64,000 bases of DNA from Brachycybe producta. Its lineage: Eukaryota > Arthropoda > Diplopoda > Playtdesmida > Andrognathidae. The first letter of the stretch is position 1. The number at the start of each line of letters is the position of its first letter. Positions 1-64,000 of the stretch are shown here, piece after piece. The translations under genes and the position numbers were made by a program. The notes beneath the pieces are model-generated. The model was not told where the DNA came from. It made no database searches and saw only the letters and a list, made by a program, of their open reading frames with translations. The DNA lies in the NCBI GenBank assembly GCA_036925085.1, contig JAUPFP010000031.1:1302001-1366000 (forward strand), in the 5' to 3' direction.

Positions 1-1195
1 AAATCCTTTGTCTCCCTGGGGACACAGCAAATGCCATGCTATATAGCTCTCGTAAATTCAAAGGTCTAGGCATTGTTCGTGCTGAACAGGAGGCTTTCCT
101 GCAGCATTTCTCCATCTGTCAGAAACTTCTCACCAGTGGCGACATTTACCGTAGGCACCTTCGGGATTTGGCACAAGAGATAATGTCATCCAGGAGTGAG
201 CTTTCCTTGAAACCCCTTCCAGTAACAGAAACTTCTCGCCATATATGTGAAGGGCTACATTCCAATGCATTTCTAAAGTGGGCGACCATGGGGAGAGGGC
301 TCAGGCGTGGCTCTCTATGCCGAAGTACCATATGCCAACAAGTGGATGACCAATAAATCAGGCCTCTCGAACTCTGAATGGATTGACGGGTTGAAGTTGA
401 CCGGAAACCTGACTGCTGTTCGGGGTAACCCTGGGCGCGCACATGCTGAGGATGGAAACCTTTGTCGGCACTGTCACAAAGAGATTGAAACCATTGCTCA
501 TGTCCTTGGCAAGTGCGACCAGGGTTATTTTCTCCGTAACACGCACCACAACCGTGTCCGATCATCAATCGCTTCTGCTCTTCATTCAACTGGATTCAAA
601 GTTGACGAGGAGATCCACTGCCAAGCATTAGGCGGGAGTAACAAACGAGCAGATATCATTGCTTTTTGCGAAGGTGACAAGAAAGGATTCATGGTGGACC
701 CGACCATCAGAACAGAAAACCACGTGGATCAGCCATTGCACGTTCATGCTGAAAAAGTGGATTACTACAAAGACACTATACCCTTCTATCTGGAGCGCTA
801 TGGAGTAGATGAAATAGAAATTATCGGTCTCATGGTCGGTGCCAAAGGCACTATACCAAGGCTTTTCGAAGATTTCCGTGTCCGGTTCAACCTGCCAAAA
901 TCACTGGTAACCAACATCGTGACATCAGTCATCAAAGACTCAGTACAGATTGTGCAAAACCATCAACACAGTGTGACTCAAAGACTATGCATCACCTAAT
1001 CCTGCTATGTTTATTAATCAACCTTATTTTGTTCGGTCCTGTCCCTTCTCCATTGTCATCATGTTGTTCTGTTTCTTTTTTTTAATTTCAAACCAATTTG
1101 TTACCTGTTTTTATGTACAGTTGTACATTTGTACATTGTCGGCTAGTCACATTGGTGTCCAGAGAGCAATAAAAAGCTATTTTCTTCATGTCTAT
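1..1195 (+). mobile_element. R2-like LINE, truncated 3' end with frameshift
   Basis: Two reading frames together encode the C-terminal part of a non-LTR retrotransposon protein: one from before position 36 to about 300, the other from 307 to a stop at 999. The second contains a C-X2-C-X8-H-X4-C knuckle (about 460-520), then a block with Ala-Asp-Ile-Ile (about 646-665) and Met-Val-Asp-Pro (about 690-705). This order, zinc knuckle followed by a PD-(D/E)XK-like nuclease, is that of the restriction-like endonuclease LINEs (R2/NeSL/Hero group). The break between frames near 290-307 shows that it is dead. A 3' UTR of about 200 bp follows, with AATAAA near 1169. It abuts the left end of the P450 palindrome, so it either inserted there or was joined at the rearrangement breakpoint. 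The family call is by motif only. Confidence 0.65.
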
Positions 1196-1208
1196 CATTT
1201 TCTTAGAT

Positions 1209-4196
1209 TTCCGCTTTGCAAAGTGTACTAGCGGTTCGGTTAGGACCTTATGACAAAGGCCCCATTAACATTTTTTAAGAATGTTTTCATGCTAAGGTCT
1301 GTCTTACGAACTGCTAATTTTTTCCAACTAAATTCTGACTAATGATGAGTATCTTTATTTAAATTGGAGTATTTTCCATAAGGAAAGTTACCCTTCTGTC
1401 CGTGAAGTTGTTGAACTGTTTTACCAAGATTTCCCTTAGAAAGTTTGGGTCACTAATGCGCAATGTGGGGACCCTCGACTCGTAGAATCTGAAATAATGG
1501 TAGAACTTTTAATTTAGTTTGTTTTTAAGAGGTAAATGTTATACTTGCCCATAAATTCTGGAAAGTTTTTTGTTGTTCTTCAAATCGTTCTCATGTACAA
1601 CCTAAATTTTTAAATTTAAAAGAATTTTTTTTTTATGAGAACTTGCATGTTGTGAAGAATCGCGCACGGGTGTGTCAACGCTGCGGACTCGATTCGATGG
1701 TCTGTAATTTCACCGGAGCACAGGCCATAGTACGTTTACGGCACGGCAGAGTCCAGTTTACCTGCTGAGTGTGCGTTGTCTAAAAAAGTGTGCGTGACAA
1801 ACGTGCGCGATGCCTTCATCACAATGTTATGCCGCATTTTTAGTTGGCATTTCACATGAAAAAGTGGTGAATTTAATAATGAAGGATTTTTGAAAATGTA
1901 TTTCTTATGCAATTTTTTTTAGACTAAATTATCTCTCTGCCATGGACCCTCTTTATCTGCTTGCAAAGTAGTCATGACAGTTTCTTTACATAAAAGTTTA
2001 GTGAAATAGTTTATTTTTTAAAAAATATCTTCATGGAATTAAGTTTAGTAAAGTTCTCCTACTATTCTAGTTTCTAACTTTGAATTTTTTTCTTATTAAT
2101 TTTTTATCCAAATGCAATTGAAATTCCCTTTATATGGCTGAACACTCAAAAGGAATTACAATTTAAATAATAATTTAAATGTTTCTACTTTACCGAAAAG
2201 AATTCCTGTAAAGAATTTCCGAAGAAAGGCAACGGTTTTTCACAATTATATCCCAATGCTTCCAAAGTTCCGTAATTCCATGAAAAATAACTTCAGAAAA
2301 AAAAGAATTTTTGTTAAAAGATTTCACATTATTTTTAGTAAATTATCAAATTGAAAGGGGGTTTTACATGTGTAAAATATAAATGATTATAATTGTAATG
2401 AGAAGCCAGTTTGGTATTGAAAACAATCCAAAGAAATCCATTTTGTCACTAAATTCAAGTAAATTTTTAAACGCTTGTTTCTTAATTTTCTTTCTGTATT
2501 CAGTAATTTTAACACAGACAAATTGAGACAATTAGAAATCAAACGAAAAGACGTTTGCTCCGCCTTTTTATGTCCATGAGCGCCATCTGTTGATTGGAAA
2601 TCAAAATAATTCTGAAAAATTATATTAATGTGGGTAGATGTACGGAAGCCCTGGAGGCTCATGTATACAATAATTTTCAACATCCTATCTCTGAAATTTC
2701 AGAGAATATATATGTTGAAAATTATTTCATTCAGGAGCCTCCGGGGCTTCCGTACATCTACCCACATTAATATAATTTTTCAGAATTATTTTGATTTTCA
2801 ATCAACAGATGGCGCTCATGGACATAAAAAGGCGGAGCAAACGTCTTTTCGTTTGATTTCTAATTGTCTCAATTTGTCTGTGTTAAAATTACAGAATACA
2901 GAAAGAAAATTAAGAAACAAGTGTTTAAAAATTTACTTGAATTTAGTGACAAAATGGATTTCTTTGGATTGTTTTCAATACCAAACTGGCTTCTCATTAC
3001 AATTATAATCATTTATATTTTACACATGTAAAACCCCCTTTCAATTTGATAATTTACTAAAAATAATGTGAAATCTTTTAACAAAAATTCTTTTTTTTCT
3101 GCAGTTATTTTTCATGGAATTACGGAACTTTGGAAGCATTGGGATATAATTGTGAAAAACCGTTGCCTTTCTTGGGAAATTCTTTACAGGAATTCTTTTC
3201 GGTAAAGTAGAAACATTTAAATTATTATTTAAATTGTAATTCCTTTTGAGTGTTCAGCCATATAAAAGGAATTTCAATTGCATTTGGATAAAAAATTAAT
3301 AAGAAAAAAATTCAAAGTTAGAAACTAGAATAGTAGGAGAACTTTACTAAACTTAATTCCATGAAGATATTTTTTAAAAAATAAACTATTTCACTAAACT
3401 TTTATGTAAAGAAACTGTCATAACTACTTTGCAAGCAGATAAAGAGGGCCCATGGCAGAGAGATAATTTAGTCTAAAAAAAATTGCATAAGAAATGCATT
3501 TTCAAAAATCCTTCATTATTAAATTCACCACTTTTTCACGTGAAATGCTAACTAAAAATGCGGCATAACATTGTGATGAAGGCATCGCGCACGTTTGTCA
3601 CGCACACTTTTTTAGACAACGCACACTCAGCAGGTAAACCGGACTCTTCCGTGCCGTAAACGTACTATGGCCTGTGCTCCGGTGAAATTACAGACCATCG
3701 AATCGAGTCCGCAGCGTTGACACACCCGTGTGCGATTCGTCACAACATACAAGTTGTCATTAAAAATAACAAAATTCTTTTAAATTTAAAAATTTAGGTT
3801 GTGCATGAGAACGATTTGAAGAACAACAAAAAACTTTCCAGAATTTATGGGCAAGTATAACATTTACCTCTTAAAAACAAACCAAGTTAAAAGTTCTACC
3901 AATTCAGATTCTACGAGTTGAGGGTTCCCACATTGCGCATTAGCGACCCAACAATTCTAAGAGAAATCTTCGTAAAACAGTTCAACAACTTCACGGACAA
4001 AACGGTAACTTTCCTCGAATTGGCTCGAACTTGGCTCAAATTTTAAGAAGGATATTGATCACTTGTCAGAACTTGGTTGGAAGAGATTAGCAGTTCATAA
4101 TCTTGACAGACCTTAGCACCAAAACATTCTTAAAAATTGTTAATTGGGCCTTTGTCATAAGGTCCTAACCGAACAGCTAGTACGCTTTGCAAAGCG
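1209..4196. repeat. Long inverted repeat (palindrome) holding two head-to-head P450 5' ends
   Basis: Sequence from 1209 to 2696 is, read in reverse complement, nearly the same as 2697 to 4196. The centre is a short perfect palindrome at 2689-2704 with no spacer. The outer ends carry the same TTTGCAAAGCGGAA block. The arms differ by scattered substitutions and small indels, for example the GGGG/GGAG change near the centre and a 9-bp gap at the left end. Each arm contains exons 1-4 of a subfamily A P450 with about 500 bp between the two start codons (2441 on the minus strand, 2954 on the plus). The core at about 2515-2880 is not found upstream of genes 2 and 3. Confidence 0.9.
1392..2441 (-). 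pseudogene. Inverted 5' fragment of a CYP3-clan P450 (exons 1-4)
   Basis: On the minus strand four exons match gene 1: exon 1 2441-2368, exon 2 2290-2194, exon 3 1601-1549, exon 4 1488-1392. Lengths (74, 97, 53, 97) and phases equal those of genes 1-3 and no stop is seen. The intron 3 donor is GC (GG|GCAAGT), as in the intact paralogs. Homology stops in intron 4 close to 1200, where the R2-like LINE begins, and exons 5-14 are absent, so no functional P450 can be made. It sits head to head with gene 1 as the left arm of the palindrome. The frame is still open, which suggests that the inversion is recent or homogenised. Confidence 0.85.
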
Positions 4197-7100
4197 GAAT
4201 ATATGGGAAGTCTAAAAAAAAATTAGAGAAATAATTGCACAAACAGTCTCATATTTGTGACCATTTCTACCTAAAGTTATTCGATAATAGAATATACTGT
4301 ACTTCCAGAGAATGTTGTGCATGGGGAAAGTTATGATGGCGAAATATTAGTTTTTAAATATTAAAAAGCTGAACATCCGATGGTTCCCATTGAGGTTCAA
4401 GTGCCAAACTTTCTTGAATTTTGAGAGCTTTTTAAATCTTACAAAATACAAGTTTCCAACATTTTTTTAAACAAAAAAAAAACAGTTTCTAGATCCTAGT
4501 ATTTTTGATCCTGTTGTTGGAAAAATGATTTTCATGCTCAGTGGTGAAGAATGGAAACAAACAAGAAATGTCATGTCACCAACCTTCACAAGTGGAAAAC
4601 TGAAACAGGTACACACAGTTTTATTTTTGTAACTGTAACTTGTGATGCTACAAGTAACTTCTTGTTAATTTATGAAAAATATAGATGGCTCCTTTGATAG
4701 AGAAAGCAGCAACCAAACTGAAGGACACTTTCATGGAAGAAGCCGAAAAAGGACAAAGTGTGGACATCAAAGGGTATAACATATCCAAATTCGCAGAGAT
4801 TTTGAAGTATTTAAAAACTTCAAAATTTAAGTACTTCAGGTTCGAACAATAGACACGTATTGACATTTTATCTGTTTTGTTCTTCAAAATCTCTGATAAT
4901 TTAACTTTATGGCACAGAAGCACAAGTACATACACGAACAACACGCCAATGATAAACCAACATAATGCCAACAATGGGAGTTTATCTAAAAACTAGTAAT
5001 GTAGCCTGTCCCTGGACCGTGAACCGTCCTAAGACTGTAAAATTTAAAAAAAAATCATTTGTATGCTTCTTTTTAAGATGAAAACAATTTTCCATCGCTT
5101 GATCACACAGGTTAATTTTCAAATAATTAAAAAACATGCCAAAAACACGGAGTATTCCCAGGTGGTCACTCATCCAAATAATGACTGGGCCAAATGTTGC
5201 TTAACTTTGGTGATCATATTACAACCAGTGTGTTCAACATGATATGGAAATTGACACTTAATTGGCTCCACTTTTGGCTCTCAAGTTGCGCTAATTGTGG
5301 ACTCGAGGGCCTTTGAGAAATGTCATCAAAAACCGTTCCTTCAAAACATTTTTCAGAGTCCGCAAGTGGCTTCTTGTGCTACATGTGCCGAGGATAAACT
5401 GGTCAAAGTCCTGTTAAACATAATCATTTATTTAAATTATACGAAGGACCTACATAACGTACTTCATCGAAGTTGTTTCATCTTGCGCTTTTGGTCTCGA
5501 GATGAATAATCAGTCGTCAAAAGATAAAGAAATATTTCTGAAGCATGCTAAAAATGTTTTAGTTCATAGCAGTGTTTTAGTCTTCCTTGCGTTAGGTGAG
5601 AATAATCAATTAATGTTTCATAATTAAAATGGCTAAATATTAACTTTTATACGCACATAAAGTGAACGAAAATGACGTTTTTTAAACATTATTCTTAAGG
5701 CCCTATTTCCACTTGGCAAAAATGAGGGTGGAAATGCGTTATAAAATAGAAAAACAAAAGAAAACTGTCCAAAGTAAGTTCAAAGTAACATTGAAAAAGT
5801 TCAACATTTCAACTAGTTTAATCTAGTTAATCATCATTTTAGGTAATTTGTTGCATTTCAGTTAGCTGTAGGTTAGATTAAAACTAACTTTACATGAAAT
5901 CAACACCTTTCACTGCAAATATTGATGAGAAATGACAATTTATGGGTTTAATTAAAGTGGTAGGGTGATTGGGGTTTTCTTAATTCAAATGACCTAACAT
6001 AATAAAGAAAACCATTACAGTGCTTAGGTGGGCCACGTTTGTACTGTCATATCGAATTATTTTCCAACTAATGAAAATGCTTTAGGCAACAGGGCCAAAC
6101 TTTTCACTTTAAATTTACAACAAAAAAAATTAAAATTTAAAAAAATTAATTACAGTGGAAACCATTTAAGGACCAGACTGAAATATATTTCGTGTTATCC
6201 GATTTTTCGCACTATTCCGTTTCACGTTAAATGGTTTTCACTGTACATCATCACTTCTAGAAAATTAAATTTACGCTCACTTTATAAACCAATAAATTTC
6301 AAATCACTTATTTAGCCATTTATACCTCGTTTCCAGTATAAAAATTAACCACAGTTACATAAATAAGGTTATAGTTAACTGCAGACAACCTAGAAGTGCT
6401 ACTTTTGTGTGTTCGCATTTGAAAGACACTTAACTGTGAGTAAGATGATTTTGTGTCACTTCCTGTTTGCAGTCAAAGTTCTGCATTTTGTGTTTCTATT
6501 CCTCATTTAGTTAAACACATTCAGTGCTCTCGCAATCCACCATGTTGTTTGCAGACTAAATTTGTTTGAACACAGGAAGTGATGTAATTAATCATTTAAT
6601 AATTTAGTTAACCATATTGTGTCAATGCAGTTGAGTTAAGTTCATTGTTCAAAAATATAACCATCATTAATGTAACCATGTTTGTTTACACTAGAAAGTT
6701 AACTGTGATTAACTTTTTAACTGCAAATAATTTTTGTGGTGGAAACATGGTATTAATTACAAGCAAACTATATGAAGCTATATTGTCTAATTTGTAATTT
6801 TTGTATTACATTTTAACAGCGATTGTACCATCAAAACTTCTAACCCTATTTAAAATGAGTGTGTTTAATGAAGAAAGTATAAATTTCTTCAAGAAAGTAA
6901 CATTTCAAGCAATTGAAATGCGCAAAAATGGAAAAGAGGTTTATAGACTAATTTTGTCCAAAATTCAAGAAGAAAACTTGGAACTTGAATTTTAAACTTC
7001 AACAATCAAAACTAGGTTTCTCACATAAAAACCCTGTTTTATTCAAAATTTCTGACCAGGGTTTTGTATAAGTTGGAAGCCTTTTTAGAGGATTAAAGTT

Positions 7101-9347
7101 GAAGTTGAAGTGCCAAGTTTTCTTCTTGTGTCTAATTTCTAAATTACATTGTTTGCAAACAGAGAAGAAACGACTTTTTACAACTGATGTTGGATGCCTT
7201 AAAAGAAGCTCAGGACTCATCAGAACCAGAGTCAGTTTCGTCATCAAATGGCAAAGATTCAAATGAGACAAAGACTCAGGATGAAGCTCCAACAAAACAT
7301 GCTGTCAAAGCTGGTTAATACAAGCTTTAAGCTTAGGTCTAAATTCAAGAAAGAAACTTGATAGTTGAAGTTTAACTTGAACCCTATAAGCAGAGTTTGA
7401 AATGGTGACGAGATCCTACTAACATGTCCCAATCAAGTTCTGGTAGAATTCTAGAAACACTTTCAGAGTAATCATATCTCCCAGAAATAAAGCTTGTTGC
7501 TCTGGTTGAATCATTTCAACATAATTAACTAACTTTGTAACGACCTGACCGGTCCGTCACAATGCCCCGCGATAAATTGACCGAATTGGTGCCAGCAGAC
7601 CTCTCATCATTGGAGTTCGTCTGCTCAATCAAAAAATTTTGCTTGTGCAGACCAGGTTGCCGCAACTTATCAGTGTAGGAACGCAACATGGTTCACAGCA
7701 GTATTCTAGATGGGAACGTACCAAAGGTTAAAAAGCCATGCATTTTACATTACTCGGACAAAATCCCTCTAAATCTCTACATTTGCATCTTCTTCTTTTC
7801 CTGAACCACATCCCACACATTGCGGGGTCGGTCAATGATGACGATGAATGATTAGAGACGAGAACGAGCCATTCGGCCCAGAATTGGGCGAGTCTCTACA
7901 TTTACATAACTTTCGAAATAATATGTTCTACAGTATATGAAGCTTCTATGAAATTTTATTGGTACACTCAATTGTAAAATATTTATTTGACAATAGAAAG
8001 TAGTGGATTTGACCCCATGTTGTTCAGTGTTTAAAAGTTAAACTTAAAAGTGCCAAGTTTCTTTCTTGACTTTGAGGCTTAAAGTAACTTAAGAGTTACG
8101 AACACTGACAAATGCTAACACACATTTCTTATTTGTAATATGTAGTTCTGACTCCAGATGGAGTCGTAGCTCAGTCGTTGGTTTTCTTAATTGCTGGAAT
8201 CGATACAACATCCACAACACTAAGCTTGGTATCGTATTGTCTGGCAGTAAATCCAGAATGTCAGGAAAAATTACAGCAAGAAGTGGATCGTGTTCTTGAG
8301 AGAAATGATGTAAACCGATTTATAACCAAATTGTCTTCAAATTGTTTTATGAACAGCTGATTTTAGGATTCTGATTGTCATTGTTGTTTGGGAGAGAAAT
8401 TAAGAAAAAGAAAAACTTATAAGTTTTAGAAAATTAAAAACTATTGTCTGCTTAAAGCTAGTTCATTTTCAAACTAATATAAAAAGCTTATTTTGAAAGA
8501 TATGAGTTCACATGGAAATAGGTTTAAGTGATTCACCTACCCTCCTAATTTCTTTAACAAAATTAAAGTTTCTTTTCAATTTGCACCCAAAAGACAAAAT
8601 AATCAGTGTTCAAGAGGCGTTTACACTTTAAAACCACCTTTAAGGGTATTTTACTTTTTACTTTCTGATTTCTAGGGCAAAGTAGACTGTAAAACTACTG
8701 GAGAAATGACTTATTTAGATATGTTCATCAGTGAAACACTTCGAATGTATCCACCAAGCGTTAGGTCAATGAAACACCACATGTAAGAATTGAATGGAAA
8801 ACATTAACAAGTTTTCTTTCTTTTTATACGTAGACTTGATCGTCACTGCAGTAACAACATTACAATCGAAAATCTTTTCATTCCGAAAGGGACCTTCATT
8901 ACGATTCCGGTTTATGCGATACATCACGACGAAGAATTCTATCCCGATTCCTTTAGATTCGATCCCGAAAGGTTAACAAATTAAAATCTAACAACACCCT
9001 CAATATTCTAATATTAAGATTCTAGATTCAGTCCCGAAAATAAGGAATCGAGGAATCCCTACACTTATTTGCCGTTTGGAACGGGACCGAGGAACTGCAT
9101 TGGATTGAGGTTTGCCCTGATGTTACTCAAACTCACACTGGCCCATGTTCTTAAAGATTTTGCATTCGTACGATCTGAAGAAACACAGGTTCCGATATTT
9201 TCAAACGACATCTCGTATAAAGAAAAATTTTCCAACTAAAAGATCTTTTCTCATTTACAGGAACCACTGACTTTTAAAAAGGGAGTTCCGAATATGAATC
9301 CGAGCAAAGTAATTCAAGTTAAAATCGAAAGACGAATAAGATCGTAA
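2954..9347 (+). CDS. Cytochrome P450, CYP3 clan, gene 1 (subfamily A)
   Basis: Predicted ER-membrane haem monooxygenase (substrate plus O2 and NADPH; substrate unknown). Exons: 2954-3027, 3105-3201, 3798-3850, 3908-4004, 4486-4608, 4685-4773, 5447-5595, 6820-6938, 7163-7313, 8146-8309, 8676-8764, 8834-8971, 9026-9188, 9261-9347. They join without a stop into 530 codons, slightly longer than a usual CYP3 (about 500). Residues 1-25 form a hydrophobic anchor. I-helix AGIDTT is at 334-339, ExxR at 392-395, DPERF around 445-449, and the haem loop [11 protein letters not shown] has its Cys at 472. Exon 9 starts like the CYP3A segment before the I-helix (DFLQLM) and then adds a Ser/Glu-rich loop. 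Intron 3 has a GC donor. Intron 9 carries two small insertions not seen in genes 2 and 3. The first exons lie in the right arm of the palindrome. Family is sure; the subfamily label is mine. Confidence 0.9.
5940..6688 (+). repeat. Intron 7 block identical by eye to gene 2 intron 7
   Basis: This stretch of gene 1 intron 7 matches 14836-15584 in gene 2 base for base as far as I can follow. The flanking intron and exon 8 show clear differences (for example exon 8 begins [12 protein letters not shown] in gene 1 and [12 protein letters not shown] in gene 2). It contains the small TA-flanked MITE at 6153-6243. A 95-codon open frame inside it (6028-6315) is a by-product and is not a gene. Confidence 0.8.
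6153..6243. mobile_element. Short mariner/pogo-type MITE in intron 7 (copies in genes 1, 2 and 3)
   Basis: The sequence begins CAGTGGAAACCATTTAA and ends with its near inverse TTAAATGGTTTTCACTG, flanked by TA on both sides, in 91 bp. The same insertion lies in gene 2 (15049-15139) and gene 3 (23457-23563, where an extra small hairpin was added), so it predates the duplication of the A genes. TA target and CAGT ends are typical of the Tc1/mariner/pogo superfamily. Confidence 0.6.
7536..7668 (+). mobile_element. LTR-like fragment in gene 1 intron 9
   Basis: This is a 128-bp insert starting TGTAACGACCTGACC, flanked by AACTT on both sides (7531-7535 and 7664-7668); genes 2 and 3 keep an empty site (CTAACTTAGCAGTG). 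The start matches the ends of the elements at 20557 and 63823. After a TCCGTCACA block comes AATTGGTGCC, which could be a primer-binding-like remnant. It is too short to classify firmly. Confidence 0.45.
7774..7903. mobile_element. Small retroposon-like insertion in gene 1 intron 9
   Basis: About 119 bp are present in gene 1 but absent at the same place in genes 2 and 3. A direct repeat TCTCTACATTT stands on both sides (7774-7784 and 7893-7903). A target duplication longer than 10 bp fits LINE-driven retroposition. The source is unknown. Confidence 0.4.
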
Positions 9348-10056
9348 TATGTGCTTCAACGTTTATCGAATCATTTAATTTGCAGAAAATGTAATTTTAG
9401 ACGTTTTTGTTCTTTATGTGTGAATTTTATCTATTTATGTTAATATTTTATGGAAATTTTATTAAAATCAAATTAAATCCTGGATAAAACAAACGCTTTA
9501 TAAACCGGAAAATTGTGTAACCCGGAAATGGAAGGCAATTTCCAGCATGAACATAATAATAAAAAATACTAAAAATGGAAAATAAAGAGGTAACAACTGT
9601 ACATTGTTTTTTAAATGACAGGTTTATTTTAAATGTGACAATCCTGTTTGCATTCACCTCGAATATGGTGGCGATGAAGCCAAATTCCTGCTGTTTAGTT
9701 GTTTGTGATGGTCAAGTAAGTGGTCGCCATGTTGTGTCCAGTGCTGCCTCTCCTCAGGTAACCATATGTTACCACGAGGGATGTGATGCACATACAAAGG
9801 TCAATGACTAGATTGACTATGGGAACAGTCTGTGCAGAATTTGACGGTGGCTGTAGGCTCTGCTCCGGTCCAAGTAACATCGTTTTTCTTTGTGTTTTAA
9901 TTACGCTTTTTCCAGGCCTAAGTGATGGCTGCTGTTGCTTACTCGTGGCATTAGGCACATTTTCAACTTTTTTCTGCTGGTGCTCGTTATTATGGTTGTT
10001 TAACCTACACATTTGCTGGCATATTCGCATGGCACAACGCTTTCTTCTCTTCTTGT
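9348..10056. other. 3' flank of gene 1, conserved after gene 2
   Basis: No gene recognised. An ATTAAA near 9460 may serve as polyadenylation signal. The stretch 9570-10056 has a close counterpart at 18050-18560 downstream of gene 2, so it belongs to the duplicated unit. Open frames on both strands (for example 9695-10111 minus) are not conserved as protein between the two copies and are probably chance. Confidence 0.6.
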
Positions 10057-10806
10057 CGACGATTACAGCTAAGCTTTCTTGGAAGCTACATGTCGAACAG
10101 ATTATTTCCAAGTCTATGCAGATGCTTAGGTTTAGTCAACGCATTCTAAGAAGGTGTCCCAGGGAGGTAAAATGTATAGCATATCAATCATTAGTACGTC
10201 CTCATCTAGAATACTGCAGCTCCGTGTGGAATCCCCACACTGAAGACTTAGCTCACTCTATAGAATGGTCCAACGCAGGGCTGCTAGGTTTGTTTGTGGT
10301 AAATATGGATATGCCGACAGTGTAACTAAAATGCTTTCAGAGCTTGGTTGGGATAGTTTACTTGCAAGACGTTCAGATTTTAGTCTTAATATCTAATCGA
10401 ATGCTAGAAGGCTCTTGCCCTAAACCTACTTCAAGTAAACTTTGCAGGGCATTATATTTGGGTAGGGGTGACCACTCTAACAAAGTTGGAGAGATTTTTG
10501 CACGAACAGATTCTTATTACTGGTCATTTGTCCCTAGGGCGATTCGACAATAGAACTCGCTTGCTGGGGATTTTGTGCAGGAAAAACGTATTTTATGGGA
10601 GTCATAATTTTGTTTTGTTTTGACAATGCATATATTTGCAGCATTAAAAAATATTGAAATTGTTGTTGGGTTTATATCAATAGGGTTTTATATTATCTGG
10701 TTTTGACAATGCATTTTCTATGCTGCACTTGGACTCTTGTCCCTCTGCCATAGGCCTTTATGGCTGCTTGCAGAGTAATTTTTCAAATTCAAATTCAAAT
10801 TCAAAA
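10057..10806 (+). mobile_element. 5'-truncated L2/CR1/Jockey-type LINE with (ATTCAA)n tail
   Basis: Encodes the C-terminal end of a reverse transcriptase, with YQSLVRPHLEYCSSVW (10184-10231), then in another frame VQRRAARFV and LGWDSLLARR, and finally FVPRAIRQ followed by a stop where a Trp is usual. At least one frameshift (about 10265) and stops make it dead. The 3' end (CTGCCATAGGCCTTTATGGC region) ends in an ATTCAA repeat. The gene 2 flank at about 18560 has an empty site, which fixes both ends. Confidence 0.75.
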
Positions 10807-11715
10807 TTCTTTTCGCAGTAATTTGGGTTTCGACTTGTGGAACGGTCAGTGGATGGGCCCGGTTTGTTTTCTAAAAATGTCATGCGCTGTGTTATGCACA
10901 CAGCTCAGACTCAGAACATGATTTTGGAAGCTCAAAGTGTGCATGAAAACCCAGCTTAATAGCCTGTTTCCAAGCTTCATGTTTCTAAAATAGTTTCATT
11001 TTCTTCTTAACATGGCTTCAACGCTCCACAAACTCTTGATTATTCTGTCCTTCAATGGCAAAACAAAATCGAAAGTGTTTTAGAAACTAGAAGAGTAGTT
11101 CAATCACTTGAGTGTAACTTGCTGTTGATATCTTTCAAAATAAACTTTTTATGTCATTTTGATTATGATGATGATATTTTCCTAATTTCCGTCTATAAAA
11201 AATATCAACCTGAAAATACAATTAAGTGATTGAGCTACCCTTCTAGTTTCTAAAACACTTTCTGGCTTATCTTTAATTTTCCTCTTCTGAAAGAATATTA
11301 TGAGCTCAAAGATCAGCTGTCCATAAACCACTTTAATTAAAATGGCTACTTAAATTTCTTTAATTTTAAGTTTTGATTACAGTTCCTTAAAAGGAAATTC
11401 CCATGATGTTTATACTAGTTATTATCGCTAAATATATTCCGATTACGAATTCTGGTGAGGGCATGGATGTTTTTGGCATTGCCTTTGTAATTATTTGGGT
11501 GTATGTCCCTGAAAAGACCTTGATGTTCATGGAGAAGGCTAAGCAACTAATAAACAAAATAAACAACAAATCACGAAATATTACACAAATTACAAGGCCA
11601 GATTTAAGATAAAATAATAAATGATAAAAGTATAAGCAACTCTGTTCAAACATAAAATTATAGAAAGAAAATTAAGAAACAAGCGTTTAGAAATTTACTT
11701 GAATTTAGTGAAGAA
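10807..11715. other. Intergenic region upstream of gene 2
   Basis: Homologous to 18565-19432 upstream of gene 3. It holds the AAACTAGAA-type MITE (11075-11258) and otherwise no recognisable gene. The last 60 bp before the gene 2 start codon are conserved in front of genes 1, 2 and 3 and may include the promoter or 5' UTR. Confidence 0.55.
11075..11258. mobile_element. MITE with GTGTTTTAGAAACTAGAA ends
   Basis: Terminal inverted repeats of about 38 bp (11075-11112 and 11221-11258) enclose a core with GATATCTTTCAAAATAAAC and its near inverse. The same element is at 18842-19025, and diverged relatives or single ends are at about 2040-2070, 8400-8560, 29480-29530, 30090-30240, 50930-51015 and 63115-63350. 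Confidence 0.65.
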
Positions 11716-14700
11716 ATGGATTTCTTTGGATTGTTTTCAATACCAAACTGGCTTCTCATTACAATTATAATCATTTATATTTTACACATGTAAAACCCCC
11801 TTTCAATTTGATCATTTACTAAAAATAATGTGAAATCTTTTAACAAAAATTCTTTTTTTTCTGAAGTTATTTTTCATGGAATTACGGAACTTTGGAAGCA
11901 TTGGGATATAATTGTGAAAAACCGTTGCCTTTCTTCGGAAATTCTTTACCGGAATTCTTTTCGGTAAAGTAGAAACATTCAAATTATTATTTAAGTTGTA
12001 ATTCCTTTTGAGTGTTCAGCCATATAAAGGGAATTTCAATTGCATTTGAATACAAAATTAATAAGAAAAAAATTCAAAGTTAGAAACTAGAATAGTAGGA
12101 GAATTTGCTAAAATTAATTCCATGAAGATATTTTTAAAAAAATAAACTATTTCACTAAACTTTTATGTAAAGAAGCTGCCATTTAAATGATATCGCAGTT
12201 TGAATTTTAAATGACTACTTTGCAAGCAGATAAAGAGGGCCTATGGCAGAGTGACAATTCAGTTTAAAAAAGCTGCATAAGAAATGCATTTTCAAAAATC
12301 CTTCATTATTAAATTCACAACTTTTTCATTTGAAATGCTAACTAAAATGCGCGTTAACATTGTGACGACCCGCGCACTATGGTTTGTGCCCCAGTGAACT
12401 CACAGATCATCGAATCGACTCCGCACCGTTGTCACATATATGCGCGATTCGTCACAACATGCAAGTTGTCATTAAAAATAACAGCAAAATTCTTTTAAAT
12501 TTTAGGTTATACATGAGAACGATTTGAAGAACAACAAAAAACTTTCCAGAATTTATGGGCAAGTATAACATTTACCTCTTAAAACACAAACCAAATTAAA
12601 AGTTCTACCAATTCAGATTCTACGAGTCGAGGGTTCCCACATTGCGCATTAGTGACCCGAAAATTCTAAGGGAAATCTTGGTAAAACAATTCAACAACTT
12701 CACGGACAGAAGGGTAACTTTCCTTATAAAAAAGACTCAAATTTTAAGAAGGACGTTTATCACTGTCACAACTTGGTTGGAAGAAGTTAGCAATTCGTAA
12801 GACAGACCTTAGTACCAAAGGTCCAAAACAGTCTTAAAAATTGTTAATGGGGCTTTGTCATAAGGTCCTAACCAAACCGCTAGTACGCTTTGCAAAGCGG
12901 AATATATGGGAAATCTAAAAAAAAATTAGAGAAATATTTGCACAAACAGTCTCATATTTTTGACCATTTCTACCTAAAGTTATTCGATAATGGAATATAC
13001 TGTACTTCCAGAGAATGTTGTGCATGGGGAAAGTTATGATGGCAAATTTGGCGGCTTCTAACAACAAAATATTCTAGTTTTAAATATTAAAACGCTGTTC
13101 TGAGGGTTCCCATTGAAGTTCAAATGCCAAACTTCTTTCTTGAATTTTGAGAGCTTTTTAAATCTTACAAAATACAAATTTCCACTATTTTTTTAAACAA
13201 AAAAAAACAGTTTCTGGATCCTAGTATTTTTGATCCTATTGTTGCAAAAATGATTTTCGTGCTCAGTGGTGAAGAATGGAAAGTAACTAGAAATGTCATG
13301 TCACCAACCTTCACAAGTGGAAAACTGAAACAGGTACAGTTTTATTTTTGTAACTAACTTGTGATGCTACAAGTAACTTCTCGTTAACTTACGAAAAATA
13401 TAGATGGCTCCTTTGATAGAGAAAGCAGCAACCAAACTGAAGGACACTTTCATGGAAAAAGCCGAAGAAGGTCAAAGTGTGGACATCAAAGGGTATAACA
13501 TATCCAAAGTCACAGAGATTTTGAAGTATTTAAAAACAAAGTACTTCAGGTTGTAACATTACACACATCTTGACATTTTATCTGTTTTGTTCTTCAAAAT
13601 CTCTGATAATTTAACTTTACGGCACAGAAGCACAAGTAGGCCTACACGAGCAACACAAAAATAATAAACCAACATAATGCCAACAATGGGAGTTTATTTA
13701 AAAACTAGTAGTGTAGCCCGTCCTAAGACTATAAAATTTAAAAAAAATTTTCCATCGCTTGATCACACGGGTTAATTTTTTAATGAATCCCATTTTTTCA
13801 AATAATTAAAAAACATGCCAACAACACCCAATATTCCCAGGTGGTCACTCATCCAAGTGGGCCGAATGTTGCTTAACTTTGGTAATCGGATTACAACCAG
13901 TATGTTCAACATGATGTGGAAATTGATACTAATGTATAGTAGCTATCTAATATAGTATAAATGTTAGTAAGCCTTATGTTACAAACAAGGAAACTATACA
14001 ATGTATAAGTAAAATGTTGGCCTAATAATATGGACACCATTGTGTTTAGTAATTGGTTCCACTTTTGGCTCTCTTAAAGTGGTGAATTGTTGGGTCACAT
14101 GTATTTTAGCAACATTCGGCCAACATTAAATTTGCAAAGTGTTGGGTCTAAAAAGATTGTTGCCAGCAGAAAGTGGTAATTTGGGCCAACAAGTTGCGCT
14201 TATTGTGGACTCGATGGCCTTTGGGAAATGTCATCAAAAACCAATCCTTCGAAACATTTTTTGAGTCCTCGAGTGGCTTCTTGTGCTACATGTGCCGAAG
14301 ATAAACTGGTAAAAATCCTGTTAAAATCATTTATTTAAATTGTACGAAGGGCCTACATAACGTACTTCATCGAAGTCGTTTCATCTTGTGCTTTTGGTCT
14401 CGAGATGAATAATCAGTCGTCGAAAGATAAAGAGATATTCCTGAAGCATGCAAAAAATGCTATAGTTCAGAGCAGTGTTTTAGTCTTCCTTGCGTTAAGT
14501 AAGAATAATCAATTAATGTTTCATAATTAAAATGGCTAAATATTAATTTATAGGCGCACATAAAGTGAACGAAAATGACATTTGTAAAACATTATTCTTA
14601 AGGCCATGTTTCCACTTGGCAAAAATGAGGATGGAAATGCGATATAAACTAAAAAAAAAAGAAAACTGTCCAAAGTAAGTTCAAAGTTGAAAAAGTTCAA

Positions 14701-17700
14701 CTTTTCAACTAGTTTAATCTAGTTAATTATCATTTCAGGTAATTTGTTGCATTTCAGTTAGATGTAGGTTAGATTAAAACTAACTTTACATGAAATCAAC
14801 ACCTTTCACTGTAAATATTGATGAGAAACGACAATTTATGGGTTTAATTAAAGTGGTAGGGTGATTGGGGTTTTCTTAATTCAAATGACCTAACATAATA
14901 AAGAAAACCATTACAGTGCTTAGGTGGGCCACGTTTGTACTGTCATATCGAATTATTTTCCAACTAATGAAAATGCTTTAGGCAACAGGGCCAAACTTTT
15001 CACTTTAAATTTACAACAAAAAAAATTAAAATTTAAAAAAATTAATTACAGTGGAAACCATTTAAGGACCAGACTGAAATATATTTCGTGTTATCCGATT
15101 TTTCGCACTATTCCGTTTCACGTTAAATGGTTTTCACTGTACATCATCACTTCTAGAAAATTAAATTTACGCTCACTTTATAAACCAATAAATTTCAAAT
15201 CACTTATTTAGCCATTTATACCTCGTTTCCAGTATAAAAATTAACCACAGTTACATAAATAAGGTTATAGTTAACTGCAGACAACCTAGAAGTGCTACTT
15301 TTGTGTGTTCGCATTTGAAAGACACTTAACTGTGAGTAAGATGATTTTGTGTCACTTCCTGTTTGCAGTCAAAGTTCTGCATTTTGTGTTTCTATTCCTC
15401 ATTTAGTTAAACACATTCAGTGCTCTCGCAATCCACCATGTTGTTTGCAGACTAAATTTGTTTGAACACAGGAAGTGATGTAATTAATCATTTAATAATT
15501 TAGTTAACCATATTGTGTCAATGCAGTTGAGTTAAGTTCATTGTTCAAAAATATAACCATCATTAATGTAACCATGTTTGTCAATAATTTTTGTGGTGGA
15601 AACAAGGTGATAATTACAAGCAAATTACATGAAGGTATATTGTCTAATTTATAATTTTTGTATTATATTTTAACAGTAATTGTGCCAGCAAAACTCCTAA
15701 AACTATTAAAAATTAACGTGTTTAATGCAGAAAGTATAAATTTCTTCAAGAAAGTAACATTTCAAGCAATCAATATGCGCAAAAATGGAAAAGAGGTTTA
15801 TAGAATAATTTTGTCCAAAATTCAAGAAGAAAACTTGGAACTTGAATTTTAAACTTGAACTCTCAAAACTAGGTTTCTAACATAAAAACCCTGTTTTATT
15901 CAAAATTTTTGACCAGGGTTTTGCATAAGTTGGAAGCCTTTTTAGAGGATTAAAGTTGAAGTTGAAGTTGAAGTTGAAGTTGAAGTTGCCAAGTTTTCTT
16001 CTTGTGTCTAATTTCTAAATTACATTGTTTGCAAAACAGAGAAGAAACGACTTTTTACAACTGATGTTGGATGCCTTAAAAGAAGCTCAGGAATCATCAG
16101 AACCAGAGTCAGTTTCGTCATCAAATGGCAAAGATTCAAATGAGACCAAGACTCAGGATGAAGCTCCAACAAAACATGCTGTCAAAGCTGGTTAATACAA
16201 GCTTTAAGCTTATAGGTCCAAATTCAAAAAGGAAACTTGATAGTTGAAGTTTAACGTGAACCCTATAAGCAGAGTTTGAAATGGTGACGAGATCCCACTA
16301 ACATAACCCCACTAACATGTCTCAACCAAGTTTGGGTGGAATTCTAGAAACACTTTCAGGGTAATCCTATTTCCCAGAAATAAAGCTTGTTGCTCTGGTT
16401 GAACCATCTCAACATAATTAACTAACTTAGCAGTGTAGGAACTCCACTCGGTACAGCAGTATTCTAGATGGGAACGCACCAAAGATTAAAAAGCTATGCA
16501 TTTTACACTACTGGGACTAAGTCACTCTGACTAAATCCCTACATTTGCATAGCTTTCGAAATAATATGTTCTATATGAAGCATCTATTAATGTTTATTGG
16601 TAAACTCAATTCCAAGACCGTAGAAAGTAGTGGATTTGACCCAATGTAGTTCAGAGTTTTTAAAACGTAAACTTAAAAAGTGCTAAGCTTCCTTCTTGAA
16701 TTTGAGGTTTAAAGTAACTGAGAATTACGATCATTGACAATTACTAACAAACATTCCTTGTTTGAAATATGTAGTTCTGACTCCAGATGGAGTCTTGGCG
16801 CAGGCTTTGCTTTTCTTAATTGCTGGAATCGAATCAACATCCACAACACTAAGCTTGGTATCTTATTGTCTGGCAGTAAATCCAGAATGTCAGGAAAAAC
16901 TACAGCAAGAAGTGGATCGTGTTCTGGAGAGAAATGATGTAAACCGATTTATAACCAAATTATCTTCAGATTGTTTTATGAACAGCTGATTTCCGGACTC
17001 TGATTATATATTTAAAATATCCTTAAGCGATTGAGCAAATCTTCTAATTCTTCAATTCGCACCCGAAAGATAGAATAATCAGAGTTCAAGAGGCGTTTAC
17101 ACTTTAAAAGCACCTTTAATTTTTACTTTCTGATTTCTAGGGCAAAGTAGACTGTAAAACTACTGGAGAAATGACTTATTTAGATATGTTCATCAGTGAA
17201 ACACTTCGAATGTATCCACCGGGCATTAGGTCAGTGAAACACCGCATGAAGTATTGAATGGAGAACATTAACAAGTATTTCTTTCTTTTTATACGTAGAC
17301 TTGATCGTCACTGCAGTAACAACATTACGATCGAAAATCTTTTCATTCCGAAAGGGACGTTCATTACGATTCCGGTTTATGCGATACATCACGATGAAGA
17401 ATTCTATCCCGATTCCTTTAAATTCGATCCCGAAAGGTTAACAAATTGAAATCTCACAACACCCTCAATATTCTAATATTTTAAGGTTCTAGATTTAGTC
17501 CCGAAAATAAGGAATCGAGAAATCCCTACACTTATTTGCCATTTGGAACGGGACCGAGGAACTGCATTGGATTGAGGTTTGCCCTGATGTTACTCAAACT
17601 CACACTGGCCCATGTTCTTAAAGATTTTTCATTCGTACGATCTGAAGAAACACAGGTTCCGACATTTTCAAACGACATCTCGTGAGAAAAAAATTCCAAC

Positions 17701-17811
17701 TAAAAGGTCTTTTCCAATTTACAGGAACCACTGACATTCAAAAAGGGAGTTCCGAATATGATTCCGAGCGAAGTAATTCAAGTTAAAATCGAAAGACGGA
17801 GAAGATCGTAA
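11716..17811 (+). CDS. Cytochrome P450, CYP3 clan, gene 2 (subfamily A)
   Basis: Close paralog of gene 1, predicted ER-bound monooxygenase. Exons: 11716-11789, 11867-11963, 12506-12558, 12617-12713, 13211-13333, 13404-13492, 14350-14498, 15677-15795, 16040-16190, 16775-16938, 17141-17229, 17299-17436, 17493-17655, 17725-17811, giving 530 codons with no stop. Motifs: anchor 1-25, I-helix AGIEST at 334-339 (Asp-Thr of gene 1 replaced by Glu-Ser), ExxR at 392-395, haem loop [11 protein letters not shown] with Cys 472. All exon lengths equal those of gene 1. Intron 3 again has a GC donor and exon 2 is entered through AAG. Intron 7 shares the identical block described for gene 1. The acidic Ser in place of the first conserved I-helix Thr may alter proton delivery or substrate choice; that is inference. 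Confidence 0.9.
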
Positions 17812-18841
17812 TATTTAATTCAATGTTTATCGAATCATTGTCTTTTCAAAAATACTGATTTAATTTACAGCAAATGTAATTTTAGACGTTTTCGTTTTTT
17901 ATGGATGAATATATGTTAATATTTTATGGAAATTTTTATTAAAATCAAATTAAATACTGGATAAAACAGACCCTTTATAAACCGGAAATCTGTGTAACCC
18001 GGAGGCAAATTCCAGGAAGGCAATTTCCAGCATGAACATAATACTAAAAAAATACTAAAAACAGAAAATAGAGATAACAACTGTACATGTTTTTTTCAAA
18101 TGACATTATTTTAAATGTGACAACCCTGTTTGCATCCACCTGGAATATGGTGGCGATGAAGCCAAATTCCTTTTGTTTAGTTGCTTGTGATGGACCTGAT
18201 GGTCAAGCAAGTGGTCGCCATGTTGTGTCCAGTGCTGCCTCTCCTCAGGTAACCAGATGTTACCACGAGGGATGTGATGGACGTCCAAAGGTCAATGACT
18301 GAATTGACTATGGGAACAGTCTGTGCAGAATTTGACGGTGGCTGGAGGCTCTGCTCCGGATCAAGTAACATCGTTTTTGTTTGTGTTTTAATTACGCTTT
18401 TTCCAGGCCTAAGTGATGGCTGCTGTTGTATTCATTTGTAAGTTGTTTTACTGCCTTACTCGTGGGCATTAGGTACATTTTCAACTTATTTTACTGGTGC
18501 TCGTTATTATGGTTGTTTAACCTGCACATTTGCATGGCACATCGCTTTCTTCTCGTCTTGTTCTTTTCGCAGTAATTTGGGTTTCGACTTGTGGGACGGT
18601 CAGTGGATGGGCCCGGCTTGTTTCCTAAAAATGTCGTGCCCTGTGTTATGCACACAGCTCAGACTCAGACTCAGAACATGAATTTGGAAGCTCAAAGCGT
18701 GCATGAAAACCCAGCTTAATAGTCTGTTTCCAAGCTTCATGTTTCTAAAATAGCTTCATTTTCTTCTTAACATGGCTTTAACGTGTAAACGCTCCACGAA
18801 CTCTCATTATTCTGTTCTTCAATGGCAACACAAAACAGAAA
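17812..18841. other. 3' flank of gene 2
   Basis: Paralogous to the region after gene 1 but without the LINE; at about 18560 it preserves the empty insertion site. No gene recognised. Short frames here (18087-18302 plus, 18177-18371 minus) match similar nonsense frames after gene 1. Confidence 0.55.
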
Positions 18842-19025
18842 GTGTTTTAGAAACTAGAAGAGTAGTTCAATCACTTGAGTGTAACTTGCTGTTGATATCT
18901 TTCAAAATAAACTTTTTATGTCATTTTTAGTATGATGATGATATTTTCCAAATTTCCGTCTATAAAAAATATCAACCTGAAAATACAATTAAGTGATTGA
19001 GCTACCCTTCTAGTTTCTAAAACAC
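18842..19025. mobile_element. MITE with GTGTTTTAGAAACTAGAA ends, second copy
   Basis: Same termini and core as 11075-11258 and in the same place relative to the next gene, so it was inserted before the duplication that made genes 2 and 3. Confidence 0.65.
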
Positions 19026-19432
19026 TTTCTGGCTTATCTTTAATTTTCCTCTTCTGAAAGAATATTATGAGTTCAAAAATCAGCTGTCCATAAACCACTT
19101 TAATTAAAATGGCTACTTAAATTTCTTTAATTTTAAGTTTTGATTATAATTCTTTAAAAGGAAATTCCCATGATGTTTATACTAGTTATTATCGCTAAAT
19201 ATATTCCGATTACGAATTCTGGTGAGGGCATGGATGTACGTCCCTGAAAAAACCTTGATGTTGTTGGAGCAACTAATAAACAACTAATCACGAAATATAA
19301 CACAAATTACAAGGCCAGATTTAAGATAAAATAATAAATGATAAAAGTATAAGCAACTCTGTTCAAACATAAAATTACAGAAAGAAAATTAGGAAACAAG
19401 CGTTTAAAAATTTACTTGAATTTAGTGAAGAA

Positions 19433-22400
19433 ATGGATTTCTTTGGATTGTTTTCGATGCCAAACTGGCTTCTCATTACAATTATAATCATTTATATTTT
19501 ACACATGTAAAACCCCCTTTCAATTTGATCATTTACTAAAAACAAACAACGTGAAATCTTTTAACAAAAATTATTTTTTCTGCAGTTATTTTTCATGGAA
19601 TTACGGAGCTTTGGAAGCATTGGGATATAATTGTGAAAAACCATTGCCTTTCTTCGGAAATTCTTTACAGGAATTCTTTTCGGTAAAGTAGAAACATTCA
19701 AATTATTATTTAAATTGTAATTTCTTAAGTGTTCAGCCATATAAAGGGAATTTCAATTGCATTTGGATACAAAATTAATAAGAAAAAAATTCAAAGTTAG
19801 AAACTAGAATAGTAGGAGAATTTGCTAAAATTAATTCCATGATTAAAAGTGTATTTTAAAAGATATCCCCAACTTGAATTTTAATGACTACTTTGCAAGC
19901 AGATAAGAGGGCTCATGGCAGAGTGACAATTCAATTTAAAAAGCTGCATAAGAAAGGCATTTTCAAAAATCCTTCATTATTAAATTCACAACTTTTTCAT
20001 TTGAAATGCCAACTAAAAATGCGGCATGACATTGTGATGATCCGCGCGCTATGATTTGTGCCCCGGTGAACTCACAGATCATCGAATCGAGTCCGCACCA
20101 TTGTCACATCCATGCGCGATTCGTCACAACATGCAAGTTTTCATTAAAAATAACAACAAAATTCTATTAAATTTTAGGTTGTACATGAGAACGATTTGAA
20201 GAACAACAAAAAACTTTCCAGAATTTATGGGCAAGTATAACATTTACCTCTTAAAAACAAACCAAATTAAAAGTTCTACCATTGTTTCAGATTCTACGAG
20301 TCGAGGGTCCCCACATTGCGCATTAGTGACCCAAAAATTCTAAGGGAAATCTTGGTAAAACAGTTCAACAACTTCACGGACAGACGGGTAACTTTGCTTA
20401 TGAAAAAGACTCAAATTTTAAGAAGGATGTGTATCACTGGCATAACTTGGTTGGAAGAAGTTAGCAATTCGTAAGACAGACCTTAGTACCAAAGGTCCAA
20501 ACATTCTTAAAAATTGTTAGTGGGGCTTTGTCATAAGGTTCTAACCGAACCGCTAGTGTAACGACCTGACTTGGGCCCATTGCAAACCCCTGGCAAAACT
20601 TCCTCGTCTTACCAGATCCCAGGCTCCTTTGGGGACCGGGATCGCAGCGCGGGCTGCCCTCTTGACGTTGTGTCCGGGTGGCACCGGCCAACCGGAGCCT
20701 GCCTCGCCAAATATCGACGGTCGGATGACCGCCGAGCCACGACGAGAAACCACGGTGACCACCCGATGGGTCCACCGTGAACCGGCGCATGAAAAACCGG
20801 CCGACAAGACGAAAACAAGCTGGAACAGGGCGGTGGTGGTACGGCGACTCCCAACCGTAAACCCCCCACCCCCTCGCGGTCACTTCCCAAAATAATTGAC
20901 ACAACACCAGTGTGTAAGATAAAATATTAGATAATTTATTCAGTAGCCAATAATGAATAAAGACTCACTATGAATAAGATGCAGTAATCTGCTGGTTAAT
21001 CCAACAAGCAGACAGTAAAGGTGGTAAACACCCAAACAAAGAGATGACTCTTTTTAGAGATGCAAAATCACCTCCTGGCTAATCCAGCCAGGAGAAAAGG
21101 TGGTGAACACCCACACACCAACAAAGAAGAAGATGACTGGCCGCCATCTTGGCCACCTGCTGAACAGAGCACAACCAGTAGCATGCACACAGCATCAGGG
21201 TTCACTACACACTGTCCAGGTAATAATGGCCACCGCCATTATATACCACCCCCAGGCTGCTCCACCTGGGGAGGACAGTGACCCTTGCTAGTCATTTTGT
21301 CGTCTGCCTGGCAGCCTACACAGGGATGTAGTATTGCTCCTAATTAAAGGAGCAAAACTGGGTCGTCACAATAGTACGCTTTGCAAAGTGGAATATATGG
21401 GAAATCTAAGAAAATTGGAGAAATATTTGCACAAACAGTCTTATATTTGTGACCATTTCTACCAAAGGTTATTCGATAATCGAATATACTGTACTTCCAG
21501 AGAATGTTGTGCATGGGGAAAATTATGATGGCGAAATATTAGTTTTTAAATATTAAAAAGTTGTTCGAGGGTTCCAATTAAAGTTCAAGTGCCAAACTTC
21601 TTTCTTGAATTTTGAGAGCTTTTTAAATCTTACAAAATACAAGTTTCCAGCATTTTTTAAAAACAAAAAAAAAACAGTTTCTGGATCCTAGTATTTTTGA
21701 TCCTATTGTTGCAAAAATGATTCCCATGCTCATTGGTGAAGAATGGAAACAAACAAGAAATGTCATGTCACCAACCTTCACAAGTGGAAAACTGAAACAG
21801 GTACAGTTTTATTTTTGTAACTAACTTGTGATGCTACAAGTAACTTCTCGTTAACTTACGAAAAATATAGATGGCTCCTTTGATAGAGAAAGCAGCAACC
21901 AAACTGAAAGACACTTTCACGGAAAAAGCTGAAGAAGGTCAAAGTGTGGACATCAAAGGGTATAACATATCCAAAGTCACAAAGATTTTGAAGTATTTAT
22001 AAACAAAGTACTTCAGGTTCGAACAATAGACACATCTTCACATTTTCTCTTTTGTTCTTCAAAATCTCTGATAATTTAACTTTACGGCACAGAAGCACAA
22101 GTAGGCCTACACGAGCAACACAAAAATAATAAACCAACATAATGCCAACAATGGGAGTTTATTTAAAAACTAGTAGTGTAGCCCGTCCTAAGACTATAAA
22201 ATTTAAAAAAATTTTCCATCGCTTGATCACACGGGTTAATTTTTTAATGAATCCCATTTTTTCAAATAATTAAAAAAACATGCCAACACCCAATATTCCC
22301 AGGTGGTCACTCATCCTAGTGGGTCGAATGTTGCTTAACTTTGATGATCGGATTACAACCAGTATGTTCAACATGATGTGGAAATTGATACTAATGTATA

Positions 22401-25400
22401 GTAGCTATCTAATATAGTATAAATGCTAGTAAGCATTATGTTACAAACAAGGAAGCTATACAATAATACTATAAACTATATAATAATATGGACACCATTG
22501 TGTTTAGTAATTGGTTCCACTTTTGGCTCTCTTAAAGTGGTGAATTGTTGGGCCACATGTATTTTTGCAACATTGGGTTAACATTAAATTGGCAAAGTGT
22601 TGGGTCAAAAGATTGTTGCCAGCAGAAAGTGGTAATTTGGGCCAACAAGTTGTGCTTATTGTGGACTCGATGGCCTTTGAGAAATGTCATCAAAAACCAT
22701 AACTTCAAAACATTTTTCAGAGTCCGCAAGTGGCTTCTTGTGCTACATGTGCCGAGGATAAACTGGTAAAAATCCTGTTAAAATCATTTATTTAAATTGT
22801 ACGAAGGGCCTACATAACGTACTTCATCGAAGTCGTTTCATCTTGTGCTTTTGGTCTCGAGATGAATAATCAGTCGTCGAAAGATAAAGAGATATTCCTG
22901 AAGCATGCAAAAAATGCTATAGTTCAGAGCAGTGTTTTAGTCTTCCTTGCGTTAAGTAAGAATAATCAATTAATGTTTCATAATTAAAATGGCTAAATAT
23001 TAATTTATAGGCGCACATAAAGTGAACGAAAATGACAGTTTTAAAACATTATTCTTAAGGCCCTGTTTCCACTTGGCAAAAGGGGTGGAAATGCGTTATA
23101 AAATAGAAAAACAAAAAAACTGTCCAAAGTAAGTTCAAAGTAACATTGAAAAAGTTCAACATTTCAACTAGTTAAATCTAGTTAATCATCATTTCAGGTA
23201 ATTTGTTGCATTTCACTTTAAATATTGATGAGAAACGACAATTTATGGGTTTAGTTAAAGTGGTAGGGTGATTGGGGTTTTCTTAATTCAAGTGACCTAA
23301 CATAATAAAGCAAACCATTACAGTGAATAGGTGGGGGCCACGTTTGTACTGTCATATCGAATTATTTTCCAACTAATGAAAATGCTTTAGGCAACAGGGC
23401 CAAACTTTTCACTTTAAATTTACAACACAAAAAATTAAATTTAAAAAAATTAATTACAGTGGAAACCATTTAAGGTAAATATTTCAGTCTGGTCAGACTG
23501 AAATATTTTTCGTGTTATCCGATTTTTCGCACTATCCCTTTTCACGTTAAATGGTTTTCACTGTACATCATCACTTCTAGAAAATTAAATTTACGCTCAC
23601 TTTATAAACCAATAAATTTCAAATCACTTATTTAGCCATTTATACCTCGTTTCCAGTATAGAAATTAACTACAGTTTCATAAATAAGGTTATAGTTAACT
23701 GCAGACAACCTAGAAGTGCTACTTTTGTGTGTTCGCATTTGAAAGACACTTAACTGTGGGTAAAATGATTTTGTGTCACTTTCTGTTCGCAGTATCCTCA
23801 TTAGTTAAACCATCGTTAATGTAACCACGTTTGTTTACACTATAGAAAGTTAACTATGGTTAACTTTTTAACTGTCAATAATTTTTGTGGTGGAAACAAG
23901 GTGATAATTACAAGCAAATTACATGAAGGTATATTGTCTAATTTGTAATTTTTGTATTATATTTTAACAGTAATTGTGCCAGCAAAATTCCTAAAAGTAT
24001 TTAAAATTAACGTGTTTAATGCAGAAAGTATAAAATTTTTCAAGAACGTAACATTTCAAGCAATCGAAATGCGCAAAAATGGAAAAGAGGTTTATAGAAT
24101 AATTTTGTCCAAAATTCAAGAAGAAAACCTGGGACTTGAAGTTGAAGTGCCAAGTTTTCTTCTTGTGTCTAATTTCTAAATTACATTGTTTGCAAACAGA
24201 GAAGAAACGACTTTTTACAACTGATGTTGGATGCCTTAAAAGAAGCTCAGGACCCATCAGAACCAGAGTCAGTTTCGTCATCAAATGGCAAAGATTCAAA
24301 TGAGACCAAGACTCAGGATGAAGCTCCAACAAAACATGCTGTCAAAGCTGGTTAATACAAGCTTTAAGCTTATAGGTCCAAATTCAAAAAGGAAACTTGA
24401 TAGTTGAAGTTTAACGTGAACCCTATAAGCGGAGTTTGAAATGGTGACGAGATCCCACTAACATAACCCCACTAACATGTCTCAACCAAGTTCGGGTGGA
24501 ATTCTAGAAACACTTTCAGGGTAATCCTATTTCCCAGAAATAAAGCTTGTTGCTCTGGTTGAACCATCTCAACATAATTAACTAACTTAGCAGTGTAGGA
24601 ACTCCACTCGGTACAGCAGTATTCTAGATGGGAACGTACCAAAGATTAAAAAGCTATGCAAATTACATTACTAGGACTAAGTCACTCTGACTCAATCTCT
24701 ACATTAAATTTGCATAGCTTTCGAAATAATATGTTCTATATGAAGCTTTCATGAATGTGTATTTGTAAACTCAATTCCAAGACCGTAGAAAGTAGTGGAT
24801 TTGACCCAATGTAGTTCAGAGTTTTTAAAACGTTAACATAAAAGTGCTAAGCTTCCTTCTTGAATTTGAGGCTTAAAGTAACTTGGAATTACGATCATTG
24901 ACAATTGCTAACACACATTCCTTATTTGTAATATGTAGTTCTGACTCCGGATGGAGTCTTGGCTCAGGCTTTGCTTTTCTTAAATGCTGGAATCGAATCA
25001 ACATCCACACCACTAAGCTTGGTAACGTATTGTCTGGCAGTAAATCCAGAATGTCAGGAAAAACTACAGCAAGAAGTGGATCGTGTTCTTGAGAGAAATG
25101 ATGTAAACCAATTTCTAACCAAATTGTCTTCAAATTTGTTTTATGAACAGCTGATTTCTGGACTCTGATTATTCTGTATTTCAGGAGCGAAATTAAAAGA
25201 AGCTGTTTTAGAAACTAGAAGTGTAAGATATATATTTGCACCCGAAAAACAATAATCAGAGTTCAAGAGGCATTTACACTTTAAAAGTATTTTTAATTTT
25301 TACTTTCTGATTTCTAGGGCAAAGTAGACTGTAAAACTACTGGAGAAATGACTTATTTAGATATGTTCATCAGTGAAACACTTCGAATGTATCCACCGGG

Positions 25401-25991
25401 CATTAGGTCAGTGAAACACCGTATGTAAGAACTGAATGGAGAACATTAACAAGTATTTCTTTCATTTTATACGTAGACTTGATCGTCACTGCAGTGACAA
25501 CATTACGATCGAAAATCTTTTCATTCCGAAAGGGACCTTCATTACGATTCCGGTTTATGCGATACATCACGACGAAGAATTCTATCCCGATTCCTTTAAA
25601 TTCGATCCCGAAAGGTTAACAAATTGAAATCTCACAGCACCCTCAACATACTTATATTTTAAGGTTCTAGATTCAGTCCCGAAAATAAAGAATCGAGAAA
25701 TCCCTACACTTATTTGCCGTTTGGAATGGGACCGAGGAACTGCATTGGATTGAGGTTTGCCATGATGTTACTCAAACTCACACTGGCCCATGTTCTTAAA
25801 GATTTTTCATTCGTACGATCTGAAGAAACACAGGTTCCGACATTTTCAAACGACATCTCGTTTAAAGAAAAATTTCCAACTAAAAGGTCTTTTCTAATTT
25901 ACAGGAACCACTGACATTCAAAAAGGGAGTTCCGAATATGATTCCGAGCAAAGTAATTCAAGTTAAAATCGAAAGACGGAGAAGATCTTAA
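19433..25991 (+). CDS. Cytochrome P450, CYP3 clan, gene 3 (subfamily A)
   Basis: Third A paralog. Exons: 19433-19506, 19586-19682, 20178-20230, 20291-20387, 21678-21800, 21871-21959, 22807-22955, 23971-24089, 24200-24350, 24939-25102, 25318-25406, 25477-25614, 25671-25833, 25905-25991; 530 codons, no stop. I-helix reads NAGIEST (334-339 for AGIEST), ExxR 392-395, haem loop [11 protein letters not shown] with Cys 472. Exon 10 has Ala-to-Asn (I-helix entry) and Thr-to-Pro (STSTP) changes against gene 2; a Pro in the I-helix just after the catalytic turn is unusual and could weaken folding. Intron 4 holds a solo LTR of about 0.8 kb (20557-21370). Intron 7 is shorter than in genes 1 and 2. Intron 3 has a GC donor. 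Exons are intact, so I call it a gene. Confidence 0.88.
20557..21370. mobile_element. Solo LTR in gene 3 intron 4
   Basis: An 814-bp GC-richer block begins TGTAACGACCTGACTTGG and ends GGGTCGTCACA, so it has TG...CA ends that are themselves partly inverse. Genes 1 and 2 keep an unbroken CCGCTAGTACGC at this point. Flanks are CTAG and ATAG, an imperfect 4-bp duplication. AATAAA is near 20955. Several open frames on both strands inside it have no recognisable domain. Confidence 0.65.
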
Positions 25992-26640
25992 TATTTGTTT
26001 CAACGTTTATCGAACCATTGTTTTTTTCAAAAATACTGATTTAATTTACAGCAAATGTAAATTTAACCATTTATATTAATATTTTATGGAAATTTCTATT
26101 AAAATCAAAAAGTACATAATTATTGTTGTCTACAAAAATAATTACTTATTACAGCCGTTCATTCTATTCGTAGAGATCAATATCCATATCGATCTCCCTT
26201 CCTGTTTTAATCAGCTGGCATCCACGTGCATGGTCAGGATGATGTCAGTTGAACCATCACAGAAAGACCAGAAAAACCTATTAACTCCAAAAAGTAAAAA
26301 TTGTCGAAAAATTAGAAAATTTTCAAAAACTGGCAAAAAATGAAAGTCTTCTAGATGCAGTGAAAAGCACTGAAATGAACTCAGGTGGGCCCAACAGACT
26401 TAAGAGAAACAGAAAAACCCATAAATTCCAAAAAGTTAAAATTGTCGAAAAATGAAATTCTTCCAAGAGTCTCTCGAGTCTTCTCTTCTCAGAGAACTTT
26501 TGGAAAATATTCTAGAAATGGCCAAAAATGAAAGTCTTCTAGATCCCCTGAAAAGCACTGAAATGAACTCAGGAGGGCCGAACAGACTTCCGAGGACCAA
26601 AAAAAAAAACCCCATACATTCAAAAAAGAAAAAATTGTCA
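25992..26640. repeat. Tandem pair of about 190 bp behind gene 3
   Basis: Two diverged copies of one unit lie at about 26264-26455 and 26456-26640. Both contain AAAAATGAAAGTCTTCTAGA and a GAACTCAGGNGGGCC block. A third, shorter relative is near 62395-62470. The frames over it on both strands (26436-26708 minus, 26452-26715 plus) are shadows. Confidence 0.55.
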
Positions 26641-26643
26641 TTC

Positions 26644-26860
26644 TCTAAAGATTTTTTATTCGTACGATCTGAAAAAACACAGGTTCTGATACTTTCCAAC
26701 GACGACAACTCGTAAAAAAAAAATGTCGAAACTAAAAACTCCTGATTTTCTCATTTACAGCAACCACTCAAATTCAAAAAGGGAATTCCAAGCAAATTCA
26801 AGTTAAAATCGAAAGACGGATTAGAAATTAATTTTCATATTGATTAATTAATACAACTGA
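26644..26860 (+). pseudogene. P450 relic: end of exon 13 and exon 14
   Basis: 26644-26682 encodes KDFLFVRSEKTQ followed by a GT donor, and 26761-26850 matches exon 14 of genes 1-3 (QPLKFKKGIPS) but with a 12-bp and a 4-bp deletion that shift the frame. It is the last trace of a fourth subfamily A copy, about 700 bp behind gene 3. Confidence 0.75.
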
Positions 26861-27886
26861 TTATAATTATATTTCATAATTTTACAACAAAATATAATTA
26901 CATGAATGTGACATTCAGCCAGCAACATTTGTGTTTTGTTTTTTTGTCTGCAATTTCACAAACAATTCCATGTCCCGACCTCAAGTCGGTAAACATCAAA
27001 AAGGTTTGTGTTTTGTCTCGGTATTACGCAACATTTTTCCAACTCTGTCTTGTGCAGTGTGGACAGTTTGTATTAAGACAATAACAACAGATGCAACTGT
27101 AACTGCAACTGCAACGTAAGACAGCAATAGAAACAAAAACAAAACCCAAAGTTGTTTGTGTTGTGTCACAATTTGTTGTAGATTTGTCTTACATATACTG
27201 CTGACAATTGTTTCAGTTTTGTTTTGTTTTGTTTTCAGAGTCTGCATTTTCTGTTTTATTTTTCTTGTGTTTTTGTCTCGAACTCATATATGTTGCACTT
27301 TTGTCAGCTTCATGTGGACTCAGCCTAAAACCAAATATTTGTCAACATTTTACATTTTAAAAAATGTCTGAATTAAAATCAAACACTTCAAAGGTACGTA
27401 GGTTTATACTCCAAACTTTGCTAAGATTTTCAAGCTTTGAAGCTTCTAAACATTAGCTCTCCAAAGCTTAGCTTGTTCATACAAACACGTGGTCTTGTAA
27501 GCTTCGCTGCATTTTATAATCTTCCGGGTAGGAAGATTATAAAATGCAAAAATAAAATATATATAAAACAATAGAACCCTTCCCCTTCTGGAAGCAAAAA
27601 AAAGGTGCGACTTGTATTTGTGTATCCGTTGCATGATTGGTGCTAATTGAGTTGCTAAGCTTTGAAAAGTTGAACAATTTCAAAGTTAGCTTCATTCTCT
27701 GACGTCATTTTTTTTTAAAGCTTCACAGTCAGCTTTGCCGCTTAATTAGCTCGGGAACATAAACCAAGCCTTTATCAAATCAAATTTCTTGTTGTTCATC
27801 ATGACATCACAAGCAACAAAATAAGATTAGAAATTTCAAAAGAAAATTGCATCATTTTTGCCAATAATAAATTACATTCAGTTTGT

Positions 27887-27933
<47 letters not shown>

Positions 27934-28453
27934 TGAACCTGAAATCTACTCAATTACAACTTTCCAAGTAATATTTTTGATCATATGAAGTTACAATGCT
28001 TCAAAAGAAACACCCCTTTTAATAACAATAATAATAATAATACTGATAATAATTTTATCTTTTTTTTTTTTTTACTATGACCTCGATTTGAGTATTTTTT
28101 TTTGTGTGTTCAACCAATTGAAAACCAAGTTTGAAAACAAGAAAAAGCTTGTTTCTCCTAATTACATTCATTCATCCTGTTGTTGCATCAATGTGTTGCA
28201 ATAGCAAACCAGAGAACATTCTATTATAAAACTCATATGTCTATGACATTTTTCTAATCTGAAGTTTGTGACGTTTGTGTGAGGCTAATTCAAAGTGATA
28301 TTTTTTCTTATCAAATTTGGCTGCGAAAAAGTCAAAACAAAAATCCAGACAAAGTTTCATTTTCAAAACATAATTGTATCACATCTTATTTTGTAATACA
28401 GTAAGTAACTTTTTAATATAATATTATTTAATATTATGTTTTACATTATAAAC
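26861..28453. other. Intergenic repeats between A and B genes
   Basis: 26925-27370 is a diverged copy of a sequence also found at about 36290-36600, 37700-38530 and 43800-45100 (blocks TTTGTCTTG, CAATTTCACAAACAAT, ATGTGGACCCGG). 27508-27548 is a hairpin with perfect 18-bp arms. 27892-27931 is a (TC)n microsatellite. No gene seen. Confidence 0.5.
27892..27931. repeat. (TC)n microsatellite
   Basis: Uninterrupted TC dinucleotides for about 40 bases. Confidence 0.95.
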
Positions 28454-29351
28454 CAGGCATGTGCAACTTCATTAAGAACGTGGGCCGGATAGGGAAATTT
28501 TTAAATATATCCGCGGGCCCATATACCATATGATGTTTATTTGTAATGAATATTATTTAAAGTTCGCTTTATACCGAGTACACACACACCTGATAATTTA
28601 AATACATTTAAATAATAAACGTGTTCTACGGAGCCCTGTGAAGGACAAAAAAACAATATGTCAAATTCAATTTATTCAGGTTAATTAATCTGAAAATATT
28701 GAGTTAATACTTAAATATAATTTATATAAACTATTAACAAAATATTGATTTAGTATTTCAATTTAAAATATTAATAATAAAGTCAATTTTTATTTGGTGT
28801 TCATGTCCTTAACTGGATTCCGTATAATTCACCTAAACACATTTAATTGGAATTCATTTAACTCATGTGTGAGTACAACGTATTACAAACAAAATTAAAT
28901 TAAGCTTAAGACAGATGATAGATCAGATGTATTTAATGGGATTTTGGAAACGTACAGGTGGTAACGGATAGAAACCGAACCGTTTCTACTCGTCTTGAAA
29001 CCGGTTTAATCGGTTTGTGGGTAGCGATTTTTTTTAAAAATCGATTCTAATCAGTTCGTCGATCTTGACGAACCGGTTGCCAATATGCATTTTGCAGATT
29101 TGCGTAGTCACATTAGTTAGAGACGTGGCAAAGGGTAGAACCGAACCGAATCTATGCAGTTTGAAATGAGCTCTTATCAGTTCGACCTTCTACTAAGCGA
29201 ACTGGTTTGATCAATGATCAGTTCCAACCGGTTCTACTGGTTCCAAATCGTTGACTATAGGGACTTCCTGTATCTCACAATGTAGTCAATATTCTTGGGC
29301 CAGATTCAATGAAAAAATTACGGCCCGTGGGCCATATGTTGCACATGCGTG
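28454..29351. mobile_element. hAT-like non-autonomous element
   Basis: The left end CAGGCATGTGCAACTTCA and the right end GTTGCACATGCGTG are near inverse, with GGGCCGGAT / ATTACGGCCCGTGGGCC blocks just inside, a pattern common in hAT MITEs. I find no clear 8-bp duplication. The middle (28970-29260) repeats an AACCGGTTT / GAACCG motif many times. No coding sequence. Confidence 0.5.
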
Positions 29352-29572
29352 ACATATATAATTATAATTGTCCATTTTTCTACCGGAAATAACTTCATTC
29401 TTCCTGCTCACCTCTAGGGTATTATTTAAACAAAAAATGACATAAATAGTCTTTGAAGGAGGAAAACTAAAAAGAAATTACAAAGTGTTTTAACAACTAG
29501 AAAAGTAGCTCAATCGGTTCTAGAACACTTTCACCTAAAAGATGGTTGACCTAAAAAAATGACACCTAATTA

Positions 29573-30068
29573 AACCAAATACTTTTAAATGTTTTATTCA
29601 CCTAAATGACAATACACCTAAACCTTTACCACTAGCTAATGAACATTAACCTAAAGGAAGTTCTTCTAATACATTTTCATCTAAAAAACATTTAACCTAA
29701 TACTATTTTACCTCAATTTGTTCACTTTAAATGTTTTTAGATGAAAATGTAAATTAGAAGAACTTCCTTTTAGGTTAATGTTCATTAGGTAAAAAAGTTT
29801 AGGTGTATTGTCATTACAGGCATTTAGAAATCAGGGGAAACACAAGTTGGCTCCGCCCTTTTTATAACGACTGGCAACTTCTAATTGGTTGGTTATGTAG
29901 TCTGGCGTCACATGCTCCACCCTTTTCAACGTCGAACCACACAACAAACCAATTAGAAGTTGCCAGTCGTCATAAAAAGGGGTGGAGCCAACTTGTGTTT
30001 CCCCCGATTTCTAAATGCCTGTATTGTCATTTAGGTGAGGAAAAAAACATTTAAGAGTATTTGTGGTT
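29573..30068. mobile_element. Foldback element, split by a nested MITE
   Basis: The left arm (about 29573-29700) contains CACCTAAATGACAATACACC, AACATTAACCTAAAGG and TTCATCTAAAAA; these return in inverse order at about 29728-29815 and 30023-30068. The two right parts are separated by the 207-bp MITE at 29816-30022. Arms consist of many short CTAAA/TTTAG units. Inner and outer elements therefore have a readable order of insertion. Confidence 0.65.
29816..30022. mobile_element. ACAGG-type MITE with 9-bp target duplication
   Basis: Ends ACAGGCATTTAGAAATC / GATTTCTAAATGCCTGT, flanked by ATTGTCATT at 29807-29815 and 30023-30031. The interior carries GGCTCCGCCC and TTCTAATTGG with their inverses, shared with the elements at 30306, 38249 and 48685. 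Confidence 0.75.
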
Positions 30069-30305
30069 TAGGTGTAATTGTTTAGATGAAGGGTATTTTC
30101 ATGTTGACATCTTTCAAAATAAACTTTTTATGAAGTTAAAGTTATATCCAAACTAACATAAAAAGCTTATTTTAAAAAATATCAACATGAAAAGATTATT
30201 AGGTGATTAAGCTACCCTTCTAGTTTCTATAACACTTTTCAAAGTTTCTCTTAATTAATAATACACTAGTGGGGTAAACTGTCATAAATGACGGAAGCCA
30301 AATTC

Positions 30306-30447
30306 ACAGGCAATTGTGCCCAGCATTAGAATTTATTTTCCTCCGCCCTTTTATGACGTCAGACCAAGTAACAAACCAATTAGAAATCGATGACGTTCAT
30401 AAAATGGCGGATCAAAAGAAATTCTAATGCTGGGCACAATTGCCTGT
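30306..30447. mobile_element. ACAGG-type MITE
   Basis: Ends ACAGGCAATTGTGCCCAGC / GCTGGGCACAATTGCCTGT; interior with CTCCGCCCTTTTATGACG and AACCAATTAGAAAT as in the sister elements. The flanks show no clear duplication. Confidence 0.6.
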
Positions 30448-32037
30448 GATAAACTGTAGTTTAATTTTGCTACTCTTATCCCCTCCCCTTTTTTATATTT
30501 GAAAAAGAAAATAAGCTTTTCATTTTCTCTGGTGTGCGCATGCGCGTCGTTTGGTTCTTTTTTTACTCCTTTCATTTCAATTTCAGTTTCCCCCTCCCCC
30601 TTTTTTTCCCTCCACGTTTCTATCTCCCTCTATACTTTCCAACCTTTTCGCCTCTCCAATTTAATATCATGGTCATGGGGTTCTTGGATGGGGAGAGCGC
30701 AACGTAATCTTGACCTTGAGAAAAAAAGCGGTTCATTTATTTATATAAATTCCGACGAGGTTCAAGGTTTTTATCCTTGTTTGTACAGCGTTACTCATAG
30801 AACGAAAGAATATAAACCATGATAATTGCGTTATCGTGTGAGCTCTTTTCATGCTTGAAGGCCAAAACAATTTTGACATTCAAGTTTAATATCATTATTA
30901 ATAATAAAACCAAACACACCCCCCCCCCTTTCCCGGAAGGGTAAAATTATAACTACAAGTTCATAATAATATAAAATTACCAATTATTTATATTATAATT
31001 TATGAATAACAACAGAGAAAACTTAATTGAATACAGGGTGGTTTGGATTGAAATGTCTTCACATAATGTTTTCTAGTTGCTCTGAAATATTTAGTGTTTC
31101 TATCTTCCCATGTTAAGTATATGTGGAGGTTAATTGAGATGCTCAAGTTTTAAATTTTTTTTTAATAAAAAACTAGAAGGTACACGGAATTTTCCTCTTG
31201 TCGTTAAGTTTGCGGATACGTTTTCTAGTTTTGTTCAAAATTTCATTCGTTTCTACAGAGCTGTTTGGTTTTCATGAAATAATTTGTGTTTTTATTTTAA
31301 ATATATATGGATGTATCGGAGAGTTGAGGTGTTCGCTTTTGAATGTTTCATGTAAAAACTAGAAAGTACACCGTTTATTTCCTTTTTTTTTTTGGAGTTA
31401 TGTTTATAGATATATTTTCTAGTTTCCTTTAAAATTTCATTCATTTCTACAGAGCGGCTTTAATTTCGCAAGAAAATTCCGTGCAAGGCCATCCATCCCA
31501 CGAAATTGAAAACTCCCTAACTCCAACAACTACTTGAAATTTTGTACTGACTTCCTGAGGGCCATAATTGGGGGGTTCAGTACCTGATAATAATAAATAA
31601 TAATAAACGAAAACAAAAACAGATAAAAATGAAACCACCCCTAAAAGACCACCTATAAGTTTATCAACTGAGGCCCAAAAGGCTAATTGTGAAGTAACAA
31701 TCCCATTTAGATATCAAGCAACAATTATGGTTTTTTATTTAAAAAATACAGAACACTTGGTTAGAGGCTACTGCCAGGCTAGAACCCAAAATTAATAGTA
31801 ACTAGATATCTATAGCCTTTCTAACCAGCCTTTTTAATTAGATAGGAAAAAAGCATAATTGCTGTTGCTCTAATGATAATGTTGATTACATCACAATTGG
31901 CACTTGAGCCACAAATTGAAAAAACATTTTCTTGATTCAAATTATATTATCTAAGAGTCACTAATATAATTCCAAGTTATTTTTTTCAAATTCAATTTCA
32001 GCTTTCCTGCAACTGAAGCTAAATATCCTGTATCGAA
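30448..32037. other. Region upstream of gene 4
   Basis: About 30255-30795 shares blocks with 52034-52283 (GCGCATGCGCGTCG, CTTTCATTTCAATTTCAG, CTTGAGAAAAAAA), so it is a dispersed repeat. 31060-31450 holds two to three diverged units, each beginning TTTTCTAGTT and ending AAAACTAGAA. No gene seen. The last 40 bp before the gene 4 ATG carry the conserved acceptor-like site. Confidence 0.5.
31990..32037 (+). promoter_or_regulatory. Conserved 5' UTR with splice-acceptor-like site (genes 4, 5, 6 and the spare exon)
   Basis: A pyrimidine tract and TTCAATTTCAG are followed by CTTTCCTGCAACTGAAGC and the ATG about 38 nt later. The same block stands before the ATGs at 37267, 39031 and 45575. AG after a pyrimidine tract with no visible upstream exon fits either a 5' UTR intron or a spliced-leader acceptor. 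This is inference from conservation. Confidence 0.4.
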
Positions 32038-35000
32038 ATGGACATAAGTTTCATAAATATTCTAACATGGATCCTCATGTTCTTTGTTGCTTTACTTTTT
32101 GCATTGCACTTGTAAGTACAACACCTACTACAGTAGTCTCACTGTTAACTGCAAGCTTGTGACGTCAGAAGAAAGGCTGATCAAAAAGTTTGGCATCTGC
32201 CGTTTTGCCTGATAAAATTTGAACATTCACAATAGTTTAAAACAAAATGTTTCTGGAAAACTTTTATAACTATCCAAAAATTACACACTGAAACTTTTTG
32301 ATCAACCCCTGTTACGTTACAAGCTTCGGTAGGTAACCGGCGACAAGTAGAAACAGTCAACATTTGTTGCCGAAACATAGAGAAACTTTTAAAAACTTTG
32401 TGGAACATTTTTGGGAACAAGCAACAGCAACACAAAAGTTCCTCCGAGTGGAAACGTAGCTTTAGATTAACATTTAAAGAAATTTAAAGTTCCTAATAAA
32501 CTAGAATAACAAATAAACTACGAGGACACAAATTGGAAATACTTTTTTTAAATACATTTAATATTCTAGTTTTTAGCATACATGTACTTTGAATTTCTTC
32601 TTAAAGTTACTTCTACTTTCTACTTTTTGTGTTCATATATTTCGTGTATTGGGTACATATTTAATTAATATAATTATAAGTAACTTGATTTGATTCTACA
32701 AACTCATAAAATTTCTCTAAAATCGGTTTCTTTCAATTGCTATTGAAGGTATATATCGAGGCGTTTTGGTACATTGGAAGCATTAGGAATACCCTGCCAG
32801 AAACCCTGGCCCTTCCTCGGAAATACAGCTTCAGAGCTGTTTTCGGTAATTATTATTTATTTCTAATTGATAATTACAATCCAATTATCCATTCGTAATC
32901 GAATATTCATTTATTTTAACAAAATAGTTACTGCACGAACATGATGTGAAATTGTACAAAAAATACGGTCGAATTCATGGGTAAAAATTAACTCTTTAAC
33001 AAGTTATTCTTCAATTTGAAATTTACTTCCATTCGCAGTCATTACGAAGGTAAACATCCGACCATAAGAATTGGTGATCCGGAAATATTAAGAGAAGTTC
33101 TCGTTAAACAGTTTCCAAATTTTGCCGATCGGAGGGTAATTTTACATTAATTAATAAATTAAGTTACTTAAGTTACACATCGACTAAGGTTTCACACTGT
33201 TGTGCAGCATTTAGAATCATTTACGGATAAATTCTTGATGCGATTTATAAGTTTGATGAGAGGTGAAGAATGGAAACAAACACGGAACATACTGACTCCA
33301 GCTTTTACGAGTGGAAAACTCAGACAAGTAAGAGTATTGAATACTAAAATAAGATATCGCCAATGTTTTCTAAAATAACTACCGGTATTTTTTCAGATGA
33401 CGCCCTTGATAGAGAAATGTTCGACCCATTTGGTCAAACTCATAGAGAAGAAGAGCGAAACGGGAGAAAGCTTTGAAGCAAAACGGTAACTTTGCGATTC
33501 CAATCGCAACGCAAACTTAATGCTGCATATGGACTTTTATGTCCTTCTGCCATAGGCCTATTTGGCTGCTAGCAGAGTACTAATTGTATTTGTAATGTAA
33601 CTAAATTTAAACCGTGTTTTTTCAAATTGTTTGCAGAGTATTTTTTACTTATATGACCGACGTGATTGCATCGTGCGCATTTGGACTCGACATGAACGTT
33701 CAAGTAAACGATGGAGAAAAATTCGTCAAGTATGCTAAACAATTTGTGGCTGGACAGTCCTTAATCTTGTTCACCATCATAAGTAAGAGTTGTGCTTAAA
33801 AGAAATATAACAAAGAACTTTCTAACCAATGAAATAATTATTTCTTATAGTGAATATGCCCGTGTTCATGATGAGATGGGTTTTCTTTCCTTTACTAAAG
33901 CAATTTACTCAAGGACTCCAGTTTTTCAAGAAAATTTCTTCCGATGTCATTAAAATACGACTTACAAATAATGAAGTAATTAAGCAACTTCACAAGGAAT
34001 CCCGAATTCTGTTTTTGGCCAGATCCAGCCTGGCCGTAGTTTGCGAACCCCCTGATATACTTGATGCTAATGGAAGTAATTCTTTCTTTCAAAATGTAGA
34101 GAAGAAATGACTTTTTGCAAATAATGTTGGATTGCCTTAAAGAGGGAGAAGATGAAACGAGCAAAACCAAACAAAGTTCCGAAACTCACAACGATAGCAT
34201 ATCTGATACAAATGGATACAACAAACCTACCCCTAAGAAAAGCAAGTGTTCATAGAACCAATTTAGATCAGAAGGATCGAACCGTACTAAACATGATTTT
34301 GCTCTCATTTTGTAGTATTGACAGTGGATGACGTCACAGCTAATGCGCTGCTCTTTCTGTTTGCCGGATTCGAAACTACGTCGACAACTTTAGCGTTTGT
34401 TGCATATGCTCTCGCAACCAATCAGGAATGTCAAGACAAACTACTAGAAGAAATCGACACTGTTTTACAAAAAAATGAGGCATACACCAACTCTAATTTT
34501 AAAAAGGCTATTTTTCTTAAGTTTTTTAATAAACTCATGGTTTTAATTTCAAAGGGTAAACTGAATTACGATGTTGTGGCTCAAATGCAGTATATGGAAA
34601 TGGTTATCATGGAAACCCTTCGTATTTATCCACCGTTAGTCAGGTAAGACTTCGACTTTCTATACTTTTATGGAATTCTCAAGTCACTTTCTACATCTAC
34701 TTTAGAATCGATCGTCAGTGTTTGGTAACAACTAAAATCAACGACGTCGTCATTCCAAAGGATGTTGTCGTAGTTATACCAGTTTATGCAATGCACCACG
34801 ACGAAGAATTTTATCCAGAGCCTCACAAATTTGATCCTGAAAGGTAACTAGAAAAATAACTATAGAAACAACCTAAAAAAAACCGAAATACTTTCTCGAA
34901 CAGATTCAGTCCCGAAAATAAAGATCAAAGAAACCAATATACTTTTTTCGGGTTTGGTATTGGACCACGAAACTGTATCGGAATGAGGTTCGCGTTGATG

Positions 35001-35237
35001 GAAATGAAACTCACCTTAACTTATATTCTGAAGAACCATCGATTCATCTGTGGCCCAAAAACACAGGTATTCGGCCTAATCTATGTTATTCTTCAACAAT
35101 GTTTTCATATTAAAAGTTATATTTTAAACTTAATTATCTGTTCTCAGATACCCTTGAAATTCGTGAAGGGCCGTGCTGCTCTCATGGCTGAAGACGGTGT
35201 TCAACTCTATGTAGAAAAAAGGAGTACAACTACATAA
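32038..35237 (+). CDS. Cytochrome P450, CYP3 clan, gene 4 (subfamily B)
   Basis: Predicted ER-bound haem monooxygenase. Exons: 32038-32111, 32749-32845, 32928-32980, 33039-33135, 33208-33327, 33397-33485, 33637-33782, 33851-33975, 34100-34241, 34316-34479, 34555-34643, 34706-34843, 34904-35066, 35148-35237; 528 codons, no stop. Anchor in 1-25; I-helix AGFETT at 331-336 as in vertebrate CYP3; ExxR 389-392 (ETLR); haem loop FGFGIGPRNCIG with Cys 469. Same 14-exon plan and phases as the A genes. Donors of intron 9 (AAAA|GCAAGT) and intron 10 (GAG|GCATAC) are GC, forced by the reading frame. Intron 6 holds a LINE 3' end. AATAAA stands at 35274. Of the B genes it has the longest linker exon 9. Confidence 0.92.
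33512..33595 (+). mobile_element. LINE 3' end in gene 4 intron 6
   Basis: Contains GCCATAGGCCTATTTGGCTG and GCAGAGTA, the 3' terminal motif of the LINE at 10057-10806, followed by a TTGTATTTGTAATG tail. Gene 5 and gene 6 lack it at this position. Confidence 0.6.
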
Positions 35238-37266
35238 AAAAACTACTACCGTAACATGTTCTTTTAAATTTTGAATAAAATCAATCATGGACAACTTACA
35301 TAAAAAACTTCAGCTCAATTCAACTGAGTACACCTGCAATCAGTTCGAGACCCAATGTGGTAGAAGGATAATTTCCAAACATAAATGATTGTAATTTAGA
35401 CAAAGTTTAGAAATTGTGGAATTGAATGAAAAAATGACATTGTTTTCAAGTTTCTCAAACGGTGTTAAAACGCTTCTGCACTTGCGCGTTTATTTCACTT
35501 CATACGAAATTATCTACAAAATAATTAAATTATTTCGTAATTTTAGTGATTATTTCGTACGAAAAATTGATTTTACGACAAAATGAGACTGAAGTGATGT
35601 CAAAATCTTTCAATTTTGTAAAATTATAACAGGGATTTGGCGAAATTTTGTACGAAATTATTTTATATAATTTCGTACAAAATTTCGCCAAATCCCTGTT
35701 ATAATTTTTCACGTTTTAGGAAATGAAACTTTCTCTTATCGTAAAGTTGAATAATTTTATTTAAATAAATATTCTTATACGAATCATAATTTTGCTTGTT
35801 GTCGTTTCAATTATTTCAATCTACTTTTAAATAAAAATAAATACTGTTATTTTTTTAAAAAAAGTCAAGATTCATTTGAAACTTGAATAATAAACTATAA
35901 GGTGGAAAGAAATTTCAAATGAACTATCGTGATAGTGTAGTCACAGACCAGTGCATATTTGTTTGATCGTTTTTATTTGCTCAAACATCAGTTATTAATC
36001 TACTAGCATCAATTATGAGGTCCACAACTAAGAGTTGCCAGAGGAATCGTCTGAAAACCGAAGCATCAGAACAACACCCGAGTTGGTCCAAATGATCAAA
36101 GTGCCTGGTTACGTTCCAGGAAATATCGAGGTTCAATCGTGCTTAGAGATAGGGTAACTGAAGGCACCTCGACAATATACTTATTTTTTCTGAGAAGTGC
36201 ATGTGTGGTCACTGATAGACAAATGTTTTTCACAATTTTGGGACAGGTGGACAGTTGTCGTATCTACGGCAGCTTAAAAATAATCAAATTTTCAATATAA
36301 GTTTCGTTTATAAACGTGGAAAAATGCTAAATGCATTTTTTTTAAAAAAAAATTATGTAACTTTAAACCTTGACAATAATATATCAAACCTAAATCAATT
36401 GCAAGGCCGAACCCACATCAAGCTGACAAATTCCAGACAAATTGGCAACAAGTTTACAACATTTCTAAGACTTTCGTTGTTTTCGTCTTGTCTGCAGTTT
36501 CAAAGTCCAGGTTCAAGTAGCTAATCAACGTTGTACTCATGTTGCAATTTTGTTATCTTAATGTGGACCCGGGTCCTTAAAAATTTTTATCATTGAAGAA
36601 ATTAAGAAGGTAAAAAAAATGGAATTATCAACAGTTGAAAACTTGAATACTAGATAAATGTATGATCAAAACAAAAACACTAATCAAAACCAGTTTCTGT
36701 ACTTCTTCATTATCACAAGCAGCAAATGATAAGATGAAAAATTTAAAAGCAAATCACAAAGGAACAGTTTGCCCCAATGGAACATCCTCAGGGCCACACT
36801 CCATTTAATAATAATAATGATCATAATTCGATCTTTTTAAAATGATCTTGTGAGGTTTTGCTGCCAATTGAAAACAAGCTTTTTCAAAACAAGAACTTTG
36901 TATTTGTGATTCCAACAAATTCCAACATGACAAATGTAATTGCATACAACACTGAGTGATATTTTATCAGTTTAGCTGGTAAAAGTTAAAATAAATTACA
37001 GTTTAATTAGTCTTCCAGCTTCATTATTTCAAAACACTCCTTCATTCATAATTGTGCCATCAGGATTTAGTAAATTCAGTACTGCATTAAGTAGCTTTCA
37101 AGTAATTATGTTCAATTAATTGTAGATAAACTCCAAAATACCATCTCATATTAAATTATTAGTTGATCTAATATACACAGTTAGACACAGATTGTATTAT
37201 CGACGTTTTTTTTTTCAAATTCAATTTCAGCTTTCCTGCAACTGAAGCTAAATATCCTGTTTCAAA
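35238..37266. other. Intergenic region, gene 4 to spare exon 1
   Basis: 35621-35709 is a perfect 42-bp-arm hairpin. 35930-36060 has an inverted relative near 59800-59890. About 36290-36600 is one of the dispersed upstream repeats shared with 26925, 37700 and 43800. The frame 36255-36524 inside it is not conserved as protein. No gene seen. Confidence 0.5.
35621..35709. repeat. Hairpin with perfect 42-bp arms
   Basis: 35621-35662 and 35668-35709 are exact inverse complements around a 5-base loop; arms include CAGGGATTTGGCGAAATTTT. It lies about 400 bp behind the gene 4 stop. The gene 5 flank (about 43085-43130) keeps only one diverged arm. Confidence 0.85.
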
Positions 37267-37340
37267 ATGGACATCAGTTTCGTAAATATTCTAACATGGA
37301 TCGTCGTGTTCTTTGTTGCTTTACTTTTCGCATTGCACCT
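37267..37340 (+). pseudogene. Spare P450 first exon (subfamily B)
   Basis: Encodes MDISFVNILTWIVV... and ends CACCT|GTAAGT, the same length and phase as exon 1 of genes 4-6, with the conserved 5' block in front. No exons 2-14 follow before the next exon 1 at 39031. A LINE 3' end lies 170 bp behind. It could be a relic of a deleted gene or an alternative first exon of gene 5, since the phase would fit. Confidence 0.7.
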
Positions 37341-37512
37341 GTAAGTACAACACCTACTACAGTCGTCTCACTGTTAACTGTAAGCTTGTGACGTCAGAAG
37401 AAAGGCTGACCAAGAAATTTTGCATCTGTCATTTTGCCTCATAAAAACCATTCTGAACAGTTTAAATTTTTATTTTTTTAGCCGACAAAAGCACTAAACA
37501 AAAACTCTCGAT

Positions 37513-37695
37513 CAATGCATATATTTGCAGCATTAAAAAAATATTGAAATTGTTGTTGGGTTTATATCAATAGGGTTTTATATTTTCTGGTTTTGACAAT
37601 GCATTTTCTATGCTGCACTTGGACTCTTGTCCCTCTACCATAGGCCTTTATGGCTGCTTGCAGAGTAATTTTTCAAATTCAAATTTCAAATTTTG
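37513..37695 (+). mobile_element. LINE 3' end upstream of gene 5
   Basis: Nearly the same as the last 180 bp of the LINE at 10057-10806 (GCATATATTTGCAGCATT ... GCCATAGGCCTTTATGGC), with an ATTCAAA tail; strongly 5' truncated. Confidence 0.75.
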
Positions 37696-37699
37696 TATT

Positions 37700-39030
37700 A
37701 AAATCGTTGAAAAATGCTGAATGCATTTTTTTTAAAAAATTATGTAAACTTAAATCTTAGCATTAATATATACAACCGAAAAAATTAATTGCAACGCTGG
37801 CTCCACATCAAGCTGACCTACCACTAACAAAACAGAGAACGCAGTGTTTCGAGACAAACTGACAACAATTTTAGAACATTTCTATGACTTTTGTGTTTAG
37901 TTTTTGTCTTGTCAGCAATTTCACAAACAATATTCCAAGTCTCGACTCAAGTCAAAATATCAAAAGGGGTTTTTTGTTTTGTCTACACTGTAATATGCAA
38001 CATTTCGATCGTCACCTCTGTCTGTGCATTTGTGGTCAGTTAAGTATTAAAACAACAACAGAACAGTTGCATAGTTTACGTAAAGACAGCTATAGAAACA
38101 CAAAACAAGCCCCCAATTTGTTTGCAGTGTTGTGTCACAAATTTGTTGTGTGTGTTTGTGTCATGAGTAGGACATAATATACTGCTGACAATTGTGTTTT
38201 CTTTTCAAAAGTCCGCTTTTTCTTGACATTTTTGTTGTGTTTTTGTCTACAGGTTGTTAGAACTAAGTGAAAACTTCACTTGGCTCCGCCCCCGTTATGA
38301 CGACTAGCTGGCAGCTTCTAATTGGCTGGTTATGTAGTCTGACGTTGAAAAGGGCGGAGCATGTGACGTCAGACTTCATAACCAGCCAATTAATTAGAAG
38401 CTGCCAGTCGTCATAACAAGGGCGGAGCTAGCCAACTGAAGTTTTCACCTAATTCTAACAACCTGTTTTTGTCTCGAACTCATGTTGCACTTTTTGTCGT
38501 CTTGATGTGGACCCGGCCCCTTATAAATTTTTATCAATGAAAATCAATATGGAAAAAATAGGCATAATCAACATTTGATATTTGAATTTTTTTAATACTA
38601 GACTAGATAAATGTATGGTAAGCTCAGAACTAAGACTCAAAACAAAAACACTAATCAAAACCAGTTTCTGTACTTCTTCATTATCACAAATGAGTTGCTA
38701 TTTTGATCGAGTCATAATTGTGGAGCCTTGAATTTTAATAACAATTTCAAATTAAATTGCAAAGTAAATAGTTTGTTCCAATGTGAACTTAAGATAACCA
38801 ATGGAACAACCCACACACCCCATTTAATAATAATAATTTTTATCTTTTTACACTGATCTTGTTTGTGAGGCTACCAATTGAAAAGAAGCTTTTTCAAAAC
38901 AAGAACTTTTATATTTGTAACTCCAAACACGACAATTGTGTCATATATAAAGGATTCCGTAAATTCAGTACGGTATTAAGTAGCTCAATTTCAGCTTTCC
39001 TGCAACTGAAGCTAAATATCCTGTTTCGAA
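37700..39030. other. Upstream region of gene 5
   Basis: Parallels 43800-45574 before gene 6 over most of its length. Differences are the ACAGG MITE here (38249-38466) and the hAT-like element there. The last 300 bp before exon 1 look identical in both. No separate gene. Confidence 0.55.
38249..38466. mobile_element. ACAGG-type MITE with 8-bp target duplication and empty site
   Basis: Ends ACAGGTTGTTAGAA / TTCTAACAACCTGT; TTTTGTCT at 38241-38248 and 38467-38474. The homologous place before gene 6 (about 45013-45022) reads GTTTTTGTCTCG without insertion. Interior has GGCTCCGCCC, TTCTAATTGGCTGG and inverses. Confidence 0.8.
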
Positions 39031-42000
39031 ATGGACATCAGTTTCGTAAATATTCTAACATGGATCCTCGTGTTCTTTGTTGCTTTACTTTTCGCATTGC
39101 ACTTGTAAGTACAACACCTACTACAGTCGTCTCACTGTTAGCTGTAAGCTTGTGACGTCAGAAGAAAGGCTGACCAAGATGTTTCACTTGTGTCATTTTG
39201 CCTCATAAAAACCATTCTGAACAGTTTAATTTTTTATCATTTTTCTAGCCGACAAAACGACTCAAAAAAAAATTCTTGATCAACCCATCAGACGTCACTG
39301 TTGATAACATTTCTCTAAAATCGGTTTCTTTCAATTTCTATTGAAGGTATATATCAAGGCGTTTTGGTACATTGGAAGCATTAGGAATACCCTGCCAGAA
39401 ACCCTGGCCCTTCCTCGGAAATACAGCTTCAGAGCTGTTTTCGGTAATTATTATTTATTTCTAATTGATAATTACAATCCAATTATCCATTCGTAATTGA
39501 ATATTCATTTATTTTAACAAAATAGTTACTGCACGAACATGATGTGAAATTGTACAAAAAATACGGTCGAATTTATGGGTAAAAATTAACTCTTAAACAA
39601 TTAAGTTATTCTTTAAATTTGAAATTTACTTCCGTTCGCAGTCATTACGAAGGTAAACATCCGACCATAAGAATTGGTGATCCGGAAATATTACGAGAAA
39701 TTCTCGTTAAACAGTTTCCAAATTTTGCCGATCGGAGGGTAATTTTACATTAATTAATAAATTAAATTACTTGACTGAGTTGACTTACAAACCGATTAAT
39801 GTTTCACACTATTGCGCAGCATGTAGATTTTTTTTTGGACAAAGTCTTCATGAGATTTGTTAGTTTGATGAGAGGCGAAGAATGGAAACAAACACGGAAC
39901 GTACTAACTCCAGCTTTTACGAGCGGAAAACTCAGACAAGTAGAATATCGAATACTAAAATATGAAATCACCATGTTTTTCTAAAATAATTTTTTTTTTT
40001 TTTTCAGATGACGCCTTTGATTGAGAAATGTTCGACCCATTTGATCAAACTCGTAGAAGAGAAGAGCGAAACTGGAGAAAGCATTGAAGCAAAACAGTAA
40101 CTTTGTGATTCCGTTCGCAATTAAAAACGACAACTAAATTTAAACCGTAATTTTTTTTTCAAATTGTCCGCAGAGTATTTTCTACTTATCTCACCGACGT
40201 CATTGCGTCGTGCGCATTCGGACTCGACATGAACGTTCAAGTAAAAGATGGAGAGAAATTCTCCAAATATACTAAACAATTGGCAGCTTCACAGTCCTTA
40301 ATTATTTTCATCATCATAAGTAAGAGTTGTGTTTAAAAGAAATACAAGAAGAATTTTCTAAAGCTAAGTATACACTAGCTGTGACTGTTTGCAAACAATT
40401 TACAAGCAGCTAGTTTGCAAACAGAAGTGTCCTAGTGTGAATTTAGCGTAACAATTCAAATAATCAATAATTATTCCTTATAGTGAATTTGCCTTCGTTC
40501 CTGATGAAATGGGTTTTCTTTCCCTTAATGAACCGAGTTTTTCATGGACTCGAATTTTTCAAGAAAATTGCTTCCGATGTTATTAAAATACGGCTAACCA
40601 AAAATGAAGTAAATGAGTAATTTCACAATTTCAAGAACTGTTGGACTGTAACTTCATAAATACTTAAATATATAAAGAAATGCAAAGGTAGAATTCTAAG
40701 GAATACCTTTTAACATATATTTCACTAAGTGAGTGCACTGTCGCCATTGTGTCGTTATGCCTAAAAGAGCTTTATGAGTACAGTTTGCCAGTTTGTCATG
40801 TCTAATCCAGAGGTCATCCATAATTTTGTGGAACGAATCCAACCCGGCCATAGTTTCGAGACCTCTGGTATATACATGGTACTCGAGAAATTAATTCTTC
40901 ATTTCAAAATGTAGAGAAGAAATGACTTTTTGCAAATAATGTTGGATTGCCTTAAAGAGGAAGAAGACAAAACCGACAAAAGCAAACAGAGTTCCGAAAC
41001 CCAAGACGAAACCAAGGGATACCATAAACTTACCCCGAAGAAAAGCAAGTGTGCATAGAACAAATTCTAGATCAGAAGGATCGAACTTTACTAAATGTGA
41101 TTTTGCCCTCATTTTGTAGTATTGACAGTGGACGACGTCACAGCTAATGCACTGCTCTTTCTGTTTGCCGGATTTGAAACTACGTCGACAACTTTAGCGT
41201 TTGTTGCATATGCTCTCGCAACCAATCAGGAATGTCAAGACAAACTACTAGAAGAAATCGACACTGTTTTACAAAAAAATGAGGCATACACCAACTCAAA
41301 ATTTTAAAAAGGCTATTTTTCTTTAGTTTTTTAATAAACTCATGGTTTTAATTTCAAAGGGTAAACTGAATTACGATGTTGTGGCTCAAATGCAGTATAT
41401 GGAAATGGTTATCATGGAAACACTTCGTATTTATCCACCGTTAGTCAGGTAAGACTTCGACTTTCTATACTTTTATGAAATTCTCAAGTCACTTTCTACA
41501 TCTACTTCAGAATCGATCGTCAGTGTTTGGTAACAACTAAAATCAAAGACCTCGTCATTCCAAAGGATGCTGTCGTAATAATACCAGTTTATGCAATGCA
41601 CCACGACGAAGAATTCTATCCAGAACCTGACAAATTTGATCCTGAAAGGTAACTAGAAAAATAACTACAGAAACAACCTTAAAAACACGAAATACTTTCT
41701 CGAACAGATTCAGTCCCGAAAATAAAGATCAGAGAAACGAATATACTTTCTTCGGGTTCGGTATTGGACCGCGAAACTGTATCGGAATGAGATTCGCCTT
41801 GATGGAATTGAAACTCACCTTAACTTATGTTCTGAAGAACCATCGATTCATTTGTGGCCCCAAAACACAGGTATTCGGCCTAATCTATGTTGGTCTTCAA
41901 CAATGTTTTCATATTAATAGTTATATTTAAACTTAATACCTGTTCTCAGATACCACTGAAATTCATGAAGGGCTGTCCTTCTCTCATCACCAAAGACGGT

Positions 42001-42039
42001 GTTCACCTCTGCGTAGAAAAACGTAGCACCACTACATAA
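39031..42039 (+). CDS. Cytochrome P450, CYP3 clan, gene 5 (subfamily B)
   Basis: Paralog of gene 4. Exons: 39031-39104, 39347-39443, 39526-39578, 39642-39738, 39820-39939, 40008-40096, 40174-40319, 40484-40608, 40915-41044, 41120-41283, 41360-41448, 41511-41648, 41708-41870, 41950-42039; 524 codons, no stop. The four-codon difference from gene 4 lies in linker exon 9. I-helix AGFETT 327-332, ExxR 385-388, haem Cys 465 in FGFGIGPRNCIG. GC donors at introns 9 and 10 as in gene 4. Introns 1-4 and exons 1-4 are very close to gene 6, while exon 10 is nearly the same as in gene 4, so the gene looks mosaic. The spare exon at 37267 could serve as an alternative start. Confidence 0.92.
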
Positions 42040-42339
42040 AAAGCTAACTAAACCTAAATTTTGAATGACATCCATAATGCACACCTTATATAAGAAACCT
42101 CATTAAAATTCTGGCTATTCAATTCAACTGAGTACACCTGCAATCAGTGCGAGAGCCAATGTGGCAGAAGGATAATTCCCAATCATAAATGATTGTAATT
42201 TAGATATAAAGTTTAGAAATCATGGAACTGAAATGAAAAAATGACGTTTTCAAGTTTCTCAAACGCTGTTAGAACGCTTCTGCGCTTCAGCTAAACATTT
42301 AGTTGATTTGATACAAAAATATCTAAGAAATAATACAAT
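42040..42339. other. 3' flank of gene 5
   Basis: Homologous to the flank of gene 4 (for example GAGTACACCTGCAATCAGT). No clear AATAAA close to the stop. Nothing else seen. Confidence 0.5.
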
Positions 42340-42989
42340 TGTAAAGTTGCTGCCTTCGTTATCGTGTAGCGTTGTCCAAAGTGTCGTCTGCTAGGGTGAA
42401 GCAGACAATTTTGCAGACAGCTTTTACCTCCAATACCAGCTGAAGTGTCGTCTGCTATGGGAAAGCAGACAATTTTGTACTCTTATAACCTCAGGCAGGC
42501 CCCTTACTAAGACTACCCCTACATTACAAGGTAGTCCTATAGCTTCCTTAGGGGATGGGGAACCGGCTGTCAAAACTTCCTTTCAGCGCAGCCTATGCAA
42601 ATTACCCTTCTCATTCAACCAATGGCATCGACTTCTCTATGACATATTGAAAGAATAAACAAAACCCACGTGTGTCTGTTATCATTTATTGATAGACCTC
42701 AGGTGGAGTTTCCACAATACAGTCAAGTTTACGAGGAAAAGATCGATCTGAGTATAATATCTACGAGGCGGTAAAAAGAACGGCCTCAAAAGAACATGCT
42801 TCTATAAAACCCGTTTAACCCTTAAGCATAATATATATGGCTTTCGTTGCCATAGCAACATCACGGACAAACATTCATTCTTATTTCCAAGAACTAAGGA
42901 GAGGCTAAAGAGAGGAGAGAACAGAGGCAATGACGTCATAGTGTGACGTCATAGGCACTGTTGCCAGGGAAAATGATGGGGTCATCACA
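42340..42989. mobile_element. Solo LTR behind gene 5
   Basis: 650 bp starting TGTAAAGTTGCTGCC and ending GGGTCATCACA, flanked by CAAT at 42336-42339 and 42990-42993. The homologous flank of gene 4 (about 35515-35540) is uninterrupted. An internal TGTCGTCTGCTA...GCAGACAATTTTG block occurs twice; AATAAA is near 42654. Confidence 0.75.
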
Positions 42990-44284
42990 CAATAATCTCG
43001 TAATTTTAGTGATTTAGTATAAAACCTTTATTTTATGACAAAATGAAGCAGAAGTGATGTCAAAATCTATCATATTGTAAATCAAATAATTTTGTACAAA
43101 ATTTCGCCAATTCCATGTCATAATTTTTCATGTTTTTGTTTTTGTTAAAATTTCTCTTATTGTCTGATGCGAGTCATCATTTTGCTCGTTGATGTTTCAA
43201 TTATTTCAATCTACTTTTAAGTATAAATAAATACTGTTTTTTAAACTCAAGATTCATTTGAAACTTGAAGAATAAACAAAGGTGAAAAGACACATTTCAA
43301 AAGAACTATTGTGATGGTGTAGTCACAACTTAATATACTGCGAATGTGACATGCTTAGAGTCCGACTCGCCCTCGCCAAGCCTCCAAGCATGAACTGTTT
43401 TTTGTTTAAGTCTACAAAAGGATTTCTCGTTTAGTCAGTGCCAAATGTGGCTTTCCTCACTTCTGGGGAACTTTGGTCCTCTGAAAAGAAATCCAGATGA
43501 TCCTCTTGTCTTGCTTCAGCCTTGACCTGGAGGGCCAATAGAGGGACTCCGAACGTTTCTGTGGGCCTCTATTGGTGGTGAAATTTCTAGACTAAAGCCA
43601 TTTTTCCTGATGTTATTTCCGTTGTGAAAATAAATATTCAAAACTTGATTTAACTTTATAAAACTGCTCTTTATAAACTTGTGTACTGAATTACATTACA
43701 TAACAGTAAAGCACTTGATTAAACATCAGGTAGTTTCCACTGAGAATTCTAGTATGAACTCTGTACCTTGAAAATCGATTTGAAAATAATCAAATTTTCA
43801 AATTTTGTTTTGTATTAAAAATGTTAAAAAATGCTGAATGCTTTTTTTTTTTAAAAAAAAATTATGTAAACTTAAATCTTAGCATTAATATATCCAACCG
43901 AAATTAATTGCAACGCTGGCTCCACATCAAGCTGACATACGCTAACAAAACAGAAACGCAGTGTTTCGAGACAAATTGACAACAATTCTAGAACATTTCT
44001 ACAACTTTTGTGTTTAGTTTTTGTCTTGTCAGTAGTTTCACAAACAATTCCATGTCTCGATCGGCTGAAGTCGGTAAACATATCAAAAGAGGGATTTTGT
44101 TTTATCTAGACTGTAATATGCAACATTTCGTCACCTCTTGTCTGTTGCAGTGTGGACAGTTAAGTATTAAAAGAATAACCGAACAGTTGCATAGTTTACC
44201 TAGCCAGCCACAGCTATATAAACAAATACAAAATCCAATATTAGTTCGTGTTGTGTGTCACAAATTTATTGTGTGGGTTTGTGT
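42990..44284. other. Intergenic region before gene 6
   Basis: 42994-43300 continues the flank shared with gene 4. 43330-43640 is unique, without motif. From 43800 it parallels the upstream region of gene 5. Confidence 0.45.
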
Positions 44285-44947
44285 CAGTGGCGTAGCTATA
44301 GGCACCCCGCAACTGTGGGGGTGGGAGCGCAGGTGGTTTGGGGGCGCAAAAAACGAAATGAAAGTTATGTATTTTCAAAAATAATTGAATAAATTAAGCA
44401 AGTGATTCCGAATCACACGCTTAATTTATTTAGTTAATTTCGAAAATAAATCGACTTTCATTTAATATTTACTTTTAAAAACTACATACTTGCACCTTCA
44501 TAGAGATCAATGGGCACGGAGGAACAACGGTAGGAATATTCGAAAAAAATTGTAGGAACAGTCGGAAGGTTAGGTTTCGTTAAATTAAGCTCGTTGCAGG
44601 GTGGTTGGGGGCGCAGCCTCCAGTTTTTAAAGAATTATTCTTATTAAATCAAATTAGTCCATTGTTTGACTGTTCCCTAATTTGATTAACAGGAAGAACG
44701 GTCGGAACAATGGACAAATTCGTTTTAATAATTCTTTAAAAAATGGGGGCTGCGCCCCCAGACCCCCTGAAACATGATTAATTTCCTAACCTTCCGACTG
44801 GAACTAATGTTGTTCAAACCTGTTCCGCCGTTCATCAAAATATTACCCCCCCCCCCCCCGGCCTAGTATGGGGGCTATGTGGAGAGGAAGCTAAGGGGCG
44901 CAAAGTTTTAAGTGGCGGGGGCGCAACCAAGCCTAGCTACGCCACTG
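44285..44947. mobile_element. hAT-like MITE with 8-bp target duplication
   Basis: Ends CAGTGGCGTAGCTA / TAGCTACGCCACTG; GTTTGTGT at 44277-44284 and 44948-44955. The empty site is preserved before gene 5 (about 38150-38163, GTGTTTGTGTCATGAG). The interior has nested inverse blocks (GGGGGCGCAGCC at about 44605 against GGGGCTGCGCCCCC at about 44745). No coding sequence; 663 bp. Confidence 0.85.
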
Positions 44948-45329
44948 GTTTGTGTCATGAGTAGGCCCTATACTGCTGACAATTGTGTTTTGTTTTTTCT
45001 TGGCATTTTTGTTGTGTTTTTGTCTCGAACTCATGTTGCACTTTTTGTCGGCTTGATGTGGACCCGGGCCTTAGACATTTTTATCAATGAAAATCAACAT
45101 GGAAAAAATAGGCATTATCAACATTTGATATTTGAAAACTAGATAAATGTCTAACTAAAACAAAAACACTAATCAAAACCAGTTTCTGTACTTCTTCATT
45201 ATCACAAGCAGCAAATGATAAGATTAAAAAAAGGAAATGAGTTGCTATATTTTGAGTCATATTTGTGTAGCCTTGAATTTAACAACAACTTCAAATTAAA
45301 TTGCAAAGTAAACAGTTTGTTCCAATGTG

Positions 45330-45720
45330 AACTTAAGATAACCAATGGAACAACCCACACACCCCATTTAATAATAATAATTTTTATCTTTTTACACTGA
45401 TCTTGTTTGTGAGGCTACCAATTGAAAAGAAGCTTTTTCAAAACAAGAACTTTTATATTTGTAACTCCAAACACGACAATTGTGTCATATATAAAGGATT
45501 CCGTAAATTCAGTACGGTATTAAGTAGCTCAATTTCAGCTTTCCTGCAACTGAAGCTAAATATCCTGTTTCGAAATGGACATCAGTTTCGTAAATATTCT
45601 AACATGGATCCTCGTGTTCTTTGTTGCTTTACTTTTCGCATTGCACTTGTAAGTACAACACCTACTACAGTCGTCTCACTGTTAGCTGTAAGCTTGTGAC
45701 GTCAGAAGAAAGGCTGACCA
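45330..45720 (+). repeat. Promoter, exon 1 and start of intron 1 identical to gene 5
   Basis: This stretch equals 38787-39177 base for base as far as I can read. It includes the 5' block, exon 1 and the first 70 bp of intron 1; beyond it intron 1 differs by a deletion in gene 6. Confidence 0.75.
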
Positions 45721-48203
45721 AGATGTTTCACTTGTGTCATTTTTGCCTCTGTCGATAAAATTTCTCTAAAATCGGTTTCTTTCAATTGCTATTGAAGGTA
45801 TATATCGAGGCGTTTTGGTACATTGGAAGCATTAGGAATACCCTGCCAGAAACCCTGGCCCTTCCTCGGAAATACAGCTTCAGAGCTGTTTTCGGTAATT
45901 ATTATTTATTTCTAATTGATAATTACAATCCAATTATCCATTTGTAATTGAATATTCATTTATTTTAACAAAATAGTTACTGCACGAACATGATGTGAAA
46001 CTGTACAAAAAATACGGTCGAATTTATGGGTAAAAATTAACTCTTTAACAAGTTATTCTTCAATTTGAAATTTACTTTCGTTCGTAGTCATTACGAAGGT
46101 AAGCATCCGACCATAAGAATTGGTGATCCGGAAATATTACGAGAAGTTCTCGTTAAACAGTTTCCAAATTTTGCCGATCGGAGGGTAATTTTACATTAAT
46201 TAATAAATTAAGTTACTTAAGTTACATATCGACTAAGGTTTCACATTTTCGCGCAGCATTTAGAATTATTTAAGGATAAATTCTTGAAGAGATTTATAAC
46301 TTTGATGAGAGGTGAAGAATGGAAACAAACACGGAACGTACTAACTCCAGCTTTTACGAGCGGAAAACTCAGACAAGTAGAATATCGAATACTAAAATAT
46401 GAAATCACCATGTTTTTCTAAAATAATTTTTTTTTTTTTTCAGATGACGCCTTTGATTGAGAAATGTTCGACCCATTTGATCAAACTCGTAGAAGAGAAG
46501 AGCGAAACGGGAGAAAGCATTGAAGCAAAACAGTAACTTTGCGATTCCGTTCGCAATTGAAAACGACAACTATATTTAAACCGTCTTTTTTTTCTTCAAA
46601 TTGTCCGCAGAGTATTTTCTACTTATCTCACCGACGTCATTGCGTCGTGCGCATTCGGACTCGACATGAACGTTCAAGTAAAAGATGGAGAGAAATTCTC
46701 CAAATATACTAAACAATTGGCAGCTTCACAGTCCTTAACTTTTTTCATCATTATAAGTAAGAGTTGTGTTTAAAAGAAATACAAGAACAAAGTTTCCTAG
46801 TGTGTACTTAGCTTTAACCATTCAAATAATCAATTATTTCTTATAGTGAATATGCCTTCGTTCGTAATGAAATGGTTTTTTTTTCCCTTAATGAACCGAT
46901 TTTCTGATGGATTGGAGTTTTTCAAAAAAATTGCTTACAATGTCGTTAAAATACGGCTAACAAAAAATGAAGTAAGTCCTCCATAATTTTGTGGAATGGA
47001 TCCAACCTGGCCGTAGTTTCGAGACCTCTGGTATATACATGATACTCGAGAAATTAATTCTTCATTTCAAAATGTAGAGAAGAAATGACTTTTTGCAAAT
47101 AATGTTGGATTGCCTTAAAGAGGAAGAAGACAAAACTGACAAAAGCAAACAAAGTTCCGAAACCCAAGACGAAACCAAGGGATACCATAAACCTACCTCT
47201 AAGAAAAGCAAGTGTTCATCCAACCAATTCTAGATCAGAAAGAGCAAACCTTACTAAATATGATTTTGCTCTCATTTTTAAAGTATTGACAGTGGACGAT
47301 GTCACAGCTAATGCGGTGCTTTTTCTTATTGCCGGATTCGAAACTACGGCGACAACTTTAGCGTTTGTTGCATACGCTCTCGCAACCAATCAGGAATGTC
47401 AAGACAAACTACTAGATGAAATCGACAAAGTTTTAGAAAAAAATGAAGTATATAAAGCTAAATAAAATTTAAAATTGATAATCAAGCATGTTTCTTTCAA
47501 TTTCAAAGGGAAAAGTGAATCATGATGTTGTGGCTCAAATGCAATATATGGAAATGGTTATCATGGAAACACTTCGTATTTATCCACCGTTACACAGGCA
47601 AGACTTCAAGAACGCCATAGTTACTTGAATTATTGTCATTTGAAATCATTAAACTGTTTCCTCATCTACTTTAGAATCGATCGTCAGTGTTTGGTAACAA
47701 CTAAAATCAAAGACCTCGTCATTCCAAAGGATGCTATCGTAATCATACCAGTTTATGCAATGCACCACGACGAAGAATTCTATCCAGAACCTCACAAATT
47801 TGATCCTGAAAGGTAACTAGAAAAATAACTACAGAAACAACCTATAAAAATTCAAAATACTTTCTCGAACAGATTCAGTCCCGAAAACAAAGATCAGAGA
47901 AACCAATATACTTTCTTCGGATTCGGTATTGGACCACGAAACTGTATCGGAATGAGATTTGCCTTAATGGAATTGAAACTCACCTTAACTTATGTTCTGA
48001 AGAACCATCGATTCATCTGTGGCCCCAATACACAGGTATTAGGCTTAATCTATGTTGCTCCAAACAATGTTTTCATATTAAATGTTACATTAAAACTTAA
48101 TATCTGTTCTCAGATACCCCTGAAATTCATGAAGGGCCGTGTTTCTCTCATGGCCGAAGACGGTGTTCACCTCTATATAGAAAAAAGGAGTATAACTACA
48201 TAA
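45575..48203 (+). CDS. Cytochrome P450, CYP3 clan, gene 6 (subfamily B)
   Basis: Third B paralog and the most compact. Exons: 45575-45648, 45798-45894, 45977-46029, 46088-46184, 46257-46376, 46444-46532, 46611-46756, 46847-46971, 47078-47207, 47284-47447, 47509-47597, 47675-47812, 47873-48035, 48114-48203; 524 codons, no stop. I-helix IAGFETTAT 326-334, ExxR 385-388 (ETLRIYPPLHR), haem loop FGFGIGPRNCIG with Cys 465. Donor of intron 9 is GC, that of intron 10 is GT (GC in genes 4 and 5), and that of intron 11 is GC (CAG|GCAAGA; GT in the others), so donor type has switched among close copies. Intron 9 ends in AAAG. Confidence 0.92.
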
Positions 48204-50224
48204 AAAAGCTACTATCATACTGTAGACAGTAGATACATAGAAAATGAAGGTTATCCACACTGAATTCTAGCAAAGTTTGAGAAAAATGACGTAAGTTTAG
48301 TATGTAGTGTAGAAGTTCTGGATGTAATTTCTCAAGCACAGGACCAGAAATCACCTGAATGAACTCTTTTACATGTCACTGTGACATATACAAATTGTGT
48401 GTGTGTGACGGGAGGGGGGGGGGGGGGGTGAATCAAAGCAATCCATCTACTTAATTAATTACGATTAATTTTCAATCAAATTAATAACAAGGCTTTTTTT
48501 CTAATTTTTTTAAGCGTTCAAATTGGGTACAACAAATTATGGCGGTAAATTAATGTTTCCTTAACTATGATATGTTTATATTGTTATATTGTAATTAAAG
48601 ATGTTAAAAATATTTTTAAAGCGGTTTTCTAAGCGGTTTAGCAATACAAGCAGGCTTCCCTACCGATGTTTGTGGCGCTAACTGACAGGCATCTGGAGAC
48701 AGCTTCAGAATATCTTTGGCGCCACCCTTTTATGAGCGTCATCCATTTCTAATTGGTTTGTAACTAGGTCTAATGTCATATGCTCCGCCCTTTTTAATTT
48801 CTAATTGGTTGATATTTGGTCTGACGCTCATAAAAGGGCGGAGCTAAAGAAATTCTGAAGCTGTCTACAGATGCCTGTTGCTAACAGAGCCTCATAAGGC
48901 ACAAAGTAACTACAATGATAACACTATAGGTGGTGCAAAATTGGCTATTTACCACTCTACTGCGCTGCATACTGGGGTTTACCAAGCAAATAAAACCAGA
49001 CTGAATCAACAAAATTTGTTATACCTGAGGAAATGTTGAATGAAGGTCGCCTGTTAATACATGTATATAGGCCTACTTTATGGTGAATCTTTGCTAAAGT
49101 TTCCTTTTGTTTGATTTTCATGCAAATTGTAAACAATTTGTTTACTAATGTATTATTCAACATTTTGATAACACTAAATGTGTTGGCTAAACTAGCGCCG
49201 AGGAGCTCTACTAGCTCCACTTAGTTCCATGGAATCCATCGAAATCCTACTCTGCGAACAAACAAAAAAATCGTGCAGTTCATGGATAACTGAGCTCTTC
49301 GCATGTCTTTTGTCTTCATGTACTGTGCGTGTGGAATGCACTTAATAAAATTACTGAAATAAGTATAATTTTTAAAAAATAGCTTCAGCTTCAGGAGGTT
49401 CTGTCTGACACCTTCTCATGAGGGTCCTGGTTCCTGATAACCACTGTTGGATACCCTAATCTATATTGCCCTCCCTAATTGGTACTTCTGTCCAGGCCTA
49501 TGTTGCCTACCAAGATATAGTATGCACACTATTGTTTTATGATACATTTTCAAAATTCTCCGCCTCCAAGAATTTTCCGCCCTAGGCGCAGCTGCCTACT
49601 TCGCCTATTGGGAAATCTGCCCCTGAACACACCGGATCAGACAAAACTGTCTTAGTCAAAACTTCGTAGCCATTTTTTCACAGATGGAAAGAAACCACCT
49701 GCACGCCAGATCAGTCATTTTTCTTGGAAAACAACAACAGGACAACTCCGTGTAAACAATACCACGTGGATGTTGAGCTGGATTTGACGGATTTTAACAG
49801 ACCAGTGCATGCCCAGAACAATCTTGTCTTATAACTCATTCACACAAAACGAAGTACAAGGGACTGTCCTGTTTTTGACTAATTGTGACCAATCGACACG
49901 AAAGCTGTTCTTCAAACAAAATGACTAATGCAGTATGCGGTGGCCTCACTTGATCCGATGTATTCAACATATCTGTTCGAGATGGTTTTCCTTCAATTTA
50001 AGACTGATCCGGTACGTTACCTGAAACACACTCAATAAGACATATTGACTGAGGCGTTCCAGACAAAATGTCTGAAGCAAAAGTGTTATGTGTGCCAAGC
50101 AAAATCCCATGGAAATTTGATCAAAAATGACGTATTTTTAGTACTCGCGTATAATATGCACCCGAGATTTAACGGTAAATCGAAAAGTAAAACCTTAGAG
50201 GCTTAGACTATGAATAATAAGTAA
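48204..50224. other. Intergenic region, genes 6 to 7
   Basis: A G-run near 48412-48428, an ACAGG MITE (48685-48878), then about 1.3 kb without recognisable genes. The minus frame 48957-49220 has no known domain. Confidence 0.45.
48685..48878. mobile_element. ACAGG-type MITE
   Basis: Ends ACAGGCATCTGGAGACAGC / GCTGTCTACAGATGCCTGT; interior GCTCCGCCCTTTT and TTCTAATTGG as in sister copies. Flanks GCTAACTG / GCTAACAG suggest a slightly decayed duplication. Confidence 0.65.
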
Positions 50225-51370
50225 AGTAATAGTTTAAGGTAAAACCACTTGTTCATACAAACACAACCAAAAATAATTTATTGTCACAAGTGATAAAAAC
50301 ACTTGTGGGCGGCCTAGTTAACGTGTTTTTCATATATCTCAATGAAGAAACCATTTACGTTCAGTTCTCTGTTTCAAAACTTCATTCCTTTGCCAATAGT
50401 AGTTTGTATGTTTCGGAGTGTTTCTATTGTGTTAGTAAAAGTATTTCAATTGAAAGCAAGGTAATGATAAAATTAATAGCAACCACTTTATAAGCTAAAC
50501 TTTGTTATTTTATATTGATATTTCACGGAAATCTTTATTGAAATCAAAAAAACAATATATTTGTGATTTTTTTAAAATTAAATTGTGATTTATTTTTAAA
50601 TTAAATTGTGATTTTTTTTAAATTAAATTGAGATTTTTTAAAATTAAATTGTGATTTTTGATTTATGATTTTTTATTATGATTTTTTTCATTAAATCACG
50701 ATTTTCTTTATTAAGGTGGCTTTATAAATATTTATTTTGTTTTAGTCCTCATAGATGGCGCCACTGCAGTGGCTATTATGCTCTATATAAGGTCTCTTTC
50801 CTCCTCCACGCGCGCGGTTTGGAGAAAATTTATGTTTTTAAAGCAAACGTTTTTTAGGAAAAAACATTAATAAAAATTCGAAAATAGTTTTTCATGATTT
50901 GAAAAAACCAAAAAACGGGTCATTTTTCAAACTGAACTATAAAATTGTTTATTTTTTAAAATATTGCCATGAAAAAACTTTTAGTATAATCTTTTACCAT
51001 TCTAGTTTTTAAAACAATTTGAATTTTTGTTTGTAATGTTGTTTCTAAAAAAAAAAACGTTCGCTTGATGTTTTTACATCTAAATTTTATAAAAACGTCC
51101 TACGGAGCTTAGCATTAGCAGCCACTGCAGCGGCGTCGTCCCGGGGGTGGGGGTGATTTTACAGTCCATTCTCGGACTACTAAAAGTTGCCTGTCCATGA
51201 AGGCCCTAAGAAATTCCATGTTTTTTAATTCCATCATTTCTCGTGTTATATACAGTACATAAAGCTTGAATACTCTCGTTTCTCAATGGACATTCTAACA
51301 TGGATCCTGTTGCTGGTTGTTGTTTCAATCATTGCTTTGCACTTGTAAGTACAATTAACAACTTTTTTTT
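50225..51370 (+). repeat. 5' region of gene 7, duplicated before gene 8
   Basis: Matches 62760-63730 in order: ACCAAAAATAATTTATT, ACAAGTGATAAAAACACTTG, TTAATAGCAACCACTTTATA, CGTTCGCTTGATGTTTTT, ACAGTCCATTCTCGGACT and exon 1. The copy here alone holds the AATTGTGATTTTTTTAAATT tandem run (about 50553-50700). It marks the edges of a duplication unit of about 12.5 kb. Confidence 0.75.
50553..50700. repeat. AT-rich tandem repeat
   Basis: Four to five units of about 24-28 bp of the form AATTGTGATTTTTTTAAATT; absent in the paralogous region before gene 8. Confidence 0.7.
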
Positions 51371-52286
51371 TTAAATTTTATAACCATCTACTGATACAAA
51401 CAGCTGATTTCTGGCAACCAGACCGTGATGTCACCAGCCTCATCATAATAGTGAGGCAACTATACATTAGGGAAGACATATGGTGGAGAGGCGCATCAAG
51501 AGCCAAGCCCTTTATAGCGCATTCACACTAGGCTGGTTTACGAGGTGCTGGCTATTAGCAGCAACAGCAAGCAGCGGCTGCTTTGAGTTCACACTTGTCC
51601 AGCGCAAGTCATCCAATCACCGTCTTGCAAAAACACAACATCTAACAACCACCAACCCAAGCAGTGGAGTTTCAACTGCCCACTAGTGCCACTACTAGCG
51701 ACAAAGGGTTCACACTAGCTGGTAGCACACTGGCAGCAGCAGGGAGTCAGAAGACCAGCTGGTAGCTGCTAAAGTTGGACATGTTTAACATCACCTGTAG
51801 CCACTGTTAAAATAACTAACCTGCTGGTGAAAGCAGCTACTGGTAGCAGTTCACACTACGCAGCTAGCTTCCCTTTAGTCTACACCACATAGCTTTCAGC
51901 AACAAAAACTTCCATTTTATGAGTTTATAAATAAAGTTTATGGTGTCACAGTTATGTTACAGACTCATGTATAAATTCATCAGCCCGAGTGGAAACGTAC
52001 CATAATAAATCGTTTTTCGTATTTATTTGTTAACTAGTGGGGTAACCCATCATAAATGACGGGAGCAAAATTCACAGGCAATTGTGCGCATGCGCGTCGT
52101 TTTTTCTTTTTTTTACTCCTTTCATTTCAATTTCAGTCACCCCCTCCCACTTTTTCTCCCCCTCTACACTTTCCAACCTTTTCCCCCTCTCCAATTTAAT
52201 ATCATGACCTTGAGAAAAAAAAAGCAGTTCATTTATTCAAATTTATATAAATTCTGACGTGCTTCAATGTTTGTACAGCATTAGAT

Positions 52287-52326
<40 letters not shown>

Positions 52327-55300
52327 ACACACAGACCTGGCTTAATATATATATAATAATATTTAAATGTAAAACATACTGGTTAAAGCTGGGATTAAAA
52401 CACGAAATTGTTGTACAGCAATGTATGCCTACAATAAAAACCAAAAATAGAGAAAAAGTTTTGGTCCCATCGCATTTGGGTTTCAATCCATCATCCTTAT
52501 GGGTCCATTTGAATCTATTAGATCCACAGGTCCCACCCATCCCATCAGTATCATGGGTCCCACTCAATCCATTAGTCCCACTTGTCTCATCTATCATTGT
52601 TTAGTCCCATCCTATCCCATCTCACAATATGGAACGAGGTCGGGTGGGATTATTAATTTCTTACTACAGTCATACTACGGTCACTGCACTGTAATGTGAG
52701 CTTTTGACATCGACACTATAATTTTACCAACTTGTAGATGGTGTTTTCTGTGACTCGTTTCTTCTCCTGATCGCGCGGTGACCGCACGAAGAAGATCCGA
52801 GTAACAGAAATAGCTGGATGGAGTTGGATTACGATCGTCCTCCTGCATGGGGGTGAAATCAATGCAGAAGAATGGTGGCCATCCTTCTCTCGGTCGATGC
52901 TGATGTACATCTTCTCCTGCTGTTGTTACCGATTGAAGATGTTGTAGCTGCTTCCGGATCGTATGTCTCCTGCCTCTGTAGAGAAGTGATTAGTTACCAA
53001 ATAAAGACAACGATGCTTTCCATTATAACGCTTCTTATTCATCCTTATACGGAAACGCTAAGTTTACAAGGATGAATTGTGAATATTAAAGATGCGTCCT
53101 CATGCCCATGATGTGATATACGGATAAAGATCTAACATAGTACAAAAAAGATGCAAAGACAAGGACGAGGAACAAAGAGGAATGCGGTCCTTTTATACCT
53201 TGGACCTGTGTACACCTACGAGGTGTAACCAGGTCCAAGTGAACATGGTCCTTTGAGTATCACTCCGCCATCTGAATATTAATCAGAAGAGGAGCGAGGG
53301 ACAATTAAGAGTTGTTTACCCCCAGGCTATGGTTTCGGCGGGAACAGGAGTTGCTGGGTGTTACAGTAACTTGAAGCTTATGACATCAAAGGGAAAAGAT
53401 CAAAGTTTTATTATCCCATTTTGTACTGAATAGAAAAAGGATAATAAGTAAGCCCCTATTTCATAATTTTTTTGTTTTAAACTGTTAATAACTTTTGCTT
53501 CCACTCCCTTTCTATCAAGACAAAATGCTAAAAGCATAACTTTTTGGTCAACCCCCTCTTGGTGTTACAAACTTCATCTTACACAGCAGCAACCGTAGTC
53601 GCCTTTATAGGCACACACGTTTGCAACTCGGCTTCAGTTAAAACCTGATTTCTCTCATTGCTAAAATAGTCACATATCAAAGCATTTCGGTACATTGGAG
53701 ATGTTGGGAATACCTTGTGTGAAGCCGTGGCCCTTCATTGGCAGCATGGCTAAAGAGCTCTTCACGGTAAAGTTCATAAAAAATACTGGCCACTGTGTAT
53801 TTCTAATTATAATCACCTTAATCATTTTTTTCTATTCAGGAAGTTCATCACAATGACATGAAACTTTACAAAAAATATGGTCGAATTTATGGGTAAGCAA
53901 ATTCTTATGGCCATATATTTAAAAAAACACTAGTTTAAATGTAAGAGGCGTATACTTTGATTTGTGTCTAATTCAAAGGGGTCAGGATAAAAAGATGAAC
54001 GAATGAACAGGATTAACGGGATGAACCTTGGGGTAACTCTTAAAACCCGACACAGAATGCATATAGAATTAGAGGGACACTATATTATGGATGAACACAC
54101 ATTTTAAAGGGATGAACAGAAATAAATAAAAGGATGAACATACTTTAAAGGGATGAACATGGTTTTAGGGGGATGAACATGGTTTTAGGGGAGATGAACA
54201 TGGTTTTAGGGGAGATGAACATGGTTTTAGGGAGGATGAACATGGTTTTAGGGAGGATGAACATGGTTTTAGGGAGGATGAACATGGTTTTAGGGAGGAT
54301 GAACATGGTTTTAGGGAGGATGAACATGGTTTTAGGGAGGATGAACATGGTTTTAGGGGGATGAACATGGTTTTAGGGGGATGAACATGGTTTTAGAGGA
54401 TGAACATGGTTCTAGGGGGGATGAACATGGTTCTAGGGGGGATGAACATGGTTCTAGGGGGATGAACATGGTTCTAGGGGGGATGAACATGGTTCTAGGG
54501 GGGATGAACATGGTTCTAGGGGGGATGAACATGGTTCTAGGGGGGATGAACATGGTTCTAGGGGGGATGAACATGGTTCTAGGGGGGGATGATCATGGTT
54601 CTAGGGGGGATGAACATGGTTCTAGGGGGGATGAACATGGTTCTAGGGGGGATGAACATGGTTCTAGGGGGGATGAACATGGTTCTAGGGGGATGAACAT
54701 GGTTCTAGGGGGATGAACATGGTTCTAGGGGGATGAACATGGTTCTAGGGGGATGAACATGGTTCTAGGGGGATGAACATGGTTCTAGGGGGGATGAACA
54801 TGGTTCTAGGGGGGATGAACATGGTTCTAGGGGGGATGAACATGGTTCTAGGGGGGATGAACATGGTTCTAGGGGGGATGAACATGGTTCTAGGGGGGAT
54901 GAACATGGTTCTAGGGGGATGAACATGGTTCTAGGGGGGATGAACATGGTTCTAGGGGGGATGAACATGGTTCTAGGGGTGATGAACATGGTTCTAGGGG
55001 GGATGAACATGGTTCTAGGGGGGATGAACATGGTTCTAGGGGGGATGAACATGGTTCTAGGGGGGATGAACATGGTTCTAGGGGGGATGAACATGGTTCT
55101 AGGGGGGATGAACATGGTTCTAGGGGGATGAACATGGTTCTAGGGGGGATGAACATGGTTCTAGGGGGATGAACATGGTTCTAGGGGGGATGAACATGGT
55201 TCTAGGGGGATGAACATGGTTCTAGGGGGGATGAACATGGTTCTAGGGGGGATGAACATGGTTCTAGGGGGGATGAACATGGTTCTAGGGGGGATGAACA

Positions 55301-58300
55301 TGGTTCTAGGGGGGATGAACATGGTTCTAGGGGGGATGAACATGGTTCTAGGGGGGATGAACATGGTTCTAGGGGGGATGAACATGGTTCTAGGGGGGAT
55401 GAACATGGTTCTAGGGGGGATGAACATGGTTCTAGGGGGGATGAACATGGTTCTAGGGGGGATGAACATGGTTCTAGGGGGGATGAACATGGTTTTAGAG
55501 GGGATGAACATGGTTTTAAGGGGGATGAACATGGTTTTATGGGGTTAGGTTTGGTTCGGTTAGGTTTGGTTCAGTTAGGTTAGGTTCGGTTACCTAACCT
55601 AACCTAAACTAAAACCACATTCATCCCCCCGAAAACCAGGTTCATCCACCCTAAAACCATGTTCATCCCCCTAGAACCATGTTCATCCCCCTAGAACCAT
55701 GTTCATCCCCCCTAAAACCAATTTCATCCCCCCTAAAACCATGTTCATCCCCCTAAAACCATGTTCATCCCTTTAAAGTATGTTCATCCTTTTATTTCTC
55801 TCAGTTCATCGCTTTAAAATGTGTGTTCATCCATAATATAGTGTTCATCTGATTGTATGTGCATTCTGTGTCGTGTTTTAGAGTTACCCCAATGTTCATC
55901 CCGTTCATTCGTTCATATTTTTATCCTGACCCAATTCAAAGACAGTACACACATAACTTTGCTTAGCCATTAATCATTTTCTGTTCATTGTTTTAAGTTT
56001 TGAATCTGTCCTTTTGTTGCAGTCAATATGACGTTCGAATTCCAACCATAAGAATTGCAGAACCAGAAATTCTACAGCATATTTTCGCCAAACAGTTTTC
56101 AAAATTTACCGATAGAAGAGTATACTTAAATCAATTAACTAGTGACTTCGTACTTGATTAATTACTATTACTATGACTAATCATAGCACATAGATGGTCA
56201 TTCCGACCCAATGGAACTGAAATCCCTAAACAAAATGAGGGGCAACGAATGGAAACAGACAAGAAGAATACTGTCACCAGCTTTTACAAGTTCAAAACTC
56301 AGACAGGTATAATATCGTTTTCTAGTCAATCTATATAATTACTGTGGGTCTAATTCCAAAGTGCATGATTTCCTTTAAAGCCAGGAACTGCAAAACAGTG
56401 CAAAATAGTTATACAGGACTAGTCAGTGTAGAGATTAGTAGTGAACTTTACACGTTAAATACCTAACTAGTCTTCTTCAATGCTTCAAAAAAGATTAGCC
56501 AATCACGAGCAATAATACTCTTCAATGAAGTTAACTCAAAGGAAGATGAAGGTACTGTAGGTCCCATATTTTAAAGAAATTAAGCTCACAAACCAGTCAC
56601 ATCCTCATCATAGAATGGGAACAGTCTATACTAAACATGATGATTTAAATAAAACTAGTCATGATTGAATATTTTTAAGTGACTAGTAATAACCAAGTGG
56701 TACCTGGCCCTCAGTTAGTAGAAGAAGTAAACATTTATTGGCATATCTTTTTATAACAATTAATTAATTATGGTTCTGTTTCTTTGATTAAGTTACCGTT
56801 ATGTGACACATAACATTTGGTAACTTAAGTTGTTTTCTACAAACAAATTAAAATTTCAAATAAAAAATCATTATTTAGTTGCCGAAATTAATCGAGAAAT
56901 GTTCGATTAAGCTGTTGGAACGAATAGAAGAGAAAAGTAAAACGGGAGAATGTTTTGAAGCGAAAAGGTAAGTTCATAATGTTTAAATTTGTCATATATT
57001 CTTTTATGGTTCAGGGTGGAGATAAATCGGATTTATTTGATTTATTTAAAATTTCATAAAAAGTGGCCTTTTTTATTAACTAAAAATCCTATGCACGCAA
57101 AGTATTAAATCTGGGCATTCACTCGTCAGGTACACATTGTTATAAAAAACTGATTTAAAAAAATTAAATTTTTTTTAGAAAAATGTGATTTAAATCAACT
57201 TCATTTATACCATTATGGTATTGCAATTTTTTTTATTTTGACAATTGTAAAAGTGGATCGTCGTAATTGAAATCATTGTAAAACAAGAAGGCTAACATAT
57301 TTCATATATAATCTTAGACTATTACTCTACTGGACTGGCAACTCCCTATCTTCTACATGTTAAAGCTGTATGGCAAGTTATTTTAGTTTTTTCACTTTTT
57401 ACTGGATTTTCCAATTTTAATTCTATTCTTTCATTTTACTGGATTCCTATCCAGTAAAATGCGGATAAAAAAGTAAAATGAATTTCCATATGTGATATTC
57501 TGCTGTGAATTTGTGTAAATCTTAGTGAATCTCGTACATGATTTTTTTTTTAATGTCGGCCCAGTTATCCGTTCGTCTCCTAAGCAAAAAATGGTTGGAA
57601 AACGTTGTTGTTACCATGTTTGTGACTCGCATTTTCCTGAAAATAGACCACAACCAAAACAGGTAACACTTTACAGACACTTTTTGACAGAACACAGCTG
57701 TAGTTCTTCATCGGCCATACTTTTTATAATAATATATATAAAAAATCCACCCTATATAACTACAAAATGAACTCGTCCAAAGTTTGACTTTTGTATTAAT
57801 GTTCATATACCATAGTCCCGCTAGAGGCGCCACTTCAAAAACGACGTCACGACGATTCAAAACTGTCCAACAGAAAATTTGGGAGTTGCCAGTCCAGTAG
57901 AGTAATAGTCTAAGATATAATCAAGTCTGTTTCCATACTTTTATGACCACCCTGTACAATAGCTTCACTGTAAACGTGGGTCCATATTAGCATAAATTTA
58001 CGTTGATACATGTTGCCCATTCCGCGAAAATTGATGTGAGTGCTAACAAGTGTGGACGTGTGTGACGCAAAATATTACGTGGCAAAATGTTTGAATTTGT
58101 GGCAAAAATAGTTGCGTCGAATTCGACCTTCACACACAACGTATATTTGTTTTTTTACTAATGTGGACCCACTTTTACAAATAACCAAAAAAATAAATGA
58201 AATTTTGCAAATATAATATGTATATCTTCTCTAAATATAACTATTTGCAGGCTATTTTCACTCTATTTCGTCGACATAATGGCTTTGTACGGTTTCAACC

Positions 58301-61300
58301 TCGACTTAAATATAAAAGTTGAAAATGCAGATAAATTCCTCAACTATATGAAAGAATATATGTTAACATTGCAATCACCTCATACAATCGCCATCGCAAT
58401 CTTAAGTAAGTGTTTGTTGTGCAGCAAAATTACGACACGAAATAAGTCTAAACGTTGAAATTAACATTCCCTTTCTAGCGGGCATGCCTGTGTTCATCAG
58501 GAGGTATTTCGCATTTCCACTAACGTATAAGTTTTCCGCCATGATAAATTTTTTCAGAAATTTAGCATACGGCATCGTGAAAAAAAGGCTAAACAGCAAT
58601 GAGGTATTATTATTATTAGAAACTATTAAGATTTCAGTTGCACTCTTCTTTAAAGAGTTACTTGTCAATCTGCAGATTGCCAAGGCAATTTGCAGATTGA
58701 CAGTAACATATACATTGTATGGCAAGCAACATGAATTTATTTTCGTATTTGTGCAATTTCGTGAATGCGTGTGTATCGCATACCGCATGTCATTTAATCA
58801 CACATACCATTAAATCATTGCTTTCATTCCTTAGTGTAAATAGTTGTTAATTTTATAATGTTTAATTGTTTATATTTCAATTTGACAATATGCAATTGTG
58901 TCTTATCTTGTAATTCAATTTGCATCTTTCTATCATTTACCATTCATTTGTGAGCTTTTGGCGTCGACCTCATAATTTTTTACCAACTTATGATGTTTTC
59001 CATAACTCGCTTCTTCTCCTGATCGCGCTGTGACCGCACGAAGAAGATTTGAGTTATAGAAAAAGTCGGATGGAGATCGATTGTGATCATCCTTCTGTGC
59101 AGGGGTGTAGTCTTCGCAGAAGGATAGTGACCATATCGTCTTGTCGATGCTGATGTACATCTTCCTTTGTTACCAATTGAAGATGTTGTAGCTCCTCTAG
59201 GATCTGTATGTCTCCTTGCCCTGTGGTGCCTCCAACTTGCCTAGAGAAGGATTAGTTTCCAGACAAGTAGACAATGCAGTTCCTCATTGTAACGCTTTAT
59301 TCATCCTTGCTCAGAAACATTAAGAGTACAAGAATGAATTGTTTAGATTAAAGGTGCGTGTGTCCTCGGGCCCATGATGTGGTACGGATATAAATCTTCG
59401 TAATACAAAAGTTGAGCAAGTAAGGATGGTGAACAAAGAGGAACACGGTCATTTTATACCTTGGACCTGTGTACACCTACAAGGTGTAACCAGGTCCAAG
59501 TGACCATGGTCCTGAGAGTATCAATCCGCCACTAGAATATTAATTAGGAGAGGAGGGAGGGACAAGCATGAGTTGTTTACCCCAAGGCTATGGTTTTGGC
59601 GGGATCACGAGTTACTGGGTGTCACACATTTTATAAATATAATTTCAACCATCCATTACTACACAAAGCCTTTCTAGCTATCGATAACCACGCAGACACT
59701 TTTCAGCACAAGTAAGCATATCGAAGTGCCTTCAGGGGGCTTCATCTCTAAGCAAACTTGCTCTGTAGGCTTCGGTCTCAGACAATCCATTTAGCAACAC
59801 TAGTTGTGGACCTCATAGTTGATGCTAGTAGATTAACTGATGCAGCAAATAAATACTATCAGACAAATATGCACTGGTCATTTGCATTTACTTTGAAGTT
59901 GTGACAACACCATCACAACAACTACCCATAACATGAGTTATAGAAATTAAGTTTAGCATATGTTAATGGCTCTTTTAGCATCTGCTAATTCCATTAAGAA
60001 TAGCTAAACAATCATTAAAAATATGACCCTAAGTGAAATGTTCCATGATTAGTGAATAAGGAGTTATTTTCGTAGACTAATTACTCATTTTAGTTTACTA
60101 AAATATTAGTTGCACACACACACACTGCACAGCTAAAAGTCATAACTAATTTTTCATTTGAAAATACAGAGACATGATGATGTTTTACAAATAATGCTAG
60201 ACTGTATCAAAGACGAACAAGATAAAATGAAAGAAAGCAAAAACAGTTCAACAAACAACGAAAGTTCACTGAAATCCAACGAAAACCAGAAAATTACACC
60301 AAAGCCAAGTATACAACTATTTTTTTTTTAATAAAAACATTAACCAGCCGCTTATTAAAAATAAACTGTTGTCTTTTCCTAGTATCTACTGTGGGAGATG
60401 CCGCTGCCAATGTGGTGATGTTTCTGTTTTCCGGGTTTGAAACCGTGGCCTCAACTATCACAATTGTTACATACTGTCTTGCAACTCATCAGGATATCCA
60501 AGACAAATTATTAAACGAAGTCGACCATGTTTTAGAAAAGAATGAGGTAGAAACAACCCCATTCAAAAAACAAACAAAGTTATTTAGTTTATTTAAAGCA
60601 TGGTTTCAATTTTAAGGGAAAAATCAATCACGATATTCTAACTCAATTGACCTACATGGATATGGTAATCATGGAAATGCTTCGTCTTTATCCACAACTG
60701 AACAGGTTAGACCCCAGCGGAATTAAAGCCTAGCACAGACTGTGTATCCGCTGACTTGACAACATCTTCGTCAGACACAGTGACTTGTATCTCGATACAT
60801 GTGTGACCACCTTCCCCAGATACTTAAAAGCAAATACAGTAGAACCTCGATTATCCGGAATAAATGGATCCGCGAACCTGGTCCGGATTACTGAAAGTCC
60901 GAATATATCTGAAAAATTACTTTAATTCTTTCCTTCACTATCGAGAAGTTAAACTGATAAACAAAAAAAAAACATTTCTATGATAAAATCCAGGGTGAAA
61001 TTACCGAGATGAGGCTAATCGAGATTCTACCGTATTTTCCATTGTTCTGAGTTGGCAATTTTGCTTTAAAATTCTCAAAATACGTTCATAATGCCAATTT
61101 TAGAGTGGAGCGTGAGTGTTTGGAGACTGCAAAAATTAAAGATCTGATCATTCCCAAAGGTGTTCTTGTAGTAATTCCAGTCTATTGCATGCACCGCGAT
61201 GAGGAATTCTATCCCGAACCAGAAAAATTTGATCCCGAAAGGTAAACAAAGAAAAGGTCAACTATTCTCAAAGCACGGTATTATTATAATAATTTATTTT

Positions 61301-61641
61301 TTTTAAACAGGTTCAGTCCCGAAAATAAAAATAACATAGATCCATATACTTTTTATGGATTTGGTGGCGGACCACGGCAATGTATGGGAACAAAAATGGC
61401 TATGATGGAAATCAAACTAACCCTAACTCATATCCTGCGGAACTATCGATTCAAATGTGGTCCAGAAACACAGGTTGTACAAAAATCACAGAAAACTATA
61501 CAACATATACTAATAGAATAAAATTAACACTTTCGTTATCTCTGTTCCTAGATACCATTGAAATATATGGCAAGCCATATCTCACTCATGACCAAAAATG
61601 AAATTCATATTTGCGTGGAAAAAAGAAACAAAACCATATAA
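51286..61641 (+). CDS. Cytochrome P450, CYP3 clan, gene 7 (subfamily C)
   Basis: Diverged member with the same 14-exon plan. Exons: 51286-51344, 53670-53766, 53840-53892, 56023-56119, 56187-56306, 56879-56967, 58251-58405, 58479-58603, 60170-60308, 60383-60546, 60617-60705, 61104-61241, 61311-61473, 61552-61641; 525 codons, no stop. Exon 5 must start at 56187, since the nearer AG at 56194 would break the frame. The anchor is five residues shorter than in A and B. I-helix reads SGFETVAS (328-335): Ala to Ser, and the second Thr replaced by Val. ExxR 386-389 is EMLR; the haem loop is YGFGGGPRQCMG, Cys 466, with Asn to Gln and Ile to Met. All donors are GT. Introns are swollen by two solo LTRs, a minisatellite-bearing element, a TIR element and a pogo-like MITE. 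AATAAA at 61870. Confidence 0.88.
52034..52283. repeat. Dispersed repeat in gene 7 intron 1
   Basis: Shares GCGCATGCGCGTCG, CTTTCATTTCAATTTCAG and CTTGAGAAAAAAA with 30255-30795. Type unknown. Confidence 0.5.
52288..52334. repeat. (CA)n microsatellite
   Basis: About 45 bases of nearly perfect CA dinucleotides. Confidence 0.95.
52695..53365. mobile_element. Solo LTR in gene 7 intron 1
   Basis: 671 bp starting TGTGAGCTTTTGACATC and ending GGGTGTTACA, flanked by GTAA at 52691-52694 and 53366-53369. The same LTR family is at 58949-59626. It contains TTATACCTTGGACCTGTG, possibly a promoter part. No internal retrotransposon is left. Confidence 0.85.
54150..55535. repeat. Minisatellite, unit GATGAACATGGTTCTAGGGG
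   Basis: About 68 tandem units of 19-21 bp. Units at both edges read GGTTTTAGG; those in the middle read GGTTCTAGG, with G-run length varying. The long frames over it on both strands are repeat artefacts. A short inverse array follows at about 55613-55790. Confidence 0.95.
55541..55612. repeat. Telomere-like TTAGGT/CCTAA stretch
   Basis: Runs of GGTTAGGTTTGGTTCGGTTA change into TACCTAACCTAACCTAAAC, a small inverse pair between the main minisatellite and its inverted counterpart. It lies in the middle of the foldback element and is not a chromosome end. Confidence 0.7.
57308..57914. mobile_element. TIR element in gene 7 intron 6
   Basis: Ends CTTAGACTATTACTCTACTG / CAGTAGAGTAATAGTCTAAG, prolonged by GACTGGCAACTCCC / GGGAGTTGCCAGTC (34 bp in all), with ATATAAT outside on both sides. 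At 57589-57700 a frame reads GKRCCYHVC and DSHFPEN, faintly like a THAP zinc finger of P-type transposases, followed by a GT donor. That coding idea is weak. Confidence 0.65.
58949..59626. mobile_element. Solo LTR in gene 7 intron 8
   Basis: 678 bp starting TGTGAGCTTTTGGCGTC and ending GGGTGTCACA, flanked by CATT at 58945-58948 and 59627-59630. Same family as 52695-53365, with scattered substitutions. Confidence 0.85.
60837..61032. mobile_element. pogo/Tigger-like MITE in gene 7 intron 11
   Basis: Starts CAGTAGAACCTCGATTATCC and ends TCGAGATTCTACCG, with TA on both sides. The start is the classic pogo/Tigger terminus. No transposase; 196 bp. Confidence 0.75.
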
Positions 61642-62759
61642 AAAAACCACATGTTCTATTGTTATATAGGACCCTAGGAGTATGTTTCCACTCAGTCTCA
61701 TGCGTTATTTATAGTACTGTCTATCCGTATTGCCGTTTGCATTGCACTTAGTCGTATACCACCATGATGCAGGGTTGTAGAATGTAGTGGGTTGTGGTTT
61801 ATATACCACACTTCAATTGACAACACATTGTAACGCTTTTTGCCTAATGTAAACCAACATTAAGTATGAAATAAACTCTTCAAATAGAACCAATGCTTTT
61901 TAATTGCAAAACGCAAAATGATAAAACAGAATCCTGTTGTTTACAGACCATTTTTTTCCGTTCTTTCAGTTTTCCGTTTTATAGAGGTAAGTTAGGGTAT
62001 GACTGGATAGTAGCAGTAGTAAAACAAGGGATTCAAGGAACCCTATAGACCTCCCATTGCTTTATTATATCAAACAACCAATTTTCTTTCATTTTTACAT
62101 GCATACGCACATGTACACGCATGCGCGCATGTGTATGCATATGTACACACGCGAGCACATGTGTACGCACATGCATTCATGTGTATGCACATGTACACAC
62201 GTGTGCGCATGCGTGCACGTATGCAACTTTTGAAACGTGCAGTGCACACTGGAATTGAAGACATCCCTGCATTCCAGACATCCCTGGGGAATTTAGAGAT
62301 TCCAACAGTTCCATTCCCGCTCGTGTGGTTCACTTGCAATGAATTTTAGAATTTATATAAATATTCCAAGACTAAAGTCCTATGAATATTTTCAAAAAAT
62401 GACAAGAAATGAGTCTTCCGGATGCCCTATAAACTCTGTGAACTCAGGAGGGCCCAACAGACTTCAACACTTAAAAAATGTTAACAACAAATATGTAAAC
62501 AATTTCTTTGACTGTTTTCGTGAATTTTGATAATAAAAGTTAATAACATTTTATAGGCCGATTTTTAATATTTGTTAAAAACATTGCTAATAACATGTGT
62601 TTTCAGTAATGTTAAACGTTCTGGTGTAATTCACTTTAAATTACAGAAGAAAAAAGAAGTCTACTGGAGTGGACGGATTTGGTGACAAGGAGGCTACATT
62701 TTGATGTCGAAATCCATTTCCAAAAGTGTTCTGTGGGCCAATCAAATGACGTGATCAAA
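61642..62759. other. Intergenic region, genes 7 to 8
   Basis: Contains the alternating purine-pyrimidine tract (62098-62224) and, at 62395-62470, a relative of the repeat behind gene 3. No gene seen; short frames have no known domain. Confidence 0.5.
62098..62224. repeat. Alternating purine-pyrimidine tract
   Basis: About 125 bases of nearly strict alternation (ACATGCATACGCACATGTAC ... GTGCGCATGCGTGCACGTAT) with many small palindromes; prone to Z-DNA or cruciform. Confidence 0.8.
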
Positions 62760-63625
62760 AAGTAAAACCACTTGTTCAAACACAAAAACACACAACCAAA
62801 AATAATTTATTCCCACAAGTGATAAAAACACTTGCAGGAGGAACACACAGCTCATGTGTTGTTTACAGATCTCAACGAAAAAACCATTTACTTTCAGTTC
62901 AGTTTCAAACCCCCTTTTCTTCTTTTGACAATATTTTTGTTTGTTTCAGTATTTTTCTATTGTGTTAGTAAAAGTATTTCAATATTTGTAGTCGAAATAA
63001 GGTAATGAAAAATTAATAGCAACCACTTTATAAGCTAAATTTCGTTATTTTATATTGATATTTCATGGAAATCTTTATTGAAATCAAAAAGAAAATATAT
63101 TTTGAAGCATTCTTATAGTTTAGAAACTAGAATAGTATTGGTGATAATGTTAAAACTTTTTTTTTTTCATGATGATATCTTTCGAAATAAACTTTTTATG
63201 ACAGTTTGAAAAAGGCGAAAATGTATTACTTTGTCATGAAATTGTCAATGGAAAAACCAAAAAAAGGGTTATTTTTCAAACTGAAATATAAAATGTTTTA
63301 TTTTTTTAAGATATTGGCCATGAAAAACTTCTACCATTCTAGTTTTTAAAACAATTTGAATTTTTGTTTGTAATGTTGTTTCTAAAAAAAAACGTTCGCT
63401 TGATGTTTTTGCATCTAAATTTTATAAAAACGTCCTATGGAGCTTAGCATTAGCATCCACAGCAGCGTCATCGTCCCACCGGGGGGGGGGGGGGGATTTT
63501 ACAGTCCATTCTCGGACTTCTAAAAGTTGCCTGTCCGTGAAGGCCCTAAGAAATTCCATGTTTTTTAATTCCATCATTTCTCGTGTTATATACAGTACAT
63601 AAAGCTTGAATACTCTCGTTTCCCA

Positions 63626-63684
63626 ATGGACATTCTAACATGGATCCTGTTGTTGGTTGTTGTTTCAATCATTGCATTGCACTT
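63626..63684 (+). CDS. P450 gene 8, first exon only (subfamily C), continues beyond window
   Basis: Encodes MDILTWILLLVVVSIIALHL, as exon 1 of gene 7 and with the same CACTT|GTAAGT donor and phase. The upstream 850 bp match the gene 7 upstream. Exon 2 would be expected beyond the window, since gene 7 has it 2.3 kb further on. Whether the gene is intact cannot be seen. Confidence 0.75.
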
Positions 63685-63822
63685 GTAAGTACAATTAACA
63701 ACTTTTTTTTTAAATGTTATAACCTTCTCTACTAATACAAACAGCTAATTTTTGTCACCATCTGACGTCACCAGCCATATCATAATAGTGAGGCAACTAT
63801 ACGTTAGAGTCAAGAACCAAAT

Positions 63823-63955
63823 GTAACAACCCGACTGGGCTCCGTTACAATACCCGGATTGTTACAATTGGTGGAGGTGCAGGGTAACGGAGTCAGGTGC
63901 GGTAAGACGGAGTAGTTTTGCCGGGTATTGTAACGGAGCCCAGTCGGGTTGTTAC
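63823..63955. mobile_element. Small TRIM-like/foldback element in gene 8 intron 1
   Basis: 133 bp with 37-bp inverse ends TGTAACAACCCGACTGGG... / ...CCCAGTCGGGTTGTTACA, flanked by CAAA at 63819-63822 and 63956-63959. The outer bases are TG...CA and resemble the ends of the elements at 7536 and 20557. ATTGGTGGAGGTGCAGGG after the first arm could be a primer-binding remnant. Confidence 0.65.
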
Positions 63956-64000
63956 ACAAACAGTGACGCAAGCTGTGTGTTTCATGAATTCCATGTAGAT

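Follow-up and report, generated by a model that had tools for sequence, protein, structure and literature searches.

A probable foldback-type DNA transposon with unequal minisatellite arrays and a TTAGG-like core in an intron of a Brachycybe producta P450-like gene

In the 64-kb stretch of Brachycybe producta DNA analysed here (the window), a long minisatellite lies between inverted ends inside an intron of a P450-like gene, which raises the question of whether the repeat was carried there as cargo by a transposon, grew out of the ends of one, or arose in the intron on its own. Our analyses suggest that the locus is very probably a non-autonomous DNA transposon of the foldback, cut-and-paste type, and that a Mutator-like (MULE/Rehavkus/Phantom-type) transposase most likely moved it in trans. 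Its left array would have grown from a short array common to both arms. The features on which this reading is based are given in Table 1.

Table 1. Components of the element and its host intron, in window coordinates
Feature	Position	Strand	Description
Target-site duplication AATTCAAAG, left copy	53970..53978	+	
Target-site duplication AATTCAAAG, right copy	55933..55941	+	
Left terminal inverted repeat, non-array part	53979..54151	+	starts GGGTCAGGATAAAAA; 6 ATGAAC motifs
Left-arm tandem array	54152..55545	+	67 units of 19-22 bp; 12 T-type, 52 C-type, 3 T-type
Core at junction of arms	55543..55608	.	TTAGG-like pentamers turning into CCTAA
Right-arm tandem array, inverted	55609..55769	-	8 units; 3 T-type, 2 C-type, 3 T-type
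Right terminal inverted repeat, non-array part	55770..55932	-	7 ATGAAC motifs counted in 55769-55932
Host intron of P450-like gene	53893..56022	+	GT...AG; holds the entire element

The insertion and its host gene

The element measures 1,954 bp (53979-55932) and has an exact 9-bp duplication on either side, the copies of which abut GGGTCAGGATAAAAA on the left and the reverse complement of GGGTCAGGATAAAAA on the right. Elsewhere in the window, AATTCAAAG has five + strand and two - strand occurrences, and the chance of encountering it on the + strand at one fixed position, calculated from the window counts, is about 8e-5; given so few other + strand occurrences, chance is a very improbable reason for its standing exactly at both edges. 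The outermost ends form a perfect inverted repeat of 15 bp that is prolonged into longer arms, the non-array parts of which, aligned from the outside in, agree at 151 of 163 bases (12 differences, 10 gap columns), and an ungapped inverted pair of 192 nt at 92% extends into the arrays. The layout is that of a palindrome whose inverted arms make up most of the element, with nearly no spacer between them. An exact target-site duplication, long inverted arms accounting for most of the length and arm tandem repeats that vary in number from one arm to the other (67 versus 8 units) are the features of a foldback-type DNA transposon, and the initial annotation, which had read the duplication and long inverted ends as a transposition unit, is borne out by the perfect ends and the similarity of the arms.

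Minisatellites can arise and expand locally within introns, as is generally known, and a minisatellite with an inverted neighbour acquired by chance, with no transposon involved, would be the simplest case of this kind. Such an account is scarcely credible here, and the anatomy counts strongly against it: the exact duplication sits at both edges, the ends are perfect, and the 92% inverted arms include non-array sequence. A second alternative, which we regard as possible but doubtful, starts from the insertion of a longer MULE-like element that carried a short subterminal repeat; an internal deletion and a template switch in the course of gap repair would later have copied one of the arms over the other, creating the palindrome in place before the array expanded. 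The nearly spacerless meeting of the arms agrees with this sequence of events, as do Galileo copies in which arms are described as having been extended by recruiting inner sequence, with repeat numbers independent per arm (PMC3573991), but with 12 differences in 163 positions and 10 gap columns between the arms, an arm-copying event would be old relative to the array.

The host gene is a P450-like gene of the animal type. Pfam matched P450 in four of the seven open frames searched (60229-60612, 61249-61518 and two in the copy at 47.1-48.2 kb) and gave no match for frames 280-996, 9765-10322 and 58409-58810; the best match of frame 47832-48200 among solved structures is CYP3A4, and the downstream exons 60229-60612 and 61249-61518 probably belong to the same gene as the host intron. 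CYP3-like P450 copies are clustered at 32000-48214 and 53.7-61.5 kb, three of them close and one diverged. The splice position of the host intron is common to three paralogs in the window, the introns of which are 58, 63 and 58 bp long, as against 167 bp, by arithmetic, for the host intron minus the element and one duplication. The paralog introns were considered as an empty site and rejected, their sequence being too diverged and the alignment having misplaced an exon, although the splice positions do agree. Long tandem segmental duplications also occupy 3661-26109, with three related blocks about 8 kb apart and roughly 84-95% identity among the matches listed, and a 240-aa open frame (stop to stop) at 277-999 has no Pfam match. 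By eye, we take the latter to resemble the end of a non-LTR retrotransposon protein.

A second copy of the element or of its ends was not found in the 64-kb window, which therefore offers no instance of the seeding of minisatellites around the genome that the initial annotation put forward as a possible route. BLAST of the whole element against the remaining window returned no rows at E 10, and that of the ends gave matches of only 10-14 nt; the 15-nt end, allowing at most 3 mismatches, was recovered at both true ends and, with 3 mismatches each, at 7793, 30033 and 34808, which are taken as chance matches. Exact scans gave no match for the array unit in viral or prokaryote contig collections and none for the element end in the viral contig collection; because the collections scanned are prokaryote and viral, absence there means little. 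Likewise, none of the literature matches listed for two 11-letter pieces of the array unit concerned repeats or transposons, judging by titles and the starts of abstracts. Two other repeat structures were seen in the window. A near-perfect palindrome of about 3 kb at 1209-4199, with 1,058-nt arms that are 98% complementary and a 28-nt spacer, has single-arm relatives at 11659-12368 and 19376-20040 and may represent a second foldback element, an inverted duplication or an error in the assembly, and a degenerate tandem repeat of GCACATG-rich units lies at 62096-62225 (TRF periods 18, 20, 30 and 50).

The tandem arrays and the arm motif

TRF reports the left array at 54150-55544 with a period of 21, 67.1 copies and 97% matches, and the right array with 7.9 copies, in line with the 8 units obtained there when parsed by unit (about 55609-55769). 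Two unit types are distinguished, the T-type, GATGAACATGGTTTTA... (TTTTAGG-like), and the C-type, which is TTCTAGG-like and in all but one case GATGAACATGGTTCTA...; the inner T-type units of the right-arm array are degenerate. Counted from the outside in, the first three units are 20, 21 and 21 bp long in both arms alike. The array is far more homogeneous than the arms: 51 of the 52 C-type units have an identical 16-bp body, and the other variation consists of the length of the G-run and one G-to-T change. Because the C-type units are near-uniform, as against 12 differences in 163 arm positions, the arms had probably already diverged when the array was homogenised or expanded. A search of the C-type array for block duplications, which would be a trace of how it grew, was made from the G-run lengths and gave no significant clustering (14 transitions against a shuffle mean of 17.7, P 0.08). 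Most units at 54152-55545 are 21 bp long and hence span exactly seven codons, so that long open frames encoding heptapeptide repeats run across the array on both strands; these are likely incidental.

These data bear on several points of the initial annotation. The tandem array and the inverse array were both correctly recognised, with 67 units rather than the estimated 68 on the left, and the contrast between TTTTAGG units at the edges and TTCTAGG units in the middle holds in the order of the left array. The proposal of inside-out expansion is retained in one part, in that the homogeneous middle looks expanded, but the difference between edge and middle is unlikely to stem from growth of the large array: the short right arm also runs T/C/T, so that this difference probably predates the large left array. 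With 2 C-type units in 8, the order in the right arm is weak evidence on its own. A short array in both arms would thus have come first, the left array growing later, the alternative being loss from the right arm; growth on the left is the course that we favour, and its mechanism and timing are likewise a matter of interpretation.

The array had also been described as the interior of the transposition unit. It does lie within the ends, but it is not separate from them, since the motif of its unit is present in both arms. ATGAAC, which is contained in the array unit, occurs outside the arrays 6 times in 173 nt on the left and 7 times in 164 nt on the right, where mononucleotide shuffles gave means of 0.086 and 0.090, respectively, and 0 of 20,000 shuffles reached either count; because the arms are homologous, the two counts are not independent tests. 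The rest of the window has 52 occurrences in 124,092 strand positions. The motifs are spaced at 8-18 bp at the extreme ends, followed by a gap of 70 bp (left) or 51 bp (right) and then by intervals of 18-22 bp up to the array. With ATGAAC found along each arm beyond the array as well, the array repeat is part of the terminal inverted repeats and not cargo, and the possibility that the minisatellite was captured was dropped on these grounds. Most simply, the minisatellite would be a stretch of a repeated terminal motif that has become regular. The ATGAAC motifs may be transposase binding sites, a role resembling that of the arm repeats of Galileo, which are described as containing secondary transposase binding sites in one subfamily (PMC3573991), and of Tetris, for which the authors make a like proposal (PMC4079207).

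The foldback reading would then begin with an element made of two inverted arms set back to back, almost without spacer, in which a regular 20-21 bp tandem repeat is innermost and each arm holds a short array. Transposase would be supplied in trans by a MULE/Rehavkus/Phantom-type source, and the left array would have reached 67 units chiefly by amplification of C-type units through slippage or unequal exchange.

The telomere-like core

The arms join at about 55590, in a core that the initial annotation had called telomere-like, which is a fair description. The longest in-phase CCTAA run in the core is 16 nt, at 55592, and the TTAGG run at the turn is 13 nt, whereas the maximum CCTAA run outside the element in the window is 10 nt and that in 60 first-order simulated windows 8-11 nt. 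The TTAGG-type core therefore exceeds random-sequence expectation, though it was tested post hoc. The match is imperfect on the left, where TTAGG is interspersed with TTTGG and TTCGG; the period-5, GGTTA-like repeat that TRF delimits there spans 55543-55592 and has 77% matches. In the minimum-energy DNA fold of 55461-55730, the core lies at the tip of a hairpin (z -16.4; none of 200 shuffles did as well), and in the centroid structure the core is mostly unpaired save for a short helix at the turn.

The core might derive from a telomere, or from an interstitial telomere fragment, of the TTAGG type that was captured and around which the palindrome formed. The two runs at the turn, longer than any CCTAA run in the simulated windows or elsewhere in this one, favour such an origin, but we consider it unlikely, as the left half is a mixture at 77% match, the repeat was tested only after being noticed, and GGTTTTAGG is already present within T-type array units; because T-type units contain GGTTTTAGG, a local origin of the core is equally simple. 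Under a bolder and very unlikely scenario, foldback MULE-type arms would end in a TTAGG-type telomere repeat, each transposition would plant an inverted core and an expandable G-rich minisatellite inside genes, and the core could nucleate fold-back or act as a fragile site driving one-sided growth. Among the literature matches listed, titles and abstract openings gave no description of a telomere-type core in a foldback or Mutator element.

The mover and related elements

The element is overlapped by 22 open frames of at least 40 aa. Twenty consist of array repeats, two of these extending well into the core, and the other 2 cross the element ends, for which reason the class of the mover has to be inferred; no coding frame other than the array repeats was found among these open frames in this copy. 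Other superfamilies are possible as the mover, among them Merlin, with target duplications of 8-9 bp. A MULE is suggested as the mover solely by the 9-bp duplication and the type of end, which fit without being specific: MULE target duplications range from 8 to 11 bp (PMC6446971), and G or C as the first three end bases, here GGG...CCC and not specific to MULEs, is given as a tendency in most arthropod MULEs (PMC13359780). Duplications of 8-10 bp are also described for Tetris, the transposase of which is unknown (PMC4079207). The combination of a 9-bp duplication with a minisatellite near one end is, moreover, that of Rehavkus, and the element is probably of the Mutator/MULE-Rehavkus type.

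The Drosophila FB element, likened here by description, is a foldback with short tandem repeats in its arms and a 9-bp duplication, and Galileo has a target duplication of 7 bp. Tm1, a Mutator/Foldback family of root-knot nematodes, has, like the element here, composite terminal inverted repeats with tandem units in unequal numbers per end; its units are 13-15 bp, its duplications mostly 9 bp and its arms on average 93% alike, but it has 1-9 units per arm, as opposed to 67 and 8 here, its unit and end sequences are unlike, and a single transposase-encoding copy, with a Phantom-like transposase, has been identified in M. incognita, whereas the element here is seen as one copy without transposase (PMC3169594). 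Tetris, a non-coding foldback of Drosophila virilis, has arm tandem repeats that share sequence with the outer arm, together with target duplications of 8-10 bp and expanding arrays comparable to the 9 bp and 67 units found here; it differs in its unit of about 220 bp and in a middle domain between the arms, and many copies and satellite arrays have been demonstrated (PMC4079207). Rehavkus shares the 9-bp duplications and has a minisatellite before its 3' inverted repeat, and the Phantom MULEs of aphids have duplications of 8-10 bp and a minisatellite after the transposase gene, but both encode a transposase (that of Rehavkus with a PHD finger), whereas the present copy has none and carries arrays on both arms (PMC6446971).

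More distant parallels are Galileo, a P superfamily element of Drosophila with tandem repeats in its inverted arms, in independent number per arm, which differs in its superfamily and in a unit of about 210 bp in the F group (PMC3573991), and BrickBuilt, a MITE of Porphyromonas gingivalis described as a non-coding mobile-element-like unit with a 23-nt minisatellite between inverted-repeat ends, which is bacterial, with small inverted ends and no foldback (PMC4596501). Because Tm1, Tetris, Galileo, Rehavkus and Phantom share its plan, the main features of the element have precedents, and it seems to be a clear case of a kind of element known from flies and worms; particular to it are the length of one array, at 67 units, and its TTAGG-type core. 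From a broader point of view, this single copy illustrates with unusual legibility how a transposon end may become a minisatellite, from arm motif to short array to long homogeneous array. If other copies exist, comparing the lengths of their arrays would place the expansions in sequence and put the seeding of tandem repeats by transposons to the test, and because the site is intronic, in a duplicated P450-like cluster, its length variation could be scored between individuals.
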